This document shows, piece after piece, positions 1 through 64,000 of a stretch of DNA of 64,000 bases. Origin of the DNA: Sphingomonas sp. KRR8. GTDB taxonomy: Bacteria; Pseudomonadota; Alphaproteobacteria; Sphingomonadales; Sphingomonadaceae. The DNA lies in NCBI RefSeq assembly GCF_023559245.1, contig NZ_CP097462.1, positions 2,538,001-2,602,000 of the forward strand, given 5' to 3'. Position 1 is the first letter of the stretch. The number at the start of each line of letters is the position of its first letter. Below the pieces are notes generated by a model. The model searched no databases and was not told where the DNA came from. It worked only from the letters and a program-made list of their open reading frames with translations. The position numbers and the translations under genes were made by a program.

Positions 1-121
1 GCGCGTCGAGCACGGCGAGGAAGCTTTCGCCTGGGACGGTGAAGATCCGGTCACAGCCGTTCAGGACAAGCTGGTCGACCAGCAGCCGGCCGCCGGTGCG
101 GAGGGGAGGGGTGTCGCTCAT
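1..121 (-). CDS. ThDP-dependent enzyme (acetolactate synthase-like), N-terminal fragment
   Basis: Only the first 40 codons lie in the window; the gene runs off the left edge. The ATG at 121 opens a protein with a GGRLLVDQL start, then an RIFTVPGES segment. This is the usual beginning of the PYR domain of thiamine-diphosphate enzymes (acetolactate synthase, benzoylformate decarboxylase and relatives), where the Glu after VPG activates the cofactor. The substrate cannot be told from this fragment. It lies 11 bp downstream of cmk on the same strand and is probably co-transcribed with it. Confidence 0.75.
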   Translation of the reverse strand, partial: MSDTPPLRTGGRLLVDQLVLNGCDRIFTVPGESFLAVLDA

Positions 122-132
122 GGCCGCACCGC

Positions 133-798
133 TTAGACCGCGGCCAGCCGCTCCTCAACCAGCCGGATGGCGGCGGCCACCGACGCCTCGCGATCGAGCG
201 CGCTGGTGTCGAGCAGCATGGCGTCGGCCGCCTGCCGCAGCGGCGCGGCGGAGCGGTGGCTGTCGCGCTCGTCCCGCGCCTCGATGTCGAGCAGGACGTC
301 GGGCAGATGGGCGGTCACGCCGCGCGCCTGCAGTTCGGCCAGGCGGCGCTCGGCGCGGACCTGGGGCGAGGCGGTGACGAACAGCTTGGCGGTGGCGTGC
401 GGCGCGATCACGGTGCCGATGTCGCGGCCATCGAGCACTGCTCCGCTTGTCCCCTCTGCGAAGTCGCGCTGCCGTTCAAGGAGTGCCTCGCGAACGGCGG
501 GGTAAGCGGAAATACGGCTGGCGATCCCGCCGACCGCTTCGCTGCGCAATTCTTCATCGTCGAGCAGGGCAGCAACTCCGTCGCAGGCGCGCACCGCCGC
601 GAATTCGCTGTCGGGGTCGAGTTCCCGGCGGAGCAGGTTGAGCGCCACGGCCCGGTACAGCATGCCCGTATCCATGTGCGGCAAGCCGAAATGAGCGGCC
701 AGCGCGCGGGCGATGGTACCCTTGCCGCTGGCGGCGGGACCGTCGACGGCAATCACGATTGGGGAGGCTTGCGGCACGGCGGCGGCTTTGACAGCCAC
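133..798 (-). CDS. cmk: (d)CMP kinase
   Basis: Cytidylate kinase of 221 residues, phosphorylating CMP and dCMP with ATP in pyrimidine nucleotide recycling. The Walker A loop GPAASGKGT is at about residues 20-28, followed by the MDTGMLYR substrate-binding stretch and a later DGRDIGTV motif, all in the family order and spacing. The length is normal. In many proteobacteria cmk directly precedes rpsA, but here rpsA is about 30 kb away and cmk is followed by a ThDP-enzyme gene, so the usual aroA-cmk-rpsA cluster is broken up. The first 15 residues before the beta strand look unstructured, so a slightly later start is possible. Confidence 0.95.
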   Translation of the reverse strand: MAVKAAAVPQASPIVIAVDGPAASGKGTIARALAAHFGLPHMDTGMLYRAVALNLLRRELDPDSEFAAVRACDGVAALLDDEELRSEAVGGIASRISAYPAVREALLERQRDFAEGTSGAVLDGRDIGTVIAPHATAKLFVTASPQVRAERRLAELQARGVTAHLPDVLLDIEARDERDSHRSAAPLRQAADAMLLDTSALDREASVAAAIRLVEERLAAV

Positions 799-875
799 CC
801 CTCGCTATGGCAAGGCGCCGCCCGATTTGGTCTCGGCTGCCTGCCCTGGGGCCTCTATGAATATTGGAGTTTTCC

Positions 876-1205
876 ATGGTGAAGCCCGAGTGGGGCCACA
901 AGCGCACCTGCCCCAAGTGCTCGACTCGTTTTTATGACCTGGGCAAGGACGACCCGGTCACCTGCATCAATTGCGGCGCGACCTTCGTGCCGGAGCCGGT
1001 GCTGAAGTCCAAGCAGCCGCTGCCGTTCGAGGCCGCCCCCGCGCAGGCCGCGCCCGAGCAGAACGCCGACGAGGATCTGGGCGCCGAGGATCTGGCCCTG
1101 CCCGACGAGGACGAGGAGCCGAGCGCCGACGACGAGGTCGATATCGGCACCGGCGACGACGACCTTGGCGTCGAGACCGCGGCGGACGACGACGAAAACA
1201 GCTGA
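876..1205 (+). CDS. FYDLN acid family protein (TIGR02300)
   Basis: A protein of about 109 residues with an N-terminal zinc ribbon (CPKC, then CINC) enclosing the FYDLGK signature, followed by a strongly acidic low-complexity tail of Asp, Glu and Ala. This two-part build defines TIGR02300, an alphaproteobacterial family of unknown function. I place the start at the ATG at 876 because a GGAG ribosome-binding site lies about 7 bases before it; an in-frame TTG at 864 would overlap that site. It is divergent from cmk and is followed by tRNA-Ala. Confidence 0.9.
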   Translation: MVKPEWGHKRTCPKCSTRFYDLGKDDPVTCINCGATFVPEPVLKSKQPLPFEAAPAQAAPEQNADEDLGAEDLALPDEDEEPSADDEVDIGTGDDDLGVETAADDDENS

Positions 1206-1252
1206 TTTGAGGTTTGACCCGCGCCGCAAAATCCCTAAAGGCGCGGGGACAA

Positions 1253-1328
1253 GGGGCCGTAGCTCAGCTGGGAGAGCGTCGCAATGGCATTGCGAAGGTC
1301 AGGGGTTCGATCCCCCTCGGCTCCACCA
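1253..1328 (+). tRNA. tRNA-Ala (anticodon GGC)
   Basis: A 76-base cloverleaf with CCA encoded. The acceptor stem pairs GGGGCCG with CGGCTCC (one G-T pair). The anticodon arm is TCGCA / TGCGA around a 7-base loop with GGC at the anticodon position. The T-arm contains GGTTCGATCC. Identity is therefore alanine, reading GCC/GCU. Confidence 0.97.
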
Positions 1329-1333
1329 TTACA

Positions 1334-1363
1334 AAAAGCCCGCGGAAACGCGGGCTTTTTTTC
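1334..1363 (+). terminator. Rho-independent terminator of tRNA-Ala
   Basis: The stem AAAGCCCGCG / CGCGGGCTTT closes a GAAA tetraloop and runs into seven T residues, immediately after the tRNA 3' end. Confidence 0.9.
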
Positions 1364-1474
1364 GTTCTGGCGGTACCCTTCGCGCCTGAGCCCGTCCGAT
1401 CATCGCGGCCGGGTCGAGCGTGTTCCCGCTTTCGCGCATTGCCGACCTCACCGAGTTCGTGTTGTCTCCGGCCC

Positions 1475-2362
1475 ATGTTCATCCGCGCCTTGTTCCTGAT
1501 GGCCAGCAGTCTTGCCGCGGCCGTCATCGGCCCAGTTCCAGCACGGGCAGCTCGCCCGCCGTCACGCCCCGACGTCCTGACCAGTCGGCTGGAGATCGGA
1601 ACTTCCCACGTCATCACGTCGAAGGTGCTGGGCGAGCGACGCGTCCTTAACGTGGTGCTCCCGGCAGGCTACGCGGCGGCCCCGCAACGCCGTTATCCCG
1701 TGCTGTACCTGATCGACGGAGGCGTAGAGCAGGACCTTCTGTCGGTCGCAGGACTTGCCCGGTCAGGAGCCCTGTGGGGCCGGTCAGCCGACGCCATCGT
1801 CGTGGGCATCGAGACCAAGGACCGGCGGCGCGAACTGGTTGGGCCGACACACGACCCGGCCCTCCTCAAACGTTATCCGACGGCCGGCGCCTCGGCACAG
1901 TTTCGCGACTTCATCCGGACCGAAGTCAAGCCGCTGATCGAGCAGCGTTATCGCACCAGCGGCCATGACGTGGTCATGGGTGAGTCGCTGGCGGGCCTCT
2001 TTATCGTGGAGACTTACCTGGCCGATCCCGCGCTGTTCGGGGGATATGCGGCGATCGACCCCAGTCTCTGGTGGGATCAGGGCGCCTTGTCGCGGTCGGC
2101 CGCAACACGGGTGGGCAAGGGCCAGCGGTCACGCAAGTTGCTGGTTGCGGCCGCGCGGGAGCAGCTGGAGGAACCGGACGCCTATGACCGGCTGGTCTCC
2201 GTGGTCCGCGGCGCGGACCTTGACCTGTGCCTGATGCCCCGACCCGACCAAACTCATGCGACCATCTACCAGCAGCTTGCGCCCGCCGTGCTGCAGCTGC
2301 TGCTCCCGCCCGAACACCCCGCGCCACCGGAATATGGTTTTGTGGCGACGTGCTCCCGGTGA
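1475..2362 (+). CDS. Secreted alpha/beta-hydrolase, putative esterase (PF00756-like)
   Basis: The 295-residue protein starts at the ATG at 1475 because this gives a clear signal peptide (short basic start, hydrophobic stretch, ARA cleavage region); the frame is open further upstream through tRNA-Ala, which is not coding. The mature part has the esterase-D/IroE order: PVLYLIDG strand, then VMGESLAGLF as the nucleophile elbow (GxSxxG with Ser), then DPSLWWD, and a His near the C-terminus (QTHATIY) as the likely catalytic His. It probably acts in the periplasm on small acyl esters; the substrate is unknown. Confidence 0.8.
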   Translation: MFIRALFLMASSLAAAVIGPVPARAARPPSRPDVLTSRLEIGTSHVITSKVLGERRVLNVVLPAGYAAAPQRRYPVLYLIDGGVEQDLLSVAGLARSGALWGRSADAIVVGIETKDRRRELVGPTHDPALLKRYPTAGASAQFRDFIRTEVKPLIEQRYRTSGHDVVMGESLAGLFIVETYLADPALFGGYAAIDPSLWWDQGALSRSAATRVGKGQRSRKLLVAAAREQLEEPDAYDRLVSVVRGADLDLCLMPRPDQTHATIYQQLAPAVLQLLLPPEHPAPPEYGFVATCSR

Positions 2363-2542
2363 CGCGATGAGCCTGCCCGTCCCTGCCGGGGGAGCTGCGA
2401 TCGCTGCATCATGCGCCGACCTTGCGGATAGTCATTAACATCGTCATGATGAGTCGACTTTCTGGTGAGCTGTAGAGTGCGTACCGCCGTGGCCTGACAG
2501 TGGGCTTGGCGTCCAAGCCACTCCGTCTGGAAGGCGCTCCCA

Positions 2543-3466
2543 ATGGATCTGGCCCTCACCGTCGAAGTCGGGAATCTCGGCTTTCCGGAAGGTCCGGTGG
2601 CGATGGCCGACGGGTCATTGCTGTTCGTAGACATCAAGAACGAGCTGCTCGGCCGCTCCCGTGGGGGTGGGCAGGTGGAAACCGTCGCCAAGCTGGAAGG
2701 TGGGCCGAACGGGGTCGCCATCGGGCCCGACGGTGCGGCCTATGTCTGCAACAATGGCGGTGTCTACAACTGGGGCAAGTTCGGCAAGGTGACGGTCCCG
2801 GCGCCGCCGCCGCCGCCCGCAAGCTACCGAGGCGGTTCCATCCAGCGCGTGGATCTGGCCACGGGCGCCGTGACCACCCTGTATGACAGCTACGACGGAG
2901 CTCGGCTGCTTGCGCCGGACGACATCGTCTTCGATGCCGCGGGCGGGTTCTGGTTCACGGACTCGGGGCTGCAGCTGGTGGACGGCACCAAGCATGGTGC
3001 GGTTTATTACGGAACGGCCGACGGGCGCCCGCTGGTCAAGGCCGCGACCATTCCGATGCCCAACGGCGTCGGCCTCTCACCCGATGGCAAGATCCTCTAC
3101 GTCTCGGATACGATCTATGGCCGATTGTGGTCGTTGCAGGTCACAGGACCGGGCACGGTCGCGCCCGGCCCGCTGCCGGTCATGGTCGGCAACGTCGTCC
3201 AGACCCTTCCCGGTTTCCAGTGGCTGGATAGCCTCAAGGTCGAGCAGGACGGGCGCATCTGCGTCGGCACCATCTTCAACGGCGGGATCAGTGTGTTCGG
3301 CACGGACGGAAGCGTCGAGCACGTCTCGGTGAACGACATCTTCACGACCAACCTGTGTTTCGGCGGGGCCGATATGATGGATGTGTGGATCACCGCGTCG
3401 GGCACGGGCACGATCTACAAGGGACGGTGGCCGCGCCCCGGGCTCAAGCCGGCGTTCCAGGCATGA
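2543..3466 (+). CDS. SMP-30/gluconolactonase/LRE-type beta-propeller protein
   Basis: A 307-residue cytoplasmic protein with the six-bladed propeller pattern of SMP-30 lactonases: FPEGPV near the N-terminus carries the metal-ligating Glu, PDDIVFD, GVGLSPDGKILYVSDT and a later LDSLKVEQDGRICV provide the repeated blade motifs and the Asn/Asp metal ligands. The family hydrolyses sugar lactones or similar esters with a divalent metal. It is the first gene of a tightly overlapping four-gene operon with two heme-peroxidase-type proteins, sharing the ATGA at 3463-3466 with the next gene, which suggests a linked oxidative reaction rather than sugar metabolism. About 180 bp without a gene lie upstream and probably hold the promoter. 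Confidence 0.88.
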   Translation: MDLALTVEVGNLGFPEGPVAMADGSLLFVDIKNELLGRSRGGGQVETVAKLEGGPNGVAIGPDGAAYVCNNGGVYNWGKFGKVTVPAPPPPPASYRGGSIQRVDLATGAVTTLYDSYDGARLLAPDDIVFDAAGGFWFTDSGLQLVDGTKHGAVYYGTADGRPLVKAATIPMPNGVGLSPDGKILYVSDTIYGRLWSLQVTGPGTVAPGPLPVMVGNVVQTLPGFQWLDSLKVEQDGRICVGTIFNGGISVFGTDGSVEHVSVNDIFTTNLCFGGADMMDVWITASGTGTIYKGRWPRPGLKPAFQA

Positions 3467-4566
3467 GCTTGCGAACGGTCGACCCTACGCTGACGCCCGG
3501 CGCCCGGATGCCGGCGAGTGCGGCTGGCAGCGACTCGGGCGAGGACCCGACCATTGCCGAGCGCCTGGTCGATGCCCTCGCCCGTCCCGATGGCAGTGCC
3601 GCGCTTCGACCGGTCCACGCGACCGGTAATGGAGCGACCGGTTCGTTCGCTCCCTCCGACGTCGCGCACAAGTTCTGCAAGGCGAGCCATTTTCGCCGTG
3701 GCTGCTCACCCGTGCGGGCGACCGTGCGTTTCTCCAATGGCTCGGGCTGCGCGACCCGCCATGACGGCTGGTCCGACGTTCGCGGCATGGCGACCCGCTT
3801 CCACCTCGCGGACGGCAGCGCCACCGACCTCATCGCGATGACCCTTCGAGAGTTCTTCGCGCCGGACGCCTATTCATTTCTGCGGTTCGCGGTGGCGGCG
3901 AAGCCCAGGCATTTCAAATCCACGAGCTGGCTGGGCAAGATCTGGGATTACCTGAATCTCAGATTGCCGGTTCGCGACGCCTATCCCGGCGAGGTCATCC
4001 GCCCTGACGAGGGTGCCGTCGCATTCGCCAATCAGCATGATTATGCGCAACTCGCGGTGTTCGACGCGGCGTCGATCGGTGCACCCGTCAGCTACGCCCG
4101 CGCGTCATATCACGCGGTGCACACGTTCGTCCTCACCGCGCCCGACGGTACCCGGCGCTATGTACGCTTCAGCTGGTTGCCGACGGTGGGGGTGCTCAAC
4201 ACCGACCCGTTGGCCGTTCCAGTGGATCGCTATCTCGAGCGGGAGCTTCACCGGCGGATCGCTGCCGGGCCGGTGCATTTCAACCTGATGATGGTGCTTG
4301 GCGAAGCGGGGGACGACTTTGACGATTCCACCCGTCCATGGCCGCCGCATCGACGCCGCGTGTTCATGGGAACATTGACGCTCGACAAGCTTCTCGATGA
4401 CGACATTTGCGAGCGGCTGAACTTCAATCCGTGGTTGCTGCCCGACGGCATCGGGCCGTCCAACGATCCCGTTCTAAGAGTCCGCAAGGAAGCGTACGAA
4501 ATCTCCGGCCGCCGCCGCGGCGCTGCGGCCTGCCCGTGCGCGAGGAGGGACGACCATGCCGCGTAG
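3463..4566 (+). CDS. Catalase-like heme protein (SrpA-type minicatalase)
   Basis: A 367-residue protein of the catalase fold, shorter than monofunctional catalases (about 480 or more). Visible family features are PVHATGNGATG, which holds the distal catalytic His, RFSNGSG with the following GMATRF strand, FNLMMVLGEAGDD followed by the TRPWP segment, and a C-terminal FNPWLLPDGIGPS block with a Tyr a short distance later (RKEAYEIS), where catalases place the proximal heme-ligand Tyr. Small catalase-like proteins of this kind often work as peroxidases or peroxygenases. The start ATG overlaps the stop of the lactonase gene. It also overlaps the next gene by 11 bases, so translation is probably coupled. 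Confidence 0.85.
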   Translation: MSLRTVDPTLTPGARMPASAAGSDSGEDPTIAERLVDALARPDGSAALRPVHATGNGATGSFAPSDVAHKFCKASHFRRGCSPVRATVRFSNGSGCATRHDGWSDVRGMATRFHLADGSATDLIAMTLREFFAPDAYSFLRFAVAAKPRHFKSTSWLGKIWDYLNLRLPVRDAYPGEVIRPDEGAVAFANQHDYAQLAVFDAASIGAPVSYARASYHAVHTFVLTAPDGTRRYVRFSWLPTVGVLNTDPLAVPVDRYLERELHRRIAAGPVHFNLMMVLGEAGDDFDDSTRPWPPHRRRVFMGTLTLDKLLDDDICERLNFNPWLLPDGIGPSNDPVLRVRKEAYEISGRRRGAAACPCARRDDHAA

Positions 4567-5272
4567 GCCGGGCATGATGGATCGCTTGGTCGACACCCTC
4601 CCCGACTGGGGCGGGTTCAAGTGGCTGTCGACCCACGTCATCGTGCCGTTCTGGGCGTGGCGCGAACCGACGCCGCCGCTGCCGGGCGGTCCACGCGCCG
4701 CGGTTCAGCCGAGCGAGAACCTGCAGCGCATGATGAACCTCGTCATGCCGCTCAACGATCCCTCTCCGGTCGGACGGGCGAAGGCGGCGTTTGCGATCGC
4801 CCAGAACGTCGAGGAGATCTTCGCCGGTTTGGACAACGTCGGCACGGTTCACTTCGCCCGCTTCGTCCTCATCGGCGACTACATCTGCATGATCTCGGTC
4901 TACGATGGCGACTTCAACAACTACATCCGCGACTTCATCGCGACCGTCGGCAGCGTGTTCGACGCCGTCATCTCGCTCGTCGACGGTGGTGACGAAATGA
5001 TCCCGACCGCTCACAACATCGAGACGTTCATCGAGTGGGTCAGGGCGCATGACCTGTTCCAGGCGTCAGACTTCCCGACCGACCTTTTCGCGCTGCAGGA
5101 TGCGGCGAAGGGCCTTGGACCTGACCGTCCGCCGCGGCCGCTCCGCTCATTGCCGCGCGCGCTCATCCTGCAGATGCGGGCCAATCCCAACCTGTCGCTC
5201 GGCGGCGGTTATCGCGCCTACCCTGGCGTATCCGCAGCCCAGGTGCGCGGCGCTTTCGGTGTCGGCTGGTGA
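4556..5272 (+). CDS. Uncharacterised protein of the catalase/DyP operon
   Basis: A 238-residue soluble protein that I cannot place in a named family. The central part (VHFARFVLIGDYICMISVYDG, then FNNYIRDFI) resembles the ferredoxin-like beta-alpha-beta pattern of dimeric alpha/beta-barrel proteins, the fold class of DyP peroxidases and chlorite dismutase; this is a pattern match, not a proven relation. It has several Met-rich stretches and no signal peptide. It overlaps the catalase-like gene by 11 bases and the DyP gene by the shared GTGA at 5269-5272, so it is very likely a partner of these heme enzymes. Confidence 0.75.
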   Translation: MPRRPGMMDRLVDTLPDWGGFKWLSTHVIVPFWAWREPTPPLPGGPRAAVQPSENLQRMMNLVMPLNDPSPVGRAKAAFAIAQNVEEIFAGLDNVGTVHFARFVLIGDYICMISVYDGDFNNYIRDFIATVGSVFDAVISLVDGGDEMIPTAHNIETFIEWVRAHDLFQASDFPTDLFALQDAAKGLGPDRPPRPLRSLPRALILQMRANPNLSLGGGYRAYPGVSAAQVRGAFGVGW

Positions 5273-6717
5273 TCGACCAGCTCGAACCATGGAGCATCCA
5301 GGGTAACGTCCTTCGGGGATATCGCAGCAATTTGCGCTTCGTTCGCTATCTCATGCTCGAAGTCAGCGACCGGACCGCGGCACGGCAGTTTCTCGCCGAG
5401 GCGGCGGCCGGCGGTACTTCCGAGGTGCCGGGCATCACCACCGATGAAACCTGGATCGAGGAGCAGCATAGCTGCTTCAACGTCACCTTCACCTTCGCCG
5501 GCCTGCGAGCGATGGGCACTCCAGCACAATCTCTCGCAACCTTTCCGATCGAATTCGCCCAAGGGATGACGGCCCGCGCGGTGCGCCTTTACGATACCGG
5601 CCCAAGCGCACCGGAGAACTGGCCGGCGCCGTTCGACGAACCCGAGCGCCTGCACGTGGTCGCCTCGATCTACGCGAGCGAGAACAGCGCCCTCGACGGA
5701 TCGTCGATCCTCGACCAGGTGCAACGGCAAGTGGCTCGGGCGTTCACCGTCCTGGGCGTCCGCGACGGTGCCGCCTTCAAGGAGAACAGGGTTCACTTCG
5801 GCTACGTCGACAGCATCTCCCAACCGCAATTTCGCAAGCGGCCTGACACGATCGAACCCGTCGACCCGCTCGGCACGGTACTGCTGGGTTACCCCACCCG
5901 GCTGGAGGGCCTGATGTTCCGGGTTCCCGAGCCACCCGAGCTTGGGTTTAATGGCAGCTTCAACGCTTTCCGGGTCCTGGCGCAGGATGTTTCGGGGTTC
6001 GAAGATTACCTCGACCGGGCCGCAACCGAACTGATCGAGCGACTGCCGGGTGAGAAGATGGCGAGGCTTCTCGCGCCTGGTGACGACCGCAAGATCATGG
6101 ACGTGCTGCTTGGCCCGGGCGACCGCACGCAAGCCGACAGGCGCGACGACCAGTTCCTCGCCTTGCGGGAGATCGTCGCTGCCCAGATGTGCGGCCGGTG
6201 GCGCAACGGCGACCCGCTGGCGTCCTGTCCCGACGTTCCGGACCCGTCCAGGTCGCTGACCCAGTTCGACTATGGCGCTTCATCGACTTGCCCGGCGGGG
6301 TCGCATCTTCGCCGGGTCAATCCGCGTGGAGGTCCGATGGTGCAGCGGATCGCCAATTATACGCGGCGGCTGGTCCGGCGCGGCATGCCCTATGGACCGC
6401 CTTACGATCCTGCCAAGCCCGACCGCCTGGAGCGCGGCCTGCTCGGCAATTTCATCGGCGCGAACATCGCCGCGCAGTTCGAAGCGATCATGTGCGACTG
6501 GCTTAACCTCGGCCTTCAGGATCCGGACATCACCCGCTCCAATGACCCGCTGATCGGGGCGAACGAGCCGACGACGAGCTGGTTCGATCTCCGAATGAAG
6601 GACGGCTCGAAGCTTCGCCTGCGCGGTTTCCCGCGGTTCGTCACCACCCGTGGCGGAGCCTACACCTTTATCCCGAGCATGGACGGCATTCGGTACCTGG
6701 CAGCGCTGACCGGCTAG
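5269..6717 (+). CDS. DyP-type heme peroxidase (long form) with altered GXXDG motif
   Basis: A 482-residue peroxidase beginning at a GTG that overlaps the previous stop codon. The signature segment reads FGYVDSISQP at about residues 183-192: the catalytic distal Asp of the GXXDG motif is present but the final Gly is Ser. C-terminal CPAGSHLRRVNPR and the RRLVRRGMPYGPP region match the heme-pocket part of long DyP peroxidases, where the His is the proximal heme ligand. No twin-arginine signal is visible, so the enzyme appears cytoplasmic. Last gene of the four-gene operon, ending 5 bp from the convergent cyclase gene. Confidence 0.88.
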   Translation: MIDQLEPWSIQGNVLRGYRSNLRFVRYLMLEVSDRTAARQFLAEAAAGGTSEVPGITTDETWIEEQHSCFNVTFTFAGLRAMGTPAQSLATFPIEFAQGMTARAVRLYDTGPSAPENWPAPFDEPERLHVVASIYASENSALDGSSILDQVQRQVARAFTVLGVRDGAAFKENRVHFGYVDSISQPQFRKRPDTIEPVDPLGTVLLGYPTRLEGLMFRVPEPPELGFNGSFNAFRVLAQDVSGFEDYLDRAATELIERLPGEKMARLLAPGDDRKIMDVLLGPGDRTQADRRDDQFLALREIVAAQMCGRWRNGDPLASCPDVPDPSRSLTQFDYGASSTCPAGSHLRRVNPRGGPMVQRIANYTRRLVRRGMPYGPPYDPAKPDRLERGLLGNFIGANIAAQFEAIMCDWLNLGLQDPDITRSNDPLIGANEPTTSWFDLRMKDGSKLRLRGFPRFVTTRGGAYTFIPSMDGIRYLAALTG

Positions 6718-6722
6718 GCTAC

Positions 6723-9700
6723 CTAGGCGGCAAGAGCGCTCAAGGCTCCATCGATCCGGTCGAGCAGCGGCGACGCGCCCGAGGCCTGGATGAGCCGCTT
6801 CGCCTCACTCAGGTGATGCCTTGCCAGATCGGGCTTGCGCCGCGCCGCGTGGAGCAAGCCGACCACCATCTCGGCCCGGCCGATGTTATGACCTTCCGGG
6901 TCCAGCTGGGGGTTGGCGCGTACCTGCGCGATGAGGCTGAGAATGCGGCTCGGCCCCTGCAGGAAGACCTTCCCCAGCGTCCACGCATTGCGCAACAGAA
7001 TGCTGGCCGACGCGCCGCCCTTGCCTGAAAGAACGGCGAGGTAGACTTCGCAAAGATAGAGCCGGCCCCAGTCGGCCGAGACGTGGAAGCCCAGCTGTTC
7101 GTTGCGGACGATGGCGGCTTCGATCCGCGCCAGACCCGCTCCGATCTGTCCATTGGTGACCTGCGCGACGCCGAGCATGAGTTCGGGGCCCGCTTCGAAC
7201 ATCGTCCAACCGTTGCGGCGACAAAGGTCGAGGTGGCTTTGCACGACTTCGAGCGCATTGGGTCGCGCCAGGGGAACGATGGCTCCGCAACGGGCGGCGG
7301 AGGCGATGATCTGTTCGAACCGCGCGCGCGACATGTCCAACGCCCGTTCGGCGAGTTCAAGCGCCTGCTCATAGTCATCGGCGATGCTTGCGATCAGCGC
7401 GCGCATGGCCGTCCCATAGCCGAGCGCGCGCGGGTCATTCAGCGCCGTTCCATTGGCGACCAGCCGGTCGGCGGTCTCGAGCGCGCGATCGACCTGTCCC
7501 CGGCAGACCTGATCCCAGCCGATGCTCGCAAGGGTGAAGTTCTTCAAATAAGCGTCGTCGAGATCGCTGAGCGCGCGCGCCGCTTCGCGACTGGTGGCGT
7601 CGAACCGCTCGATCGGCATCGGCGCGCAGTAAGTGGACACGGAGAGCTCACTGACCAGCGCGTAGGCGGTCGCCTGCCGGTCGTTCAGCCGCCCCGCCAT
7701 CGCCGACAATCTCTGCTGCACGGCCAGGGCATCCCGGTAGCGCGCGTTGCAGATGAGGCATGCCGCATAATGATGCAGGAACAGCGCGTGGTGAGGGCTG
7801 TCGCCGATCCGGGCGAGGAGCGGCTCGACCCGGTCCGCCAGCGCGAGCATCGGCTTCACTGACAGGGACAGGTTCAAGCAGAGCGCATAGTTCGCCAGCA
7901 TGACCGCGACCTCGGCTTCGCTGGCGCAGCGCGGATTAGATTCGTAGAGCGCAAGGGCGGAGGCGAAATATTCCGCGGCCTGGTCGTGCGAGAAGGTGCC
8001 CAGGCTCTTCGCTCCGGCCATGGCGAGGAAAGTGAAGGCGCGGTCATCGCACGCGGTCTGCGCGTAATGCAGCGCCAGCAACTCGGCGACCTCGGTCAGG
8101 CGCCCGTGGCTGCGGACCTCAAGGGCCTCGGCGACCGCGAGATGCAGCTTCGTGCGATCGGCCGGCAACAGGCCGTGATAGACGCAGTCGCGCATCAGCA
8201 CGTGTTTGAAGGAGTAATTGGTCGCTGCGCTGTCGCCGTCGATAAAGTCCTGTTTCTGAAGCGCTTTCAAAGCGTCGCCGAGATGATCGACCTCTGGGCG
8301 GGCGAGCGCCAGAAGGCCCGCATCGAAGCGGCGGCCAACGACGGCGGCCGCCTGCAGCACGCCACGCTCGCTGGGCATCAAGCGGTCGAGGCGGGCGGCG
8401 AGCAAGCCGAGCAGGCTGGTGGGCAGGGCCGTTTCGCAGGCCGCGGAATCGAACACGGCTTCGCCATCGTCGATCCGGACGGCCCCTTGCTCGATCAGGA
8501 AGCTGAGGATCTCTTCGCTGAACAAAGGGTTTCCGCCAGCCCGCTCGACCACCTGGCGGATCAGGGGTTCGGGCAGATCGCTCACGCCGAGGCGGTCGCG
8601 CGCCACTCGCAGGATTTCTTCGCCGGTCAGCGGCGTGAGCGTTTGCGCGATGACGCAGGGCGCTTCCGCCCAGGGCGGATGATATTCGGGACGTCGGGTA
8701 TGCACCACCAGCAGGTTGGCGATCCCGGAACTTGCGACGATGGCGGCCAGCACCTCCTCCGACGCGCTGTCGATCCAGTGGATGTCCTCCAGCAACAGGA
8801 GAACAGGGGTCATGCTGCATCGCGCCTTGAGCAGCTTGAACAGCAGGTCGCGCGTTCGCAGACCGATCAGAACCACGTCGAGTCCGGTCAGCGCCCCGGC
8901 GGGCGGAGCAAGGCCCAGCAGGTTCAACAACAGGCCGCGGTTCTCGAGGGCGTCGAGCGACAGGGTGCGAAGGCCAATCTCAAGCTTCTTCGCGATCGCG
9001 GCGGGCTCGTCGTCCAGTCCGATCTGGAACGCTCCGCGCACCACCTCGATGAAGGGGAGGAACGGGATCGGCTGGCTGTCCGCGGCGCAGTGGCCCTGAA
9101 GCACCCGAACCCCGTCCGGCGGGACATGCTCGAGGAATTCAAATGTCAGCCGGGTCTTGCCGAGGCCCGGCTCAGCAGCGAGGTCGACGACGCACAACTC
9201 CGACCTGGACCGCTCGAGCGCATCGGCGAGCACGGCGAGGTTCTCGTCGCGGCCGACGAGCGGGCTCAAGCCCCGGCCAAGCGACCGGTGAAAGCGCGTG
9301 GCATTGTCGCGAACGGAGACGAGGCGCCACAGCTTCTGCGGCTTCGACACGCCCTTGATCATCGTTTCGCAGTGAAGCTCGAGCTCCACCTGCCATTCGA
9401 TCAGGCCGCGCGTCGCTTCGCAGATGAGGCAGCCACCCGGTGGCGCCCGGCTCTCGATCCTCGACGCGAGGTTCACGGCATTGCCGATCGTGGTGATCGC
9501 CATGCTTTCGCTGTCGACGGGGGCCACTGCCGCCACCCCGGAGCTGATGCCGACTCGCATCTGAGCCTGGATGTTGAACTCGTCGTTGATGGTGTTGGTG
9601 GCTTCGGCGAAGGTCTTCTGGATCGACATGGCTGCGCGGCAAGCCTGCAACGCCGCATTCTCCGACGCTTCGGAAAGGCCGAAAACGGCCATGACACTGT

Positions 9701-9911
9701 CGCCGCCGAAGGCGTGGACGCGACCGTCATGTTCGCGAACACAGCGCGCGAGGGAGGCGTAGATCGCCTGAACGAACTCCAGCGACCTTTCTTCGCCAAG
9801 CTTTTCGAGGGTGGCGGTGTAACCGACCATGTCGGCAAACAGGACAGACACGTGGCGCCGCTCACCGCCGGCGGGAGAAGCATGGCCTTGAGAGGTTGGA
9901 CTCTCGATCAC
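6723..9911 (-). CDS. Class III adenylate/guanylate cyclase fused to an AAA-type ATPase and TPR region
   Basis: A 1,062-residue protein. Residues about 20-200 form a class III cyclase domain: LFADMVGYT and GGDSVMAVFG carry the two metal-binding Asp, and GNAVNLASRIE carries the Asn and Arg of the transition-state site. Residues about 220-500 form a STAND-like ATPase with Walker A EPGLGKT and Walker B LLLLEDIHW. The rest is an alanine-rich helical array typical of TPR-like sensor regions. This cyclase-ATPase-TPR layout is a known family of large signalling proteins whose activating ligands are mostly unknown. It is convergent with the DyP operon with only 5 bp between the stop codons. Confidence 0.9.
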   Translation of the reverse strand: MIESPTSQGHASPAGGERRHVSVLFADMVGYTATLEKLGEERSLEFVQAIYASLARCVREHDGRVHAFGGDSVMAVFGLSEASENAALQACRAAMSIQKTFAEATNTINDEFNIQAQMRVGISSGVAAVAPVDSESMAITTIGNAVNLASRIESRAPPGGCLICEATRGLIEWQVELELHCETMIKGVSKPQKLWRLVSVRDNATRFHRSLGRGLSPLVGRDENLAVLADALERSRSELCVVDLAAEPGLGKTRLTFEFLEHVPPDGVRVLQGHCAADSQPIPFLPFIEVVRGAFQIGLDDEPAAIAKKLEIGLRTLSLDALENRGLLLNLLGLAPPAGALTGLDVVLIGLRTRDLLFKLLKARCSMTPVLLLLEDIHWIDSASEEVLAAIVASSGIANLLVVHTRRPEYHPPWAEAPCVIAQTLTPLTGEEILRVARDRLGVSDLPEPLIRQVVERAGGNPLFSEEILSFLIEQGAVRIDDGEAVFDSAACETALPTSLLGLLAARLDRLMPSERGVLQAAAVVGRRFDAGLLALARPEVDHLGDALKALQKQDFIDGDSAATNYSFKHVLMRDCVYHGLLPADRTKLHLAVAEALEVRSHGRLTEVAELLALHYAQTACDDRAFTFLAMAGAKSLGTFSHDQAAEYFASALALYESNPRCASEAEVAVMLANYALCLNLSLSVKPMLALADRVEPLLARIGDSPHHALFLHHYAACLICNARYRDALAVQQRLSAMAGRLNDRQATAYALVSELSVSTYCAPMPIERFDATSREAARALSDLDDAYLKNFTLASIGWDQVCRGQVDRALETADRLVANGTALNDPRALGYGTAMRALIASIADDYEQALELAERALDMSRARFEQIIASAARCGAIVPLARPNALEVVQSHLDLCRRNGWTMFEAGPELMLGVAQVTNGQIGAGLARIEAAIVRNEQLGFHVSADWGRLYLCEVYLAVLSGKGGASASILLRNAWTLGKVFLQGPSRILSLIAQVRANPQLDPEGHNIGRAEMVVGLLHAARRKPDLARHHLSEAKRLIQASGASPLLDRIDGALSALAA

Positions 9912-10211
9912 GTGGCTCTTCTCTCAAAGCTGGCACATCGGATCGAGGGAAGTTCGTCGCGATGCGCTCAGCAACCGTCCTTAATCGAAACTTGAACGAA
10001 TAGCAGTAGCGCAGAATTTACCCGCGCACACGCGAGTCGTGAAGGCGCATCTCCACCGAACGGCAGGAACTAGCGCGAAAGCCGGGGCGATCGGAGTACG
10101 CGCGCGCTGCTGGAGCGCAGCCGGTCTTTGCTAATCAGGCTTTCGGCCGCAGCGTCTCGCGGCCCAGGGCAGCGGTCGGCGCCGCCGGCATGTCAGGGTG
10201 TCATGAACAAC
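9912..10211. other. Intergenic stretch without a recognisable gene
   Basis: This 300-base stretch lies upstream of the cyclase gene and downstream of the pilin terminator. I see no credible coding frame, RNA or repeat. It probably holds the promoter of the cyclase gene near its left end. Confidence 0.6.
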
Positions 10212-10244
10212 AAAAAGGCGGCGGCGTCTTCCGACGCCGCCGCC
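10212..10244 (-). terminator. Rho-independent terminator of the Flp pilin gene
   Basis: A perfect 12-bp stem GGCGGCGGCGTC / GACGCCGCCGCC with a 4-base loop, followed on the minus strand by five T residues. Confidence 0.88.
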
Positions 10245-10273
10245 CAATTGTTCGAGCCGTAGCTCGCGAGCTC

Positions 10274-10450
10274 TTACGAGTTCGCGCCGCTCAGGCTGTT
10301 CGAAACGCCCGTGAAGGTGCGGCTCAGCTGGTTGCCGACCGCGCCCAGCGCGGTGATGCAAGCAACGGCGATCAGAGCGGCGATCAGGCCGTACTCGATC
10401 GCGGTGGCACCCTCTTCATTCTTCATGATCTTCTTGATGAACTTCGACAT
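10274..10450 (-). CDS. Flp family type IVb pilin
   Basis: A 58-residue pilin precursor. A short basic leader (MSKFIKKIMKNEEGA) precedes the hydrophobic helix with TAIEYGLIAALIAVA, including the conserved Glu-Tyr pair of the Flp family after the prepilin peptidase site. An upstream in-frame ATG eight codons earlier is less likely because the family starts at MSKF. No tad/cpa secretion genes are in the window, so this is an orphan pilin copy or the rest of the system is elsewhere. Confidence 0.93.
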   Translation of the reverse strand: MSKFIKKIMKNEEGATAIEYGLIAALIAVACITALGAVGNQLSRTFTGVSNSLSGANS

Positions 10451-10605
10451 GTCCGGTCTCCTAGTTCCACTCACCTGGGCTTACGCCCCACCGGCGGATC
10501 ACTCAGGAGCCCGTCGGTTGAGAGCATCTCTACGAGTCGGTGGTTGAGAAGCCGTTAAAGCGCCTCCTTAATTTGCCTTTACAGATTCAGGGGCTCAATT
10601 TGTCA

Positions 10606-12612
10606 TTATAGGCGGTCGAGCAGCCGTTCGGCGTCTTTCATCAAATCACCGACCCATTGCGAGGGATCGACATCCCAATCCGACGGCAGCGGGCTCTTGC
10701 GAGTCGGCGGGGGAAGACGGCGGGGCGGCTGGTAGTCGCCTGGAAGCGAGGTTGCGTTTCGCCCGTCTACCGCGAGCGCCGGCGCCATGAATGCACGCCA
10801 GATTTCCGCCGGGGCGCTGCCGCCGCTCATCGAATGCGCCATTGGTGTGTTGTCGTCGCGGCCGACCCAGACGCCGACGACCAGGTCACCCGCAAAGCCG
10901 ACGAACAGCGCATCGCGATTGTCCTGGCTGGTGCCGGTCTTGCCGAAGGTGGGCGTCGACAGCGCGGCCCGCCGGCCGGTGCCTTCGTTGGCGGCCGCCC
11001 ACAGCAGGTCGAGCATGGGCTTCCAGTCGCGCGAGCGATCGAGCCGACCGCCCTGGGTGAAGAAGAGCGAGGACAGGTTCGATTCGTCCGCGCCTTCCTT
11101 GGCCGGCTGGGGCGGAAGCCCTGACGCACGCACCGGATAGCGTCCGCTGGCGATCGCCGCATAAGCGCTGGTCAGCTCAAGCAGGCTGACACCTGCGCTG
11201 CCAAGCGCCACGCTGGGTGTATTGGGCAGCGGGGTGGAGATGCCGAGGTCGCGCGCCGCGCGCAGGACGTTCTGCCGTCCGACGCTTTCAGACAGGCGCA
11301 CCGACGCGGCATTGCTGGACCGCGCGAACGCCTCCTTGAGCGTAATGTCACCCCGGTAGACGCCGTCGCTGTTGGTCGGCGACCAGCCGTCGATCTTGAT
11401 GGGCGTGTCCGAGATCTTGCTGTCGGGCGTCCAGCCGGAACGCAGCGCGGCGAGGTAGACGAACAGCTTGAAGGTGCTGCCCGGTTGCCGGCGGCCCTGG
11501 GTCGCCCGGTTGAAGGGAGAGGCCTTGTAGCTGTTCCCACCGACCATCGCGACCACCCGTCCGTCCGGGCGCATCGCCACCAGCGCGGCCTGCGCGCCGC
11601 CGATGCTGGCGTTGGCGACCGCCCGGCTGGCGAGCCGTTGAAGCCGCGAATCGAGCGTCGTCTTCACCTTGATCTCACCGAAGTCGGCGGCGAACGCGTC
11701 GGCGGCCTGCGGCGCGACCCAGTCGGCGAAATAGGTGCCGGTGGGAACCTTGGCATCGACGATCACCGGCCGGGCCGATGCGGCAGCCCGCGCGCGGGCG
11801 AGCGAGATAACTCCGGTGTCGGCCATTTCCTGCAACACCAGCCGCGAGCGCTTCTGCGCGGCGGGGAGGTTGTGAGTCGGCGCGAGGCGGGAGGGCGCCT
11901 GGACCATTCCGGCCAGCATTGCCGACTGGGCGAGCGTCAGATTCTCGGGATCGCGTCCGAAATAATGGTGAGCGGCAGCGCGCAGCCCATAGACGCCATC
12001 GCCGAAATAGACCGACGAGAGGTAGCGGGAGAGGATCTCATCCTTCGTCAGCCACGCCTCGAGCCAGAAGGCGATGATCACTTCCTGGGCCTTGCGCTTG
12101 AGATTGCGGTCGGAGGACAGGAAGCTGGTCTTGGCAAGCTGCTGGGTGATCGTGCTGCCACCCTGGCGCACGCCGCCGGCGTGAAGGTTGGTGATCAGCG
12201 CACGGCCGATGGAGCGGGGGTCGATGCCCCAGTGCGAGTAAAAGCGCCGGTCCTCGATCGCGACAAAGGCGCCCGGCGTATATTTGTTGAGCCTGGCAAC
12301 TTCCACCGGCGCTTCCTTGATCGCGCCGCGCCGCGCGATCGCCTGCCCGTCGGCGGACACGATCAGCATGGCCGGGTTCGGCAGCGGCTCCAGCGCGCGG
12401 CCAAGCGGGGCCGTGAAGACCAGCCACAGGATGGTGATCAGCAGCAGCGCGAAGAAGGTGGTGAGCGCCCAGCGCAGCCAGCGGCGGCGGCGGCGCGGCG
12501 GTGGGGCTAGCTCGTCCTCCGAATGAGGATCGACCTCGGGCGCGAACGGATCTGGCAGGTCCTCGACGGGAGTGCCGGAGCGGCTGAGCCAGGGAGAATC
12601 GCGGTCGGCCAT
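10606..12612 (-). CDS. Class A penicillin-binding protein (PBP1A-like transglycosylase/transpeptidase)
   Basis: Bifunctional peptidoglycan synthase of about 668 residues. A cytoplasmic Pro/acidic N-terminus and an RRRRRW anchor precede one transmembrane helix. The glycosyltransferase 51 domain shows EDRRFYSHWGID and GGSTITQQLAK. The transpeptidase domain shows the active Ser in PGSTFK, the SSN motif and KTGTS. It polymerises lipid II and cross-links stem peptides in the periplasm. An in-frame GTG at 12627 would add five residues; I prefer the ATG at 12612. It is divergent from the solute-binding protein gene at 12715. Confidence 0.93.
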   Translation of the reverse strand: MADRDSPWLSRSGTPVEDLPDPFAPEVDPHSEDELAPPPRRRRRWLRWALTTFFALLLITILWLVFTAPLGRALEPLPNPAMLIVSADGQAIARRGAIKEAPVEVARLNKYTPGAFVAIEDRRFYSHWGIDPRSIGRALITNLHAGGVRQGGSTITQQLAKTSFLSSDRNLKRKAQEVIIAFWLEAWLTKDEILSRYLSSVYFGDGVYGLRAAAHHYFGRDPENLTLAQSAMLAGMVQAPSRLAPTHNLPAAQKRSRLVLQEMADTGVISLARARAAASARPVIVDAKVPTGTYFADWVAPQAADAFAADFGEIKVKTTLDSRLQRLASRAVANASIGGAQAALVAMRPDGRVVAMVGGNSYKASPFNRATQGRRQPGSTFKLFVYLAALRSGWTPDSKISDTPIKIDGWSPTNSDGVYRGDITLKEAFARSSNAASVRLSESVGRQNVLRAARDLGISTPLPNTPSVALGSAGVSLLELTSAYAAIASGRYPVRASGLPPQPAKEGADESNLSSLFFTQGGRLDRSRDWKPMLDLLWAAANEGTGRRAALSTPTFGKTGTSQDNRDALFVGFAGDLVVGVWVGRDDNTPMAHSMSGGSAPAEIWRAFMAPALAVDGRNATSLPGDYQPPRRLPPPTRKSPLPSDWDVDPSQWVGDLMKDAERLLDRL

Positions 12613-12714
12613 GCGCGCTTTAAGCACCTCTTCGGACTGACCTACGCGGGTAATACAGTTCGCGTGGCTTGTGAAGGCTTGGGTGAAGGTGCGCCAGCCG
12701 CTAGAGCAGACAAG

Positions 12715-14166
12715 ATGAACCGTGTCCGACTTCTGCTGCTCGGAGCGCTGGCGCTGGCCGGGGGCTGCCAGAAGCAGGAAACCGGCGCGGTGCGGGTCGT
12801 GGTCGCCGGCGACGCGCCCGCAGTGGTCGATCCGGCAGATGGGCCGATCGACGGGCCGCAGGCGGTGCTGCTGTCCGCCGTGGCGCAGGGGCTGGTGCGG
12901 TTCGACGGCGACGGCAATATCGTTGGCGGCCTGGCCGAGCGCTGGAACGTGTCCAACGACGGGCTGCTCTACATCTTCCGGCTACAGAGCGGGACATGGC
13001 CGGGCGGGCGCAAGATCGTCGCGGAAGACGTCGCCCGCCTCCTTCGGCGCGAGATTGCGAGGGCAAGCCGCAACAGCCTGAAGGACACTGCGGGAGCCGT
13101 CACGCAGATCGTGGCGATGACCGACCGGGTTCTCGCCATCCAGCTGTTCGCGCCGCGACCGCACCTCCTGCAGCTGCTCGCCCAGCCGGAATTCGGCATC
13201 GTTCGCGGTGATGTCGGCACCGGGCCGTTCACGCTGGCGCAGCAGGGCCGATGGATGCAGCTCAGCCGGACGTTGCCGTCCGGGGAGGACGAGGAGCCGC
13301 AGGTCGAGCGCGTGATGCTGACCGCCGCCCCCATGACCGCGGCGGTGCGGGCGTTCACCGACCGCAAGGTGGGCCTGGTGCTTGGCGGGACCTTTGCCGA
13401 CCTGCCGCTGACCAATGACGCGCGCCTGCCGCGCGGGACGTTGCGCTTCGATCCCGCCGCCGGGCTGTTCGGCCTCGTTCCAGGGCGAGCCAACGGACTG
13501 CTGGCCGACCGCGAGGTTCGCGACCTCCTCGACCGCGCGATCGACCGGCCCGCGCTGGTCAGCGCGCTGGGCGTTCCGGACCTGCAACCAAGAGCCTCGA
13601 TCCTGGAAGGCGGACTGGACGGCAACATCGCTCCGGCGAACCCGGCGTGGGCGGGGCAGCAGCTGTCCGATCGTCTGCCCGCCCTCGTCGCCGAGGCGCA
13701 CCGGCTGTTTCCGCGCAAGCCTGGAGATCAGCCGCCCGTGATACGCGTCGCGGTGCCGCGCTCACCAGGAGGCGCCGCGCTGCTGCAGCGGCTTCGTGCC
13801 GACTGGCGCCGGCTGGGGATCATGGTCGCCCATGCCGATGACGAGGACGAGGCGGACCTCAGGTTGATCGACTGGGTGGCGCCGTCCGTATCCCCGGCCT
13901 GGTACCTGCGTTCCTTCCGCTGCGGCGCGGTGCCCATCTGCGTTCCGCAAGCCGAGGAGCCGCTCAACATCGCGCGCGAGACACTCAACGTCGCCGAGCG
14001 CAACGCCCGCCTGGCCGAAGCCGAGCGGATGATGCGCGACAATGTGCTGTTCATGCCGCTGGCGGCGCCGGTGCGCTGGTCGCTGGTCCGCGACCTGCCG
14101 GGTTTTCAGGAGAACCGTTTCGCTCGCCATTCATTGAGTGATCTCAGGAATGGGAGCAGTCAGTAG
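12715..14166 (+). CDS. Peptide/nickel-type ABC transporter solute-binding lipoprotein (SBP_bac_5)
   Basis: A 483-residue protein that begins with a lipoprotein signal (MNRVRLLLLGALALAGGC, lipobox LAGGC), so it is anchored at the membrane. The mature part follows the extracellular solute-binding family 5 plan: LLSAVAQGLVRFDGDGNIVGGLAE near the N-terminus (oligopeptide-binding signature), then a two-lobe body. No permease or ATPase gene is adjacent, so the transporter partner is unknown and the protein may be an orphan binding protein. The ATG at 12715 was chosen because it creates the lipobox; the frame is open further upstream. Confidence 0.85.
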   Translation: MNRVRLLLLGALALAGGCQKQETGAVRVVVAGDAPAVVDPADGPIDGPQAVLLSAVAQGLVRFDGDGNIVGGLAERWNVSNDGLLYIFRLQSGTWPGGRKIVAEDVARLLRREIARASRNSLKDTAGAVTQIVAMTDRVLAIQLFAPRPHLLQLLAQPEFGIVRGDVGTGPFTLAQQGRWMQLSRTLPSGEDEEPQVERVMLTAAPMTAAVRAFTDRKVGLVLGGTFADLPLTNDARLPRGTLRFDPAAGLFGLVPGRANGLLADREVRDLLDRAIDRPALVSALGVPDLQPRASILEGGLDGNIAPANPAWAGQQLSDRLPALVAEAHRLFPRKPGDQPPVIRVAVPRSPGGAALLQRLRADWRRLGIMVAHADDEDEADLRLIDWVAPSVSPAWYLRSFRCGAVPICVPQAEEPLNIARETLNVAERNARLAEAERMMRDNVLFMPLAAPVRWSLVRDLPGFQENRFARHSLSDLRNGSSQ

Positions 14167-14168
14167 CC

Positions 14169-14597
14169 ATGGTGACAGAGACAAAGGGCGCGAAGATCGG
14201 CCGGTTCACCGTGTCGGGCGAGCCGCGAGCGGTGCGCGACCGCATCGAGGGACTGGAGCATGTGCTGGAGCGGCTGGTGGTGCTGCCGGGCATCAACCGG
14301 CCCGTGGGCCTGGACGTGGTGCTCGACTTCGTGCCGGTGGTCGGGCCGACGGTGGCCGCGGGACTTGGCGCCTATCTGGCGTGGGAGGCGCGCAACCTTG
14401 GCATGTCCAAGTGGCAGCTGAGCCGGATGGCCGGCAATATCGGGGTCGACTGGCTGCTGGGCATGATCCCCTTCGTCGGGGCAGTGCCGGATTTCTTCTT
14501 CCGCTCGAACACCCGCAACCTGCGGATGATCAAGCGCCACCTCGACCGCCATCATCCGGAGACGATGACGATCGAGGGCAAGGCGGACGAACTTTAG
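14169..14597 (+). CDS. DUF4112 family membrane protein
   Basis: A 142-residue protein with the DUF4112 pattern: an N-terminal helix (LEHVLERLVVLPG), the DFVPVVGPTVAAGL turn, a hydrophobic helix, and NIGVDWLLGMIPFVGAVPDFFF in the second half. The function of the family is unknown. It starts 2 bp after the lipoprotein stop and overlaps the convergent next gene by 4 bases. Confidence 0.9.
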   Translation: MVTETKGAKIGRFTVSGEPRAVRDRIEGLEHVLERLVVLPGINRPVGLDVVLDFVPVVGPTVAAGLGAYLAWEARNLGMSKWQLSRMAGNIGVDWLLGMIPFVGAVPDFFFRSNTRNLRMIKRHLDRHHPETMTIEGKADEL

Positions 14598-14896
14598 CGG
14601 CGGTAGCAGCGGCGGTTGGCGGTCAGCGACCGATCGATCGCCCGGCCCGCGAGCGCGCCGCCGACAGCGCCACCAGCTGTGCCGAGCAGGCCGTGGCCAA
14701 GGATGCTGCGGCCAACCAGCGCACCGCCGACACCGCCGGCGATCAGGCCGGTGCTGCCCGACGAATAACGGCACGAACGACCGTAGTAGGTCGAGTGGCG
14801 ATAGTGGTGACGGCGTGCGTCAGCCGGGCTGACCGCGACGACGCTGGAGATGGTGGCAATCGCCAATGCGGCGCTGCCGAAAAGGGTGCGAGACAT
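14594..14896 (-). CDS. Small secreted glycine-zipper protein
   Basis: A 100-residue protein with a signal peptide (SAALAIATISSVVAVSPADA). The mature protein has a Tyr/His/Arg-rich part and then a glycine-zipper segment with GGVGGALVGRSILG and AGGAVGGALAGRAID, the pattern of outer-membrane-associated 17 kDa-antigen-like proteins. Role unknown. An upstream in-frame ATG at 14935 gives no sensible signal sequence. Confidence 0.8.
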   Translation of the reverse strand: MSRTLFGSAALAIATISSVVAVSPADARRHHYRHSTYYGRSCRYSSGSTGLIAGGVGGALVGRSILGHGLLGTAGGAVGGALAGRAIDRSLTANRRCYRR

Positions 14897-14963
14897 GATA
14901 TTTCCTTTCAAGGGTCGTATAGCTCCCGAAATCAACGCGACAGGTTGGCGATGGTTTCCGCCG

Positions 14964-15995
14964 TCAGTCGCGGACTGGAACCACTGCCTCGCCTTCGCTG
15001 CTGCTGAGGATCGGCCGTCCGACGTCTCCCTGGCCGACGGTTCGGCCCGCCATCTCCAGCATCCGCTCCAGCGGCACTCGCGCCTTGTCCATCAGCTCGG
15101 TGGAGAGCTCAACCCGCGGGGTCAGGTCGCGCAGCGCGACGTACAATTTCTCCAGCGTGTTCAGCGCCATGTAGGGGCACATGTTGCAGTTGCAGTTGCC
15201 GTCCCCGCCCGGGACACCGATGAAGGTCTTGTGCGGCGCGGCCTTCTCCATCTGGTGGATGATGTGCGGCTCGGTCGCGACCAGGATCACATCGCTGGGT
15301 GAGTTCACCGCGAAGTCGAGGATCGCGCGGGTCGAGCCGACATGGTCGGCATGGTCGACGATGTGCGGCGGGCATTCCGGGTGCGCCGCGACCGGAGCGC
15401 CGGGATATTGCGCCTTGAGCTTCAGCAGCTCGGTCTCGCTGAAGGCCTGGTGGACGATGCAGATGCCGGGCCACAGCAGCATGTCCCGACCGGTCTTGCG
15501 CGCCAGATAGCCGCCAAGGTGCCGGTCGGGTCCGAAGATGATCTTCTGATCCTTGGGGATCTGGCTGAGGATCACGTCGGCGCTGGACGAGGTCACGATG
15601 ATGTCGCTGAGCGCCTTCACCGCCGCCGAACAGTTGATGTATGTCAGCGCGATATGGTCCGGATGCGCCGCGCGGAAGGCGGCGAACTGGTCGGGCGGAC
15701 AGCTGTCCTCGAGGCTGCAGCCAGCATCCATGTCGGGCAGGATGACGGTCTTCTCAGGGCTGAGGATCTTGGCCGTTTCCGCCATGAAGCGGACGCCGCA
15801 GAAGGCGATCACGTCGGCATCGGTCGCCGCCGCCTTACGGGACAGGTCGAGGCTGTCGCCGACGAAGTCCGCGAGGTCCTGGATCTCGGGCTTCTGGTAA
15901 TAATGGGCGAGGATGACCGCGTTGCGCTCTTCCTTGAGGCGCTTGATCTCGCCCAGCAGGTCGGTGCCCTTGAGGCTGGTGGTTGGCGCGGTCAC
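14964..15995 (-). CDS. nadA: Quinolinate synthase
   Basis: A 343-residue NadA, which condenses iminoaspartate with dihydroxyacetone phosphate in NAD synthesis. The N-terminus shows AVILAHYYQKPEIQD; the three Cys ligands of the 4Fe-4S cluster are visible in DAGCSLEDSC, in the AAHPECPPH segment, and in the CNCNMCPYM segment. Length and motif order are normal. nadB and nadC are not in the window. Confidence 0.95.
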   Translation of the reverse strand: MTAPTTSLKGTDLLGEIKRLKEERNAVILAHYYQKPEIQDLADFVGDSLDLSRKAAATDADVIAFCGVRFMAETAKILSPEKTVILPDMDAGCSLEDSCPPDQFAAFRAAHPDHIALTYINCSAAVKALSDIIVTSSSADVILSQIPKDQKIIFGPDRHLGGYLARKTGRDMLLWPGICIVHQAFSETELLKLKAQYPGAPVAAHPECPPHIVDHADHVGSTRAILDFAVNSPSDVILVATEPHIIHQMEKAAPHKTFIGVPGGDGNCNCNMCPYMALNTLEKLYVALRDLTPRVELSTELMDKARVPLERMLEMAGRTVGQGDVGRPILSSSEGEAVVPVRD

Positions 15996-16049
15996 TGGTC
16001 CTACTCTCCCGGCGGGCCGGTCGCCCGCCCGGCCGAGATATGCGCGAGG

Positions 16050-16793
16050 TCAGCCCGCCGCAATGCTCGCGGCAAGCTGGGCCGTCACCGGCAGGCGCGA
16101 GGCGACCTCGATCAGCAGGTGCGAGCCGACCAGCACGGCGGCGACCACCAGCGTCGCCGGATGGACCTGGCCCAACTGCTTGCGATCGTGCCGGGCGATG
16201 ACCGCGATGAAGCCCAGCTGCACCGCCAGCGCGAGCATCTCGCCCCAGGTCTGGCCGAGCAGCGGCATCGGCAGCAGCCGGCCCAGCGCCGGCTCGGCAA
16301 TGATGAAGCCGGTGCCGATCATCAGCCGACGATGCCACTGGACCTGCCGGCGATAGCTGACGGCAAGCACGACCATCAGCGCGAAAGCCGCGATGTCGAT
16401 CTGGTTCAGCGACAGGAAGAATGCCGGGGTGAAGAAGGGCGGAACGATGCCAAGAGAGATCGCGTGGATCCCGGTATAGCTGCCGACCACCACGATCGCC
16501 GCTGCCAGCGCCATGGCGACCCAGCCCAGCGTCCGGTGCAACTGCACCTGCATCCGGCTGATCAGCACGCTTTGCAGAACGAACATGCCGAGCCAGCTGA
16601 CCATCAGTCCGCCATGAAGGTGGAGAAAGGCCGGCACGGTGCGGAAGTCGACAAAGCCGCGCAGCTCGAACTGGATGAAGCCGAACAGGATGAAGGCGGC
16701 CAGGAAGATGGCGTAACGGGTAAAGAATCGCTGATCGGCCATGTAACCCCGGCCGGTCCGAGCGGTCGTGGTGGTGGCGGCATGCGTTGCCAT
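16050..16793 (-). CDS. Multi-pass membrane protein of unknown function
   Basis: A 247-residue protein with about six or seven hydrophobic helices. Conserved-looking His residues sit in LHLHGGLMVSW, QLHRTLGWVA and QWHRRLMIG, at the ends of helices. Such paired His could bind heme or a metal, but I cannot show this. An alternative start is MADQRFF, 17 residues in. No named family recognised with certainty. Confidence 0.75.
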   Translation of the reverse strand: MATHAATTTTARTGRGYMADQRFFTRYAIFLAAFILFGFIQFELRGFVDFRTVPAFLHLHGGLMVSWLGMFVLQSVLISRMQVQLHRTLGWVAMALAAAIVVVGSYTGIHAISLGIVPPFFTPAFFLSLNQIDIAAFALMVVLAVSYRRQVQWHRRLMIGTGFIIAEPALGRLLPMPLLGQTWGEMLALAVQLGFIAVIARHDRKQLGQVHPATLVVAAVLVGSHLLIEVASRLPVTAQLAASIAAG

Positions 16794-16882
16794 GATGATG
16801 TATTCCCCTGCTTTTGCAGCGCAGGGCCTTGTCCCCAGACCTCACGCGTCGGGGGTCGTTTACCACAGTCTTCCGCCGATTG

Positions 16883-17596
16883 TTAGCGGCGCGAACGCTC
16901 TTCAAGCACGTCGGCGATGGACCGGCTGACGTCCCACCGCTCGCCGCTGCGGCGGTCCTCCGGCGGCCCGCGCACCTCGACCGACACGTCGCCGAGCCCC
17001 GCTGCCCGAAGCGGCGCCTCGAGGTTGCGGGCGATGGCCTTGCGAGCGGCTTCGTCGGCCGCGGCGCGATTGGCTGGCTTGTCGGCCTCGGCGGAGGCCT
17101 GCTGACGCGCGCCGATCGCGATGCCGGTGCGCAGGCGGCTCTGCATGTCGCGCGTGATCAGCGGACCGTTATAGGCCACCACCTGACGGCTCTCGTCGAT
17201 GTTGGGTGCGTCCGGCTTCGCCGCCGGCGCCCGCACGAGCAGAGTGCGCGTGCGTTCGTCCCAGATGTAATCGTCCAGCCCGATCTCGCCCATGTCGACG
17301 AAGTAGGACAGCGACCAGGGCTGCTTGACCGTGATTCCGCCGGTCAGGATGTCGCCGATCCCGCCGGTGGTGCGGCGCTTGGTGGTGACCGTACCGGCCA
17401 TCTTGTAGACCTCGAGGCGGTTGCGATTGTCGCGCAGGGCCACGACCAACCGGTCGACGTCGCTGGTGGCGACCTTCCGCTGCTCCTCCCGGTCGAAGTA
17501 GCGCGCCAGCCAGTAGCCGGCTCCGATCAGGAGGGCCGCGGTGATCAGCGTCTTGACGACGGTGGTCAGCGGCAGGCGCTCGACCGAGGCCGTCAT
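16883..17596 (-). CDS. DUF4230 family protein, membrane-anchored
   Basis: About 237 residues with one N-terminal transmembrane helix (TVVKTLITAALLIGAGYWLA) and a soluble domain containing YKMAGTVTTKRR, VDMGEIGLDDYIWDERTRTL and repeated Arg/Ala helices, as in DUF4230. The function of the family is unknown. The start ATG overlaps the stop of the upstream hydrolase gene (ATGA at 17593-17596), so the two are translationally coupled. Confidence 0.82.
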   Translation of the reverse strand: MTASVERLPLTTVVKTLITAALLIGAGYWLARYFDREEQRKVATSDVDRLVVALRDNRNRLEVYKMAGTVTTKRRTTGGIGDILTGGITVKQPWSLSYFVDMGEIGLDDYIWDERTRTLLVRAPAAKPDAPNIDESRQVVAYNGPLITRDMQSRLRTGIAIGARQQASAEADKPANRAAADEAARKAIARNLEAPLRAAGLGDVSVEVRGPPEDRRSGERWDVSRSIADVLEERSRR

Positions 17597-18447
17597 GACG
17601 CGGGCATCCATTGCTCCATCGCTTCGCGAACGAGCCCGCGCGCCTGAAGGTCCAGCAGGTGGGCGAGCGCGGTCGCCTGGGCGGCAGGGATCAGCCGTTT
17701 GTCGAGTGCGGGATAGGCCCAGCCGACGAGCGCCTCGAGGGTGGAGGAGCCATATTCGTCGAGCAGGCGCAGCAGCTGCCGCTCGCGTTGCAGCCGGTGG
17801 CTGATCATCCCCCGCACCAGCCGGTGCGGGTCGCCGACCGGGTCTCCATGCGCGGGCAGGTAGAGGCGGTCATGGGTTCGTTCGCGCAGGCGCATGAGGC
17901 TGGCGAGGTAATCGCCCATGTTCCCGTCCGGCGGGATGACGACGCTGGTCGACCAGCCCATCACATGATCCCCGGTGAACAGCAGGCCGGCCGCATCGTC
18001 GGCGAAGCAGAGGTGGTTGCTGGTGTGGCCAGGGGTGTGGACGGCGGTGAGCGTGCGCCCGTCAACGGTGACGCTTTCGCCATCAGCCAGCACCCGGTCG
18101 GGCGCATAGCTGCGGTCGAAACCCGATTCCTGATCACCCTCCACCACCAGCGGAGCACAGCCGATCACCGGCGCGCCGGTGCGTTCGGCCAGCGGCGCGG
18201 CGCCCGGCGAGTGATCGCGGTGCGTATGGGTGACGAGGATCGCTGCCACCGGGCGTCCGGCGATGGCGGCGACCAGCGCGTCCAGATGCCCCGGTTCAGC
18301 GGGCCCTGGATCGATGATGGCAAGCTCGCTCTGGCCGACCAGATGCACCTGGGTGCCGGTGAAGGTGTATGGCGACGGATTGGGCGCAAGCAGCCGCGCC
18401 ACACCGGGCTCCACTTCGATCAGCTGTCCGTAGGGCGCGTCCACCAT
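17593..18447 (-). CDS. MBL-fold metallohydrolase (LACTB2-like)
   Basis: A 284-residue metallo-beta-lactamase-fold hydrolase. The metal-binding signature THTHRDHSPGA is present at about residues 73-83, followed by HTPGHTSNHLC and TGDHVMGW, with further His in LPAHGDPV, and a C-terminal winged-helix-like tail typical of the LACTB2/glyoxalase-II-like branch. The substrate may be RNA or a small thioester or lactone; it is not decided by the sequence. First gene of a two-gene unit with the DUF4230 gene. Confidence 0.88.
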   Translation of the reverse strand: MVDAPYGQLIEVEPGVARLLAPNPSPYTFTGTQVHLVGQSELAIIDPGPAEPGHLDALVAAIAGRPVAAILVTHTHRDHSPGAAPLAERTGAPVIGCAPLVVEGDQESGFDRSYAPDRVLADGESVTVDGRTLTAVHTPGHTSNHLCFADDAAGLLFTGDHVMGWSTSVVIPPDGNMGDYLASLMRLRERTHDRLYLPAHGDPVGDPHRLVRGMISHRLQRERQLLRLLDEYGSSTLEALVGWAYPALDKRLIPAAQATALAHLLDLQARGLVREAMEQWMPAS

Positions 18448-18495
18448 TCAGCGCTTAGCAGCTTGGCGGCGGCGGGGAAGGCTGCAGGCGGGCGC

Positions 18496-18903
18496 TTACG
18501 GGCGCCCGGCCTTGTCGAGCGCGATCACCAGTTCGTTGACCACCCTCGCACGAACCTCGGGTGAGAGGTTCGGGTCGTTGCGCACCCTTGCCATGGTGTC
18601 GCGCAGGGCCTGCTGCCACTGCGCCGGGCTCTCCGCCCGATTGGCGCATACGCGGATGCGGCTGACCTGGCGCTTTCCGCCGACGGTCCGATCGACCTCA
18701 CTGGAGAAAGTGCGGTTGGGGTCGCAATTCTGGCGCACGCCGGCGATCCTCGCGGCGTCGGCGCCCTCAAGCCGCTGCTCGGTGACCTTGCCGTCCGGTC
18801 CGACCTTGCGGACGACGACGACCTGCCGCTGCTCGGGCGCGGGCGGCGCGGGCGGCGCTGGCGGCGTTGCGGCCTGGGCGGCGGCGGCAAGCAGAAAGAT
18901 CAT
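18496..18903 (-). CDS. Small exported protein of unknown function
   Basis: A 135-residue protein with a short signal peptide (MIFLLAAAAQA), a Pro/Ala linker, then a domain with two Cys residues (RQNCDPNRTF and RIRVCANRA) that could form a disulfide. A helical C-terminus ends in VVNELVIALDKAGRP. I do not recognise the family. Codon usage matches the neighbouring genes, supporting that it is real. Confidence 0.7.
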   Translation of the reverse strand: MIFLLAAAAQAATPPAPPAPPAPEQRQVVVVRKVGPDGKVTEQRLEGADAARIAGVRQNCDPNRTFSSEVDRTVGGKRQVSRIRVCANRAESPAQWQQALRDTMARVRNDPNLSPEVRARVVNELVIALDKAGRP

Positions 18904-18970
18904 CGAAACGGCTCCTCTGGCATGGAACCAAGGAAGGTTGATGATGACCGATAAACCGCCGCTGAACAGG

Positions 18971-20248
18971 TCAGATGCGGACGGCGGAACCGCGCAATCC
19001 CGCGGAGGCCTCGTGCGCGGCCAGGCGGCGGCGGTTCTGCGCGGCCGGGATCACCTCGCCGAACAGCACGTCCATGCTGTGGCGCCAGGTGAATTCGCCC
19101 GCGACATAGTCGCGCGCGAGCCGTCCCATCGCGGTCCGGTCCGAACGCCAGACCTCCGCGATGTTGGCGGCCATCGCCGCCGGGTCTCCGACAGGGCCGA
19201 GCAGGCCCATACCTGGCCGAACGCGCTCCGGCATCGCGCCGCCGCTGACGCCAACGACCGGCAGGCCCGACGCCTGCGCCTCGATCACCGAAACGCCGAA
19301 CGTCTCGTTCGGCATGGCCGATACGTAGATGTCGCTGGAGGCGAGCCAGCGGGCCAGCTCCGCCCGATCGGTGACGAAGCCCGGGGTGACGATGCGCGGA
19401 TCGTTGAGACGCGCGATCTGCTCGAGCATGGGTCCCTGTCCAAGCAGGACCAGCCGGGCGTCGAGTTCGGGGGGCAGCTGGCGGAACGCCTCGACCACGA
19501 CGTCGGGTCGCTTCTCCACGTCCATCCGGCCGACATAGATCAGCAGCGGCTGGTCATCACCTATCCCGAGCCGCTTCCGCAGGGCCGGGTCGCGCCGGCT
19601 TGAGCCGAAATCGCCAAGCTCCACGCCGAGCGGAAGGATGTGAACAGGGTCGACGCCGAGTGACCGCAAGCGCGCGCCGCCGCCGGCATCGGACAAGGCG
19701 TAGACCGCATCGAACTGGCGATAGAGCTTGCCACAATAGGAATAGCACAGCCTGCCCGCGGCCTCGCCCAGCCGCGTGCCCACGGCCTTGGAGATGGGAC
19801 GCCTCGCGTAGACCGTCGGGAAGTCCGTCATGTAGCCGGCAACCAGCGCGGTCTCGGGAAAGCGGCGGCGATGGCCGAGCGCGACCCACGGCAGATTATA
19901 GGCGTCCTGGCATTCGATGACGTCCGGGCGGAAGCGCTCCAGCGCCTCGCGCACCGCGCCATTGCGGAGCAGCAGGCGGTAATTGGGGCTGAAGGGGACG
20001 TGCGGCGACTTGATCCAGGCCGTGATGGCGCGTCCACCGTCGCTTTCCTCCACCCAGTCGCGGTCGGCGGGGAGGACCATCAGGTGGCGGTGTGGGGTCT
20101 CGGCAAGGATGTGGGCGCGCTTGGCCCGAAGATAGGTGCCAACGCCGCCGCCGACCGCGGACCAGCTCTGGGTCAGGTCGCAAATCAGGCGTGGAGGTGA
20201 GGCTGCGGCCGGGCTCACGCGGGGCAAATCCGTCGGAAAGTTTGACAC
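18971..20248 (-). CDS. Glycosyltransferase family 4 (GT-B) protein
   Basis: A 425-residue GT-B glycosyltransferase. The N-terminal half has the GGGVGTYLRAKR acceptor-side motif. The C-terminal half has LIYVGRMDVEKRPDVVVEAF, GQGPMLEQI, and the NETFGVSVIEAQASGLPVVG donor-binding motif with the conserved Glu pair spacing. It probably transfers a sugar from a nucleotide sugar to a lipid or polysaccharide intermediate in the cytoplasm. It stands alone, so the product is unknown. Confidence 0.9.
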   Translation of the reverse strand: MSNFPTDLPRVSPAAASPPRLICDLTQSWSAVGGGVGTYLRAKRAHILAETPHRHLMVLPADRDWVEESDGGRAITAWIKSPHVPFSPNYRLLLRNGAVREALERFRPDVIECQDAYNLPWVALGHRRRFPETALVAGYMTDFPTVYARRPISKAVGTRLGEAAGRLCYSYCGKLYRQFDAVYALSDAGGGARLRSLGVDPVHILPLGVELGDFGSSRRDPALRKRLGIGDDQPLLIYVGRMDVEKRPDVVVEAFRQLPPELDARLVLLGQGPMLEQIARLNDPRIVTPGFVTDRAELARWLASSDIYVSAMPNETFGVSVIEAQASGLPVVGVSGGAMPERVRPGMGLLGPVGDPAAMAANIAEVWRSDRTAMGRLARDYVAGEFTWRHSMDVLFGEVIPAAQNRRRLAAHEASAGLRGSAVRI

Positions 20249-20311
20249 TCAGGAGATTGGCCGTGCTGCGACCGCATGAAGAAATCCCTATTTTCCGCTA
20301 ATCACGCGCAT

Positions 20312-20328
20312 TTGGCACACAGCCTGCA
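20312..20328 (+). promoter_or_regulatory. Candidate sigma-54 promoter
   Basis: TTGGCACACAGCCTGCA has GG at 20314-20315 and GC at 20326-20327, exactly the 12-base periodicity required for the -24/-12 elements of RpoN promoters, and TGGCAC matches the consensus perfectly. No plus-strand protein gene follows; the predicted start near 20339 lies just before a strong hairpin. Confidence 0.55.
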
Positions 20329-20338
20329 ACACTGAAGC

Positions 20339-20416
20339 TGTCCACATTGGTTCCACGCCAATCGGAAGGGACGGCACTCCGGTTTCTCTGGTCCCGGGTT
20401 GCCGTCCCTTCTTCGT
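20339..20416 (+). ncRNA. Candidate small RNA behind the sigma-54-type promoter
   Basis: From the predicted start site the sequence can form a small hairpin (ATTGG / CCAAT around 20346-20363) and then a perfect 11-bp stem AAGGGACGGCA / TGCCGTCCCTT (20366-20376 with 20400-20410), with further pairing inside the 23-base loop. The second stem is followed by a pyrimidine-rich CTTCGTTC, a weak terminator tail. It may instead be the shared terminator of grxD on the other strand. Expression is not proven. Confidence 0.4.
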
Positions 20417-20438
20417 TCAGAACGCTCGCACAACGCGG

Positions 20439-20756
20439 TTAAGCGGCGGGAGTGCCGACCAGCTGTTGCAGCTCGCCACTCTCGTACATCTCCATCATGA
20501 TGTCCGAGCCGCCCACGAACTCACCGTTGACGTAGAGCTGCGGAATGGTCGGCCAGTCGGAATAGGCCTTGATCCCCTGGCGGATCTCCGCGTCCTGCAG
20601 CACGTCCACCGTCTGATAATCGGCGCCAAGCCGGTCGAGGATCGCGACCGCGCGGCTGGAGAAGCCGCACTGCGGAAAGAATTGGGTGCCCTTCATGAAC
20701 AGGACGACGGGGCTGGCCTTCACCAGTTCGTCGATTCGGGCGGAAGCGTCGGTCAT
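20439..20756 (-). CDS. grxD: Monothiol glutaredoxin (Grx4 family)
   Basis: A 105-residue monothiol glutaredoxin. The single-Cys active site reads CGFSSRA after [10 protein letters not shown], followed by [19 protein letters not shown], the glutathione-binding cis-Pro and GG motifs. The family carries 2Fe-2S clusters bound with glutathione and passes them to acceptor proteins, usually together with BolA, whose gene lies 5 bp upstream. Confidence 0.95.
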
Positions 20757-20761
20757 TGATG

Positions 20762-21001
20762 TTACTCCGTTGCAGGCGCCGCAGTTTCGAGCTGCAGCGC
20801 GTGAAGCTCTTCCCCCATTCGTCCCCCCAACGCGCGATAGACCAGCTGGTGCTGGCGGACGCGCGGCATTCCGGCAAAGGCGGCGCTGACGACCCGCGCC
20901 GCATAATGATCGCCATCGCCGGCCAGGTCACGGATGGTGACCTCCGCGTCCGGCAGGGCAGCGCGGATCAGGTCGGCGATGTCATCGGCGGCCATCGGCA
21001 T
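20762..21001 (-). CDS. BolA family protein
   Basis: A 79-residue BolA-type protein with the class-II KH-like fold pattern: [19 protein letters not shown] followed by [18 protein letters not shown], where His in GDHY and RVRQHQ match conserved cluster-ligand and nucleic-acid-face residues. It forms iron-sulfur-bridged heterodimers with monothiol glutaredoxins; the adjacent grxD supports this. ATGs at 21001 and 20995 are both possible starts. Confidence 0.93.
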
Positions 21002-21007
21002 GGGGGA

Positions 21008-21331
21008 TCAGCTCCCCGCCATCAGCTGGCGGCGGGCCTCGTCGGCCTTGTGCCCGAGCTGCTCACGGATGGTCGCCTCGTCGGTGTCGACGCCGGCGCT
21101 GGTGAGGTCGCCAAGAACCTTGCGAATGACGTCCTCGTCGCCCGCTTCCTCGAAATCGGCGCGCACCACGTCCTTGGCGTAGGCGTCCGCCTCGACGTCG
21201 GACAGACCCATCAGCCCCGCCGCCCAGGTTCCGAGCAGCCGGTTGCGGCGCGCAAGCATGCGGAACTTCATGTCCTCGTCATGGGCGAACTTGGCTTCGA
21301 AGGCTTTTTCGCGGTCGTCGAAGGTGGTCAT
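21008..21331 (-). CDS. DUF1476 protein (F1FO-ATPase zeta-subunit inhibitor type)
   Basis: A 107-residue helical protein with MTTFDDREKAFEAKFAHDED at the start, as in the alphaproteobacterial zeta subunit, a small inhibitor of ATP hydrolysis by the F1 motor that inserts its N-terminal helix. The remaining four-helix part (ARRNRLLGTWAAGLMGLS and so on) fits as well. The start ATG at 21331 was chosen over the track-long frame because the family begins here. It is followed 6 bp later by bolA. Confidence 0.92.
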   Translation of the reverse strand: MTTFDDREKAFEAKFAHDEDMKFRMLARRNRLLGTWAAGLMGLSDVEADAYAKDVVRADFEEAGDEDVIRKVLGDLTSAGVDTDEATIREQLGHKADEARRQLMAGS

Positions 21332-21400
21332 CGTGGCGTCCCCTGTTCTCGTTTGGCTGGCGAGATAGGCGGGGAGGGGCCGCAACTCAACCAAGCGGGG

Positions 21401-22396
21401 TCAGAGTTCGACCACCAGCTTGCCGATCACCTGCCGCGCCGCCATCGCGGCGATGGCCTCACCGGCCCTCTCCAGCGGGTAGGTGGCGCTGACCCTGGGC
21501 GCGATCTTGCCGGCATCCCACAGTGCGAACAGTTCCGCGACATGCGCCTGGTTCGCGGCCGGGTCGCGCATGGCGAACGCACCCCAGAAGACGCCGCACA
21601 CATCGCAGCTCTTGAGCAGGGTGAGGTTGAGCGGAAGCTTTGGAATGCCGGCCGGGAAGCCGACCACCAGGTAGCGTCCCTCCCAGGCGATGCTGCGCAG
21701 TGCGGGTTCGGCATAATCGCCGCCGACCGGATCATAGATGACGTCCGCCCCGGCCGGTCCGACCGCCGCCTTGAACTGCTCGGCCAAGGCCTTCTGGCCA
21801 TCGCGATCGAACGGCCCGCGCGGGTAGACGATGGCGGCGTCGGCGCCGGCGTCGCGGGCGGCCCGCGCCTTGTCCTCGCTGGACACCGCGGCGATCACCC
21901 GCGCGCCGCGGGCCTTGCCGAGTTCCACCGCGGCCAGCCCGACACCGCCCGCCGCGCCCAATACCAGCAGCGTCTGACCCGCCTGGAGATGGCCGCGGTC
22001 CCACAGCGCGTGAATGCTGGTGGCATAGGTCAGCAGCAGCGCCGCTCCATCGGTGAAGCTGCGTCCCTCCGGCAGTCGGAAGGCGCTTCGGGCCGGAATG
22101 ACGATCTCCTCCGCCAATCCGCCGAAGCCGGGCACGGCGATCAGCCGATCACCGACCTGCCAGTCGCTGACGCCTTTGCCGACGCCGATCACCTCGCCCG
22201 CGATCTCGCCGCCCGGCGCGAACGGGCGCGGGGGTTTCAGCTGATACTTGTCCTCGATGATCAGCACGTCGGGATAGTTGATGGCGGCCGCGCGCACGCG
22301 GACCAGCAGTTCGCCTTCACCCGGCGTCGGGGAGGGGAGGTCGGTGATCGCCAGCGTCTCTGGTCCGCCCGGGGCCGTGCTCAACAGTGCGCGCAT
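21401..22396 (-). CDS. NADPH:quinone oxidoreductase family (zinc-independent MDR)
   Basis: A 331-residue medium-chain reductase. It has the GroES-like N-terminal domain (LVRVRAAAINYPDVL), the dinucleotide-binding motif LGAAGGVGLAAVELGKA, and VIYDPVGGDYAEPALRSIAWEGRYLVVGF typical of quinone reductases and acryloyl-type enoyl reductases. The zinc-binding Cys cluster is absent. The substrate is probably a quinone or enone. Confidence 0.9.
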   Translation of the reverse strand: MRALLSTAPGGPETLAITDLPSPTPGEGELLVRVRAAAINYPDVLIIEDKYQLKPPRPFAPGGEIAGEVIGVGKGVSDWQVGDRLIAVPGFGGLAEEIVIPARSAFRLPEGRSFTDGAALLLTYATSIHALWDRGHLQAGQTLLVLGAAGGVGLAAVELGKARGARVIAAVSSEDKARAARDAGADAAIVYPRGPFDRDGQKALAEQFKAAVGPAGADVIYDPVGGDYAEPALRSIAWEGRYLVVGFPAGIPKLPLNLTLLKSCDVCGVFWGAFAMRDPAANQAHVAELFALWDAGKIAPRVSATYPLERAGEAIAAMAARQVIGKLVVEL

Positions 22397-22415
22397 GACT
22401 TCCTTCTCCGTCCGC

Positions 22416-23099
22416 TTAGGCCTTGGCCCGATAGTCCGCCGTCACCACGCCCGCTTCGGCCAGCTCGGCTTCATGCCCTTCCTCGCGGTAGGTCTCGGCC
22501 AATGCCGCCGTTTCCCAAGCCTGCATGGCCGGTTCGGCCAGCATCCGCTCGACCCACGCCTGCCCAAGCGGGCCCACCTCCAGCCCATAGGTCCGAATGC
22601 GAAAGACCACGGGGGCGAAGAACGCGTCGGCCGCGGTGAAATGCGCCCCGGCCAGGTAAGGACCGCCGAAACGCTCAAGCCCTTCCTCGAAGATCTCGCG
22701 GATGCGCTCGACGTCGCGCTCAAGGGCCGGGCTGGCGGGGCGCGGCCGCACCCGAACTCCGACATTCATGCTGCAATCATTGCGCAGCGCCGGGAAGCCG
22801 CTGTGCATCTCGCAGGTGACGCATTGCGCCCACACCCGCGCCGACAGCTCCCGTGGCCAGACCGCTTCGTGCCGATCGGCCAGGTAGAGAATAATGGCCA
22901 GGCTGCCCCACACGGTCTGTGTGCCGTCGACCAGGCAGGGCACCGTCCCGCTGGGTGAGAAGCGCCGGAACGCCGCGCGGTTGTCGAGGCCGGCGAACTG
23001 CACCAGCTCTTCCTCGAACGGGATGCCGAGCGCTGTCATCAGCACCCACGGGCGCAGCGACCAGCTGGAATAATTCTTGTTGGCGATGATCAGCTTCAT
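22416..23099 (-). CDS. Glutathione S-transferase family protein
   Basis: A 227-residue GST with the thioredoxin-like N-terminus NKNYSSWSLRPWVLM (Ser-rich active-site loop), GTVPCLVDG cis-Pro motif, and WGSLAIILYLADRH glutathione-contacting segment, followed by an all-helical domain. It probably conjugates or reduces small electrophiles in the cytoplasm. It sits between the quinone reductase and the CoA-transferase genes on the same strand. Confidence 0.9.
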   Translation of the reverse strand: MKLIIANKNYSSWSLRPWVLMTALGIPFEEELVQFAGLDNRAAFRRFSPSGTVPCLVDGTQTVWGSLAIILYLADRHEAVWPRELSARVWAQCVTCEMHSGFPALRNDCSMNVGVRVRPRPASPALERDVERIREIFEEGLERFGGPYLAGAHFTAADAFFAPVVFRIRTYGLEVGPLGQAWVERMLAEPAMQAWETAALAETYREEGHEAELAEAGVVTADYRAKA

Positions 23100-23106
23100 C
23101 GCGCCG

Positions 23107-23745
23107 TCAGCCTTCGAATGTCGCCGTGGTCTTCTGCCGCACTTCGTCGGCCGAAACGCCGGGTGCGGTCTCGATCAGCCGGAACGGGCTCTGGTGGTCG
23201 GCGCGCTGGAACACGGCAAGGTCGGTGATGATCATGTCGACCACATTCCTGCCCGTCAGAGGCAGGGTGCAGGCCGGAATGAACTTGGGGCTGCCGTCCT
23301 TGGCATTGTGCTCCATGACGACGATGATCTTCTTGACGCCGGCCACCAGGTCCATGGCGCCGCCCATGCCCTTGATCATCTTGCCCGGGACCATCCAGTT
23401 GGCAAGGTCGCCGCCTTCGCTCACTTCCATGCCGCCCAGCACGGCGAGGTCGATGTGCCCGCCGCGGATCATGGCGAAGCTGTCCGCACTCGAAAAGTAG
23501 CTCGTCTTGTCGAGCTCGGAGACGGTCTGCTTGCCGGCGTTGATGAGGTCGGGATCGACCTCGTCCTCATAGGGGAACGGCCCGATGCCCAGCATCCCGT
23601 TCTCGGACTGAAGCGTCACCTCCATACCCGCCGGAACGTGGTTCGCGACCAGGGTCGGAATGCCGATGCCGAGGTTCACGTAGAAGCCGTCCTGAAGCTC
23701 CTTCGCGGCACGTGCCGCCATCTCGTCGCGGGTCCAGCCCATCAT
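23107..23745 (-). CDS. scoB: 3-oxoacid CoA-transferase, subunit B
   Basis: A 212-residue beta subunit. [13 protein letters not shown] and [14 protein letters not shown] are diagnostic; the Glu of SENG is the catalytic residue that forms the glutamyl-CoA thioester. With subunit A it moves CoA from succinyl-CoA to acetoacetate or a related 3-oxoacid. Its start ATG overlaps the stop of scoA by 4 bases, so the subunits are coupled. Confidence 0.93.
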
Positions 23746-24452
23746 GCAGTCTCCCGCTGCCGCACGGTGCGGAACTCGATCTTCTTGTCGTAGGGGGCGC
23801 CGAGGATCAGGCGGTTCACGTAGATGCTCGGCAGGTGGATACCGTCGGGGTCGAGGCTGCCCACCGGCACGATCTCCTCGACTTCCGCGACGCAGACCTT
23901 GCCGCAGGTGGCGGCCGGCGCGTTGAAGTTGCGGGCGGTCTTGCGGAAGACGAGGTTACCGGCCTCGTCGGCCTTCCAGCCCTTGATGATCGCCAGGTCA
24001 GCGCGAATGCCCCGCTCGAGGATATATTCCTCCCCGTCGAAGTTCTTCACTTCCTTGCCCTCGGCCACCTGGGTGCCGACGCCCGTCCTGGTGTAGAAGC
24101 CCGGAATGCCCGCGCCGCCGGCGCGCATCCGCTCGGCCAAGGTGCCCTGGGGGCAGAACTCCACCTCCAGCTCCCCGGCCAGAAACTGCCGCTCGAACTC
24201 CTTGTTCTCGCCGACGTAGGACGAGATCATCTTCCTGACCTGCCGCGTGCGGAGCAGCTTGCCGAGCCCCTCATTGTCGATGCCGGCATTGTTGGAGGCG
24301 ATGGTCAGGTCCTCGACCTTGGCTTCGACCAGCGCATCGATCAGCCTCTCCGGGATGCCGCAGAGGCCGAAACCGCCCGCCGCGATGGTCATGCCGTCGA
24401 ACAGCAGCCCGTGCAGGGCGGCGCCGGCGTCGGGATAGATCTTGTTGGCCAT
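23742..24452 (-). CDS. scoA: 3-oxoacid CoA-transferase, subunit A
   Basis: A 236-residue alpha subunit with [19 protein letters not shown] (CoA-binding glycine loop), [14 protein letters not shown], and [23 protein letters not shown], all typical of SCOT alpha subunits. Together with the downstream overlapping beta subunit it forms a ketone-body or 3-oxoadipate CoA transferase; the sequence does not separate these two. Confidence 0.93.
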
Positions 24453-24514
24453 TCAGCCCTCCTCGTCGGGCGCTCGCCTAAGCGAAGTTGAAAGTTGGTT
24501 CAACTTCGCCCCGC

Positions 24515-25150
24515 TCAGTCGAACTCGGCCGGCTTGAGGCCTTCCTGTTCAAGAGCGCGGGCCACCGCCGGCCGCTCGATCACCCGGCCGACCAGCGATG
24601 ACCAGCGGGGATAGACGCTCATGTCGAACTTGGCCCGGACCGCCCAGCGGTAGAAGACCGCGGCATAGCTGTCGGCAGCGGTGAACGCGTCACCCGCAAG
24701 CCAGCCGGCCCCGCACAGGTCGTCGAGCTCGTTGAAGTGGCTGGTCAGCGCGGCGCGTCCGCCTTCCTGGATGGCGGCATGGATCTCATCGTCGGGGCTG
24801 AAGCGGCCGGGCCGGAACAGCTGGGCGAAGGAGATATGAACCGTGCTGGCGAACCAGCCGAGCAGCTGGTTCACCCGCGCACGCTCCAGCGGGTCTCCGA
24901 CCGGCACCGAACCTTCGGCTCCGTAAGTGTCGCCGATCCAGTTGAGGATGGCGATATTTTCGGTGATTGTGCCCTGGCCCGTCACCAGTGCCGGCACCCG
25001 CGCGTGCGGATTGACGCGAAGGAACTCCTCGCCGTGCTGGTCGCCCTGGGCGAGGTTCAGGCGCGCGCCTTCATACTCGGCCCCGGCTTCCTCGAGCGCG
25101 ATGTGGCTGACCAGCGAGCAGGCGCCGGGGGAATAATAGAAAGTGAGCAT
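24515..25150 (-). CDS. Glutathione S-transferase (beta-class-like)
   Basis: About 211 residues starting at the ATG at 25150. MLTFYYSPGACSLVSHIALEE is the usual N-terminus of beta-class bacterial GSTs with the Cys/Ser active-site pair; NPHARVPAL holds the cis-Pro and ITENIAILNWI follows. The frame is open upstream, but those residues come from a repeat sequence and the family starts at MLTFYY. Confidence 0.9.
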   Translation of the reverse strand: MLTFYYSPGACSLVSHIALEEAGAEYEGARLNLAQGDQHGEEFLRVNPHARVPALVTGQGTITENIAILNWIGDTYGAEGSVPVGDPLERARVNQLLGWFASTVHISFAQLFRPGRFSPDDEIHAAIQEGGRAALTSHFNELDDLCGAGWLAGDAFTAADSYAAVFYRWAVRAKFDMSVYPRWSSLVGRVIERPAVARALEQEGLKPAEFD

Positions 25151-25159
25151 CGGTGCGCT

Positions 25160-25250
25160 CCTATCGTGGTCACGGCGAGGAGCCGCAGCGCCGAAGCAGT
25201 CCAGTTCGCTACCAATGGAAACTGGACGGCTTCGCACCGCTCGCGATGAC
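25160..25250. repeat. Degenerate palindromic intergenic repeat
   Basis: Two inverted arms face each other: one with CGGCGAGGAGCCG and GAAGCAGTCCAGTT, the other with AACTGGACGGCTTCG and CCGCTCGCGATGAC. From memory this resembles a dispersed palindrome common between genes in sphingomonad and erythrobacter genomes that reads CATTGCGAG and GAAGCAATCCAG. This copy has several mismatches. It lies between the GST and SCP2 genes. Confidence 0.65.
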
Positions 25251-25263
25251 GTTGGTGAGCGGC

Positions 25264-25563
25264 TTAGCCGCGCAGCTTGGAGACGACGCCCTGCAGCTGC
25301 ATGGCGTTGGACATGTCGCCCTCGACCTTGAGCTTGCCGGTCATGAAGGCGGTCATGCCGTCGAGCTGACCGGCGGCCATCGCCTGCCAGTCGGCCCAGC
25401 TGACCTTGATGGTGGTGTCCGCCTGGCCGTCGTCCTCGCTGACGCTGTTCGCGGTTCCGTCCAGCATGATCTTGCCTTCATCACCGAAGTCCAGCTTGAC
25501 CTTCTTGCCCGGGAGATAGGCGTTGGACTCCTGCATCTTCTGCACCAGTTCCTGCTTGGTCAT
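25264..25563 (-). CDS. SCP2 sterol-binding-domain protein
   Basis: A 99-residue single-domain SCP2-fold protein. KVKLDFGDEGKIMLDGT, TIKVSWADWQAMAAGQLDGMTAFMTGKLKVEGDM follow the SCP2 consensus, a hydrophobic-cavity lipid carrier. The start at the ATG at 25563 removes four unlikely extra residues. The ligand is unknown; such stand-alone domains are common in alphaproteobacteria. Confidence 0.92.
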   Translation of the reverse strand: MTKQELVQKMQESNAYLPGKKVKLDFGDEGKIMLDGTANSVSEDDGQADTTIKVSWADWQAMAAGQLDGMTAFMTGKLKVEGDMSNAMQLQGVVSKLRG

Positions 25564-25661
25564 GACGTTCTCCAATTGGCAGATATTGGCTCGGCGGTAG
25601 CTTGGTGGCCGGGGTGCGGCAAGGGGGTGCCAGGTCCGCTGGTCATGCGTTAAGAAGCGTC

Positions 25662-26243
25662 ATGGTGAAGAGTGGAAGTGACGCGAGGATCGATAATCGG
25701 CGGGGTATCCTGACGCTGATCACGGGCTGGCTGGTGATCGCCGTGGCGGCCGTGACGTTCGTCCTTCCACTCGGTGATCCGCGCCATGCGGGCAGGATGA
25801 TCGGGCTGTTGCTGCTTGCCGCCGGAGTCATGGAGACGGTGGCCGGAAGCCAGCGCGAGGCGGCCCGCTTGCCGTCCGTGACCGCTGGCGCGCTGACGGT
25901 CGGTGCCGGCGTCATGTTCCTTACCGGTGAGTGGCGCGGGCTACTGCCGGCGGTGAATATCATCATCATCTGGCTGGCGCTGCGCAGCCTGCTGCTGCTG
26001 GTCGCAACCTGGCGCGCGGGCACCTCGTCCATCCGCAAGTGGACGGCGATCGCCGCCGCCACCGACTTCCTGCTGGCCGCGCTGCTCGTGGTCGGCGTGT
26101 CGATCGCGAGCCTCGTCTACAATCTGTTCGGCCCGACACAGCAACTGGTCGCCAGTTTCTCGTGGGTGCTGGCGCTCAGCTTCCTCGCCACCGGGACGAT
26201 GCTGCTCGAGGTCGCCAACTGCGAGCGCGAGGGCGCGGCCTGA
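25662..26243 (+). CDS. HdeD-like (DUF308) membrane protein
   Basis: A 193-residue protein with about six hydrophobic helices in pairs (GWLVIAVAAVTFVLPLGD, IGLLLLAAGVMETVAG, LTVGAGVMFLTGEWRGLLP and others), the pattern of HdeD/DUF308 inner-membrane proteins. The start at 25662 gives a short charged N-terminus before the first helix; an upstream in-frame ATG at 25602 is less likely. Convergent with the sensor-kinase gene, with 2 bp between stop codons. Confidence 0.8.
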   Translation: MVKSGSDARIDNRRGILTLITGWLVIAVAAVTFVLPLGDPRHAGRMIGLLLLAAGVMETVAGSQREAARLPSVTAGALTVGAGVMFLTGEWRGLLPAVNIIIIWLALRSLLLLVATWRAGTSSIRKWTAIAAATDFLLAALLVVGVSIASLVYNLFGPTQQLVASFSWVLALSFLATGTMLLEVANCEREGAA

Positions 26244-26245
26244 CC

Positions 26246-28143
26246 TCAGGCCAGCGGAAGCGTCAGCCGCAGGCTGAGCCCGTCACTTTGCCAGTCGCGC
26301 TCTAGCGTCCCCCGATGCTGGCGCACCAGCCGGTCGATCAGCGTCGATCCGAAACCGCTCCGGATCGGCGCTCCGCTGCAGGGGCTGTTCCGCTCCGTCC
26401 AGGTCAGATGAACTTGCGCGGGCGTGTGGTTCTCGTCGAGCGTCCAGCAGACCTCCAGCGCTCCGCCTTCGACGTGCAGGCTTCCATACTTGCACGCGTT
26501 GGTGGTGAGCTCGTGAAGCACCATGCCGACGGTGATCGCGCTCTTGGCGGGAAGCACCACGTCCGGCCCCGTGATGCGGATCTCCTGGGAGCCCATCTCA
26601 TAGGGCCTGAGCTCATTACGGACGAGATCGGTGAGGGATGCGGCGTCGTTGTCGGTGCGAAGCAGGCCATAGGTCGAGGCCAGCGCCATCAGCCGCTCGG
26701 AGAAGTTCTTCTCGAACGTGGCGGCATCGGGTGCGTTGCGCAGCGTTGCGCGCGCCATCGCCTGGATCGTTGCAAGGTTGTTCTTGATACGGTGGTGAAG
26801 CTCGGCGTTGAACAGCTTGAGCTGGTCGTCGGCGTAGCGGCGAGCGGTGATGTCGCGGGAGATGGAGACGATCCGAGAGGGCGCGCCATTTTCGTCGAGG
26901 ATCGGAGAAACGGAAACGTCCCACCACTTGGGCGTGCCCGCGGCGGTGGGGCAGAAGGCCTCGAAGGTCGAATGCTCCCCGCGCGCCGCCCTCACCAGCG
27001 CATCGCGCACGTGCGCGGCGCCCGGCTCGGGCCAGAACTGTTCCCACGGCTTGCCCAGCAGGCGGGTGACGTCGGCGACCTCCATCACGCGTTGCCCATT
27101 GCGGTTCATGAAGCTCACCGTTCCGTCGAGCTCGATCACCTTGATGCAATCGGTTGAGGCGTCGAGCACCGACTGAAGGAAGCGGTCGTTCTCCCGCAGT
27201 GCCGTCTCGCGCGCCTTGTGGTCGGTGATGTCCTCGTCGACGCCGACCATGCGCAGCGGCTTGCCGGTGGACTCCCGCACCACGACCCCGCGGGTGTGGG
27301 TCCAGCGATGGCTTCCGTCGGGCCGGACCATGCGGAACTCGATGTCGTAGTCCCTGGTGCCGGCGAGAGCCTGCTGCAGCGCCTTCTTAACAGGCTCCTG
27401 GTCATGGGATGGACGAGGGCGAAGAAGCCGTCGACGTTCTGGCCGAAGTCCGGGTCGACGCCAGCCATGGCGGCGAGCTTCTCGTCCCATTCCACGGCGC
27501 CGGTGGAGGGGTCCCACTCCCAGCAGGCGATGCATTTCGCCTGCATGGCGAGCTGCAAGCGTTCCTGATTGGCGGTGGCCTTCTGCTCCAGCAGGACCAG
27601 CTCGGTGATGTCGACATTGATCCCGACCAGACGCTCGGGGTGACCGTCCACTCCCAGGATGATCCGACCGCGATCCTGGATCCACAGCATCGAACCATCG
27701 GGACGAAGCATTCGAAACCGGTGATCCACATCCGCGCCGTGCTTCAGCGCCGCCTCGGCGACACTTGCGACCTGGTCCCGGTCGTCCGGGTGGATCGCGC
27801 CGAGCCAGCACTCCAGGGTTGGTTCGGTGCCCGCCGCGAACCCATAAAGGGCGATGGTGGAGGCCGACCATTCAAGCTTCTGGGTTCTGAAGTCGAACGT
27901 GTAGGCGGCGACCTTGCCGGCTTCCTGCGCCAGCCGCAGCCACTCGTGGGCCTGGCGAAGCTGGTCCTCGACGGCACGGCGCTTCGCCATGTCGTCGAGC
28001 AGCGCCTTGAGGATAGGTCCGTCGCCCTCGTCGGCGCGCGTCCGGGTCAGCGCGGCAAGCTGCGCCTCCAGTTCGCGGACGCGGTCGGCGAGGTGCTGAG
28101 TCGTCACGACCTCAGGATTAACCAAGCGAACCGTAACTCGCAA
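26246..28143 (-). pseudogene. PAS-domain HWE/HisKA_2 sensor histidine kinase, interrupted by a one-base frameshift
   Basis: Two overlapping frames together encode one about 630-residue kinase. The first frame (from 28143) holds a coiled coil and two PAS domains and reads ...GFFALVHP. The second frame continues with DQEPVKKALQQAL, a third and fourth PAS (RMVRPDGSHRWTHTRG), the phospho-acceptor box ELHHRIKNN, and the ATPase box VLHELTTNACKYGSL. Adding one G near 27403 (CCCATGACC to CCCGATGACC) restores VHPDDQEP, the normal PAS ending. So the gene is either a recent pseudogene or the base was lost in sequencing. The start may be TTG at 28143 or GTG at 28107. No response regulator is adjacent. 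Confidence 0.85.
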
Positions 28144-28177
28144 TCTCGGCCTCAGGTCTAGGCTGGGCCACAGCTCG

Positions 28178-28552
28178 TCAGGGGCGCGGCCGCGACGCTT
28201 TCCAGGCGAGCAGGGCCCAGCCCAGGATCATTGCCGCACCGCCAACCGGAGTCACCGCTCCAAGCCAGCGCGGCGCGCCGAGCGCCATGGCGAACAACGT
28301 GGCCGCGAACAGCGCCGCGCCGCCGCCGAGCAGCCAGCCGGAAAGGCGCACCTCGGTCCGCCCGCTCACGCCCAGCGCCACCGCCAGCACGGCAATCGGC
28401 AAGAGATATTGCACGGCGGTCTGCCACCAGCCGAGCGCTTCGGCATCGAGCCGCCCTTTCAGCGCATGTGCGCCGAACGCACCAAGCATGACCGCCACCG
28501 CGCCAAGCAGCGCGCCGGTCACCACCAGCGGATCACGTCCGCCGGCGCTCAC
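28178..28552 (-). CDS. DUF423 membrane protein
   Basis: A 124-residue protein with four transmembrane helices; LGAVAVMLGAFGAHALKGRL and WQTAVQYLLPIAVLAV are the DUF423 signatures. Function unknown. It overlaps the upstream aldehyde dehydrogenase stop by 4 bases and is probably co-transcribed with it. Confidence 0.92.
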   Translation of the reverse strand: MSAGGRDPLVVTGALLGAVAVMLGAFGAHALKGRLDAEALGWWQTAVQYLLPIAVLAVALGVSGRTEVRLSGWLLGGGAALFAATLFAMALGAPRWLGAVTPVGGAAMILGWALLAWKASRPRP

Positions 28553-29988
28553 GCCTGGTGGATGGCCTTGGTCACCTGGTAGCTCTGCAGCCCCTCGGGT
28601 CCGCCTTCGGAGCCGGTGCCCGAATCCTTGATTCCGCCGAAGGGAGCGTCGGCGACCGAGATGGCGAAGGTGTTGATGCCCACCATCCCGCTCTCGATCC
28701 CATCGCCCATCAGGTTGGCGCGGCGGCCATTCTCGGTGAAGACGAAGGCGGCGAGGCCGTATGGCAGGCGATTGGCCTGCTCGAGCGCCTCGTCGTCGCT
28801 GGCGAATGAGCGCATCAGCGCGACCGGGCCGAACGGCTCGTTGTTCATCACGTCCGCCTCGAGCGGCACGTCGGCGAGGACGGTCGGCTGGAAGAAGAAG
28901 CCGGCATCCCCCCGCTCACCGCCCGCAAGCACGCTCGCGCCCTTGGCCTTGGCGTCGTCGACCAGCTGCTGGATGGCGGGCAGGCGGCGCTGGTTGGCGA
29001 GCGGGCCCATGCCGACGCCGGCCTCCATGCCATTGCCGACCTTCACCTGGCGGGCGCGCTCGGCGAAGCCACGCTTGAACGCGTCGTAGATCCCTTCCTG
29101 GACGTAGAAGCGGGTGGGGGAGACGCACACCTGGCCGGCGTTGCGGAATTTCTGTGGAACGACCGCATCCAGGGTCTTTTCCAGGTCGCAATCGTCGAAC
29201 ACTAGCACGGGCGCGTGTCCGCCAAGCTCCATGGTGATTCGCTTCATTCCATCCGCGGCGAGTTTCATCAGATGCTTGCCGACGGGGATGGAGCCGGTGA
29301 AGCTGATCTTGCGGATGACCCGGCTGCCGATCAGCTGGCGGCTGACCGTGTCGGGAACCCCGTGGACCAGCTGGAACACGCCGTTGGGAATGCCGGCATC
29401 GGCCAGCGCCCGGCCCAGCGCGCCGGTGCAGCCCGGCGTTTCCTCGGGCGGTTTGGAAATGACGGTGCAGCCCGCCGCGAGCGCCGCCGCGACCTTCTTG
29501 GCGAGAAGGTAGATCGGGAAATTCCACGGCGTGAAGGTAGCGGTCGGGCCGACCGGCTGCGGAATCACGATCGAGCGCTGGCCGGCCGGGCGAACCAGCA
29601 CGCGGCCGTAGGAGCGCTTGGCCTCCTCGGCATAATAATCGAACAGCTGCGCCGCGCCGTAGACCTCGCCGATCGCCTCGGGCAGCGGCTTTCCCTGCTC
29701 CTGGGTGAGGAGCGCGCCGATTGCCGGCGCCCGTTCGCGCAGCAGAGCGGCGGCCTTGTGGAGGATCGCACCGCGCGCCTCGACATCGGTCGCGCGCCAG
29801 GCGGGCCAGGCGCGGTCGGCCGCCGCCAATGCTTCCTCAAGGTCGGCGGTGGACGCGAGCGGCACTTCGCCGATCGTATCGCCGGTAGCCGGGTTGATCA
29901 CGGCTGCGGCATCGGCTTGCTCGCCGGCGCGCCAGCTGCCGTCGATGAAGAGCTTGAGGTCGGCGTCGTAGGTGGCGGTGTCGGTCAT
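28549..29988 (-). CDS. gabD: NAD(P)-dependent succinate-semialdehyde dehydrogenase family
   Basis: A 479-residue aldehyde dehydrogenase. FTPWNFPIYLLAKKVAAALAAGCTVI is the coenzyme-binding region, MELGGHAPVLVFD holds the general-base Glu, and FRNAGQVCVSPTRFYVQ holds the catalytic Cys. The best match by motif is the succinate-semialdehyde dehydrogenase group (GABA degradation), but related semialdehydes are possible because no GABA transaminase gene is nearby. Confidence 0.87.
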   Translation of the reverse strand: MTDTATYDADLKLFIDGSWRAGEQADAAAVINPATGDTIGEVPLASTADLEEALAAADRAWPAWRATDVEARGAILHKAAALLRERAPAIGALLTQEQGKPLPEAIGEVYGAAQLFDYYAEEAKRSYGRVLVRPAGQRSIVIPQPVGPTATFTPWNFPIYLLAKKVAAALAAGCTVISKPPEETPGCTGALGRALADAGIPNGVFQLVHGVPDTVSRQLIGSRVIRKISFTGSIPVGKHLMKLAADGMKRITMELGGHAPVLVFDDCDLEKTLDAVVPQKFRNAGQVCVSPTRFYVQEGIYDAFKRGFAERARQVKVGNGMEAGVGMGPLANQRRLPAIQQLVDDAKAKGASVLAGGERGDAGFFFQPTVLADVPLEADVMNNEPFGPVALMRSFASDDEALEQANRLPYGLAAFVFTENGRRANLMGDGIESGMVGINTFAISVADAPFGGIKDSGTGSEGGPEGLQSYQVTKAIHQA

Positions 29989-30039
29989 GGGGACGATCTA
30001 GGCCTCCCGATGCCCCCCGCCAAGCCCGTTCGCTGGGGC

Positions 30040-30291
30040 TCAATCCACCGTCGGCGGCGGGTCGAGGAACAGGCCGCCGGCCTCGTTCCCCAAGGTCCAC
30101 TGGATGCGGGCGAGCACGGTTTCGCCCTTTTCCAGGCGCAATTCGATCTCGTCCCCTTCATGAAGATCGTCGAAGTGCTCCAGCCGGAACCCCCGCGCGG
30201 AGACATCCTTGACGGTCACCTTCGACTGATGCCCGTCTCGGGCGACGAGGATGGCCGGATACTCAACCCCGACCCGCGGTCCACGCGTCAT
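30040..30291 (-). CDS. Small PilZ-domain protein
   Basis: An 83-residue single PilZ domain. TRGPRVGVEYPA supplies an Arg-rich N-terminus and VKDVSARGFRLEH matches the (D/N)xSxxG motif of c-di-GMP-binding PilZ proteins; the first Arg pair is weaker than the classical RxxxR, so ligand binding is uncertain. The ATG at 30291 was chosen because it starts the domain. It lies alone upstream of rpsA on the other strand. Confidence 0.78.
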   Translation of the reverse strand: MTRGPRVGVEYPAILVARDGHQSKVTVKDVSARGFRLEHFDDLHEGDEIELRLEKGETVLARIQWTLGNEAGGLFLDPPPTVD

Positions 30292-30324
30292 TCCTGCTCC
30301 ATACGCTTGGCGGAGAACGAACAA

Positions 30325-30719
30325 CCCCGCGATGTCGTTCGGGATTAATCATAATTTAAGCTGAAGCGAAAGCCTCTGTGATCAGCTAGCTTGACACTTC
30401 TGCGGCGTCGCTTGTCTCTGGGGAGGTGCTGCGCTAAAGGCGCGCCTGCCTGACGGGTGGTGAAATCCGCGGGCAGCCCGTTCCTTCGGCGTGCTCACCG
30501 GGCCTTTTTGAGGCCCTCGCCAGCATGCAGGCCGCCCGGCATCAAGCTGGCGGCCCCCTCGGTCCCGGGCTGTTCGTGCTTCGCCGTTCGTCCGGTGCTT
30601 CGTCCGGCATGGTGCCGGCGGAGCCTTGGACCCAACGCTTGCCAGGTCCGCCAGATGGAAAGCCGACCGCTGTTGGTCCGGCTGGCGGCAAACCGACCGA
30701 GCACGAAAGAAAGAATCTC
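30325..30719 (+). promoter_or_regulatory. Long leader region of rpsA
   Basis: About 395 bases without a gene. A TTGACA at 30391-30396 could be a -35 element, but no convincing -10 follows. The region from about 30430 can form several hairpins, one of them GGGCC / GGCCC around a TTTTTGA loop near 30500. If transcription starts near 30425 the leader would be about 300 bases. rpsA is autoregulated in other bacteria, so structure here is plausible, but I cannot show a mechanism. Confidence 0.45.
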
Positions 30720-32435
30720 ATGGCCACTGCGGCTTTTCCGACCCGCGACGATTTCGCGGCAATGCTCAATGAATCGCTTGGCGGCGAGAACGAGGCCTTC
30801 GAGGGCCGCGTCGTCAAGGGCACCGTCACCGGGATCGAGAACGACCTGGCGGTGATCGACGTCGGCCTCAAGAGCGAAGGCCGGGTTCCCCTGCGTGAGT
30901 TCGCCCTCCCCGGCCAGAAGGCCGAGTTGAAGGTCGGCGACGAAGTCGAGGTGTTCGTCGACCGGGTCGAGAACGCCAACGGCGAAGCGATGCTCAGCCG
31001 CGACCGCGCCCGCCGCGAAGCCGCCTGGGACAAGCTTGAAAAGGAATTCGAGGCCGGCAACCGCGTCGACGGCGTGATCTTCGGCCGCGTCAAGGGCGGC
31101 TTCACTGTCGACCTCGGCGGCGCCGTGGCGTTCCTGCCCGGCAGCCAGGTCGACATCCGCCCGGTCCGCGACGTCCAGCCGCTGATGGATCTGCCGCAGC
31201 CCTTCCAGGTGCTGAAGATGGATCGCCGCCGCGGCAACATCGTCGTCTCGCGCCGCGCTATTCTGGAAGAGACCCGCGCCGAGCAGCGTTCGGGCCTGAT
31301 CCAGAGCCTGGCCGAAGAGCAGGTGATCGAGGGCGTGGTGAAGAACATCACCGACTACGGCGCCTTCGTGGATCTCGGCGGCATCGACGGCCTGCTGCAC
31401 GTCACCGACATCAGCTACAAGCGCGTCAACCACCCGTCGGAAGTGCTCAACATCGGCGACACGGTGAAGGTGCAGATCGTCCGCATCAACCGTGAGACCC
31501 AGCGCATCAGCCTCGGCATGAAGCAGCTCGAAAGCGATCCGTGGGAGGGCGCCGCTGCCAAGTATCCGATCGAGGGTACCTTCCGCGGCCGCGTCACCAA
31601 CATCACCGAATATGGCGCCTTCGTCGAACTGGAGCCGGGCATCGAAGGCCTGGTCCACGTCTCGGAGATGAGCTGGACCAAGAAGAACGTCCACCCGGGC
31701 AAGATCGTCAGCACCTCGCAGGAGGTGGACGTCAAGGTGCTCGAGGTCGATCAGGAGAAGCGCCGGATCTCGCTCGGCCTCAAGCAGGCCCAGAGCAATC
31801 CGTGGCACGATTTCGCGGACAAGCACCCGGTGGGCTCGACCGTCGAAGGCGAAGTCAAGAACGCGACCGAGTTCGGCCTGTTCGTCGGCCTCGACGGCGA
31901 CGTCGATGGCATGGTCCACATGTCGGACATCGCCTGGGGCGTGTCGGGCGAGGAAGCGCTGCAGCTGCATCACAAGGGTGAGCGGGTGCAGGCGGTCGTT
32001 CTCGACGTCGACGTCGAGAAGGAGCGCATCAGCCTCGGCATGAAGCAGCTCGAGCGCGGCGGCGTGGCCGTCGGCGGCGGCACCGGCAGCGGCGCCAACA
32101 AGGGCGAGACGGTCACCGTCACCGTCCTCGAGGTCCGCGACGGCGGCCTGGAAGTGCAGATCGGCGACGATGGCGCGACCGGCTTCATCAAGCGCAACGA
32201 TCTTGGCCGCGACCGCGACGAGCAGCGTCCGGAGCGGTTCCAGGTCGGCCAGAAGTTCGACGCCCTGGTCACCGGCTACGACCGGTCCAAGAAGCCGACC
32301 TTCTCGATCAAGGCGCTGCAGATCGCCGAAGAGAAGCAGGCGGTCGCCCAGTACGGTTCGAGCGACAGCGGCGCGAGCCTTGGTGACATCCTTGGCCAGG
32401 CGCTCAAGGAAGCTCAGGGCAAGACCAAGAAGTAA
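30720..32435 (+). CDS. rpsA: 30S ribosomal protein S1
   Basis: A 571-residue S1 protein, close to the usual length, starting at the ATG at 30720 with MATAAFPTRDDFAAML. Six S1/OB domains are visible as repeats: GTVTGIENDLAVIDVGLKSE, VIFGRVKGGFTVDLGG, ITDYGAFVDLGGIDGLLH, ITEYGAFVELEPGIEGLVH, ATEFGLFVGLDGDVDGMVH and a divergent last copy. It binds mRNA on the small subunit and helps start translation. It is normally next to cmk in proteobacteria but is 30 kb away here. A terminator follows. Confidence 0.97.
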   Translation: MATAAFPTRDDFAAMLNESLGGENEAFEGRVVKGTVTGIENDLAVIDVGLKSEGRVPLREFALPGQKAELKVGDEVEVFVDRVENANGEAMLSRDRARREAAWDKLEKEFEAGNRVDGVIFGRVKGGFTVDLGGAVAFLPGSQVDIRPVRDVQPLMDLPQPFQVLKMDRRRGNIVVSRRAILEETRAEQRSGLIQSLAEEQVIEGVVKNITDYGAFVDLGGIDGLLHVTDISYKRVNHPSEVLNIGDTVKVQIVRINRETQRISLGMKQLESDPWEGAAAKYPIEGTFRGRVTNITEYGAFVELEPGIEGLVHVSEMSWTKKNVHPGKIVSTSQEVDVKVLEVDQEKRRISLGLKQAQSNPWHDFADKHPVGSTVEGEVKNATEFGLFVGLDGDVDGMVHMSDIAWGVSGEEALQLHHKGERVQAVVLDVDVEKERISLGMKQLERGGVAVGGGTGSGANKGETVTVTVLEVRDGGLEVQIGDDGATGFIKRNDLGRDRDEQRPERFQVGQKFDALVTGYDRSKKPTFSIKALQIAEEKQAVAQYGSSDSGASLGDILGQALKEAQGKTKK

Positions 32436-32441
32436 GCGACA

Positions 32442-32476
32442 GGGTGCGCCGCATGCGAGTGCGGCGCGCCCTTTCT
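32442..32476 (+). terminator. Rho-independent terminator of rpsA
   Basis: GGGTGCGCCGCA pairs with TGCGGCGCGCCC over 12 positions (one G-T pair) around a 6-base loop, followed by TTTCTT, 6 bases after the rpsA stop codon. Confidence 0.85.
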
Positions 32477-32583
32477 TCCGGCCGGCGGGCAATGGCTTGC
32501 GCGGCCGGAAATTTCCTGACAGCTTGCCCGATGCCGGGTAAGCGTTTCTTTTCTGGGCAAAGAACCGAAGACGAGGACGGCGA

Positions 32584-32886
32584 ATGATCCGGTCGGAACT
32601 GGTCAACAAGCTGTGTGGAGATTTCCCGGACCTTACCCAGCGTGAGGTCGAGACCGTGGTCGCGGCCCTGTTCGACTCCATCACGGAGCAGCTGGCCGAC
32701 AATGGCCGGGTCGAGCTTCGCGGCTTCGGGGCCTTCTCGACGCGCCAGCGCGACGCCCGGGTCGGCCGCAATCCGCGCACCGGGGCCAGCGTCGATGTCG
32801 ACGCCAAGTGCGTTCCCTATTTCAAGCCGGGCAAGGAGATGCGTGAGCGTCTCAACCTGTCCGAGGTGACGGCCGAGGCCGAGTAA
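32584..32886 (+). CDS. ihfB: Integration host factor subunit beta
   Basis: A 100-residue HU/IHF-family DNA-bending protein. [35 protein letters not shown] and [15 protein letters not shown] give the IHF-beta pattern, including the Arg-rich arm and the Pro that intercalates at the DNA kink. It sits directly after rpsA, the usual position in proteobacteria. IHF often supports sigma-54 promoters and tyrosine recombinases, both of which occur in this window. Confidence 0.96.
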
Positions 32887-32931
32887 CCAGCGCTTGACCA
32901 GCGCGGCGCCGCTGCCGATGAGCACAGCCGT

Positions 32932-33016
32932 GCGGGCGTGGCGGAACGGTAGACGCTGGAGACTTAAAATCTTCTGTCCTTGAGGCGTGCGGGTTCGAGT
33001 CCCGCCGCCCGCACCA
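32932..33016 (+). tRNA. tRNA-Leu (anticodon TAA)
   Basis: An 85-base type II tRNA with CCA encoded. The acceptor stem pairs GCGGGCG with CGCCCGC. The anticodon arm GGAGA / TCTTC encloses a loop CTTAAAA with TAA at the anticodon. A long variable arm lies between TGTCC and the T-arm (GGGTTCGAGTCCC). Confidence 0.95.
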
Positions 33017-33195
33017 CCATGACGGGAGCGCTGCCGCGCGCCCGGCAAAGCGGGAACCGCGCCGGTCGGCGCCGCCCGCTCCCCACTTCATCAAGCCAGC
33101 GAACCGTTCCCCTTGTCCCGGCTCGGGACGCGCGGACCCACATCCCATCGCAGACGTAATTGCCGAAATGGTAAACGTCGCGTTAGGAATTGCGC

Positions 33196-33360
33196 ATGCG
33201 TCCACTTGTCCGCCTGTCCGCACCCGCCCAGTTCGGCCGGGGCCGTGCCTTCACCCTGGCCCTGCCACAGCCGCGGGCGATCACGCTTTCGGCTGACGCA
33301 AGGCTGTTCCTGACGGCTTATGCGGCCGCGTTCGTGGTGGTGTCGGCCTGGATCTCTTAA
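33196..33360 (+). CDS. Small 54-residue protein with C-terminal hydrophobic helix
   Basis: An ATG at 33196 opens a 54-codon frame. The product is basic at the N-terminus (MRPLVRLSAPAQFGRGRAF) and ends with the hydrophobic stretch LFLTAYAAAFVVVSAWIS, a probable tail anchor. Its TAA stop and the TAA stop of the convergent MFS gene overlap in the same TTAA. The codon use is GC-rich at third positions, as in real genes here. No family recognised. Confidence 0.55.
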   Translation: MRPLVRLSAPAQFGRGRAFTLALPQPRAITLSADARLFLTAYAAAFVVVSAWIS

Positions 33361-34670
33361 TCGCAGGCGAGGTGGAGCTTCCAGCCTAGCCAGGCTGAAA
33401 CCACCGTCCCCGCCGAGACCAGCAGCAGCGTTCCGGCGATCGACACGCCCAGCCAGGTCAGGCCCAGCAGCAGCACGGCGCCAAGCACCATCGCCCCGGC
33501 ATTGACGATATTGTTCGCCGCGACCGTCCGCGCTGTCTCCGACTTTGGCACGGTGGTGGTCAGGAACGCGTAGAGCGGCACCACGAACATGCCGCCCGCG
33601 ACCGCCACCCCGAACAGGGTCGCGATGACCCACCAGGCCTTCTTGTTCGTCAGGAAGACCGACACGTCGATCAGCGACCCCGAACCTTGCGGCCAGGTGC
33701 GCGCCAACAGGTAGAGCACGAACACGAACGCGCCCATCAGCAGCGCCGAGGCAGGTGCGAAGCGCGCCGACACCTCTCCCTTGAGCAGGCGGTTGATCAC
33801 CAGCGATCCTACCGCCACCCCGACCGAGAAGATGGCCAGGAACAGGGTCGCGACACTCTGGCTCCCGTTGAACACATTCTTGACCAGTGGCGGGAATTGC
33901 GCGGCGAGCACGGCGCCGATCGCCCAGAAGAAGCTGATCGCCATGATCGCCAGGAACAGGCGCGGGATGTGCAGGGTAGCGCGGACCAGCCGGATCGACG
34001 CGCGCAGGATGTGCCAGTCGAGCCCGCGTGCCGGAAAGCCCTCGTCCTCCGGCTCGTCGACCGGCGGGGCGGGCGGCACGAACTGCCCAGCGATACGCCC
34101 GAGCACCGCCACCACCAGCACGCCCGCCGCGGCCAGGCCCGCATGGTAGCTGCCGTCCGACTGCTCGACGACCAGGATGCCGCCCAGGATGGTCCCGCCC
34201 AGGATGGCGATGTAGGTGCCGGCTTCGACCAGGCCCGTTCCGCCGAGCACCTCGTCCGCCTCCAGGTGCTGGGGCAGGAGGGCATATTTGATGGGTCCGA
34301 AAAAGGTCGAGTGGACCCCCATGGCGGTCAGCGCGACCAGCATCAGCGGGACGTTGTGGAGCATCAGGCCGCCGGCGCCGACGAGCATGATCCCGATCTC
34401 GGCATTCTTCACGGCGCGCACGATCCGGGTCTTGTCGATCGCGTCGGCCAACTGTCCCGACAGTGCCGAAAGCAGGAAGAAGGGCAGGATGAACAGCCCG
34501 CCGGCGATGGCGCTGAACGCCGCTTCCTGCGCTTCGGACCGATACACGCCGTAGATCACCAGCATGATCATGGCCGTACGAAAAAGGTTGTCGTTGAAGG
34601 CGTTGCAGAACTGCGTGACGAACAGTGGCAGGAAGCGCCGCGAACGCAGCAGATGGGTAACATTCTGCAT
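33357..34670 (-). CDS. MFS transporter (lysophospholipid-transporter LplT-like)
   Basis: A 437-residue, twelve-helix MFS protein. The N-terminus LRSRRFLPLFVTQFCNAFNDNLFRTAMI and the later GPIKYALLPQHLEADEVLGGTGLVEAGTYIAILGG match the LplT group of lysophospholipid flippases. In many bacteria this transporter is fused to acyltransferase and acyl-ACP synthetase domains; here it stands alone. The start at 34670 (MQNVTHLL) was chosen because the upstream extension is Arg/Cys-rich and unlike the family. pgsA, another phospholipid gene, is divergent from it. Confidence 0.9.
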   Translation of the reverse strand: MQNVTHLLRSRRFLPLFVTQFCNAFNDNLFRTAMIMLVIYGVYRSEAQEAAFSAIAGGLFILPFFLLSALSGQLADAIDKTRIVRAVKNAEIGIMLVGAGGLMLHNVPLMLVALTAMGVHSTFFGPIKYALLPQHLEADEVLGGTGLVEAGTYIAILGGTILGGILVVEQSDGSYHAGLAAAGVLVVAVLGRIAGQFVPPAPPVDEPEDEGFPARGLDWHILRASIRLVRATLHIPRLFLAIMAISFFWAIGAVLAAQFPPLVKNVFNGSQSVATLFLAIFSVGVAVGSLVINRLLKGEVSARFAPASALLMGAFVFVLYLLARTWPQGSGSLIDVSVFLTNKKAWWVIATLFGVAVAGGMFVVPLYAFLTTTVPKSETARTVAANNIVNAGAMVLGAVLLLGLTWLGVSIAGTLLLVSAGTVVSAWLGWKLHLACD

Positions 34671-34764
34671 CACGGCGGTAGGGAAACTCCAACGCAGGGG
34701 CAAACGGCAGTGGCGCCGGCATAGCCAGCTTTGCGGGTCGAACCAAACGCTATAACAAAGGGCG

Positions 34765-35331
34765 GTGCTGTCGCTTCCAAACCTGCTGACCTTGTCCCGC
34801 ATCCTGGCGGTGCCGATCCTCGTCTTCCTGCTGTGGCGTCCGGTTCCGGTCGACTATCTGGTCACCTTCGTTCTTTACTGCATTGTCGGCATCACCGACT
34901 ATTTCGACGGCTATCTTGCCCGCGCGAATGGGCAGATCAGCCGGCTTGGCCAGTTTCTCGACCCGATCGCGGACAAGATCATGATCGCCGCCGTGATCGT
35001 GATGCTGATCTCGACCCGCCATGCGAGCGAGGATCCGATCATTGCCGGCATCCACATCCTGCCCGCGCTGACCATCCTGCTGCGCGAGATCATCGTCTCG
35101 GGCCTGCGCGAGTTCCTGGCGCCGCTGCACGTCTCGGTTCCCGTCAGCCAGCTGGCCAAGTGGAAAACGACCTTCCAGCTGGTGTCGCTGGGCGCGTTGA
35201 TCCTCGCGGGCGGCGTGCCCCACGCGCCGTGGATCCACACGGTCGGGCTGTTCAGCCTGTGGGCGGCCGCGCTGCTGACGCTGTTCACGGGCTGGGACTA
35301 TCTGCGCCTCGGCCTCAGGCACATGGATTGA
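34765..35331 (+). CDS. pgsA: CDP-diacylglycerol--glycerol-3-phosphate 3-phosphatidyltransferase
   Basis: A 188-residue integral membrane enzyme with a GTG start. The CDP-alcohol phosphotransferase motif is intact: DYFDGYLAR, then GQFLDPIADK with the two last Asp. It makes phosphatidylglycerol phosphate, the precursor of phosphatidylglycerol and cardiolipin, in the inner membrane. MSLPNLLTLSRI-like N-terminus (LSLPNLLTLSRILAVP) is typical. Confidence 0.95.
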   Translation: MLSLPNLLTLSRILAVPILVFLLWRPVPVDYLVTFVLYCIVGITDYFDGYLARANGQISRLGQFLDPIADKIMIAAVIVMLISTRHASEDPIIAGIHILPALTILLREIIVSGLREFLAPLHVSVPVSQLAKWKTTFQLVSLGALILAGGVPHAPWIHTVGLFSLWAAALLTLFTGWDYLRLGLRHMD

Positions 35332-35576
35332 ACGATAGGGTTTGGGCTGCTTGGGTGGCGCCCGGGAGTCTCTGCTGCAAACGGGACCGCCCAGATGGAC
35401 AGGGTCACAGCTGAACCAGTTGCCCTCGCCGTCCTCCCCTCGGCAGGGTGCCGCCAGAACCTGCCATACCGGGGAAACATGGAAACTTCGGTGTGACCTT
35501 CGGGGCGGGCTTTCGGCGCGGCGTTCAATCGGTTTTGTCGCTCACTTCAACGAAGATTGTTTGTTTCCGTCGATGA

Positions 35577-37868
<2,292 letters not shown>

Positions 37869-37889
37869 GCTTCTGGCATGATGTGAGGA

Positions 37890-37921
37890 GGGCTCGGAGG
37901 CACATGCCTCCGGGCCCTTTC
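37890..37921. terminator. Terminator hairpin between katG and oxyR
   Basis: GGGCTCGGAGGC pairs with GCCTCCGGGCCC around an ACAT loop, followed by CTTTCC on the plus strand. It lies between two convergent stop codons and could serve both genes; the T-run is short. Confidence 0.6.
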
Positions 37922-38842
37922 CTATGCAGCCTGGCGCTGCTCAGCCCGGTTGGCGTTGCGGCGCAATGCGTCAGCAAGGAGCTGGAACTCCGCGGAGCGG
38001 GCGGAGCCGCGCCGCCAGACAAGGGCGATGGTGCGGCTCGCGTGATCCGCCGCCAGTGGCCGCACACGGACCCCGGTACCGTCGAGCAGGCCGGCCTCCA
38101 CCGCCATCCGCGGCACCAGCGTGACGCCCAGGTCATTGTCGACCATCTGCACCAGCGTGTGCAGAGAAGTGCCAAGCATCATCGCCGAAGAGCGCAGGTC
38201 GGGACGATTGCAGGCGGACAGGACGTGGTCCTTGAGGCAATGTCCGTCCTCGAGCAGCAGCAGCCGACCGGCGGCGATGTCGTCCGGCGCGATGCTCTCT
38301 CCCGTGGCCTCCCCGGCGGGCACCGCCACCATCAGCTCGTCGGTGAACAGCGCCGCCTCTTCGACGTCGCCGCAATGGTAGGGCGTCGCCAGCAGAACGC
38401 AGTCGAGCTGGCCACGGCGAAGGCCGTCGCAGGCCGCCTGGCTGGTCTCTTCGCGCAGGTAGAGCTTGAGGCCGGGGAACTCGGCGCGCAGCTTCGGCAG
38501 CAGGGTCGGCAGGAGGAAGGGGGCAATGGTCGGGATGACGCCGAGACGAAGATCGCCTGTCAGCGGGGTGCGCTCGGCCGAGGCGAGATCGGCCAGCTCT
38601 TCCGCCTCGCGCAGCACCTGGCGGGCCTTGTCCACCACGCGCAGCCCGAGCGGAGTGAACCGGATCACCCGGCGGGTGCGTTCGACCATGATCGCGCCGA
38701 GTAGGGTTTCGAGTTCGCGCAAGGCGGCGGAAAGGGTTGATTGGGTAACGAAGCAAGCGTCGGCAGCGCGGCCGAAATGGCCATGGTCGTGAAGTGCGAC
38801 CAGATATTGCAGCTGGCGCAGGGTGGGGAGGTAGTTGCTCAT
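37922..38842 (-). CDS. oxyR: Hydrogen-peroxide-sensing LysR regulator OxyR
   Basis: A 306-residue LysR-type activator. The N-terminal winged helix (LRQLQYLVALHDHGHFGRAADAC and FVTQSTLSAALRELE) binds DNA. The redox pair Cys202 and Cys211 is in HCLKDHVLSAC, with the same 9-residue spacing as the peroxide-sensing disulfide of E. coli OxyR. It lies between katG and an AhpC-type peroxiredoxin gene, both standard OxyR targets. The start at 38842 was chosen because the family begins here. Confidence 0.94.
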   Translation of the reverse strand: MSNYLPTLRQLQYLVALHDHGHFGRAADACFVTQSTLSAALRELETLLGAIMVERTRRVIRFTPLGLRVVDKARQVLREAEELADLASAERTPLTGDLRLGVIPTIAPFLLPTLLPKLRAEFPGLKLYLREETSQAACDGLRRGQLDCVLLATPYHCGDVEEAALFTDELMVAVPAGEATGESIAPDDIAAGRLLLLEDGHCLKDHVLSACNRPDLRSSAMMLGTSLHTLVQMVDNDLGVTLVPRMAVEAGLLDGTGVRVRPLAADHASRTIALVWRRGSARSAEFQLLADALRRNANRAEQRQAA

Positions 38843-38916
38843 CGCTTTCCTCGATGAGTAGCAGGGTGATTGATGAATTGCACCATCTGCCACTGGCAGG
38901 GTGACGAGGAGAAGAG

Positions 38917-39459
38917 ATGCTGACGGTTGGAGATCGCCTGCCACCATTGGTGGTGCCGGTGCAGCGTGGGGTCGCAGCGGCGCCCGCGGAGAAGACCATC
39001 GACCTGGGCGAGACACGAGGGCAGTGGCGGGTGCTATTCTACTGGCCGCGCGACTTCACCTTTGTTTGCCCGACCGAGATCGTGGCCTTCGGCGCCCTGA
39101 AGGGTCCCTTCGCCGCGCACGATGCGATGTTGATTGGAGCATCGACCGATACCGCCGAGCAGCATTTCGCCTGGCGTCGTTCCGACGAGCAACTGGCGGC
39201 GGCGGATTTCCCGTGGATTGCCGATCATGAGCGGGTGCTGGCGCGGGCGCTCGGAATCCTCGACGCCAGTGAGCAGGTCGCGCTGAGAGCGACCTTCATC
39301 GTCGACCCTGCCGGCGTGATCCAGCATGTGTCGGTGAACAGCCTGAACGTCGGCCGCAACCCGCACGAGACGCTGCGCGTGCTGGCCGCTATCCAGACGG
39401 GTGAGCCGTGCGGGGCGAATTGGCTGGAGGGCGAGCCGACCCTGCCCCGCCCGGCCTAG
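38917..39459 (+). CDS. Peroxiredoxin, AhpC/2-Cys type
   Basis: A 180-residue thiol peroxidase. The peroxidatic Cys51 is in FTFVCPTEIVAF and a resolving Cys is in the C-terminal EPCGANW, the AhpC-type arrangement. It reduces hydrogen and alkyl peroxides. It is divergent from oxyR with 74 bp between, where an OxyR site would be expected (GATTGATGAATTGCACCATC is a weak palindrome). No ahpF or ahpD is next to it, so its electron donor is not known. Its stop overlaps that of the convergent TetR gene at CTAG. Confidence 0.92.
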   Translation: MLTVGDRLPPLVVPVQRGVAAAPAEKTIDLGETRGQWRVLFYWPRDFTFVCPTEIVAFGALKGPFAAHDAMLIGASTDTAEQHFAWRRSDEQLAAADFPWIADHERVLARALGILDASEQVALRATFIVDPAGVIQHVSVNSLNVGRNPHETLRVLAAIQTGEPCGANWLEGEPTLPRPA

Positions 39460-40049
39460 GGGCGAAGCGCCTCGCCGGCGAGTGCTTCGATCTGGCGAAT
39501 GGCGACATCGCGGACCTTTTCGCGATCCAACCCGCAGGCGCGTGCAATCTCCTCGCCGGCCAGGCTGTCGCCGATGGCAAGGAGCGTCAGGCCCAGCGTC
39601 ATCTGGTCGACCGGGCGCGGGTCGCCCGCCGCCCGCATGGTGCGGATGATCCGCTCGATGGTGGCAATGACCGGCTGAAGTGCCTGGCGCTGGCGGGTGA
39701 GCGCGATCCAGCCGATGAGCTCGCCCGCGCCTTCGCGGCGGAAGGCGTCGAACATGGCGTCGATGACGTCACGCTCGCTCGCCTCGCCGCGGCGGCGCTG
39801 CTCGATGGCGCCCTCGATCGAGGCTGAGACGGTGTGGGCGATATCCTCGGCCATGGCCTGCTGGAGGCCCGCAGCCGAGCCGAAGTGGTGGAGCAGGTTG
39901 GCGTGGGTTCGGCCGACGATCATCGCCACGCGCTGCAGGGTCACCGCCGCCGCGCCATCCCGGATCAGCAGGGTGCGCGCGGCTTCCAGTGCGGCGGCGC
40001 GGCTTTCCTCCGGCGAAACTCTTTTACGGGCGAGGGGTTTTATTGACAT
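39456..40049 (-). CDS. TetR family transcriptional regulator
   Basis: A 197-residue regulator. The N-terminal helix-turn-helix ALEAARTLLIRDGAAAVTLQRVAMIVGRTHANLLHHFGS fits the TetR pattern; the C-terminal ligand domain is unspecific. It is divergent from the diiron-type hydrolase gene at 40098 with 48 bp between, so it probably represses that gene and itself. The start at 40049 begins the domain; the longer frame upstream runs into the neighbouring gene. Confidence 0.88.
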   Translation of the reverse strand: MSIKPLARKRVSPEESRAAALEAARTLLIRDGAAAVTLQRVAMIVGRTHANLLHHFGSAAGLQQAMAEDIAHTVSASIEGAIEQRRRGEASERDVIDAMFDAFRREGAGELIGWIALTRQRQALQPVIATIERIIRTMRAAGDPRPVDQMTLGLTLLAIGDSLAGEEIARACGLDREKVRDVAIRQIEALAGEALRP

Positions 40050-40097
40050 ATTTGTAAGCAATGCGCAGATAAGACCGGACAGGCTTGGAGTAGGCTC

Positions 40098-40985
40098 ATG
40101 ACCGTTGCAACCCTGAACCGAACGACGCCGACGCCGCCGGACTTGACCATCACGCCCCGCGACCTGCGGTTCGGGCGAGAGGAACGGACAGCGCGCTGGT
40201 GGCTGAACGGCGATCCCTATGAGACCGCCATCTATAACGCCCTGTCGGCGACCTTCCCGCTGGGCGAGGCCAATTTCATCGAAACGGTGCGGGCATTTCG
40301 TGACCATGCCGACGAACGGCTGGCGGGCGAGATCAAGGCCTTCACCACGCAGGAAGTGATTCACAGCCGCGAGCATGTGGCCTTCAACAAGCGTGCGACG
40401 GATGCCGGCTTCGACCTCCGGCCGCTCGAGCAGGCCGTCGAGGACAGCCTGGTCGAGCTACGGGCCAAGCCGCCGATCGTCGGGCTCATGTCGACCATGT
40501 GCCTGGAGCATTTCACTGCCATCATCGCCCATGAATTGCTGGCGACGCCGCGCCACCTGGCCGGCGCGGACCAGGCCACCTCTGACATGTGGCGGTGGCA
40601 TGCGGTGGAGGAGATCGAGCACAAGGGTGTGGCTTACGACACCTGGCTGGCCGTGACCGCGAAGATGCCGCGGTTTAAGCGCTGGAAGCTCAAGTCCATG
40701 ATGATGCTGCTGGTCACGAAGAATTTCGTGAAGCACCGAACGGAAGGCGCACTGGAGCTGTTGCGCCAGGACGGCCTGACCGGCCGCAAGGTGTGGTGGA
40801 CGCTGCAGTGGAAGATGTGGGGTTCGCCCGGCGTCTTCCGGAAGGTGGCCGGGGGCTGGTTCAAGTTCTTCCTGCCAGGGTTCCACCCGTGGAACGAGGA
40901 TGACCGTGCGCTGATCAAGGGATGGGAGCAGACCTATCCCTACCTGCAGGTGCCGCCCAAGAAGCGCGTTCGCGGCGCTCTCTAA
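40098..40985 (+). CDS. Metal-dependent hydrolase family protein (PF10118)
   Basis: A 295-residue helical protein with the pattern of a di-metal four-helix bundle: TQEVIHSREH, CLEHFTAII and AVEEIEHKGVAYD supply three or four Glu/His ligands. PF10118 proteins are annotated as predicted metal-dependent hydrolases, with little biochemistry. No signal peptide. A TetR regulator is divergently placed and likely controls it. Confidence 0.85.
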   Translation: MTVATLNRTTPTPPDLTITPRDLRFGREERTARWWLNGDPYETAIYNALSATFPLGEANFIETVRAFRDHADERLAGEIKAFTTQEVIHSREHVAFNKRATDAGFDLRPLEQAVEDSLVELRAKPPIVGLMSTMCLEHFTAIIAHELLATPRHLAGADQATSDMWRWHAVEEIEHKGVAYDTWLAVTAKMPRFKRWKLKSMMMLLVTKNFVKHRTEGALELLRQDGLTGRKVWWTLQWKMWGSPGVFRKVAGGWFKFFLPGFHPWNEDDRALIKGWEQTYPYLQVPPKKRVRGAL

Positions 40986-41062
40986 CTCAACGTCGCGGAC
41001 CTGATGGACGGCGGTGGAGCCCGTTCACGGATCCGCTCTCATTGATCAGCAATCAGTACGCA

Positions 41063-41085
41063 CACCCCGGCGCACGGCCGGGGTG
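41063..41085. terminator. Hairpin downstream of the GNAT gene
   Basis: CACCCCGGC pairs with GCCGGGGTG around a GCACG loop, between the ends of two convergent genes. There is no strong T-run, so termination is inferred from position. Confidence 0.5.
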
Positions 41086-41090
41086 GCGAA

Positions 41091-41642
41091 CTATGCCGCA
41101 AGCTTCTCCGCCCGTTGCGCCAAGCCGAGCGCGAGCTGCCGGGCCGGTGCCTCCGCGGCGCGGCCGCAGCTGTAGCGCGGCCCGACGAGGCCGGTGGGGG
41201 TGAAGCCAAGCTTTTCGAGAACCCGGCCGCTCGCCGGGTTGTCGAGAAAGTGGAAGGCGGCCAGGCGCGGCAGGCCCAGCGTGCGCGCGATCGCGATCAG
41301 CTGGGTCGCTGCCTCGGTTGCATAGCCGTTGTTCCAGTGCGGGCGGGCGATCCAATAGCCAAGCTCGACAGACCCGGTCGGGCGCCGGACAAGACCGCAA
41401 GCGCCGACCAGTTCCGGGTCAGCGCTGGTGCGGGCGAATGCCAGGAAGCTCGGCAGGCACGGGTCCTTGGGCGCACCCAGGAAAGCTTCGGCCTCCTTCA
41501 GGCCATAGGGCCAGGGCACGACCGACAGGTTGCGGACGATCTGCTCGTCGGCGATCGCCTGGGCGAGCGCCGGAGCGTCTTCGGCCCAGCCGGGTCTCAG
41601 CAGCAGTCTTTCGGTTCTCGCGAACACTGGTCTTCCCTCCAC
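41091..41642 (-). CDS. GNAT family N-acetyltransferase
   Basis: A 183-residue RimJ/RimL-type acetyltransferase: ERLLLRPGWAEDAPALAQAI at the start, VELGYWIARPHWNNGYATEAATQLIAIA (acetyl-CoA loop) and NPASGRVLEKLGF near the end. The substrate is unknown. It follows rpmA on the same strand, but a strong terminator lies between them. Confidence 0.9.
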   Translation of the reverse strand: MEGRPVFARTERLLLRPGWAEDAPALAQAIADEQIVRNLSVVPWPYGLKEAEAFLGAPKDPCLPSFLAFARTSADPELVGACGLVRRPTGSVELGYWIARPHWNNGYATEAATQLIAIARTLGLPRLAAFHFLDNPASGRVLEKLGFTPTGLVGPRYSCGRAAEAPARQLALGLAQRAEKLAA

Positions 41643-41683
41643 TCGACGAGCCCAATGGACGGGCTCGGTGACAGTTTCGGGAG

Positions 41684-41728
41684 AAGAAAAAGAAAGGGAG
41701 AAGAGGGGCCTTCCCTCTTCTCCCTTTC
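41684..41728 (-). terminator. Rho-independent terminator of rplU-rpmA
   Basis: A perfect 16-bp stem, GAAAGGGAGAAGAGGG at 41692-41707 pairing with 41713-41728, with a 5-base loop and on the minus strand a T-rich tail (TTTTTCTTCTC). Confidence 0.9.
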
Positions 41729-41795
41729 CTCAATCCGGTGTGCGGATGTTGGTCTGGGCCGGCCCCTCTGGGGACGGCCTGTCAGTGACCAACCC

Positions 41796-42074
41796 CTATT
41801 CCGCGGCGTCCATCGTCGGCATAATCGCCGACACGTGGACGTACTTTCGGCCAAGCAGGCCGTCGCGAAACTCGACTTGTCCGCTGGTCAGCGCGAACAG
41901 GGTATGGTCCTTGCCCAGGCCAACATTGTTGCCCGGATACCACTTGGTGCCGCGCTGACGCACGATGATGTTGCCGGCGAGCACCTGCTCACCGCCGAAC
42001 TTCTTCACGCCGAGGCGCTTGCTCTGTGAGTCGCGGCCGTTCCGTGACGAGCCGCCAGCCTTTTTATGTGCCAT
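41796..42074 (-). CDS. rpmA: 50S ribosomal protein L27
   Basis: A 92-residue L27 with [22 protein letters not shown], whose flexible N-terminus reaches the peptidyl-transferase centre, then [26 protein letters not shown]. It follows rplU by 6 bp, the conserved order. Confidence 0.97.
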
Positions 42075-42080
42075 GACGAA

Positions 42081-42647
42081 TTACTTCTCTTCGGTCGGGT
42101 TGGCCGCAGGGGCCTTCTTGGATTTCTTAGCAGGTGCAGCATCCTGAGTCGACACTTCATGCGTCGCCTCGGTGCCCGCGTCGGCCGGAGCGACGCCCTC
42201 GTTGCTCACTGCATCTTCGGGCGCCGGGTTGCTGGCGGCCTTGGACTTGCGCGGCGCCTTGGCCGGAGTGGCTTCCCCGGCACCAGTGGCTGGAGCGGCA
42301 GCGGTCGGAGCAGCCGCGGCCTTCTTCGGCGCGCTCTTCTCAGCCTTCTGGTCGCCCACCGCGGTGATGCGCAGGATGGTGTGCTGCTGACGATGGCCCT
42401 TCTTGCGGCGATAATTGTGACGGCGGCGCTTCTTGAAGACGACGACCTTCTCACCCTTGGCCTGGGCCACGATCTCGGCGGCGACGGTCAGGCCATCGAC
42501 GCTCTTGAGGTCAGAGCCGTCACCGGCGAGCAGCACATCGGAGAGGGTGATGCTGTCACCGGCATTGCCGTCCAGCTTCTCGACGACGATCTTGTCTCCG
42601 GGGGCGACGCGATATTGCTTGCCGCCCGTGCGCACGATTGCGAACAT
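42081..42647 (-). CDS. rplU: 50S ribosomal protein L21 with long C-terminal extension
   Basis: Residues 1 to about 103 are a normal L21 ([38 protein letters not shown]). Residues 104-188 are an extra tail of Ala, Pro, Lys, Glu and Ser without a recognisable fold. Long Ala/Lys tails on L21 are known in several alphaproteobacteria. First gene of the rplU-rpmA operon. Confidence 0.95.
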
Positions 42648-42782
42648 TGGCTCTTCTCTTTTCTGTCTCGAATCTCGCTTCCGCGCGCCGTGAAGCCCAA
42701 GGGAAACCCCTCGCGCGGAAAGCGTGCCGCCTAAGGGAGGGCCGGGCGGGTGTCAACCGCGCCGGCCCTCCCGAACGACGCT

Positions 42783-45590
<2,808 letters not shown>

Positions 45591-45732
45591 TGGTAATCCC
45601 CCGAGCTCTGGCGGAGCTTCGGAAGTAACGAATGCCGAATTCGCTGCGATGACAAGCCTTTGGGTGACTAGCGACGCGCTAATGGCCGGTCATGTTGCTG
45701 CGCTGCAACAATGGCGTCACACTGCAGGGAGT

Positions 45733-46110
45733 CTAGTGGCGGTGCTCCGGCTTGAGCCGGTAGCGGCCCGGCTCGAAGCCGTCGAACAGACCGTCGATGG
45801 CGGGATGATCGATCGGCTCATCCTCGTCGTCCGGGATGAGGTTCTGCTGGCTGACGTAGGCGACGTAACTGCTTTCCGCATTTTCGGCGAGCAGATGATA
45901 GAAGGGCTGGTTCTTGGGCGGCCTGATCTCGGCCGGGATGGCCTCATACCATTCCTCGCTGTTGGCGAAGACGGGATCGACGTCGAAGATCACGCCACGG
46001 AAGTCGAGCAGGCGATGCCGCACCACCTCGCCAATGCCGAAGCGGGCGCGAGCCACCGCCGGGGCTGAAGGATCGACAGTCATGACCAGGGAACGTTCGA
46101 CGGGCGTCAT
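45733..46110 (-). CDS. hspQ: Heat shock protein HspQ (YccV-like)
   Basis: A 125-residue protein with ARFGIGEVVRHRLLDFRGVIFDVDPVFANSEEWYE and FYHLLAENAESSYVAYVSQQNL, the HspQ/hemimethylated-DNA-binding YccV pattern. HspQ is a specificity factor of the Lon protease in enterobacteria. An alternative start at MTVDPSAP (46083) is possible. Confidence 0.92.
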   Translation of the reverse strand: MTPVERSLVMTVDPSAPAVARARFGIGEVVRHRLLDFRGVIFDVDPVFANSEEWYEAIPAEIRPPKNQPFYHLLAENAESSYVAYVSQQNLIPDDEDEPIDHPAIDGLFDGFEPGRYRLKPEHRH

Positions 46111-46147
46111 GGCTGCAATCTAGTGGAGGAAGCGCGCAGCACAAGCG

Positions 46148-46816
46148 CTAGAAGGGAATGGGCGCGCCGGCCCAGTCGAAGCAGTGGCCGCTGTCCTCCG
46201 GTTTCAGCGCGTCAAGGACAGCGACGAGCCGCTCGGCGGACTCACGCGGGGTGAACAGGCGTTCGGGGCTGACGCCGCGCTGGAAAGGACGGCTCATGTC
46301 CGTGTCCACTGTGCCTGGGTGGAGGGTGACGCAGACGGCCTGCGGTCGGGTGCGGGCAAGCTCAATGGCGGCGGTGCGGATGAGCTGGTTCAGCGCGGCC
46401 TTCGACGCGCGATAGCCGTACCAGCCGCCTAGCCGATTGTCCGAGATGCTTCCGACCCGCGCCGAAAGAGCGGCGAAGCGGCCGTCGTCGCGGAGCAGGG
46501 GCAGGAAGAAGCGGGCGCACAGGGCCGGGCCGATGGCGTTGACGGCGAAGCTGTGGGCCAGCCGCTCGGCGTCGAGTTCGCGCAAGGAGCGTTCGGGAGC
46601 GACGCCATCACCGTGCAGCAAGCCGGTCGCGACAATGATTCGCGTAAATGGTGCTTCCGCGCGCAGTCGCGCCGCCGAGTCGGCAATGCTGGCCTGATCG
46701 GAGAGATCGATCTCGCCGGCTGCGCGTGACAGGGTCTTAACCGGCCCCTTGGTGCGCAACACGGAGGCGAGGCCGGCGCCGATGCCGCCGGAAGCGCCGA
46801 TGATGAGTGAGGACAT
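46148..46816 (-). CDS. Short-chain dehydrogenase/reductase
   Basis: A 222-residue SDR. IIGASGGIGAGLA is the NAD(P)-binding glycine motif and YRASKAALNQ gives the catalytic Tyr-x-x-x-Lys; the catalytic Ser is in LSARVGSISD. It resembles the CsgA/YbbO-like short members of unknown substrate. Last host gene before the tRNA-Ser integration site. Confidence 0.9.
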   Translation of the reverse strand: MSSLIIGASGGIGAGLASVLRTKGPVKTLSRAAGEIDLSDQASIADSAARLRAEAPFTRIIVATGLLHGDGVAPERSLRELDAERLAHSFAVNAIGPALCARFFLPLLRDDGRFAALSARVGSISDNRLGGWYGYRASKAALNQLIRTAAIELARTRPQAVCVTLHPGTVDTDMSRPFQRGVSPERLFTPRESAERLVAVLDALKPEDSGHCFDWAGAPIPF

Positions 46817-46935
46817 GGAGTGAAGGTGAAAGAAGGGCAGCCTGTTTCCTAGCTGGCCTGCGGGCTAGGCAAGGGCGCAAGCTGTTGCTAGAGGCCCGCC
46901 CGCGACCCACTGGGCAGCGCTTTCTTTTGATCTGC

Positions 46936-47025
<90 letters not shown>

Positions 47026-47139
47026 CTTACCCGATGTAGGTCGGTCCATCTATGGCCACTCGCCTCTGTTCGTCAGGGGCTCAGGCGCAAATGCTTGGTC
47101 AAACCTCACAATCCGTGATCGTTTGTGGTCATCGACTGA

Positions 47140-47182
47140 GGGGCATCGTTGGGGGGACTGACGCCCATTTTTGGGGGCATCG
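47140..47182 (+). repeat. Direct repeats GGGGCATCG upstream of the integrase
   Basis: GGGGCATCG occurs at 47140-47148 and 47174-47182, with GACTGA next to the first copy and between the two. They lie between the tRNA and the integrase start, where arm-type integrase binding sites are expected. The 300 bases between the tRNA and the integrase hold no other feature I can see. Confidence 0.5.
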
Positions 47183-47327
47183 CAGCTTTCCGAGCGGCAG
47201 CAGTGATTCAGAGATTGAACGGGCCAATCTGGGGCAAGAGCGACCTCCTCTAAGCATACATGTGCAACTGTGACCGACGGATGTCCTGAAGTTCTCTCCT
47301 GTGACTAAGTGAAAAGTTGCAGGGGGG

Positions 47328-48629
47328 ATGAAATTGCTTAACGATGCTCAGTGCAAAGGCGCCAAGCCGAAGTCGAAACCACAGAAGCTGTTCGATAGTG
47401 GCGGCCTCTTCCTGTTTGTCTCGCCGACAGGCCACAAGTCCTGGCGCCTGAAGTACAGGTTCGCGGGCAAGGAACGCCAGCGGCTGTACGGCGCCTATCC
47501 CCTGATCGGACTTAAGGAAGCCCGAGCGCTCCGGGATGAGGACAAGCGCCTACTTGCCGATGGCATCGATCCGGGCGTAGAAGCGGCCGCCCGTGCCCTC
47601 AGGGCAAGCGTCGCCGCTTCCGACACTTTCGAGACGCTGGCGCGTGACTGGTTCAAGGATCAGAAGCCGCGTTGGACCAGCGTTCACGCCGATGACGTTC
47701 TGCATAGCCTTGAACGGGACGTTTTTCCCGACCTTGGCCCCTTGTCAGTGGGGATCATCAACTCGCCGATCGTGCTCGCAATCTTAAAGAAGGTGCAGGG
47801 CAGAGGAGCTGTCGAGACGGCTCATCGGCTCCGTCAGCGGATCTCGGCCATCTTCGTCTACGGTATCGCGGCCGGCCGTTCGATGAACGACCCGGCGGCG
47901 ACCCTCAACAAAGCACTGCAAGCGAAGCCAGCCGGAAAGCGTTGGCCAGCTGTAAAGAAGATCGAGGACGCAAGAAAGGTGCTTCAGGCGTCCGACGAAG
48001 CCGAAGTCACGCCAACGATCAAGCTTGCATCTCGTTACCTCAGCATCACAGCGCAGAGACCAGGCATGATCCGGTGGATGCGTTGGGAGGAACTGCACCA
48101 CATCGACTTTGAGGGCGTCGATGAATGTCCCGAGGCCATCTGGTGGGTACCAGCTGCGAAGATGAAGCAGGAGCTGTCGTTGCAGGCCAGTGACGAGTTC
48201 GACCACCCGGTGCCGCTCGTAAGTGAAGCTGTCGACGTTCTCAGGGCGAGCTACGCACTGAACAGCGGGAGCGACTACGTTTTTCCGGGAGCTAGGTCGA
48301 CCAAGGACCCGATGAGCGAGAACGCGCTTAGCTACCTCTACCTCCGAGAAGGTTTCCGCGGCCGCCATGTTCCTCACGGTTGGCGGAGCACCTTCTCAAC
48401 GATTATGAATGAGTGGGCGCTAAGCAACGGTCGAGATAAAGATCGCATGGTCATTGACCTCATGCTTGCGCATCTTCCGGTCGGTATCTCGGCCAGTGAG
48501 CTCAAGTACAATCGTGCTGGCTTCATTGAGCGGAGGCGCGAGCTGTCAAAGATTTGGGCCGGTAAGTTGTTGGTGAATGCACCCCCGGCGGCGAGGCTCT
48601 TAGAGGGTCGGCGAAGGCGGAAAGTGTGA
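47328..48629 (+). CDS. P4-type tyrosine recombinase/integrase
   Basis: A 433-residue integrase. Residues 1-90 form the arm-binding DUF4102-like domain (KLFDSGGLFLFVSPTGHKSWRLKYRF). The core-binding and catalytic domains follow; Arg in TAQRPGMIR (about 244), Lys in AAKMKQE, His and Arg in HGWRSTF (about 350/353), His in LAHLP (about 381) and the nucleophile Tyr in KYNRAG (about 394) complete the catalytic set, so it looks active. It lies next to tRNA-Ser and probably excises and inserts the island. Confidence 0.95.
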   Translation: MKLLNDAQCKGAKPKSKPQKLFDSGGLFLFVSPTGHKSWRLKYRFAGKERQRLYGAYPLIGLKEARALRDEDKRLLADGIDPGVEAAARALRASVAASDTFETLARDWFKDQKPRWTSVHADDVLHSLERDVFPDLGPLSVGIINSPIVLAILKKVQGRGAVETAHRLRQRISAIFVYGIAAGRSMNDPAATLNKALQAKPAGKRWPAVKKIEDARKVLQASDEAEVTPTIKLASRYLSITAQRPGMIRWMRWEELHHIDFEGVDECPEAIWWVPAAKMKQELSLQASDEFDHPVPLVSEAVDVLRASYALNSGSDYVFPGARSTKDPMSENALSYLYLREGFRGRHVPHGWRSTFSTIMNEWALSNGRDKDRMVIDLMLAHLPVGISASELKYNRAGFIERRRELSKIWAGKLLVNAPPAARLLEGRRRRKV

Positions 48630-48662
48630 CGGGCACATCAACGAGTTAGTGCGCACGAGGCA

Positions 48663-48702
48663 CAAAAAAGAACGCCACCAACTGTCGAGTTGGTGGCGTT
48701 CT
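48663..48702 (-). terminator. Rho-independent terminator of the AlpA-type gene
   Basis: A perfect 15-bp stem, AGAACGCCACCAACT at 48669-48683 pairing with 48688-48702, with a 4-base loop; on the minus strand it is followed by six T. It may also stop integrase transcripts in the other direction. Confidence 0.92.
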
Positions 48703-48713
48703 AATGCAGAGCC

Positions 48714-48908
48714 TTACCAGATGCGGGTGTGCGGGCGGTTCATGAACCAGGCCAAGACCTCGTCCATGATCCACATCGGCCGCGAGGGGCTGATGTAGCG
48801 AGGTTTCGGGAAATCCTCCCGCTTGGCGTAACGCCTTGCCGTCGACGGGCTGACATTGGCGATCCCAGCCACGGTCTTGATCGTGATGAACTTTGGAACA
48901 GATGCCAT
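48714..48908 (-). CDS. AlpA family DNA-binding protein (excisionase-like regulator)
   Basis: A 64-residue helix-turn-helix protein: KTVAGIANVSPSTARRYAKREDFPKPRYISPSRP is the AlpA/excisionase wHTH pattern with the wing at SPSRPMWI. The start is fixed at the ATG at 48908 by the GGAGGAAAG ribosome-binding site. In P4-like elements AlpA activates the integrase or acts in excision. It has its own terminator. Confidence 0.9.
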   Translation of the reverse strand: MASVPKFITIKTVAGIANVSPSTARRYAKREDFPKPRYISPSRPMWIMDEVLAWFMNRPHTRIW

Positions 48909-48993
48909 TCTTTCCTCCCCCTTGTGGTGATGAATGGCAAGTAAGAGTTTGGAGGACTTCATTCGACGCAGCGGGATTAACTTCTTGCGCGGC

Positions 48994-49923
48994 TTAAACC
49001 GCACCGCAGCGTGCTGAGAGATGAGCTGCCGTGCCAGTGCGCTTTAGAGCAGCATGGATCTTGTCTGGTGATCGTTCTTGCTTGGGCATAGAAATTCCAC
49101 GTGCACCCGCAATCACTTTGACTTCGTCAAAGATCCGATTCACGAATCGCACAAAGCCCGACGGCGTACCATGGCTCGCACGATTGCCACGATGACAGGT
49201 GACCTTACCGACATGGGAGTCGAACAGAACGGCAAGGTCGCTGATGAAATCATCCTCCTCGCGGTTCGCATAATCACCCAGCCTCGGCGTGACGACTGGG
49301 GCATTCCCCAGTGACGTAGGCAGGGACTCCGACCGGTATTCCTTGAGCCGTTTATCGGCCGCCCTGGAGAGCCAGCGCAAGCCAGCCAAGCCGTGCTCCA
49401 GCTCCACACCTGAAGCTCGGATGACTGGTCCGGGCGATACAAACTCGCTGAAAACGTCAGATTTCACGATGTCGATGAACGATGCATTCAGTGCGAAGCC
49501 AAGAGAGTGCAACAAGAAGTAACGGGTGGCATCCATGCTCTTCACATCTCTCTCCTCCAACTCGAGGTACTGACGGAGAAGCTGTGCAGCCAGTATGTCG
49601 ATGGCATCCGCTGCCTTCCCGGCAGCCACCTTGATGTCATCAAGGAGCTCGGGCAGGGACCTGCTTTCTACCTTGGTGCGACTAGAGAGCAGGTAGGCTT
49701 CGCAAGCTGACGCGACCGGCGCATGCAACTCGCTAGCCGCAGCCTCGATGTGAGCTAGTCGCTCCTGCTGGCGCTTTTCGATCTTTGCGGCTCTGCCTTT
49801 CACCTTTGCCCAGCCGCAATCGACCGCCTCGCGAACGAAGATTAGGTGGAATGATCTCATTGCCGCCTTTTCATTCACTTCAACTTTGTGGATTTTGTAC
49901 TGACTCACGAACTTCGGCCGCAT
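48994..49923 (-). CDS. Unknown 309-residue protein in traM position
   Basis: A soluble protein with a Lys/Arg-rich coiled region (AKIEKRQQERLAHIEAAASELH), several amphipathic helices, and a Cys/His-containing C-terminal part (GKVTCHRGNRASHG). I do not recognise a family. It follows the ATPase gene by 52 bp on the same strand. In IncP plasmids the order traK-traL-traM is fixed, but IncP TraM is about half this size, so homology is not claimed. Confidence 0.7.
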   Translation of the reverse strand: MRPKFVSQYKIHKVEVNEKAAMRSFHLIFVREAVDCGWAKVKGRAAKIEKRQQERLAHIEAAASELHAPVASACEAYLLSSRTKVESRSLPELLDDIKVAAGKAADAIDILAAQLLRQYLELEERDVKSMDATRYFLLHSLGFALNASFIDIVKSDVFSEFVSPGPVIRASGVELEHGLAGLRWLSRAADKRLKEYRSESLPTSLGNAPVVTPRLGDYANREEDDFISDLAVLFDSHVGKVTCHRGNRASHGTPSGFVRFVNRIFDEVKVIAGARGISMPKQERSPDKIHAALKRTGTAAHLSARCGAV

Positions 49924-49975
49924 CTGAGAGCATCCCCTTCAAGGAATGCCCTGATGCCCCATGGTTAACACTCTA

Positions 49976-50977
49976 CTACGAAGTGGTAATCGCCGCCTCG
50001 CGATACCTAAGATACTGAGACCTGTACGACTTGGCGGCAGCGAGGATCGCTTGATCGTCGAGATCAGGAGCGAGAAGCGAGCTCATGCTAGCCGCCAGAC
50101 GCGCGTTCTCCTTGATGGCCATGTCAGTAGCCTGCGCGCGCTTCAGGATGGTGTAGGCGCACTGGCGAGGAGCAGCGGACGAGATGCTGCCCAGCTTGTC
50201 GAGCGCATCGATAGTCACGAAGTCCTTGAAGAAGCTCTGCTGAGCGAACTTCAGGAGGCGCTGCGCCATGCAAGCGCTGGCGAGAGTGAAGCCAACGCTT
50301 GGATTCTGGATGACCGTGCTCAACAGCTCGCGACGGCTCAGGCGAACGGCCTGAATTCCACTCGGAACCTGCCCGAGGTGAACCTTCGTCATGCCGAGAT
50401 CTGCCAACTCCGCAGGATATTCCTGCGAGCCGTCCTGATTGTTGCAGACGACCAGAAGCTCTCCCAAGGTCTCGAAGCGCTTCCCGAGCCGCTCAATATA
50501 GTTCGAGGTTGGCGCGTTGGTCGACACAACTGCGCAGATGATGACTCGCGCACCACCATTTGCGAGCATGCGCCAGATTGAGCTGAGGTATGCGGTGATT
50601 GGCAGATCGGAACTATCGATCCCGGCGCCGAGATCGAAGATCATGGTGTCGGCTGCCGGTGCATGCTTCGTAACCCAATGGGGCGCATTGCTCACGGGTG
50701 CGTCCCACGATACCTTGATCACCCGATCCAGACCGACCCGGCGTCCCAACCCCCTGTTGCCATCATCGACGTCGACGAGCAGACACCGCTTGCCAGACAT
50801 CGTGCTGAGAGCTTCGAGGCACTCAGTCGTCTCGGTCTTGCCAGCGCCTCCCTTCTTGGTAGTGACGATGTAGATGGTGTTGGGCCATCTGGCCTCAGCG
50901 ATCGGCTGGCTCTCACAAGCCTTAAACAGGCCGGGGAGGCGGTGGCTCACAATAGAGCCCTTCGTATCATTCACCAT
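49976..50977 (-). CDS. ParA/MinD-type P-loop ATPase, TraL/StbB-like
   Basis: A 333-residue protein with the deviant Walker A box KKGGAGKTETTE, LLVDVDDGNRGLGRR (Walker A' strand) and MIFDLGAGIDSSDL (Walker B). The order of motifs and the position after a small TraK-like gene near the candidate oriT match TraL of IncP or StbB of mobilizable plasmids, which help DNA processing or plasmid positioning. The start ATG at 50977 overlaps the upstream gene by 11 bases. The frame is open further upstream through the neighbour's reading region. Confidence 0.82.
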   Translation of the reverse strand: MVNDTKGSIVSHRLPGLFKACESQPIAEARWPNTIYIVTTKKGGAGKTETTECLEALSTMSGKRCLLVDVDDGNRGLGRRVGLDRVIKVSWDAPVSNAPHWVTKHAPAADTMIFDLGAGIDSSDLPITAYLSSIWRMLANGGARVIICAVVSTNAPTSNYIERLGKRFETLGELLVVCNNQDGSQEYPAELADLGMTKVHLGQVPSGIQAVRLSRRELLSTVIQNPSVGFTLASACMAQRLLKFAQQSFFKDFVTIDALDKLGSISSAAPRQCAYTILKRAQATDMAIKENARLAASMSSLLAPDLDDQAILAAAKSYRSQYLRYREAAITTS

Positions 50978-51407
50978 CGTCCACCCAGCGGCTGCCGAAA
51001 AGGTCAGCCCCCTTCGAGTTTTCTCCGGCGTTCGGAGCCGAGTCATCGTTGTCCACGGCCGCACCCTTGTTCACCTCCAGAGTGGACAAGCTGGGCTTAT
51101 CGATCGTCTTGGTGTTTGAGCAGGTGACCCGCGAAGCCGAGTTGCGGGCACCTTTACCAGGCGGATTGACATTACGCTCCTCGCAGATGCGCTTGAATGC
51201 GCTTTCGACAGCATCGGCCTTGATCGTGGTGCCATCCTCGATTGCCGCCGCGATGTCCTTCCAAGCCATGCCACGCTGCCGAGCCGCCAGGATTTCCTGG
51301 AAACGGTCGTCGACCTTCCCTGTGATTGTGTTAAGGCTACGCTTCTTGCGAATAGCAGCAGCCAACAATCCGTCAGCCCGCCTCCGCCACTTTTCTTCAG
51401 ACGTCAT
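50967..51407 (-). CDS. Small TraK-like accessory protein
   Basis: A 146-residue protein. The N-terminal part has a helix-turn-helix-like pattern (RFQEILAARQRGMAWKDIAAAIEDG, then AVESAFKRICEERN), similar in layout to the TraK/StbA class of small oriT-binding proteins. The C-terminal half is Asp/Asn/Ser-rich and probably disordered. A good GGAGG ribosome-binding site lies upstream of the ATG at 51407. Its divergent position across the gene-free region from the relaxase operon supports the role, which remains an inference. Confidence 0.65.
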   Translation of the reverse strand: MTSEEKWRRRADGLLAAAIRKKRSLNTITGKVDDRFQEILAARQRGMAWKDIAAAIEDGTTIKADAVESAFKRICEERNVNPPGKGARNSASRVTCSNTKTIDKPSLSTLEVNKGAAVDNDDSAPNAGENSKGADLFGSRWVDDGE

Positions 51408-52497
51408 GATCTACCTCCGTCAGAAGATGTATTTCGCAGGCGAAGTCAGGCAAAGAGTACCGTCATGCATACTTTCGTTTGACGGAACTTGATCGGAATT
51501 GATCGCTGTTGAGCATGTTTGACGATGTTTGCATATTTTGTTATTGTGTAAGCTTGCGCGTTCTGCTTGTCGACGAGCATGTTCGACACAGCTTCTATGG
51601 CAATCGTCCTCAAGACGGGGATGCTGACGCGACCAGACATGACGTGCTGCGGGGGAGGGGATCATCACCTAATCCGGCTTTCCTTGCTGACGTGGGCCGC
51701 ACTCGCAGGCTTCTTGATGCCTGCGCTGGCGCATTTGGCGGCGCTTCGCTGATGGAATGGAGCTTCGTACCCACCGGCCTCCGTGACACACCTCATCGGC
51801 TACTCTCTTGCTTGCAGAGCCCGCTACCCACCGGCGCGAAGGTGCTTCCTCGTCACTTTGCTCGAGAGGTTCTGAGCGGCAACACTTCGGTAGGTTTGCC
51901 GGGTCTTTGCTGCCTGTTAGGCTGGAAGCAGCATCTTGATTGAAGCTGTGCGCAATCTCGCGCTGGCCCATGTCACAGTGCCACAATCAAGCTCAAGGCT
52001 GGCCTTACTCTTGCCGCTTACCTGCCCGGCAAACATTGGTGTCAATGACGCGCGCCGTTCGGTGCGGCCGGCAGCAGGTCAGGCGAGGAGTGGTGGCCAC
52101 CCTGCCGGCGTCGAAGCGTGCGACTTCTGGCTAACTTGGGTCGAGCATCGCAGGGTGCGCGGCACCAAGTTGTCCGATATTCTAGCGGCAGCCTCGCTCA
52201 AGTCGTCATGCCCCGTTGCTCAAGTCACGCAAGGGCGGTTGTGGGCTGAGGAGGCACAAACCTTGTGCCATCGGCTGCCGGTCGTTCGTAGGCTGGACGT
52301 TTCTGATCTTGCTGGCCGGCCTCACGGATGTGAGAAGCTAGTCTCGTGGGTTTCGTATCGGGAACTTTGTCACCCCGATCGCTGCTTCAGCTACACTTAC
52401 CTGCTCGCCGCTGCAGAGCCCGCTGGACGGCAGCTCTGCCGGAGAGCGCGTCGAGGATGGCTCGGCCACCTGCCGGATGACCTGACCGCACCTTTGC
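51408..52497. other. Gene-free region upstream of the tandem repeats
   Basis: No credible gene in 1.09 kb. Near the left end, AT-rich DNA (around 51480-51550) has repeated TTGATCG and GTTTGAC/GTTTGC motifs and probably holds promoters or protein-binding sites. Further right are short direct repeats: TACCCACCGGC at 51768 and 51825, TGCAGAGCCCGCT at 51813 and 52412, and a degenerate copy of the tandem-repeat core at 52011-52035. GGTTTGCCGGG at 51894 is an inverted copy of part of it. Confidence 0.65.
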
Positions 52498-52688
52498 CGC
52501 TTCGCTCGCCGGCAAACCGCAGGCCGGCTGCCGCTTCGCTCGCCGGCAAACCGCAGGCCGGCTGCCGCTTCGCTCGCCGGCAAACCGCAGGCCGGCTGCC
52601 GCTTCGCTCGCCGGCAAACCGCAGGCCGGCTGCCGCTTCGCTCGCCGGCAAACCGCAGGCCGGCTGCCGCTTCGCTCGCCGGCAAACC
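52498..52688. repeat. Perfect 34-bp tandem repeat, 5.6 copies
   Basis: Five full units (52498-52531, 52532-52565, 52566-52599, 52600-52633, 52634-52667) and 21 bases of a sixth are identical in every base. Each unit begins CGCTTCGCTCGCCGGCAAAC and contains two GCCGGC palindromes 9 bases apart. There are no spacers, so it is not a CRISPR array. It ends 14 bp from the candidate nic region, so it may bind relaxosome proteins. The complete identity indicates recent expansion or strong homogenisation. Confidence 0.95.
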
Positions 52689-52702
52689 ACTTATGAAAAA
52701 AT

Positions 52703-52737
52703 GAGCAGGATGGGCCGCGTATACGGCCGTGATGCTC
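52703..52737 (-). other. Candidate origin of transfer (IncP-like nic region)
   Basis: On the minus strand CATCCTG/C (52712 to 52705) matches the MOB_P/IncP nic consensus YATCCTGY. Directly 5' of it is the inverted repeat GGCCG-TATACG-CGGCC (52713-52728), flanked by a further outer pair GAGCA / TGCTC (52703-52707 and 52733-52737). As in RP4, the inverted repeat lies on the side of the TraJ-like gene and the other side faces the TraK-like gene. The nick would fall between 52706 and 52705. Not tested. Confidence 0.6.
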
Positions 52738-52769
52738 GGCGGAGAACCTTCTCGCATTGGAGAGAGTAG

Positions 52770-53069
52770 TTGAAGAAGAATTCTGAGGACGACAGCGCCA
52801 GCATGGTGGAGGTTACCTTCCGCCTGCCGCGGGTTGAAGTAGGCGAACTGGACCGGGCTGCGGAGGCCAGTCTGATGAACAGGTCCGAGTACATTCGCTT
52901 CCTCCTGCGGGGCAGGCCAGTCGTCTCAAACGTTGGTCTCGCGGCGCTCCGCCGCTTGATCCAGATTCATGGTCTTGTTCAGGCAAGAGAGGAATGCGGC
53001 GAGCTGAACGCGACGCTCCGCGAGTTGATCCCGGTCCTTGCCAAGGCAGTTCGGCACAGGCTCGTCTGA
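52770..53069 (+). CDS. Ribbon-helix-helix relaxosome accessory protein (TraJ/MobC-like)
   Basis: A 99-residue protein starting at a TTG behind a GGAGAGAG ribosome-binding site. VTFRLPRVEVGELDRAAEASLMNRSEYIRFLLRG is the beta-strand plus two-helix pattern of ribbon-helix-helix proteins that bind next to nic and recruit the relaxase. The stop overlaps the relaxase start (TGATG). The other frame of this region is not coding. Confidence 0.82.
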   Translation: MKKNSEDDSASMVEVTFRLPRVEVGELDRAAEASLMNRSEYIRFLLRGRPVVSNVGLAALRRLIQIHGLVQAREECGELNATLRELIPVLAKAVRHRLV

Positions 53070-55240
53070 TGATCGGCAAGATCATCAGGATGAACCGGCA
53101 TCAGCGTCCCTCGACCGAGCAGCGGGTCGCCCGGCTGCAGAGTTCAGTCCTGGCGCTGACCCGGTACGTCGTGGACGCCGATCCGCACGCACTTGCTGCA
53201 GTGGCGGCTGAGAATGTCCTGTCGATTACTGACTACGCCCTTGCGGTCCGGCATGCTGGCATCGAGCCGGGCGAGAAAGTCGAGGCGTCGGGCAAGCTAA
53301 ACCTGCTTGGCCGTGATCTGGCCGAGTGGCAGGCCGAGATGCTGGCCACGGCGGTAGGCGCGACGACCGTCAAGAACCACGTCGTTCATATCATTCTGAG
53401 CCTTCACGAAGGCGAAACGTGGTCGCCGCAGCAGCGCGAAGAAGCAATCACGATCATGTTGGGCATTCTCCGTCTCGAACGATGCCAGACAATCTGGGCC
53501 GAGCACTCCAACACCAGGAACCCGCATCTTCACCTGGCGGTCCTGCGTGTCGATCCTACGACGGCTTCAGCCGCAGGAACCGACTGGCTGATCGACGATC
53601 TGCATCAGGGACTTGCTCTCATCGAGGAGAGGCAGGATCGGATCCGCGAACCTAACGCCCTTTACCGCGCTGAAGAGGGTGCCATCTTCGACGTAGAGAC
53701 TGGTGCCCTCGTCCGCCACGCTGATGGGACGTTTGTCTCCAAGTGGTGGGAGGCTCTCGGCAAGAAGCGGACGCGTTTGCCTTCCCTTATTCAGGACGCG
53801 CGCGGAGCCCTCGCCCAGGCGGCAGCAGAGGCGTCCAGCTGGGCGGACCTGCACGAGCGCTTGAAGGCCCTAGACGCAACGTATGACAAGGCCGGAAGCG
53901 GTGCTCGGATCGCCGTCGAGACGCAATCAGCCAAGGCTTCCGAAGTCCACTCCAGCCTTTCGCGTCCGGAGCTGGAGAAGCGGCTCGGCCCGTTCGAACG
54001 CGACCTGACCCGGGTGAATACTAGCTATGAGGCTTACAAGGTCAGCGTGCAGGACCAGCTCGACCACCTTCGTCAGAGGCGCGACCAAGAAGTCGATGCA
54101 GTTGATGCCTGGTTAAAGGCGCGTGTCGCCGAGATGCCTGCGAACAAGCGGAAGCTGCTGGCGCCGCTCGTGCAGCAGGAAGGGCTCACCGCGACCAAGG
54201 CCATCCAGAAGGCCTTCGCCGAGGCCATCAGCCGGTGCACGCGTCAGCGCATGAACGAGGATCAGTGGCGGCAGTCTGGTGAGCCTGCCTTGCTAACGCC
54301 AGTCAGTTCCCCGTCCTTGATTCTTCCTCTCTCGGGAGGTGAGGAGTTCAGCACGCAGCTGGCGGATCGATCCGGGAGGCAGGCTCACCGCTACCACACG
54401 GAGTATGTCGATCGAGATGGTCGCACGCTCTTCACCGACCACCGTGCCTTCATCATCGTCCATGCCGCCGACGAGGTTGCCGCAGTCGATGAGGCTCTTG
54501 CGCTTGCGGCGGAAAGGTGGGGAACGTTGAGGCTGGTGGGGCCAGCTGCCTTCATCACCTTGGCGGCACAGCGCGCTGAAGCTCTCGGCATCGCGGTCAT
54601 CTATGATGCTGAGGCTCCTGTGCCCCAGTCTCCGACGACGCAGGTCGACGCTGGGACGGGACTCACCGGCGAAGCAGAGGTCGTGACCGTGCCCGCTCCG
54701 CGCCAACGATCGCCCGAAGAAATGAAGGCGCTGCGGGTCCGACGTGCTCTTCGAACCCTGGATGACCTCCCAGACCTGCGCGTCTGCCGACGAGCAGCGG
54801 CAGGTGACAATCAGCTGACCGGAAGGACAGGTCCCTTCCAGATTGTTGCCGATCGCCACGATCCCAGGCTGGAAGAGGTCACCATTCTCGACCTCGATCC
54901 ACTCGTGCAGGAGTATCTGCAGCAGCGCCACCAAAAGAGAATCGACGACTGGGCCGTGGAGCTGGAACGTCGTTGTGACGGGCCGCTGCCGTATCGAGAC
55001 GCCGAAATTCTTGCCGTCTTGTCGCCGGCCGGCAACGATCGCGAGCTAGCCAAAGTCGCCTCGCGGGATACCGAGTTCCTCGAGATGACAAGGCGAGTAC
55101 GAGATCGGCTGAAGAACCGACCAGTGAGGAAGAAGCTTGAAGCCCCCGCCGTGACGAGCTCGCCGGGAGACGATCTCTCCTACGAGGAGGTCAGAAGGGT
55201 GCAGGAGCAGCTGAAGGAGATTGCTGCTCAAGGGCTGTAG
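53069..55240 (+). CDS. MOB_P-type relaxase with LPD7-like region
   Basis: A 723-residue relaxase starting MIGKIIRMNR at 53069. Motif III is HSNTRNPHLHLAVLR at about residues 146-160, the HxNTxNxHxH metal-binding site of MOB_P relaxases, preceded by NHVVHIILSLHEGE. The motif I Tyr is probably in LTRYVVDADP. The middle is helical, and about residues 440-515 (RYHTEYVDRDGRTLF, WGTLRLVGPAAFITLAAQRAEALGI) match the LPD7 domain found in large conjugation proteins. It should cut the oriT at 52706 and pilot the strand. Start chosen by the one-base overlap with the upstream gene. Confidence 0.9.
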   Translation: MIGKIIRMNRHQRPSTEQRVARLQSSVLALTRYVVDADPHALAAVAAENVLSITDYALAVRHAGIEPGEKVEASGKLNLLGRDLAEWQAEMLATAVGATTVKNHVVHIILSLHEGETWSPQQREEAITIMLGILRLERCQTIWAEHSNTRNPHLHLAVLRVDPTTASAAGTDWLIDDLHQGLALIEERQDRIREPNALYRAEEGAIFDVETGALVRHADGTFVSKWWEALGKKRTRLPSLIQDARGALAQAAAEASSWADLHERLKALDATYDKAGSGARIAVETQSAKASEVHSSLSRPELEKRLGPFERDLTRVNTSYEAYKVSVQDQLDHLRQRRDQEVDAVDAWLKARVAEMPANKRKLLAPLVQQEGLTATKAIQKAFAEAISRCTRQRMNEDQWRQSGEPALLTPVSSPSLILPLSGGEEFSTQLADRSGRQAHRYHTEYVDRDGRTLFTDHRAFIIVHAADEVAAVDEALALAAERWGTLRLVGPAAFITLAAQRAEALGIAVIYDAEAPVPQSPTTQVDAGTGLTGEAEVVTVPAPRQRSPEEMKALRVRRALRTLDDLPDLRVCRRAAAGDNQLTGRTGPFQIVADRHDPRLEEVTILDLDPLVQEYLQQRHQKRIDDWAVELERRCDGPLPYRDAEILAVLSPAGNDRELAKVASRDTEFLEMTRRVRDRLKNRPVRKKLEAPAVTSSPGDDLSYEEVRRVQEQLKEIAAQGL

Positions 55241-55266
55241 CGGGCAGCGATCCCGCTTCGTTGTTG

Positions 55267-58200
55267 TCAGGCGGCGTAGCGGCCGTTGCCGAGGCGGCGG
55301 GCCATGCCGACGCTTGCGAGAGCGTCGAGAACCGGACGGACGGTGGCGGCACGCTTGCCCTTGAACGCTCGGGCGACGTCCTGCGGCGCGAGTGGCGTTG
55401 GCGAGGAGGCGACGATCGACTGGACGGCGCGGACCTGCTCAGGGAGGGTGCCGGGCCAGGGAATGACGCTGTCGGGCAGCGCCGCGGAGGCCTCACCGAG
55501 GTCGAGGGTGCCGGCGACTGGCGCCTGGTAGTCGGGCGCCTGATACTCGGGCCTGAGCCAACGAACCAGCCCGCGAGCTTCCTCCGCCGCCCGCTCCTTG
55601 TTGAGGGCAACGAGACGGGTGAGGATCTCCTCGTCCGGCAGGTCGGCCGGCCAACCATAGGCTTCGGCGACCAGGACATCGATGGCGTCATGATGTTGGC
55701 GGATGAGTGTCACCAGCCCACGATCGTGAATGTCGCGCTCTTTGGCATCGATTGCCTTCCCTTCCCGCAGCGCTTCCAGCACATTGTAGAGCTTGGTGAG
55801 GGTGAGGTCTTCATTCTCGGCGAGGACCCGCTTGCGGAGGGCGTCGAGGGCTTCGGCTTCAGTGCGGATGCGGTCCTTGAGGGTTTCCGGCACATCGGCT
55901 GGGAAGGGGAAGTGGTCGAAGCAGCGCGACTTGTTGTAGCGGGGATCGTCTCCAACGCCCATGCGAGCGCCCGTGGCAAGAGCCCATACGCAATGCGTCC
56001 GACTGCTCAATGCACCTAAGACGAGTGCGTCTTCACTTGCGACCACGATGAGAGCGTCATCGGGCAGGATATTGCATTCAAGAAACTGGAAGAAGCGATG
56101 CTTAGCCGTAACCGGGGTAGCGATGTAGCGCTTCAGCTTAGACAAAGCTCGTCTGAGTTCGGGACGCCTCTCCCCGTAAAGCCACCAGTTTTCTCGGTAA
56201 CTTGAACGATTGTTCTGATCCCGATGTGGTTTAACCGTGGCAAGAACATGCTGGTAGACAGCCGGACACGCTTCACGGGCATCGGCCTCGGAAAGCCCGA
56301 ATAGGTCGATGACCTTCACTCCGCGCGGCCGTGACGTTAGGTCTCTCCCGTGCCGGTATTCGAAAATGAATCCGTTTCCGAGCGCAGGACCCGTGCGGAT
56401 GTGTGCGATCGCCGGCTCCACTGGTTGCAGCCGCGCCGCTTCCTCGGCGCGCAAGATGAACCCGTCCCCGTGAAGTTTCACCCCTGGCGAGCATAGGCTC
56501 TCGTTCGCGCGGAGTGTTACGGCAGAAGTCACGTTTGCCCCTACTCGAAGATCACTACCTATCTCGCCGAAACGCTTAGAGAATAGGATCTCATTCGGAG
56601 CGCGAGTTTCATCAACGACAGACAACAGGGCGCCACTCCGCTTGCCTAGGTGTCCAACGGACATGGCTATGCGAACAGCGGCCCCGTCCTTCTCGTCGAT
56701 CCAAGGATGGTTGGGTATGGCGAAGACCAAGCTAAGTCGGTCTCTTGCGTCTAATTGCTTCGCGATAACTCGTCTGCTGAAAATCTGCGTGATGGAGTTC
56801 GTGGTTACGAACCCAAATCGCCGGGCACCATGGAGTCGAACGGCCGTTGCTGCCTTGTCCCACCAGTGCATCACGAAGTCGGCGCTTTCGGGAACGCTCG
56901 TCGTGCGGAAGAGTGCATCGAAGTAGCCCTCTCCTAATCGATCACGCAGGTACTTCGCGCCAATAAACGGTGGGTTGCCAACGATGAAATCAGCTTGAGG
57001 CCACACCGCTGGGCGCGAATTCAAGAAGCGATAAACCTCCACCCGCGCGGTCTCGTCGGGCACATCCCGACCCGTGACAGGATTCACCTTCATGGTCTCG
57101 CCATCCCAGCGGGTGACTGGTTGGCCGTAATCGTCGCGCTCAAGCACGCGCTCGTCCCACGCGATCAAGGCATCGCGGTTCTCGATGGTCCGGATGTCGC
57201 GGAGGATGGGCTCGGGCGGGGGCCGGTCGTGGCCGTTCACGCGGAAGTGCCACTGGAGGTAGCCGATCCACAGCACCAGCTGGGCGATGGCGGCCGCGCG
57301 CGGGTTGATCTCGATGCCCAGAAAGTTCTCGGGCGTGATGGTGTGGCCGGTGATTTCGGCGACATATTGGTCGTCGCCAAGCTCGACCAAAAGGTCGAGG
57401 ACCTCGCCCTCCAGCTCCTTCATGCGGGCCATGGCGACATAGAGGAAGTTGCCGGTGCCGCAGGCGGGGTCCAGCACTTTGGTCTGGGCGAGCTTGGAGT
57501 GGAAGGCCTGGACGAAGGTGCGGGCCTCGTCGACCTTGCCTTCCTCGATGAGGGGGGCGGTGGCACCCCGAACTCCATCCCAGTCGGCCCGGAGTGGCTC
57601 CATGATGGTCGGCCCGATCAGCCGCTCCACATAGGCCCGGGGCGTGTAGTGGGCGCCGAGCTTGGCCCGCTCCTTGGGATTGAGCGCCCGTTCGAGCAGG
57701 GTGCCGAAGATCGCTGGCTCAACGTCGGTCCAGGTGTGCTCGGCCGCCTTGATGAGGACGTCCAGCTCCTCGGTGTCGAGCGGAATGGCCGTGCGGTCTT
57801 TGAAAAGGTAGCCGTTGAACTTCTTCAGTGGGACGCCGAGCGCGGGCGAGAAGTCGCCAGCGTCCATGGCGGTCCAGAGCGCCGTCAACTGCTGCTGAAG
57901 ATGCTCGGGGTGGGCGCGCTGGTTTTTGAGTAGGTTGGTGAAACTGCCTTCGGGAATTAGGCCGCTATCCTCTGCAAACATGGTGAAGAGGACGCGCATG
58001 AGGAAGCCGCTAGTCGCCTCGGCGTTGAAGCCGCGCTTCTCGATGCGACGAGCGACCGTGGCGAGCAGGTCGGCTATGTCGCGGGTGACACGGGCGGCTC
58101 GGGCGGCGGGGTCAAGGCTCTTGGGGTCGGTCCAGATTGCCCGGAGGCGGTCGCGGACCTCCTCGTCGGCAAGGTCCTCGAGCATGATCCGGTAGCGGGC

Positions 58201-58746
58201 CCGGTCCGGGAACTGGGCGTAGGCGCGGCCGGTGCCAGTGAAGTCCGCATAGACCTCGATGCAGTATCCGACGTCTACAACCAGCAGGAACGGCGGCCAG
58301 CCATGCTCGACCGGGAGGGCCTTGGCGTAACGTTCGGCCTGACCCTTGGCCTGGAGCATGGCCTTGGCCCAGCCTGGCGTACCCCGGCGGGCGGTGCCGC
58401 GCTTCATGCGGGTCGAAGCGGTCTGACCGAAAAGGTCGAGGTCGTCCTCGCCGCGTTCGGCGGCCGCTCGGTCGGCCTCGCTTCCCTGCTTGGCCTCAAG
58501 GATGAAGCAATCTCGCTTGTAGCAGTCGATCCGGCCGAAGCTGGTCGAGCCGTCGCCATTATCTTGAAAGACCCGGCGCTCGAAGACGTAGTCGTTGTGC
58601 TGATCGTCGGTACGGCTGCCGAGCGGCGGCTCGACACCGAGGAGACCGCATAGCCCGCTGATGAAGCTCTGTGTGTTGGCGAGCTCAGACCCGCCCGTGT
58701 CCCGCCACGCCGCAATGAAACGCTCTACGCCACGCCCCTCGTCCAT
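55267..58746 (-). CDS. Type IIL (MmeI-like) restriction-modification enzyme, single chain
   Basis: A 1,159-residue protein. The N-terminal nuclease motif is RIDCYKRDCFILEAKQ with Asp74, Glu84 and Lys86, the same D-x9-E-x-K spacing as MmeI. A helical linker follows, then the N6-adenine methyltransferase core with DPACGTGNFL at about 424-433 and NPPF near 590, then a target-recognition region. The last about 120 residues add a winged-helix-like tail (LAPQDVARAFKGKRAATVRPVLDALASVG) after two repeated QAPDYQAPV-type linkers, so it is longer than the about 920 of MmeI. One protein methylates one strand and cuts unmodified DNA at a distance. Confidence 0.9.
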   Translation of the reverse strand: MDEGRGVERFIAAWRDTGGSELANTQSFISGLCGLLGVEPPLGSRTDDQHNDYVFERRVFQDNGDGSTSFGRIDCYKRDCFILEAKQGSEADRAAAERGEDDLDLFGQTASTRMKRGTARRGTPGWAKAMLQAKGQAERYAKALPVEHGWPPFLLVVDVGYCIEVYADFTGTGRAYAQFPDRARYRIMLEDLADEEVRDRLRAIWTDPKSLDPAARAARVTRDIADLLATVARRIEKRGFNAEATSGFLMRVLFTMFAEDSGLIPEGSFTNLLKNQRAHPEHLQQQLTALWTAMDAGDFSPALGVPLKKFNGYLFKDRTAIPLDTEELDVLIKAAEHTWTDVEPAIFGTLLERALNPKERAKLGAHYTPRAYVERLIGPTIMEPLRADWDGVRGATAPLIEEGKVDEARTFVQAFHSKLAQTKVLDPACGTGNFLYVAMARMKELEGEVLDLLVELGDDQYVAEITGHTITPENFLGIEINPRAAAIAQLVLWIGYLQWHFRVNGHDRPPPEPILRDIRTIENRDALIAWDERVLERDDYGQPVTRWDGETMKVNPVTGRDVPDETARVEVYRFLNSRPAVWPQADFIVGNPPFIGAKYLRDRLGEGYFDALFRTTSVPESADFVMHWWDKAATAVRLHGARRFGFVTTNSITQIFSRRVIAKQLDARDRLSLVFAIPNHPWIDEKDGAAVRIAMSVGHLGKRSGALLSVVDETRAPNEILFSKRFGEIGSDLRVGANVTSAVTLRANESLCSPGVKLHGDGFILRAEEAARLQPVEPAIAHIRTGPALGNGFIFEYRHGRDLTSRPRGVKVIDLFGLSEADAREACPAVYQHVLATVKPHRDQNNRSSYRENWWLYGERRPELRRALSKLKRYIATPVTAKHRFFQFLECNILPDDALIVVASEDALVLGALSSRTHCVWALATGARMGVGDDPRYNKSRCFDHFPFPADVPETLKDRIRTEAEALDALRKRVLAENEDLTLTKLYNVLEALREGKAIDAKERDIHDRGLVTLIRQHHDAIDVLVAEAYGWPADLPDEEILTRLVALNKERAAEEARGLVRWLRPEYQAPDYQAPVAGTLDLGEASAALPDSVIPWPGTLPEQVRAVQSIVASSPTPLAPQDVARAFKGKRAATVRPVLDALASVGMARRLGNGRYAA

Positions 58747-58826
58747 GCCGCCATAGAGCATGGACGCCCGCCGGAGCGCAACGAGAGAGGGAGGGGCGCC
58801 TTGGTGATCACACCAAGGAGAATGAA

Positions 58827-59177
58827 ATGTCTGAAGAGCAGCCCGAAGACGAGTATCGCTTCGGCTTCACGAAGGAACAGTTCCTTGCCGAACTCAGGGC
58901 TCACGAAGGTCTGATCAGGGATGGTGGCTACGTTCCCACCCGCCGCGAAGTGGCCACTTGGCCGCCAGCCCGGCTCAACTGGCATCTGCTCGGCAGGTGG
59001 TGGGAGAGCCCGTCCAGCCTGATCCCGAACGATGCCCAAGTCGCCGAGTGCGTCGCCGTCCTGCAGGTGCGACCCGACGGCGCGAGTGAGAAGATCCAGC
59101 AGATTATCGCGCGAGCGCCGCCCTTCTTTGGAGGGCGTGAAGGTGGAAGGCAGCCGCGCGGAGGACGGCTCCAATGA
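58827..59177 (+). CDS. Unknown protein, first gene of a three-gene cargo operon
   Basis: A 116-residue acidic protein with FTKEQFLAELRAHEG, PARLNWHLLGRWWESP (Trp-rich) and a Gly/Arg-rich, probably disordered C-terminus. It shares 4 bases with the next gene (ATGA). It is divergent from the restriction-modification gene with 80 bp between start codons. No family recognised. Confidence 0.7.
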   Translation: MSEEQPEDEYRFGFTKEQFLAELRAHEGLIRDGGYVPTRREVATWPPARLNWHLLGRWWESPSSLIPNDAQVAECVAVLQVRPDGASEKIQQIIARAPPFFGGREGGRQPRGGRLQ

Positions 59178-59800
59178 GAGTGAAGGGGAGAGTGATTGAA
59201 CCCGAAAAGATGAAAACTCGAAGGTTCGATCGAAGTCACCAACGCTCAAGAGAGACTGAATACATGAAGACTGCACCCGTCCCCCACCCCGGCATTGAGC
59301 TGGACCCCATCCCCGAGCCCCCAGTACAAATCCGCCGCCTGATGCTGGCCATGGGGACCATCCTCGATGGCTTCATCGACCAGGAGCCCCAGCATTGGCA
59401 TCCGGCTCTTTTGCACTCCATGGTGGTGCCTGGGGCCGATATCGTCCTTGCCGGCACCCGCTGCTGCCGTCCGCTCATCACCCGCGAAGTTGGCAACATC
59501 GCCCAAGCGGTGGATCGCGACGCCATCATCGTCCGGGCCGCCGACGAGGCTAAGCACGCGACCTTTGACGTCCTGCTGCGTCATGTCGAGCGGCCGTTCC
59601 TGGGCTATCGCCTTTGGATGCGGCAGCCGCTCGGCAGCGCCTGGCTGGTGCCAACCGGCGGTGAGCGCACCTTCATCCGTCTCGATGGACTTGGCCTCGA
59701 GCTTTGGTCCGAAGCACCGTTCGAGGATGAGATCGACGCCTATCGCGGCTTGAAGGCGGGTGCAGAGTATCTCTCGATCGCCGTGCAGGGGTGGTTCTGA
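59174..59800 (+). CDS. Unknown protein, second gene of the cargo operon
   Basis: A protein of up to 208 residues; the ATG at 59174 overlaps the previous stop, while an in-frame ATG at 59264 (MKTAPVPHPG) gives a cleaner start. Visible features are LMLAMGTILDGFIDQEPQHWHPALLHSMVVPG, several conserved-looking His and Trp, and a C-terminus ending in AVQGWF. I do not recognise the family. It overlaps the next gene by one base (TGATG). Confidence 0.7.
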   Translation: MRVKGRVIEPEKMKTRRFDRSHQRSRETEYMKTAPVPHPGIELDPIPEPPVQIRRLMLAMGTILDGFIDQEPQHWHPALLHSMVVPGADIVLAGTRCCRPLITREVGNIAQAVDRDAIIVRAADEAKHATFDVLLRHVERPFLGYRLWMRQPLGSAWLVPTGGERTFIRLDGLGLELWSEAPFEDEIDAYRGLKAGAEYLSIAVQGWF

Positions 59801-60411
59801 TGCCCGGCAAGAGGAAGTCGTCGGCGCTGGAGAGCGCCTCAGTCGCGGCTTTGATCACGCGGCCGCTCAAGGCCTTCTACCACAACCAGCCGGATGATCC
59901 GGTCTCCACGGCCAGGTTCTACTGGTCGAAGGGTGAAGGTTCTCGCGAGAGCATCGTTCCCCACTTCGAGGCCAAGTGTCGGCCCGGAAATAAAGGGACC
60001 GAAGAAGACAAAGCGGCAGCGGTGGAGGTGCTGTTGCGCGGCGACGTGCCGCAGGACTACGCCGACCCACTGTTCTTGGCTGAGAGCTACATGTCGAAGC
60101 TCCCGGCGGACGAGAATGCGGCCTTCGCGCAGATCACGCTGCAGTTCCCGGAGGCAACGAACCTGCATGCCCCTTGGCATCAGGCCCGGTCCTGGATGCG
60201 GGAGCACTTCGTCGAACGTGTCGGCGTCCCGGTCCTGGCCGTCCTGCATGCTCCATTCTTGATGGGGAGCGATAACTCGGTGCACGTCCACGGACTGGTG
60301 CTGATGAAGCGGACGACATGCTTCGGGTGGTTCGGCGTTCACCGGGACCTGGCGAGTGACGCTGGGCTGGCTGCTGCGGAAGCGAGTTGGCGCGACTGGG
60401 TCAGCAAGTAA
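59800..60411 (+). CDS. Unknown protein with HxH motif, third gene of the cargo operon
   Basis: A 203-residue protein beginning MPGKRKSS. Near the C-terminus HAPFLMGSDNSVHVHGLVLMKR resembles the HxH (HUH-like) metal-binding strand of MobA/MobL-type relaxases or Rep proteins, followed by a helix ending in WRDWVSK. No catalytic Tyr region is evident, so it may be a stand-alone HUH-fold relative; this is a weak motif match only. It ends the operon. Confidence 0.7.
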   Translation: MPGKRKSSALESASVAALITRPLKAFYHNQPDDPVSTARFYWSKGEGSRESIVPHFEAKCRPGNKGTEEDKAAAVEVLLRGDVPQDYADPLFLAESYMSKLPADENAAFAQITLQFPEATNLHAPWHQARSWMREHFVERVGVPVLAVLHAPFLMGSDNSVHVHGLVLMKRTTCFGWFGVHRDLASDAGLAAAEASWRDWVSK

Positions 60412-60708
60412 GCTCAGATGGTGGGGTCGGCACCTCGGTTGTCGGCTCCACTAGCTTAGACGACCGCTATGCGCCCTTCGCCGTCGATTGAGGGTCGGCC
60501 AGCCTAACCAAGCATCGGCCACGCGTTCATCGCTTCCGAAAGCAGCCGTTCGTTCAGGCGCTCCAACTTCGGTCATTCGTTCAGCGTTGGCGCGAATGTC
60601 TGCTTTGCGCCCTTCTCGGACGAGAGAGCCGGTTTGCGCACGCCCCGCAAGCGGACGTTCGTTCAGCCAGTCATTGCGCAGAAGCACAGCTTGGCGCACC
60701 TTGGCGGC
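60412..60708. other. Gene-free region with degenerate repeat copies
   Basis: About 300 bases without a gene. The motif CGTTCGTTCAG or ATTCGTTCAG occurs three times (near 60546, 60570 and 60655), and around 60594 a degenerate form of the AATGTCCGC palindrome is present. These look like decayed copies of the palindromic repeats found just downstream. Confidence 0.55.
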
Positions 60709-61104
60709 ATGAACTGGACTCTGCGGCGCATCGTTGGTCCGTTAGCATTAGGCACGGTCCTCGGCACTGTTGCTCTGCTTGTCTGGACCATGTGGGGAAG
60801 AGACGTAGGCGGTGATTTCAGACTCGACGGGCTGGCCGTCTTGGTTCTTTTCGTTTTTCCATTTCAGATCGTCGGATTGGCGCTTCTGCTACCTGTCGCC
60901 CTTCTCCTCTGTGACATGGCGCTGCCTCGACCGCTTTATGGAGTGCTTCTGCCGATGGTGGGCGCGCTGCTTGGGGTAGCGGTTGTCCTTCCGATAGTTG
61001 ACCGCGCACCTCTTCTGGACTCCGCGCTTCCTGCGGCATGCGGGGCAATGTCGTCCATCGCATGGTTAGCCTTCAATCGGGATGCGATTAGGCGGAAAGC
61101 CTAA
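60709..61104 (+). CDS. Small membrane protein
   Basis: About 131 residues with four hydrophobic helices (LALGTVLGTVALLVWTMW, LAVLVLFVFPFQIVGLALLL, LYGVLLPMVGALLGVAVVLPI, LPAACGAMSSIAWLAF) and a basic C-terminus. The start at 60709 (MNWTLRR) gives a charged residue before the first helix; the frame is open upstream through repeat remnants. The stop codon falls in the palindromic repeat. No family recognised. Confidence 0.65.
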   Translation: MNWTLRRIVGPLALGTVLGTVALLVWTMWGRDVGGDFRLDGLAVLVLFVFPFQIVGLALLLPVALLLCDMALPRPLYGVLLPMVGALLGVAVVLPIVDRAPLLDSALPAACGAMSSIAWLAFNRDAIRRKA

Positions 61105-61134
61105 CGTCCGCTTTCCACCCATTGCGGACATTCG
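61103..61134. repeat. Palindromic repeat, copy 1
   Basis: CGTCCGCTTTCCACCC followed by ATTGCGGACATT: GTCCGC and GCGGAC arms around a short loop. It matches copies 2 and 3 almost exactly and, by memory, a repeat seen between genes in many sphingomonads. Confidence 0.85.
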
Positions 61135-61174
61135 AGCCTTGCTGCAAACCCGCACCTCTTGTGAGGGCAAATGG

Positions 61175-61444
61175 GTGCTAAGCACAATCTGGAGCTTCGT
61201 TTGGGGCATCGTTGAAGGCTTACTGCTCGCCGGGCTGGGAGCGGCGGGCATACTTCTCGGTGTCAGTGCTCTTAGGGACATCAGGACTGGCAAGACGTTG
61301 TCCCTCAACAGGATGTCGACACGCGTGATCGAACGTGCTGCCAACCCGACGGCCTTCTGGTTTACGATCGCTGCCTGTCTGGTATGGGGCGTGCTCGGAG
61401 CGTTCTTCATGGCATTTACGATCATGTTGTTGGTCGGAGTTTGA
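61175..61444 (+). CDS. Small membrane protein with two or three helices
   Basis: About 89 residues with a GTG start behind GAGGG (VLSTIWSFVWGIVEGLLLAG, then LGAAGILLGVSALRDI, and a C-terminal FWFTIAACLVWGVLGAFFMAF). The longer frame from 61082 runs through the palindromic repeat and is an artefact: NVRFPPIADI is the repeat translated. No family recognised. Confidence 0.55.
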   Translation: MLSTIWSFVWGIVEGLLLAGLGAAGILLGVSALRDIRTGKTLSLNRMSTRVIERAANPTAFWFTIAACLVWGVLGAFFMAFTIMLLVGV

Positions 61445-61453
61445 AGCTGACGC

Positions 61454-61486
61454 GAATGTCCGCTTTCCACCCGTTGCGGACATTAC
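61454..61486. repeat. Palindromic repeat, copy 2
   Basis: AATGTCCGCTTTCCACCC then GTTGCGGACATT. It separates two small membrane-protein genes and contains the stop codon end of the minus-strand gene. Confidence 0.85.
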
Positions 61487-61764
61487 CGCCGGATGCGCAG
61501 CACACGACTTGCTAGCTTGCCTAACAGCGCTCCGATGATGGCGCCGAGAGCTGCCCACCAGGCTGTCACGACGAGCATAGCGACCCAGACGACTGGGTTC
61601 GAAGGCGCGGGTAGACCCATGAAAAGGCCAACGCCAATGAGCATTGAGAAGGCGAAGGGCCAGATCAGTCGTGGTCGTGACCCGCCCGCTGCATCAGCCC
61701 AAATCAAGGTCGTGAAAGTGACAAGGGCGCTGAAGGGCAAGAGCAAAATAATGGAGACATCCAC
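61483..61764 (-). CDS. Small membrane protein with three helices
   Basis: A 93-residue protein: ILLLPFSALVTFTTLIWA, LIWPFAFSMLIGVGLFMGL, VVWVAMLVVTAWWAALGAIIG, then a basic tail (SRVLRIRR). It lies between palindromic-repeat copies 2 and 3, on the opposite strand from its neighbours. No family recognised. Confidence 0.5.
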   Translation of the reverse strand: MDVSIILLLPFSALVTFTTLIWADAAGGSRPRLIWPFAFSMLIGVGLFMGLPAPSNPVVWVAMLVVTAWWAALGAIIGALLGKLASRVLRIRR

Positions 61765-61783
61765 GCCAAAACCTTAGTTCGGT

Positions 61784-61816
61784 GAGTGTCCGCTTTCCAC
61801 CCAAAGCGGACATTCA
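61784..61816. repeat. Palindromic repeat, copy 3
   Basis: GTGTCCGCTTTCCACCC then AAAGCGGACATTC, giving arms TGTCCGCTTT / AAAGCGGACA. It is the most regular of the copies. Confidence 0.85.
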
Positions 61817-62197
61817 GTCCAATCGGTCTTAGACGGCCACAAGTGGTGGAAAGCCGTACGGCTGCTTGAGGGTGAGCGCAGGCGTATAGCCGACACTCGT
61901 TCGTGTGCGGCTGGGAGCTAGCTTGCAGCCATGACGGGGCTTCGACAACATCTGAGATTCACCAAACCATGGCTTAGGTGGGGGTTAGAAGCGCGGCTGG
62001 CACTCACAGCCAGTGAAAACACCTAAAGCTTGACCGAAGTCAGACCTCCGCCGATGAAGGCTAAATGCGAGCGCACGCCATTGCCTCCTTTCTTCGTCGC
62101 TCGAGAGCGGCCGTTGCTTTCGCGCGCCCAAACAACGCGCCAGAACCCCCTATCGGAGCTGTGCCCTAGTCGAACCTGACGTTCCGACCATCGCCAC
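61817..62197. other. Gene-free leader region of hen1
   Basis: About 380 bases without a credible gene. Another palindromic remnant (GGAAAGCCGTACGG near 61850) lies at the left. GCTGTG at 62158-62163 can pair with CACAGC at 62195-62200, the latter overlapping the terminator stem, so this may be part of a control leader. Confidence 0.5.
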
Positions 62198-62227
62198 AGC
62201 CCTTCCGCTTCCCGGGAGGGCTTTTTT
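62198..62227 (+). terminator. Terminator hairpin just before hen1
   Basis: AGCCCTTCCG pairs with CGGGAGGGCT (one mismatch or wobble) around CTTC, followed by six T, ending 17 bases before the hen1 start codon. It either ends an upstream transcript or acts as an attenuator for hen1-pnkp. Confidence 0.8.
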
Positions 62228-62243
62228 GTAAGTGAGTTTCCGT

Positions 62244-63650
62244 ATGCTGCTGACCATTTCGACGACGCATCAGCCAGCGACCGACTTGGGCTTCCTGTTG
62301 ATGAAGCATCCGGACAACGTGCATTCGGTGGAGCTGTCGTTCGGTCGCGCGACCCTGTTCTACCCCGAGGCGAAGGAGGAACGCTGCACGGCTGCGATCA
62401 CCTTGGAGGTCGATACGGTCGAGCTGGTGCGCGGCAAGGCAAAGATCGAGGATCAGTATGTCAGCGACCGGCCCTATGTAGCTTCCTCCCTGCTGTCGGT
62501 CGCGCTTGGGCGGCTTCTCAATACGGCAATGGGTGGCCGCTCCAAGCACCGACAGGAGCTGGCCGAGGTCGCAATCTCCCTGGAGATCGAACTCACACCC
62601 TTGCCGGCTCGAGGAGCCGCCGATCTGCTCGCCCGCTTGTTCGAGCCGCTTGGCTATTCCGTCCAATTGTCGGCCATCCCGCTCGATCCGGCACACCCGG
62701 AATGGGGTGACAGCCCCTACGTCCAGCTGAAGCTGGCCGGCAAGCAACGGTTGGCGGCGCTGCTCACCCATATGTTCGTGCTCATTCCCGTGCTCGACAA
62801 TTCAAAGCATTACTATGTGGGCGAAGACGAGGTGCAGAAGCTGCTCCGCAAGGGCGAAGGGTGGCTTGAGACGCACCCGGAGCGGGAGTTGATCGTCCGC
62901 CGCTACCTCCGGGGCCTGCAGTCGCTGGTGCGGCAGGCGCGGACCCAGCTGGACGAGCGCGTTGAGGCCGAGGAGGCGGAGGAGCATTCGTCGCGCGATG
63001 CGCAAGAGGAAGCGATCGAGAAGCCGATCCGGCTGAACGACCAGCGCATGACCTATGTGTCGGAGCTGATCCGCGAAAGCGGCGTCCATAGCATCCTCGA
63101 CCTTGGCTGCGGCGAGGGCCGGCTGCTGCGCGAGCTGATCAAGATCCCCGGCCTCAGGAAGATCACTGGCGTCGAAGTCGCGCCGAGAGTGCTGGCGGCC
63201 GCCGGCGATCGCCTGAAGCTGGACCATATGCCCGACATGAAGCGGCAGCGAATCCAGCTTCTGCAGGGATCTCTGGTCTACCGCGACGACCGGCTCACTG
63301 GCTTCGACGCAGCGGCAGTGATTGAGGTCATCGAGCACATGGACCCGGAGCGGCTTCCGGCGTTCGAGGCGGCGCTGTTCGGCCATGCACGGCCGGGAAT
63401 GGCCGTTATCACCACGCCCAACCGCGAGTATAACGCCCTGTTCGAAGGCATGCAGCCGGAGGCCATGCGCCATCCCGATCACCGCTTCGAGTGGACCCGC
63501 GCCGAGTTCCGCCACTGGGCCGAGAGCGTCGCTCAGGCACATGGCTATGGCGTGCGTTTCGAAGGTATCGGTAGCGAGGACGCCGCTCACGGGCACCCGA
63601 CGCAGGTCGCCATCTTCACGCGAGCCGAGGATGTGAGGGCTGCGGCATGA
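62244..63650 (+). CDS. hen1: RNA 3'-terminal 2'-O-methyltransferase Hen1
   Basis: A 468-residue bacterial Hen1 starting MLLTISTTHQPATDLGFLLMKHP, the standard N-terminus. Residues 1 to about 250 are the N-terminal Hen1 domain that supports the RNA ligase activity of Pnkp. The C-terminal methyltransferase has ILDLGCGEGRLLREL (AdoMet loop) and VIEVIEHMDPERL with the metal-binding Glu/His set, then TTPNREYN. It methylates the 2'-OH at RNA breaks during repair so the site cannot be cut again. Its stop overlaps the pnkp start (ATGA). Confidence 0.95.
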   Translation: MLLTISTTHQPATDLGFLLMKHPDNVHSVELSFGRATLFYPEAKEERCTAAITLEVDTVELVRGKAKIEDQYVSDRPYVASSLLSVALGRLLNTAMGGRSKHRQELAEVAISLEIELTPLPARGAADLLARLFEPLGYSVQLSAIPLDPAHPEWGDSPYVQLKLAGKQRLAALLTHMFVLIPVLDNSKHYYVGEDEVQKLLRKGEGWLETHPERELIVRRYLRGLQSLVRQARTQLDERVEAEEAEEHSSRDAQEEAIEKPIRLNDQRMTYVSELIRESGVHSILDLGCGEGRLLRELIKIPGLRKITGVEVAPRVLAAAGDRLKLDHMPDMKRQRIQLLQGSLVYRDDRLTGFDAAAVIEVIEHMDPERLPAFEAALFGHARPGMAVITTPNREYNALFEGMQPEAMRHPDHRFEWTRAEFRHWAESVAQAHGYGVRFEGIGSEDAAHGHPTQVAIFTRAEDVRAAA

Positions 63651-64000
63651 AGATCGAGATTCCCGAGTTCGCCCTCGTCCTGCTGGTCGGAGCATCCGGC
63701 ACCGGCAAGTCCAGCTTCGCCGCCAAGCACTTCCTTCCGACAGAGGTGATCTCTTCGGACCGGATGCGCGGGTGGGTTGCGGACGATGAGACGGACCAAG
63801 CCGCCACCAGCGATGCGTTCGACGTCCTGCACTATCTCGTCGAGAAGCGCCTGAAAGGTCGCCGCTTCACCGTCATCGACGCCACCAACGTTCAGCCCGA
63901 AGCGCGCAAAGGACTGATTGCGCTAGCCCGCAAATGGCATGCCTTGGCGGTGGCGATCGTCTTCGACCTACCTGAGGACATCGCCGTCGGCCGAAATGCG
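63647..64000 (+). CDS. pnkp: Polynucleotide kinase-phosphatase Pnkp, N-terminal part
   Basis: The first 118 codons of Pnkp; the gene continues past the right edge. LVLLVGASGTGKSSFAAKHF is the P-loop of the kinase domain, ISSDRMRGWVADDE and FTVIDATNVQPEARK follow as in T4 Pnk-like kinases. The full protein also carries phosphatase and ligase domains in this family and acts with Hen1 to repair cut RNA, such as ribotoxin-cleaved tRNA. Confidence 0.93.
   Translation, partial: MKIEIPEFALVLLVGASGTGKSSFAAKHFLPTEVISSDRMRGWVADDETDQAATSDAFDVLHYLVEKRLKGRRFTVIDATNVQPEARKGLIALARKWHALAVAIVFDLPEDIAVGRNA

Follow-up and report, generated by a model that had tools for sequence, protein, structure and literature searches.

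The tRNA-Ser(CGA) locus and its genes

The window analysed here is a 64,000-nucleotide stretch (positions 2,538,001-2,602,000) of the Sphingomonas sp. KRR8 genome (G000; one contig, 2,874,800 bases), and coordinates below refer to it. A tRNA-Ser(CGA) gene (46936-47025, plus strand; ARAGORN), the integration site, is followed by the gene for a tyrosine integrase with an arm-binding domain (47328-48629, plus strand; PF13356, E 6.4e-21; PF22022, E 8.6e-30; PF00589 under cut-off at E 2.5e-5). Four minus-strand genes lie beyond it. In the order in which they would be read, they encode a 146-aa TraK-like DNA-binding candidate in the StbA position (50967-51407), a ParA/MinD-type ATPase in the StbB/TraL position (49976-50977), a 309-aa protein in the third (TraM/StbC) position (48994-49923) and an AlpA/excisionase-like HTH protein (48714-49004). 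The TraK-like stop overlaps the ATPase start (an ATG at 50977, within the end of the TraK-like gene) and frames three and four also overlap, so the four genes probably form one operon. The 309-aa protein matches no PHROG, and no Pfam family over cut-off. The product of the fourth gene matches phrog_66, 'excisionase and transcriptional regulator' (E 2.5e-10), with Pfam HTH/AlpA matches under cut-off, and has homologues in loci L047, L091 and L104.

On the plus strand, divergent from this operon, lie genes for a 99-aa NikA/TraJ-like ribbon-helix-helix (RHH) protein with a TTG start (52770-53069; NikA-like PF21983 at E 1.6e-5 and 25.4 bits, below the 27-bit cut-off) and for a relaxase (53069-55240), the two genes sharing one base where the RHH stop meets the relaxase start. 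They are followed by a gene for an MmeI-like type IIG restriction-methylation enzyme (55267-58761, minus strand), full length in the window and present as remnants in G303 and G400, and by two conserved plus-strand genes (59174-59800 and 59791-60411) that are common to three elements. This last pair is 83-87% identical to the G400 and G303 copies and belongs to no Pfam or PHROG family.

The relaxase belongs to the MOB_P class: it has a PF03432 domain (E 6.8e-15), an N-terminal tyrosine (Tyr33, or Y33) and an HxH motif (H153/H155), and these residues align with those of R751 TraI and are invariant in six sequences. TraI_middle and LPD7 matches are, like that to PF03432, over cut-off; the match to the NCBIfam TraI/MobA(P) family (E 5e-43, 148 bits) is below the cut-off of 250 bits, and identity to R751 TraI is 23%. 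A protein search of genome_contigs found no relatives of the relaxase. A related relaxase is found in 12 of 396 genomes of the order and in 5 of 71 genomes of the genus, both counts including the window's own; for the order, nine of the 11 other loci (L047-L055; all except those of G198 and G121) were examined at length.

The original prediction, a reading of the letters of this region, had placed a divergent TraK-like/RHH pair around 1.36 kb of gene-free DNA, with a MOB_P relaxase behind the RHH gene, on an island beside an integrase at tRNA-Ser, and the analysis bears out each part of this arrangement. The gap measures 1,362 bp (51408-52769). Two mechanical ORFs inside it (144 aa, 51509-51943; 277 aa, 51936-52769) are probably not genes, because they have no Pfam match at E ≤ 1 and the part of the gap left of its tandem repeat array has no match at E ≤ 0.05 in the corresponding gaps of G400, G303, S. 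parva, G205 and G103. A promoter and terminator scan gave nothing above chance, and the single row returned by an Rfam search was at chance level (E 0.53).

The leading operon and the 34-bp array

The original prediction called the first two products of the operon TraK-like and TraL-like; that they are the IncP proteins proper is not established. The modelled ATPase (pLDDT 90) resembles MinD, ParA, MipZ and other P-loop folds, and its P-loop, K42-G-G-x-G-K-T, is invariant in 40 sequences and conforms to the KGGxGK[T/S] motif of the TraL/MobD group. Pfam and NCBIfam yielded only ParA/MinD-type matches, all under cut-off, and the IncP TraL family NF010461 scored 13.6 bits against a cut-off of 360, which is no family match. 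A profile of the ATPase matched an alignment of seven TraL proteins at E 1.2e-9 over 179 columns, a similarity that looked specific to TraL until MinD was taken as a control: E. coli MinD scored 55.1 (57 columns), close to the 56.4 of R751 TraL (114 columns) and above six of the seven TraL proteins, most of the TraL matches being longer. IncC ParA matched over 42 columns only, and a search with the ATPase in plasmids gave no match. Because MinD scores so close to R751 TraL and above the other six, we dropped the equation with TraL by specific similarity; the TraL identity rests on position and is not established. Unlike IncP TraL, the ATPase is longer and has a C-terminal helical part. In the structural comparison with TraK, TraL, StbA and StbB proposed at the outset, its fold is that of the class to which StbB is assigned (ParA/MinD-type; PMC3098194).

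For the TraK-like protein, the same comparison gave no PDB fold match at E ≤ 0.001 (Foldseek; model pLDDT 66), and searches of Pfam (PF17273 included), NCBIfam, PHROGs and PDB sequences gave no useful match. An alignment of 21 homologues defines a family with a helical N-terminus, a linker of low confidence in the model and a C-terminal RWVDDGE. The ATPase start (GACGATGGTGAATGA) falls in the same bases in four elements, and we do not claim RWVDDGE as a docking motif, because the gene overlap may explain its conservation. Compared by hhalign with 37 IncP TraK proteins, the family profile reached E 0.16, which does not place it in PF17273; its best direct match to a PF17273 member was a Yersinia plasmid protein (E 5e-4, 31% probability). 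A bridge made of the TraK-position proteins of L048 and L049 matched the family at E 1e-11 and matched plasmid proteins of Thioflavicoccus (E 3e-7) and IncI2 (E 1e-4); these two best matches are TraK by position only, the PF17273 members among the five added plasmid proteins being those of Yersinia and E. coli. No E value under 0.02 was obtained with the proteins of R751, E. coli NZ_CP145631 or Acinetobacter. The whole set comprised 36 tests and 36 controls, with lowest control values of E 0.069 (11 unrelated R751 proteins) and 0.068 (reversed sequences). These profiles lend moderate support to a link between the TraK-like protein and the TraK group via intermediates, and suggest a link to IncP TraK weakly. 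Faint similarity is usual in the StbA/TraK group, given the report that seven PSI-BLAST rounds were required before R388 StbA reached RP4 TraK (PMC3098194).

Between the operon and the RHH gene, the gap contains two features that the original prediction does not mention: a nic-like element, described further below, and a perfect 34-bp tandem array of 5.7 copies (52495-52688, plus strand), which ends 17 bp from a predicted nick. The array unit has no other match in the G000 genome at up to 3 mismatches. Folding of the array strand is unexceptional (z -1.6; 13 of 200 shuffles equally stable). The site bound by RP4 TraK is described as a stretch of the oriT region, some 200 bp long, that lies between nic and traK (PMC7314908, PMC3098194), so the array would sit where a TraK-type protein would bind. 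About one unit is present in each of the G400 and G303 gaps, and the array therefore looks like a local expansion; the S. parva gap has no such repeated 9-mer. We rejected the array as a family-wide conserved binding site, as it is absent in that form from the gaps of relatives.

These observations bear on a rival explanation, in which the operon is mainly of the partition type: a StbA/ParB-like protein on the 34-bp repeats and a ParA-like motor would keep or place the excised circle, and any role in transfer would be secondary. The ParA/MinD superfamily fold of the ATPase and the MinD score that rivals TraL fit this explanation, as does the array, a cluster of repeats between nic and operon, given that R388 StbA is reported to bind direct repeats upstream of its own operon and to be needed for stability (PMC3098194). 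The array, however, cannot be the general binding site of the family, because it is not conserved, and operon and nic adjoin in all six elements that show both (the window, G303, G400, S. parva, G205 and G103). R388 StbA and StbB moreover act on both stability and transfer (PMC3098194), so the two readings overlap. We regard a mainly partition-type operon as unlikely, if worth keeping in mind, and prefer to see the operon as part of a mobilization region. Homologues of the R388 stbABC genes are reported from the leading regions of MOBF11, MOBP11, MOBP6 and MOBP13/14 plasmids (PMC3098194). Compared by description, the operon in the window differs from stbABC in that it is integrated, has an excisionase-like fourth gene and lacks a family-wide repeat array.

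Related islands, extent and a predicted need for a helper

The gene order of the window recurs at tRNA-Ser(CGA) in other genomes. In S. parva (L104), the tRNA gene is followed by integrase, AlpA-like, 309-aa, ATPase and TraK-like genes and, across the gap, by nic, RHH and relaxase, the last running off the end of the stretch examined. G303 and G400 have the same order but about 10 kb of extra DNA between integrase and operon. Homologues of the integrase are found beside tRNA-Ser(CGA) in all three (G400, L092; G303, L093; S. parva, L104). In G205 and G103, the ATPase, TraK-like and relaxase units are adjacent, with no tRNA-Ser within the stretches examined. Both the TraK-like and the ATPase gene occur in only three of the nine relaxase loci (L047-L049).

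Comparison of modules with one flanking gene implies past movement of these elements, because the modules differ much less from species to species than does the adjoining chromosomal gene: the integrase genes of G400 and G303 are 99.4% identical and the genes before the tRNA 77.7%, and for G000 and G400 the corresponding values are 93.0% (oriT to relaxase) and 70.3%. An alignment of G000 with G400 or G303 is possible (at about 90-93%) only to the right of a point some 50 bp left of nic. We do not claim from this a relaxase-driven exchange of modules exactly at nic; similarity between G400 and G303 is patchy inside the relaxase gene, so ordinary homologous recombination suffices.

The left attachment core, attL, is a 25-bp sequence at 47002-47026, with an identical copy, at which there is no tRNA, starting 104,631 bp downstream and outside the window (G000:C1:2689633). 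This second copy lies directly before a gene that is found 65 kb (G363) and 29 kb (G397) past the corresponding tRNA region, so that the tRNA-Ser interval varies between 29 and 105 kb in the three genomes compared. We rejected G397 and G363 as empty attachment sites, their flanking genes being 29 and 65 kb apart; within the intervals scanned, neither yields another att copy at up to 6 mismatches. Hardly any of a crude ORF set between the G000 att copies matches the G363 and G397 intervals, from which we conclude that the interval is variable. With attR so distant and the interval so variable, the island could be a single 105-kb element or an accretion of several.

Searches for three type IV secretion families, VirB4, VirD4 and TrbL, gave no match anywhere in the one-contig G000 genome, and transfer of the island would therefore need a helper. 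The VirB4 family is present in 8 of 15 genomes checked, among them G303, G205 and S. parva, and was not found in G000, G400 or G103. What the original prediction proposed, a mobilizable island that would need a helper conjugation system, holds in the main: the IncP layout of the relaxase-oriT region, its place near an integrase at tRNA-Ser and the lack of a match to these three families in the genome are well supported. The region has the sequence features expected of an integrative and mobilizable element (IME): its own integrase and att sites, its own relaxase and an oriT (the oriT by comparison only), and no mating-pair formation system of its own as judged by VirB4, VirD4 and TrbL.

The absence of these three families would also suit a decayed remnant, that is, a former IncP-type mobilization module now immobile in a chromosomal hotspot, as would a tRNA-Ser interval of such varied length, which is what accretion produces, and the truncation of the restriction gene in relatives. 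Against decay, open frames are retained by the integrase, excisionase-like, ATPase, TraK-like, RHH and relaxase genes, the tRNA and both att cores are intact, and the modules keep a similarity between species that the adjoining chromosomal gene does not share. We consider decay improbable, and think the region more likely to be a mobile element.

A predicted oriT and its proposed role

The part of the gap nearest the RHH gene contains an oriT-like element (52705-52756), 14-65 bp before the RHH start, in which a nic core is followed by a short inverted repeat and then by a second conserved box. The IncP/MOB_P nic consensus is ATCCTG^Y. The plus strand of the nic core region reads GCAGGATGGG and the minus strand CCCATCCTGC; the predicted core, CCCATCCTG^C (52705-52714, minus strand), would be nicked between 52706 and 52705, a position that we assume by analogy with RP4. 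Adjoining it, in the position of the TraJ site, is the inverted repeat GGCCG-CGTATA-CGGCC (52713-52728), and then follows the box TGCTCGGCGGAGAACCTTCTCGCA (52733-52756, plus strand).

R751 has the same order before traJ: GGGCAGGATG comes first, then a long inverted repeat, then GCTCAACGGGTCATCCTGCTCTGCGA, a box similar to that of the window. The resemblance to the IncP Tra1 layout, traJ-oriT-traK-traL-traM of RP4 and R751, which the original prediction had recognized, thus extends to order and polarity: both have the divergent layout, a GCAGGAT nic core on the same side, a hairpin and then a box before the RHH gene, a MOB_P relaxase and an ATPase gene second in the leading operon. In contrast to IncP Tra1, the window has a relaxase only 23% identical to R751 TraI and a TraK-like protein that reaches IncP TraK at E 0.16, its genome is without a VirB4, VirD4 or TrbL family gene, and the element is integrated rather than borne on a plasmid. 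The GCAGGAT core occurs in three of six plasmid traJ-traK gaps (R751, E. coli NZ_CP145631 and Thioflavicoccus) and is absent from those of the Yersinia, IncI2 and Acinetobacter plasmids.

A stricter oriT pattern matched once in the window and never in 100 shuffles. Eight of the nine relaxase loci have an oriT-like element 5' of the relaxase, in which the last bases of the core and the spacing vary; L050 has no such element upstream of its related relaxase. Only a short stretch before the RHH gene is common to the gaps of the window, G303, G205 and G103. A pattern scan of genome_contigs (84,980 species' genomes) returned five matches, three in Qipengyuania and two in Sphingomonas, all within Sphingomonadales and all beside a related relaxase; viral_contigs gave none. 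Inverted-repeat stems of at least 7 bp, different in sequence and each with p <0.05, occur in six of nine correctly picked distinct elements (7-8 bp in these six relatives). Shorter stems occur in the window itself, with 5 bp that do not reach significance by themselves (p 0.28), and in G103, with 4 bp (p 0.85). A nic core of the ATCCTG^Y type, an adjacent inverted repeat, short in the window, and a polarity relative to the RHH and TraK-like genes as in IncP plasmids make 52705-52756 a probable oriT. That this element serves instead as a promoter or a regulatory site for the RHH-relaxase operon, without being an oriT, as its place just before the RHH start and the reported repression of traJp by RP4 TraJ from its inverted repeat (PMC7314908) might suggest, is very improbable, given that core, hairpin and box recur as a set 5' of diverse relaxases, with hairpins of differing sequence, that the order matches R751 oriT and that the two roles coincide in RP4 anyway.

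We therefore read the region, with a probability of roughly 85%, as the mobilization control region of an IME, a reading drawn from sequence comparison. In the mechanism that we propose, the integrase and the AlpA/excisionase-like protein would excise the island from tRNA-Ser(CGA), and the RHH protein and relaxase would assemble on the nic, inverted-repeat and box element. The relaxase would cut the minus strand at CCCATCCTG^C and stay on the 5' end. The TraK-like protein would bind on that side of nic where the array lies; together with the ParA-type ATPase it might shape or position the relaxosome, a role of the kind proposed for StbA/StbB and TraK/TraL. The strand would then be exported by the coupling protein and type IV channel of the helper. 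The predicted polarity would bring the TraK-ATPase-309aa-excisionase operon into the recipient first and the relaxase last, in agreement with the reported location of stb genes on the side that is first to enter the recipient (PMC3098194). A more speculative extension, which we put forward tentatively and think possible rather than probable, is that a single control region at nic drives both the relaxosome side and a Stb-type positioning operon ending in an excisionase gene, so that excision, relaxosome placement and first entry would come under one TraK-controlled promoter, with the 34-bp array as an amplified cluster of TraK sites that tunes transfer frequency.

On this evidence, the region would be an IME with a Stb/TraKL-type leading operon that includes an excisionase-like gene, which places a Stb-type operon, described from plasmids, on integrated elements. 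A 2017 review states that the IMEs described from Proteobacteria at that time included none of the canonical class, which has a relaxase of its own and lacks type IV secretion parts (PMC5704250); relaxase-bearing IMEs were later described in Mesorhizobium (PMC8627217). Among the matches listed in literature searches on IMEs, oriT/TraK/TraL, stb systems and sphingomonad islands, most subscription journals lying outside the search, none described such a sphingomonad family. The islands add alphaproteobacterial members to the relaxase-bearing IMEs and illustrate a way in which conjugation could move even a large genomic island that lacks secretion genes; with a candidate oriT mapped, helper range and nicking become directly testable.

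Two published elements, compared by description, come close. A putative IncP island of Burkholderia glumae is likewise integrated and helper-dependent, with a MobP relaxase and TraJ- and TraK-related proteins, and carries TrbJ, a probable TrbK and TrbL, whereas G000 has no match to the TrbL family (PMC5704250). The pPDL2 element of Sphingobium fuliginis is, like the island, a sphingomonad IME that integrates at the 3' end of a serine tRNA gene; it is a 37-kb plasmid whose proposed mobilization protein, RepB, has weak MOBF similarity, whereas the window has a MOB_P relaxase and an IncP-like candidate oriT (PMC3516476).

An integration hotspot at tRNA-Ser(CGA)

The interval from tRNA-Ser(CGA), the integration site of the predicted island in the window, to a metallo-beta-lactamase-fold-like gene (position 2689672 of the KRR8 contig) is an integration hotspot. 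It spans 105 kb in this genome, 65 kb in G363 and 29 kb in G397, and its content largely differs among the three genomes.

A possible relative at tRNA-Ser(GGA)

In the stretch L056 read from another genome, G308, tRNA-Ser(GGA) is accompanied by genes for a related integrase, an AlpA-like protein, a 309-aa-like protein and an ATPase (L056 7414–10390); neither a related relaxase nor the nic element was found in this stretch. This may be a relative that has decayed or lacks a relaxase.

Gene overlap and neighbours of the relaxase

At window positions 50967–50990, the bases that encode the conserved C terminus of the TraK-like protein, RWVDDGE, also contain the start codon of the ATPase gene, and the sequence GACGATGGTGAATGA at this overlap was found in four elements. 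The relaxase gene is adjoined by a full-length MmeI-like type IIG restriction–methylation gene (55267–58761), for which G303 and G400 yielded only remnants (L047 7245–7859; L091 about 7910–8875).

Towards the end of the window lies a gene for a Hen1-type RNA repair methyltransferase (62232–63650; PF12623, E = 6.4e-104), followed by an 847-aa open reading frame with a P-loop-like start that extends past the window end to 66190 (window numbering). Together, the Hen1-type gene and this candidate look like a Hen1–Pnkp RNA repair pair.
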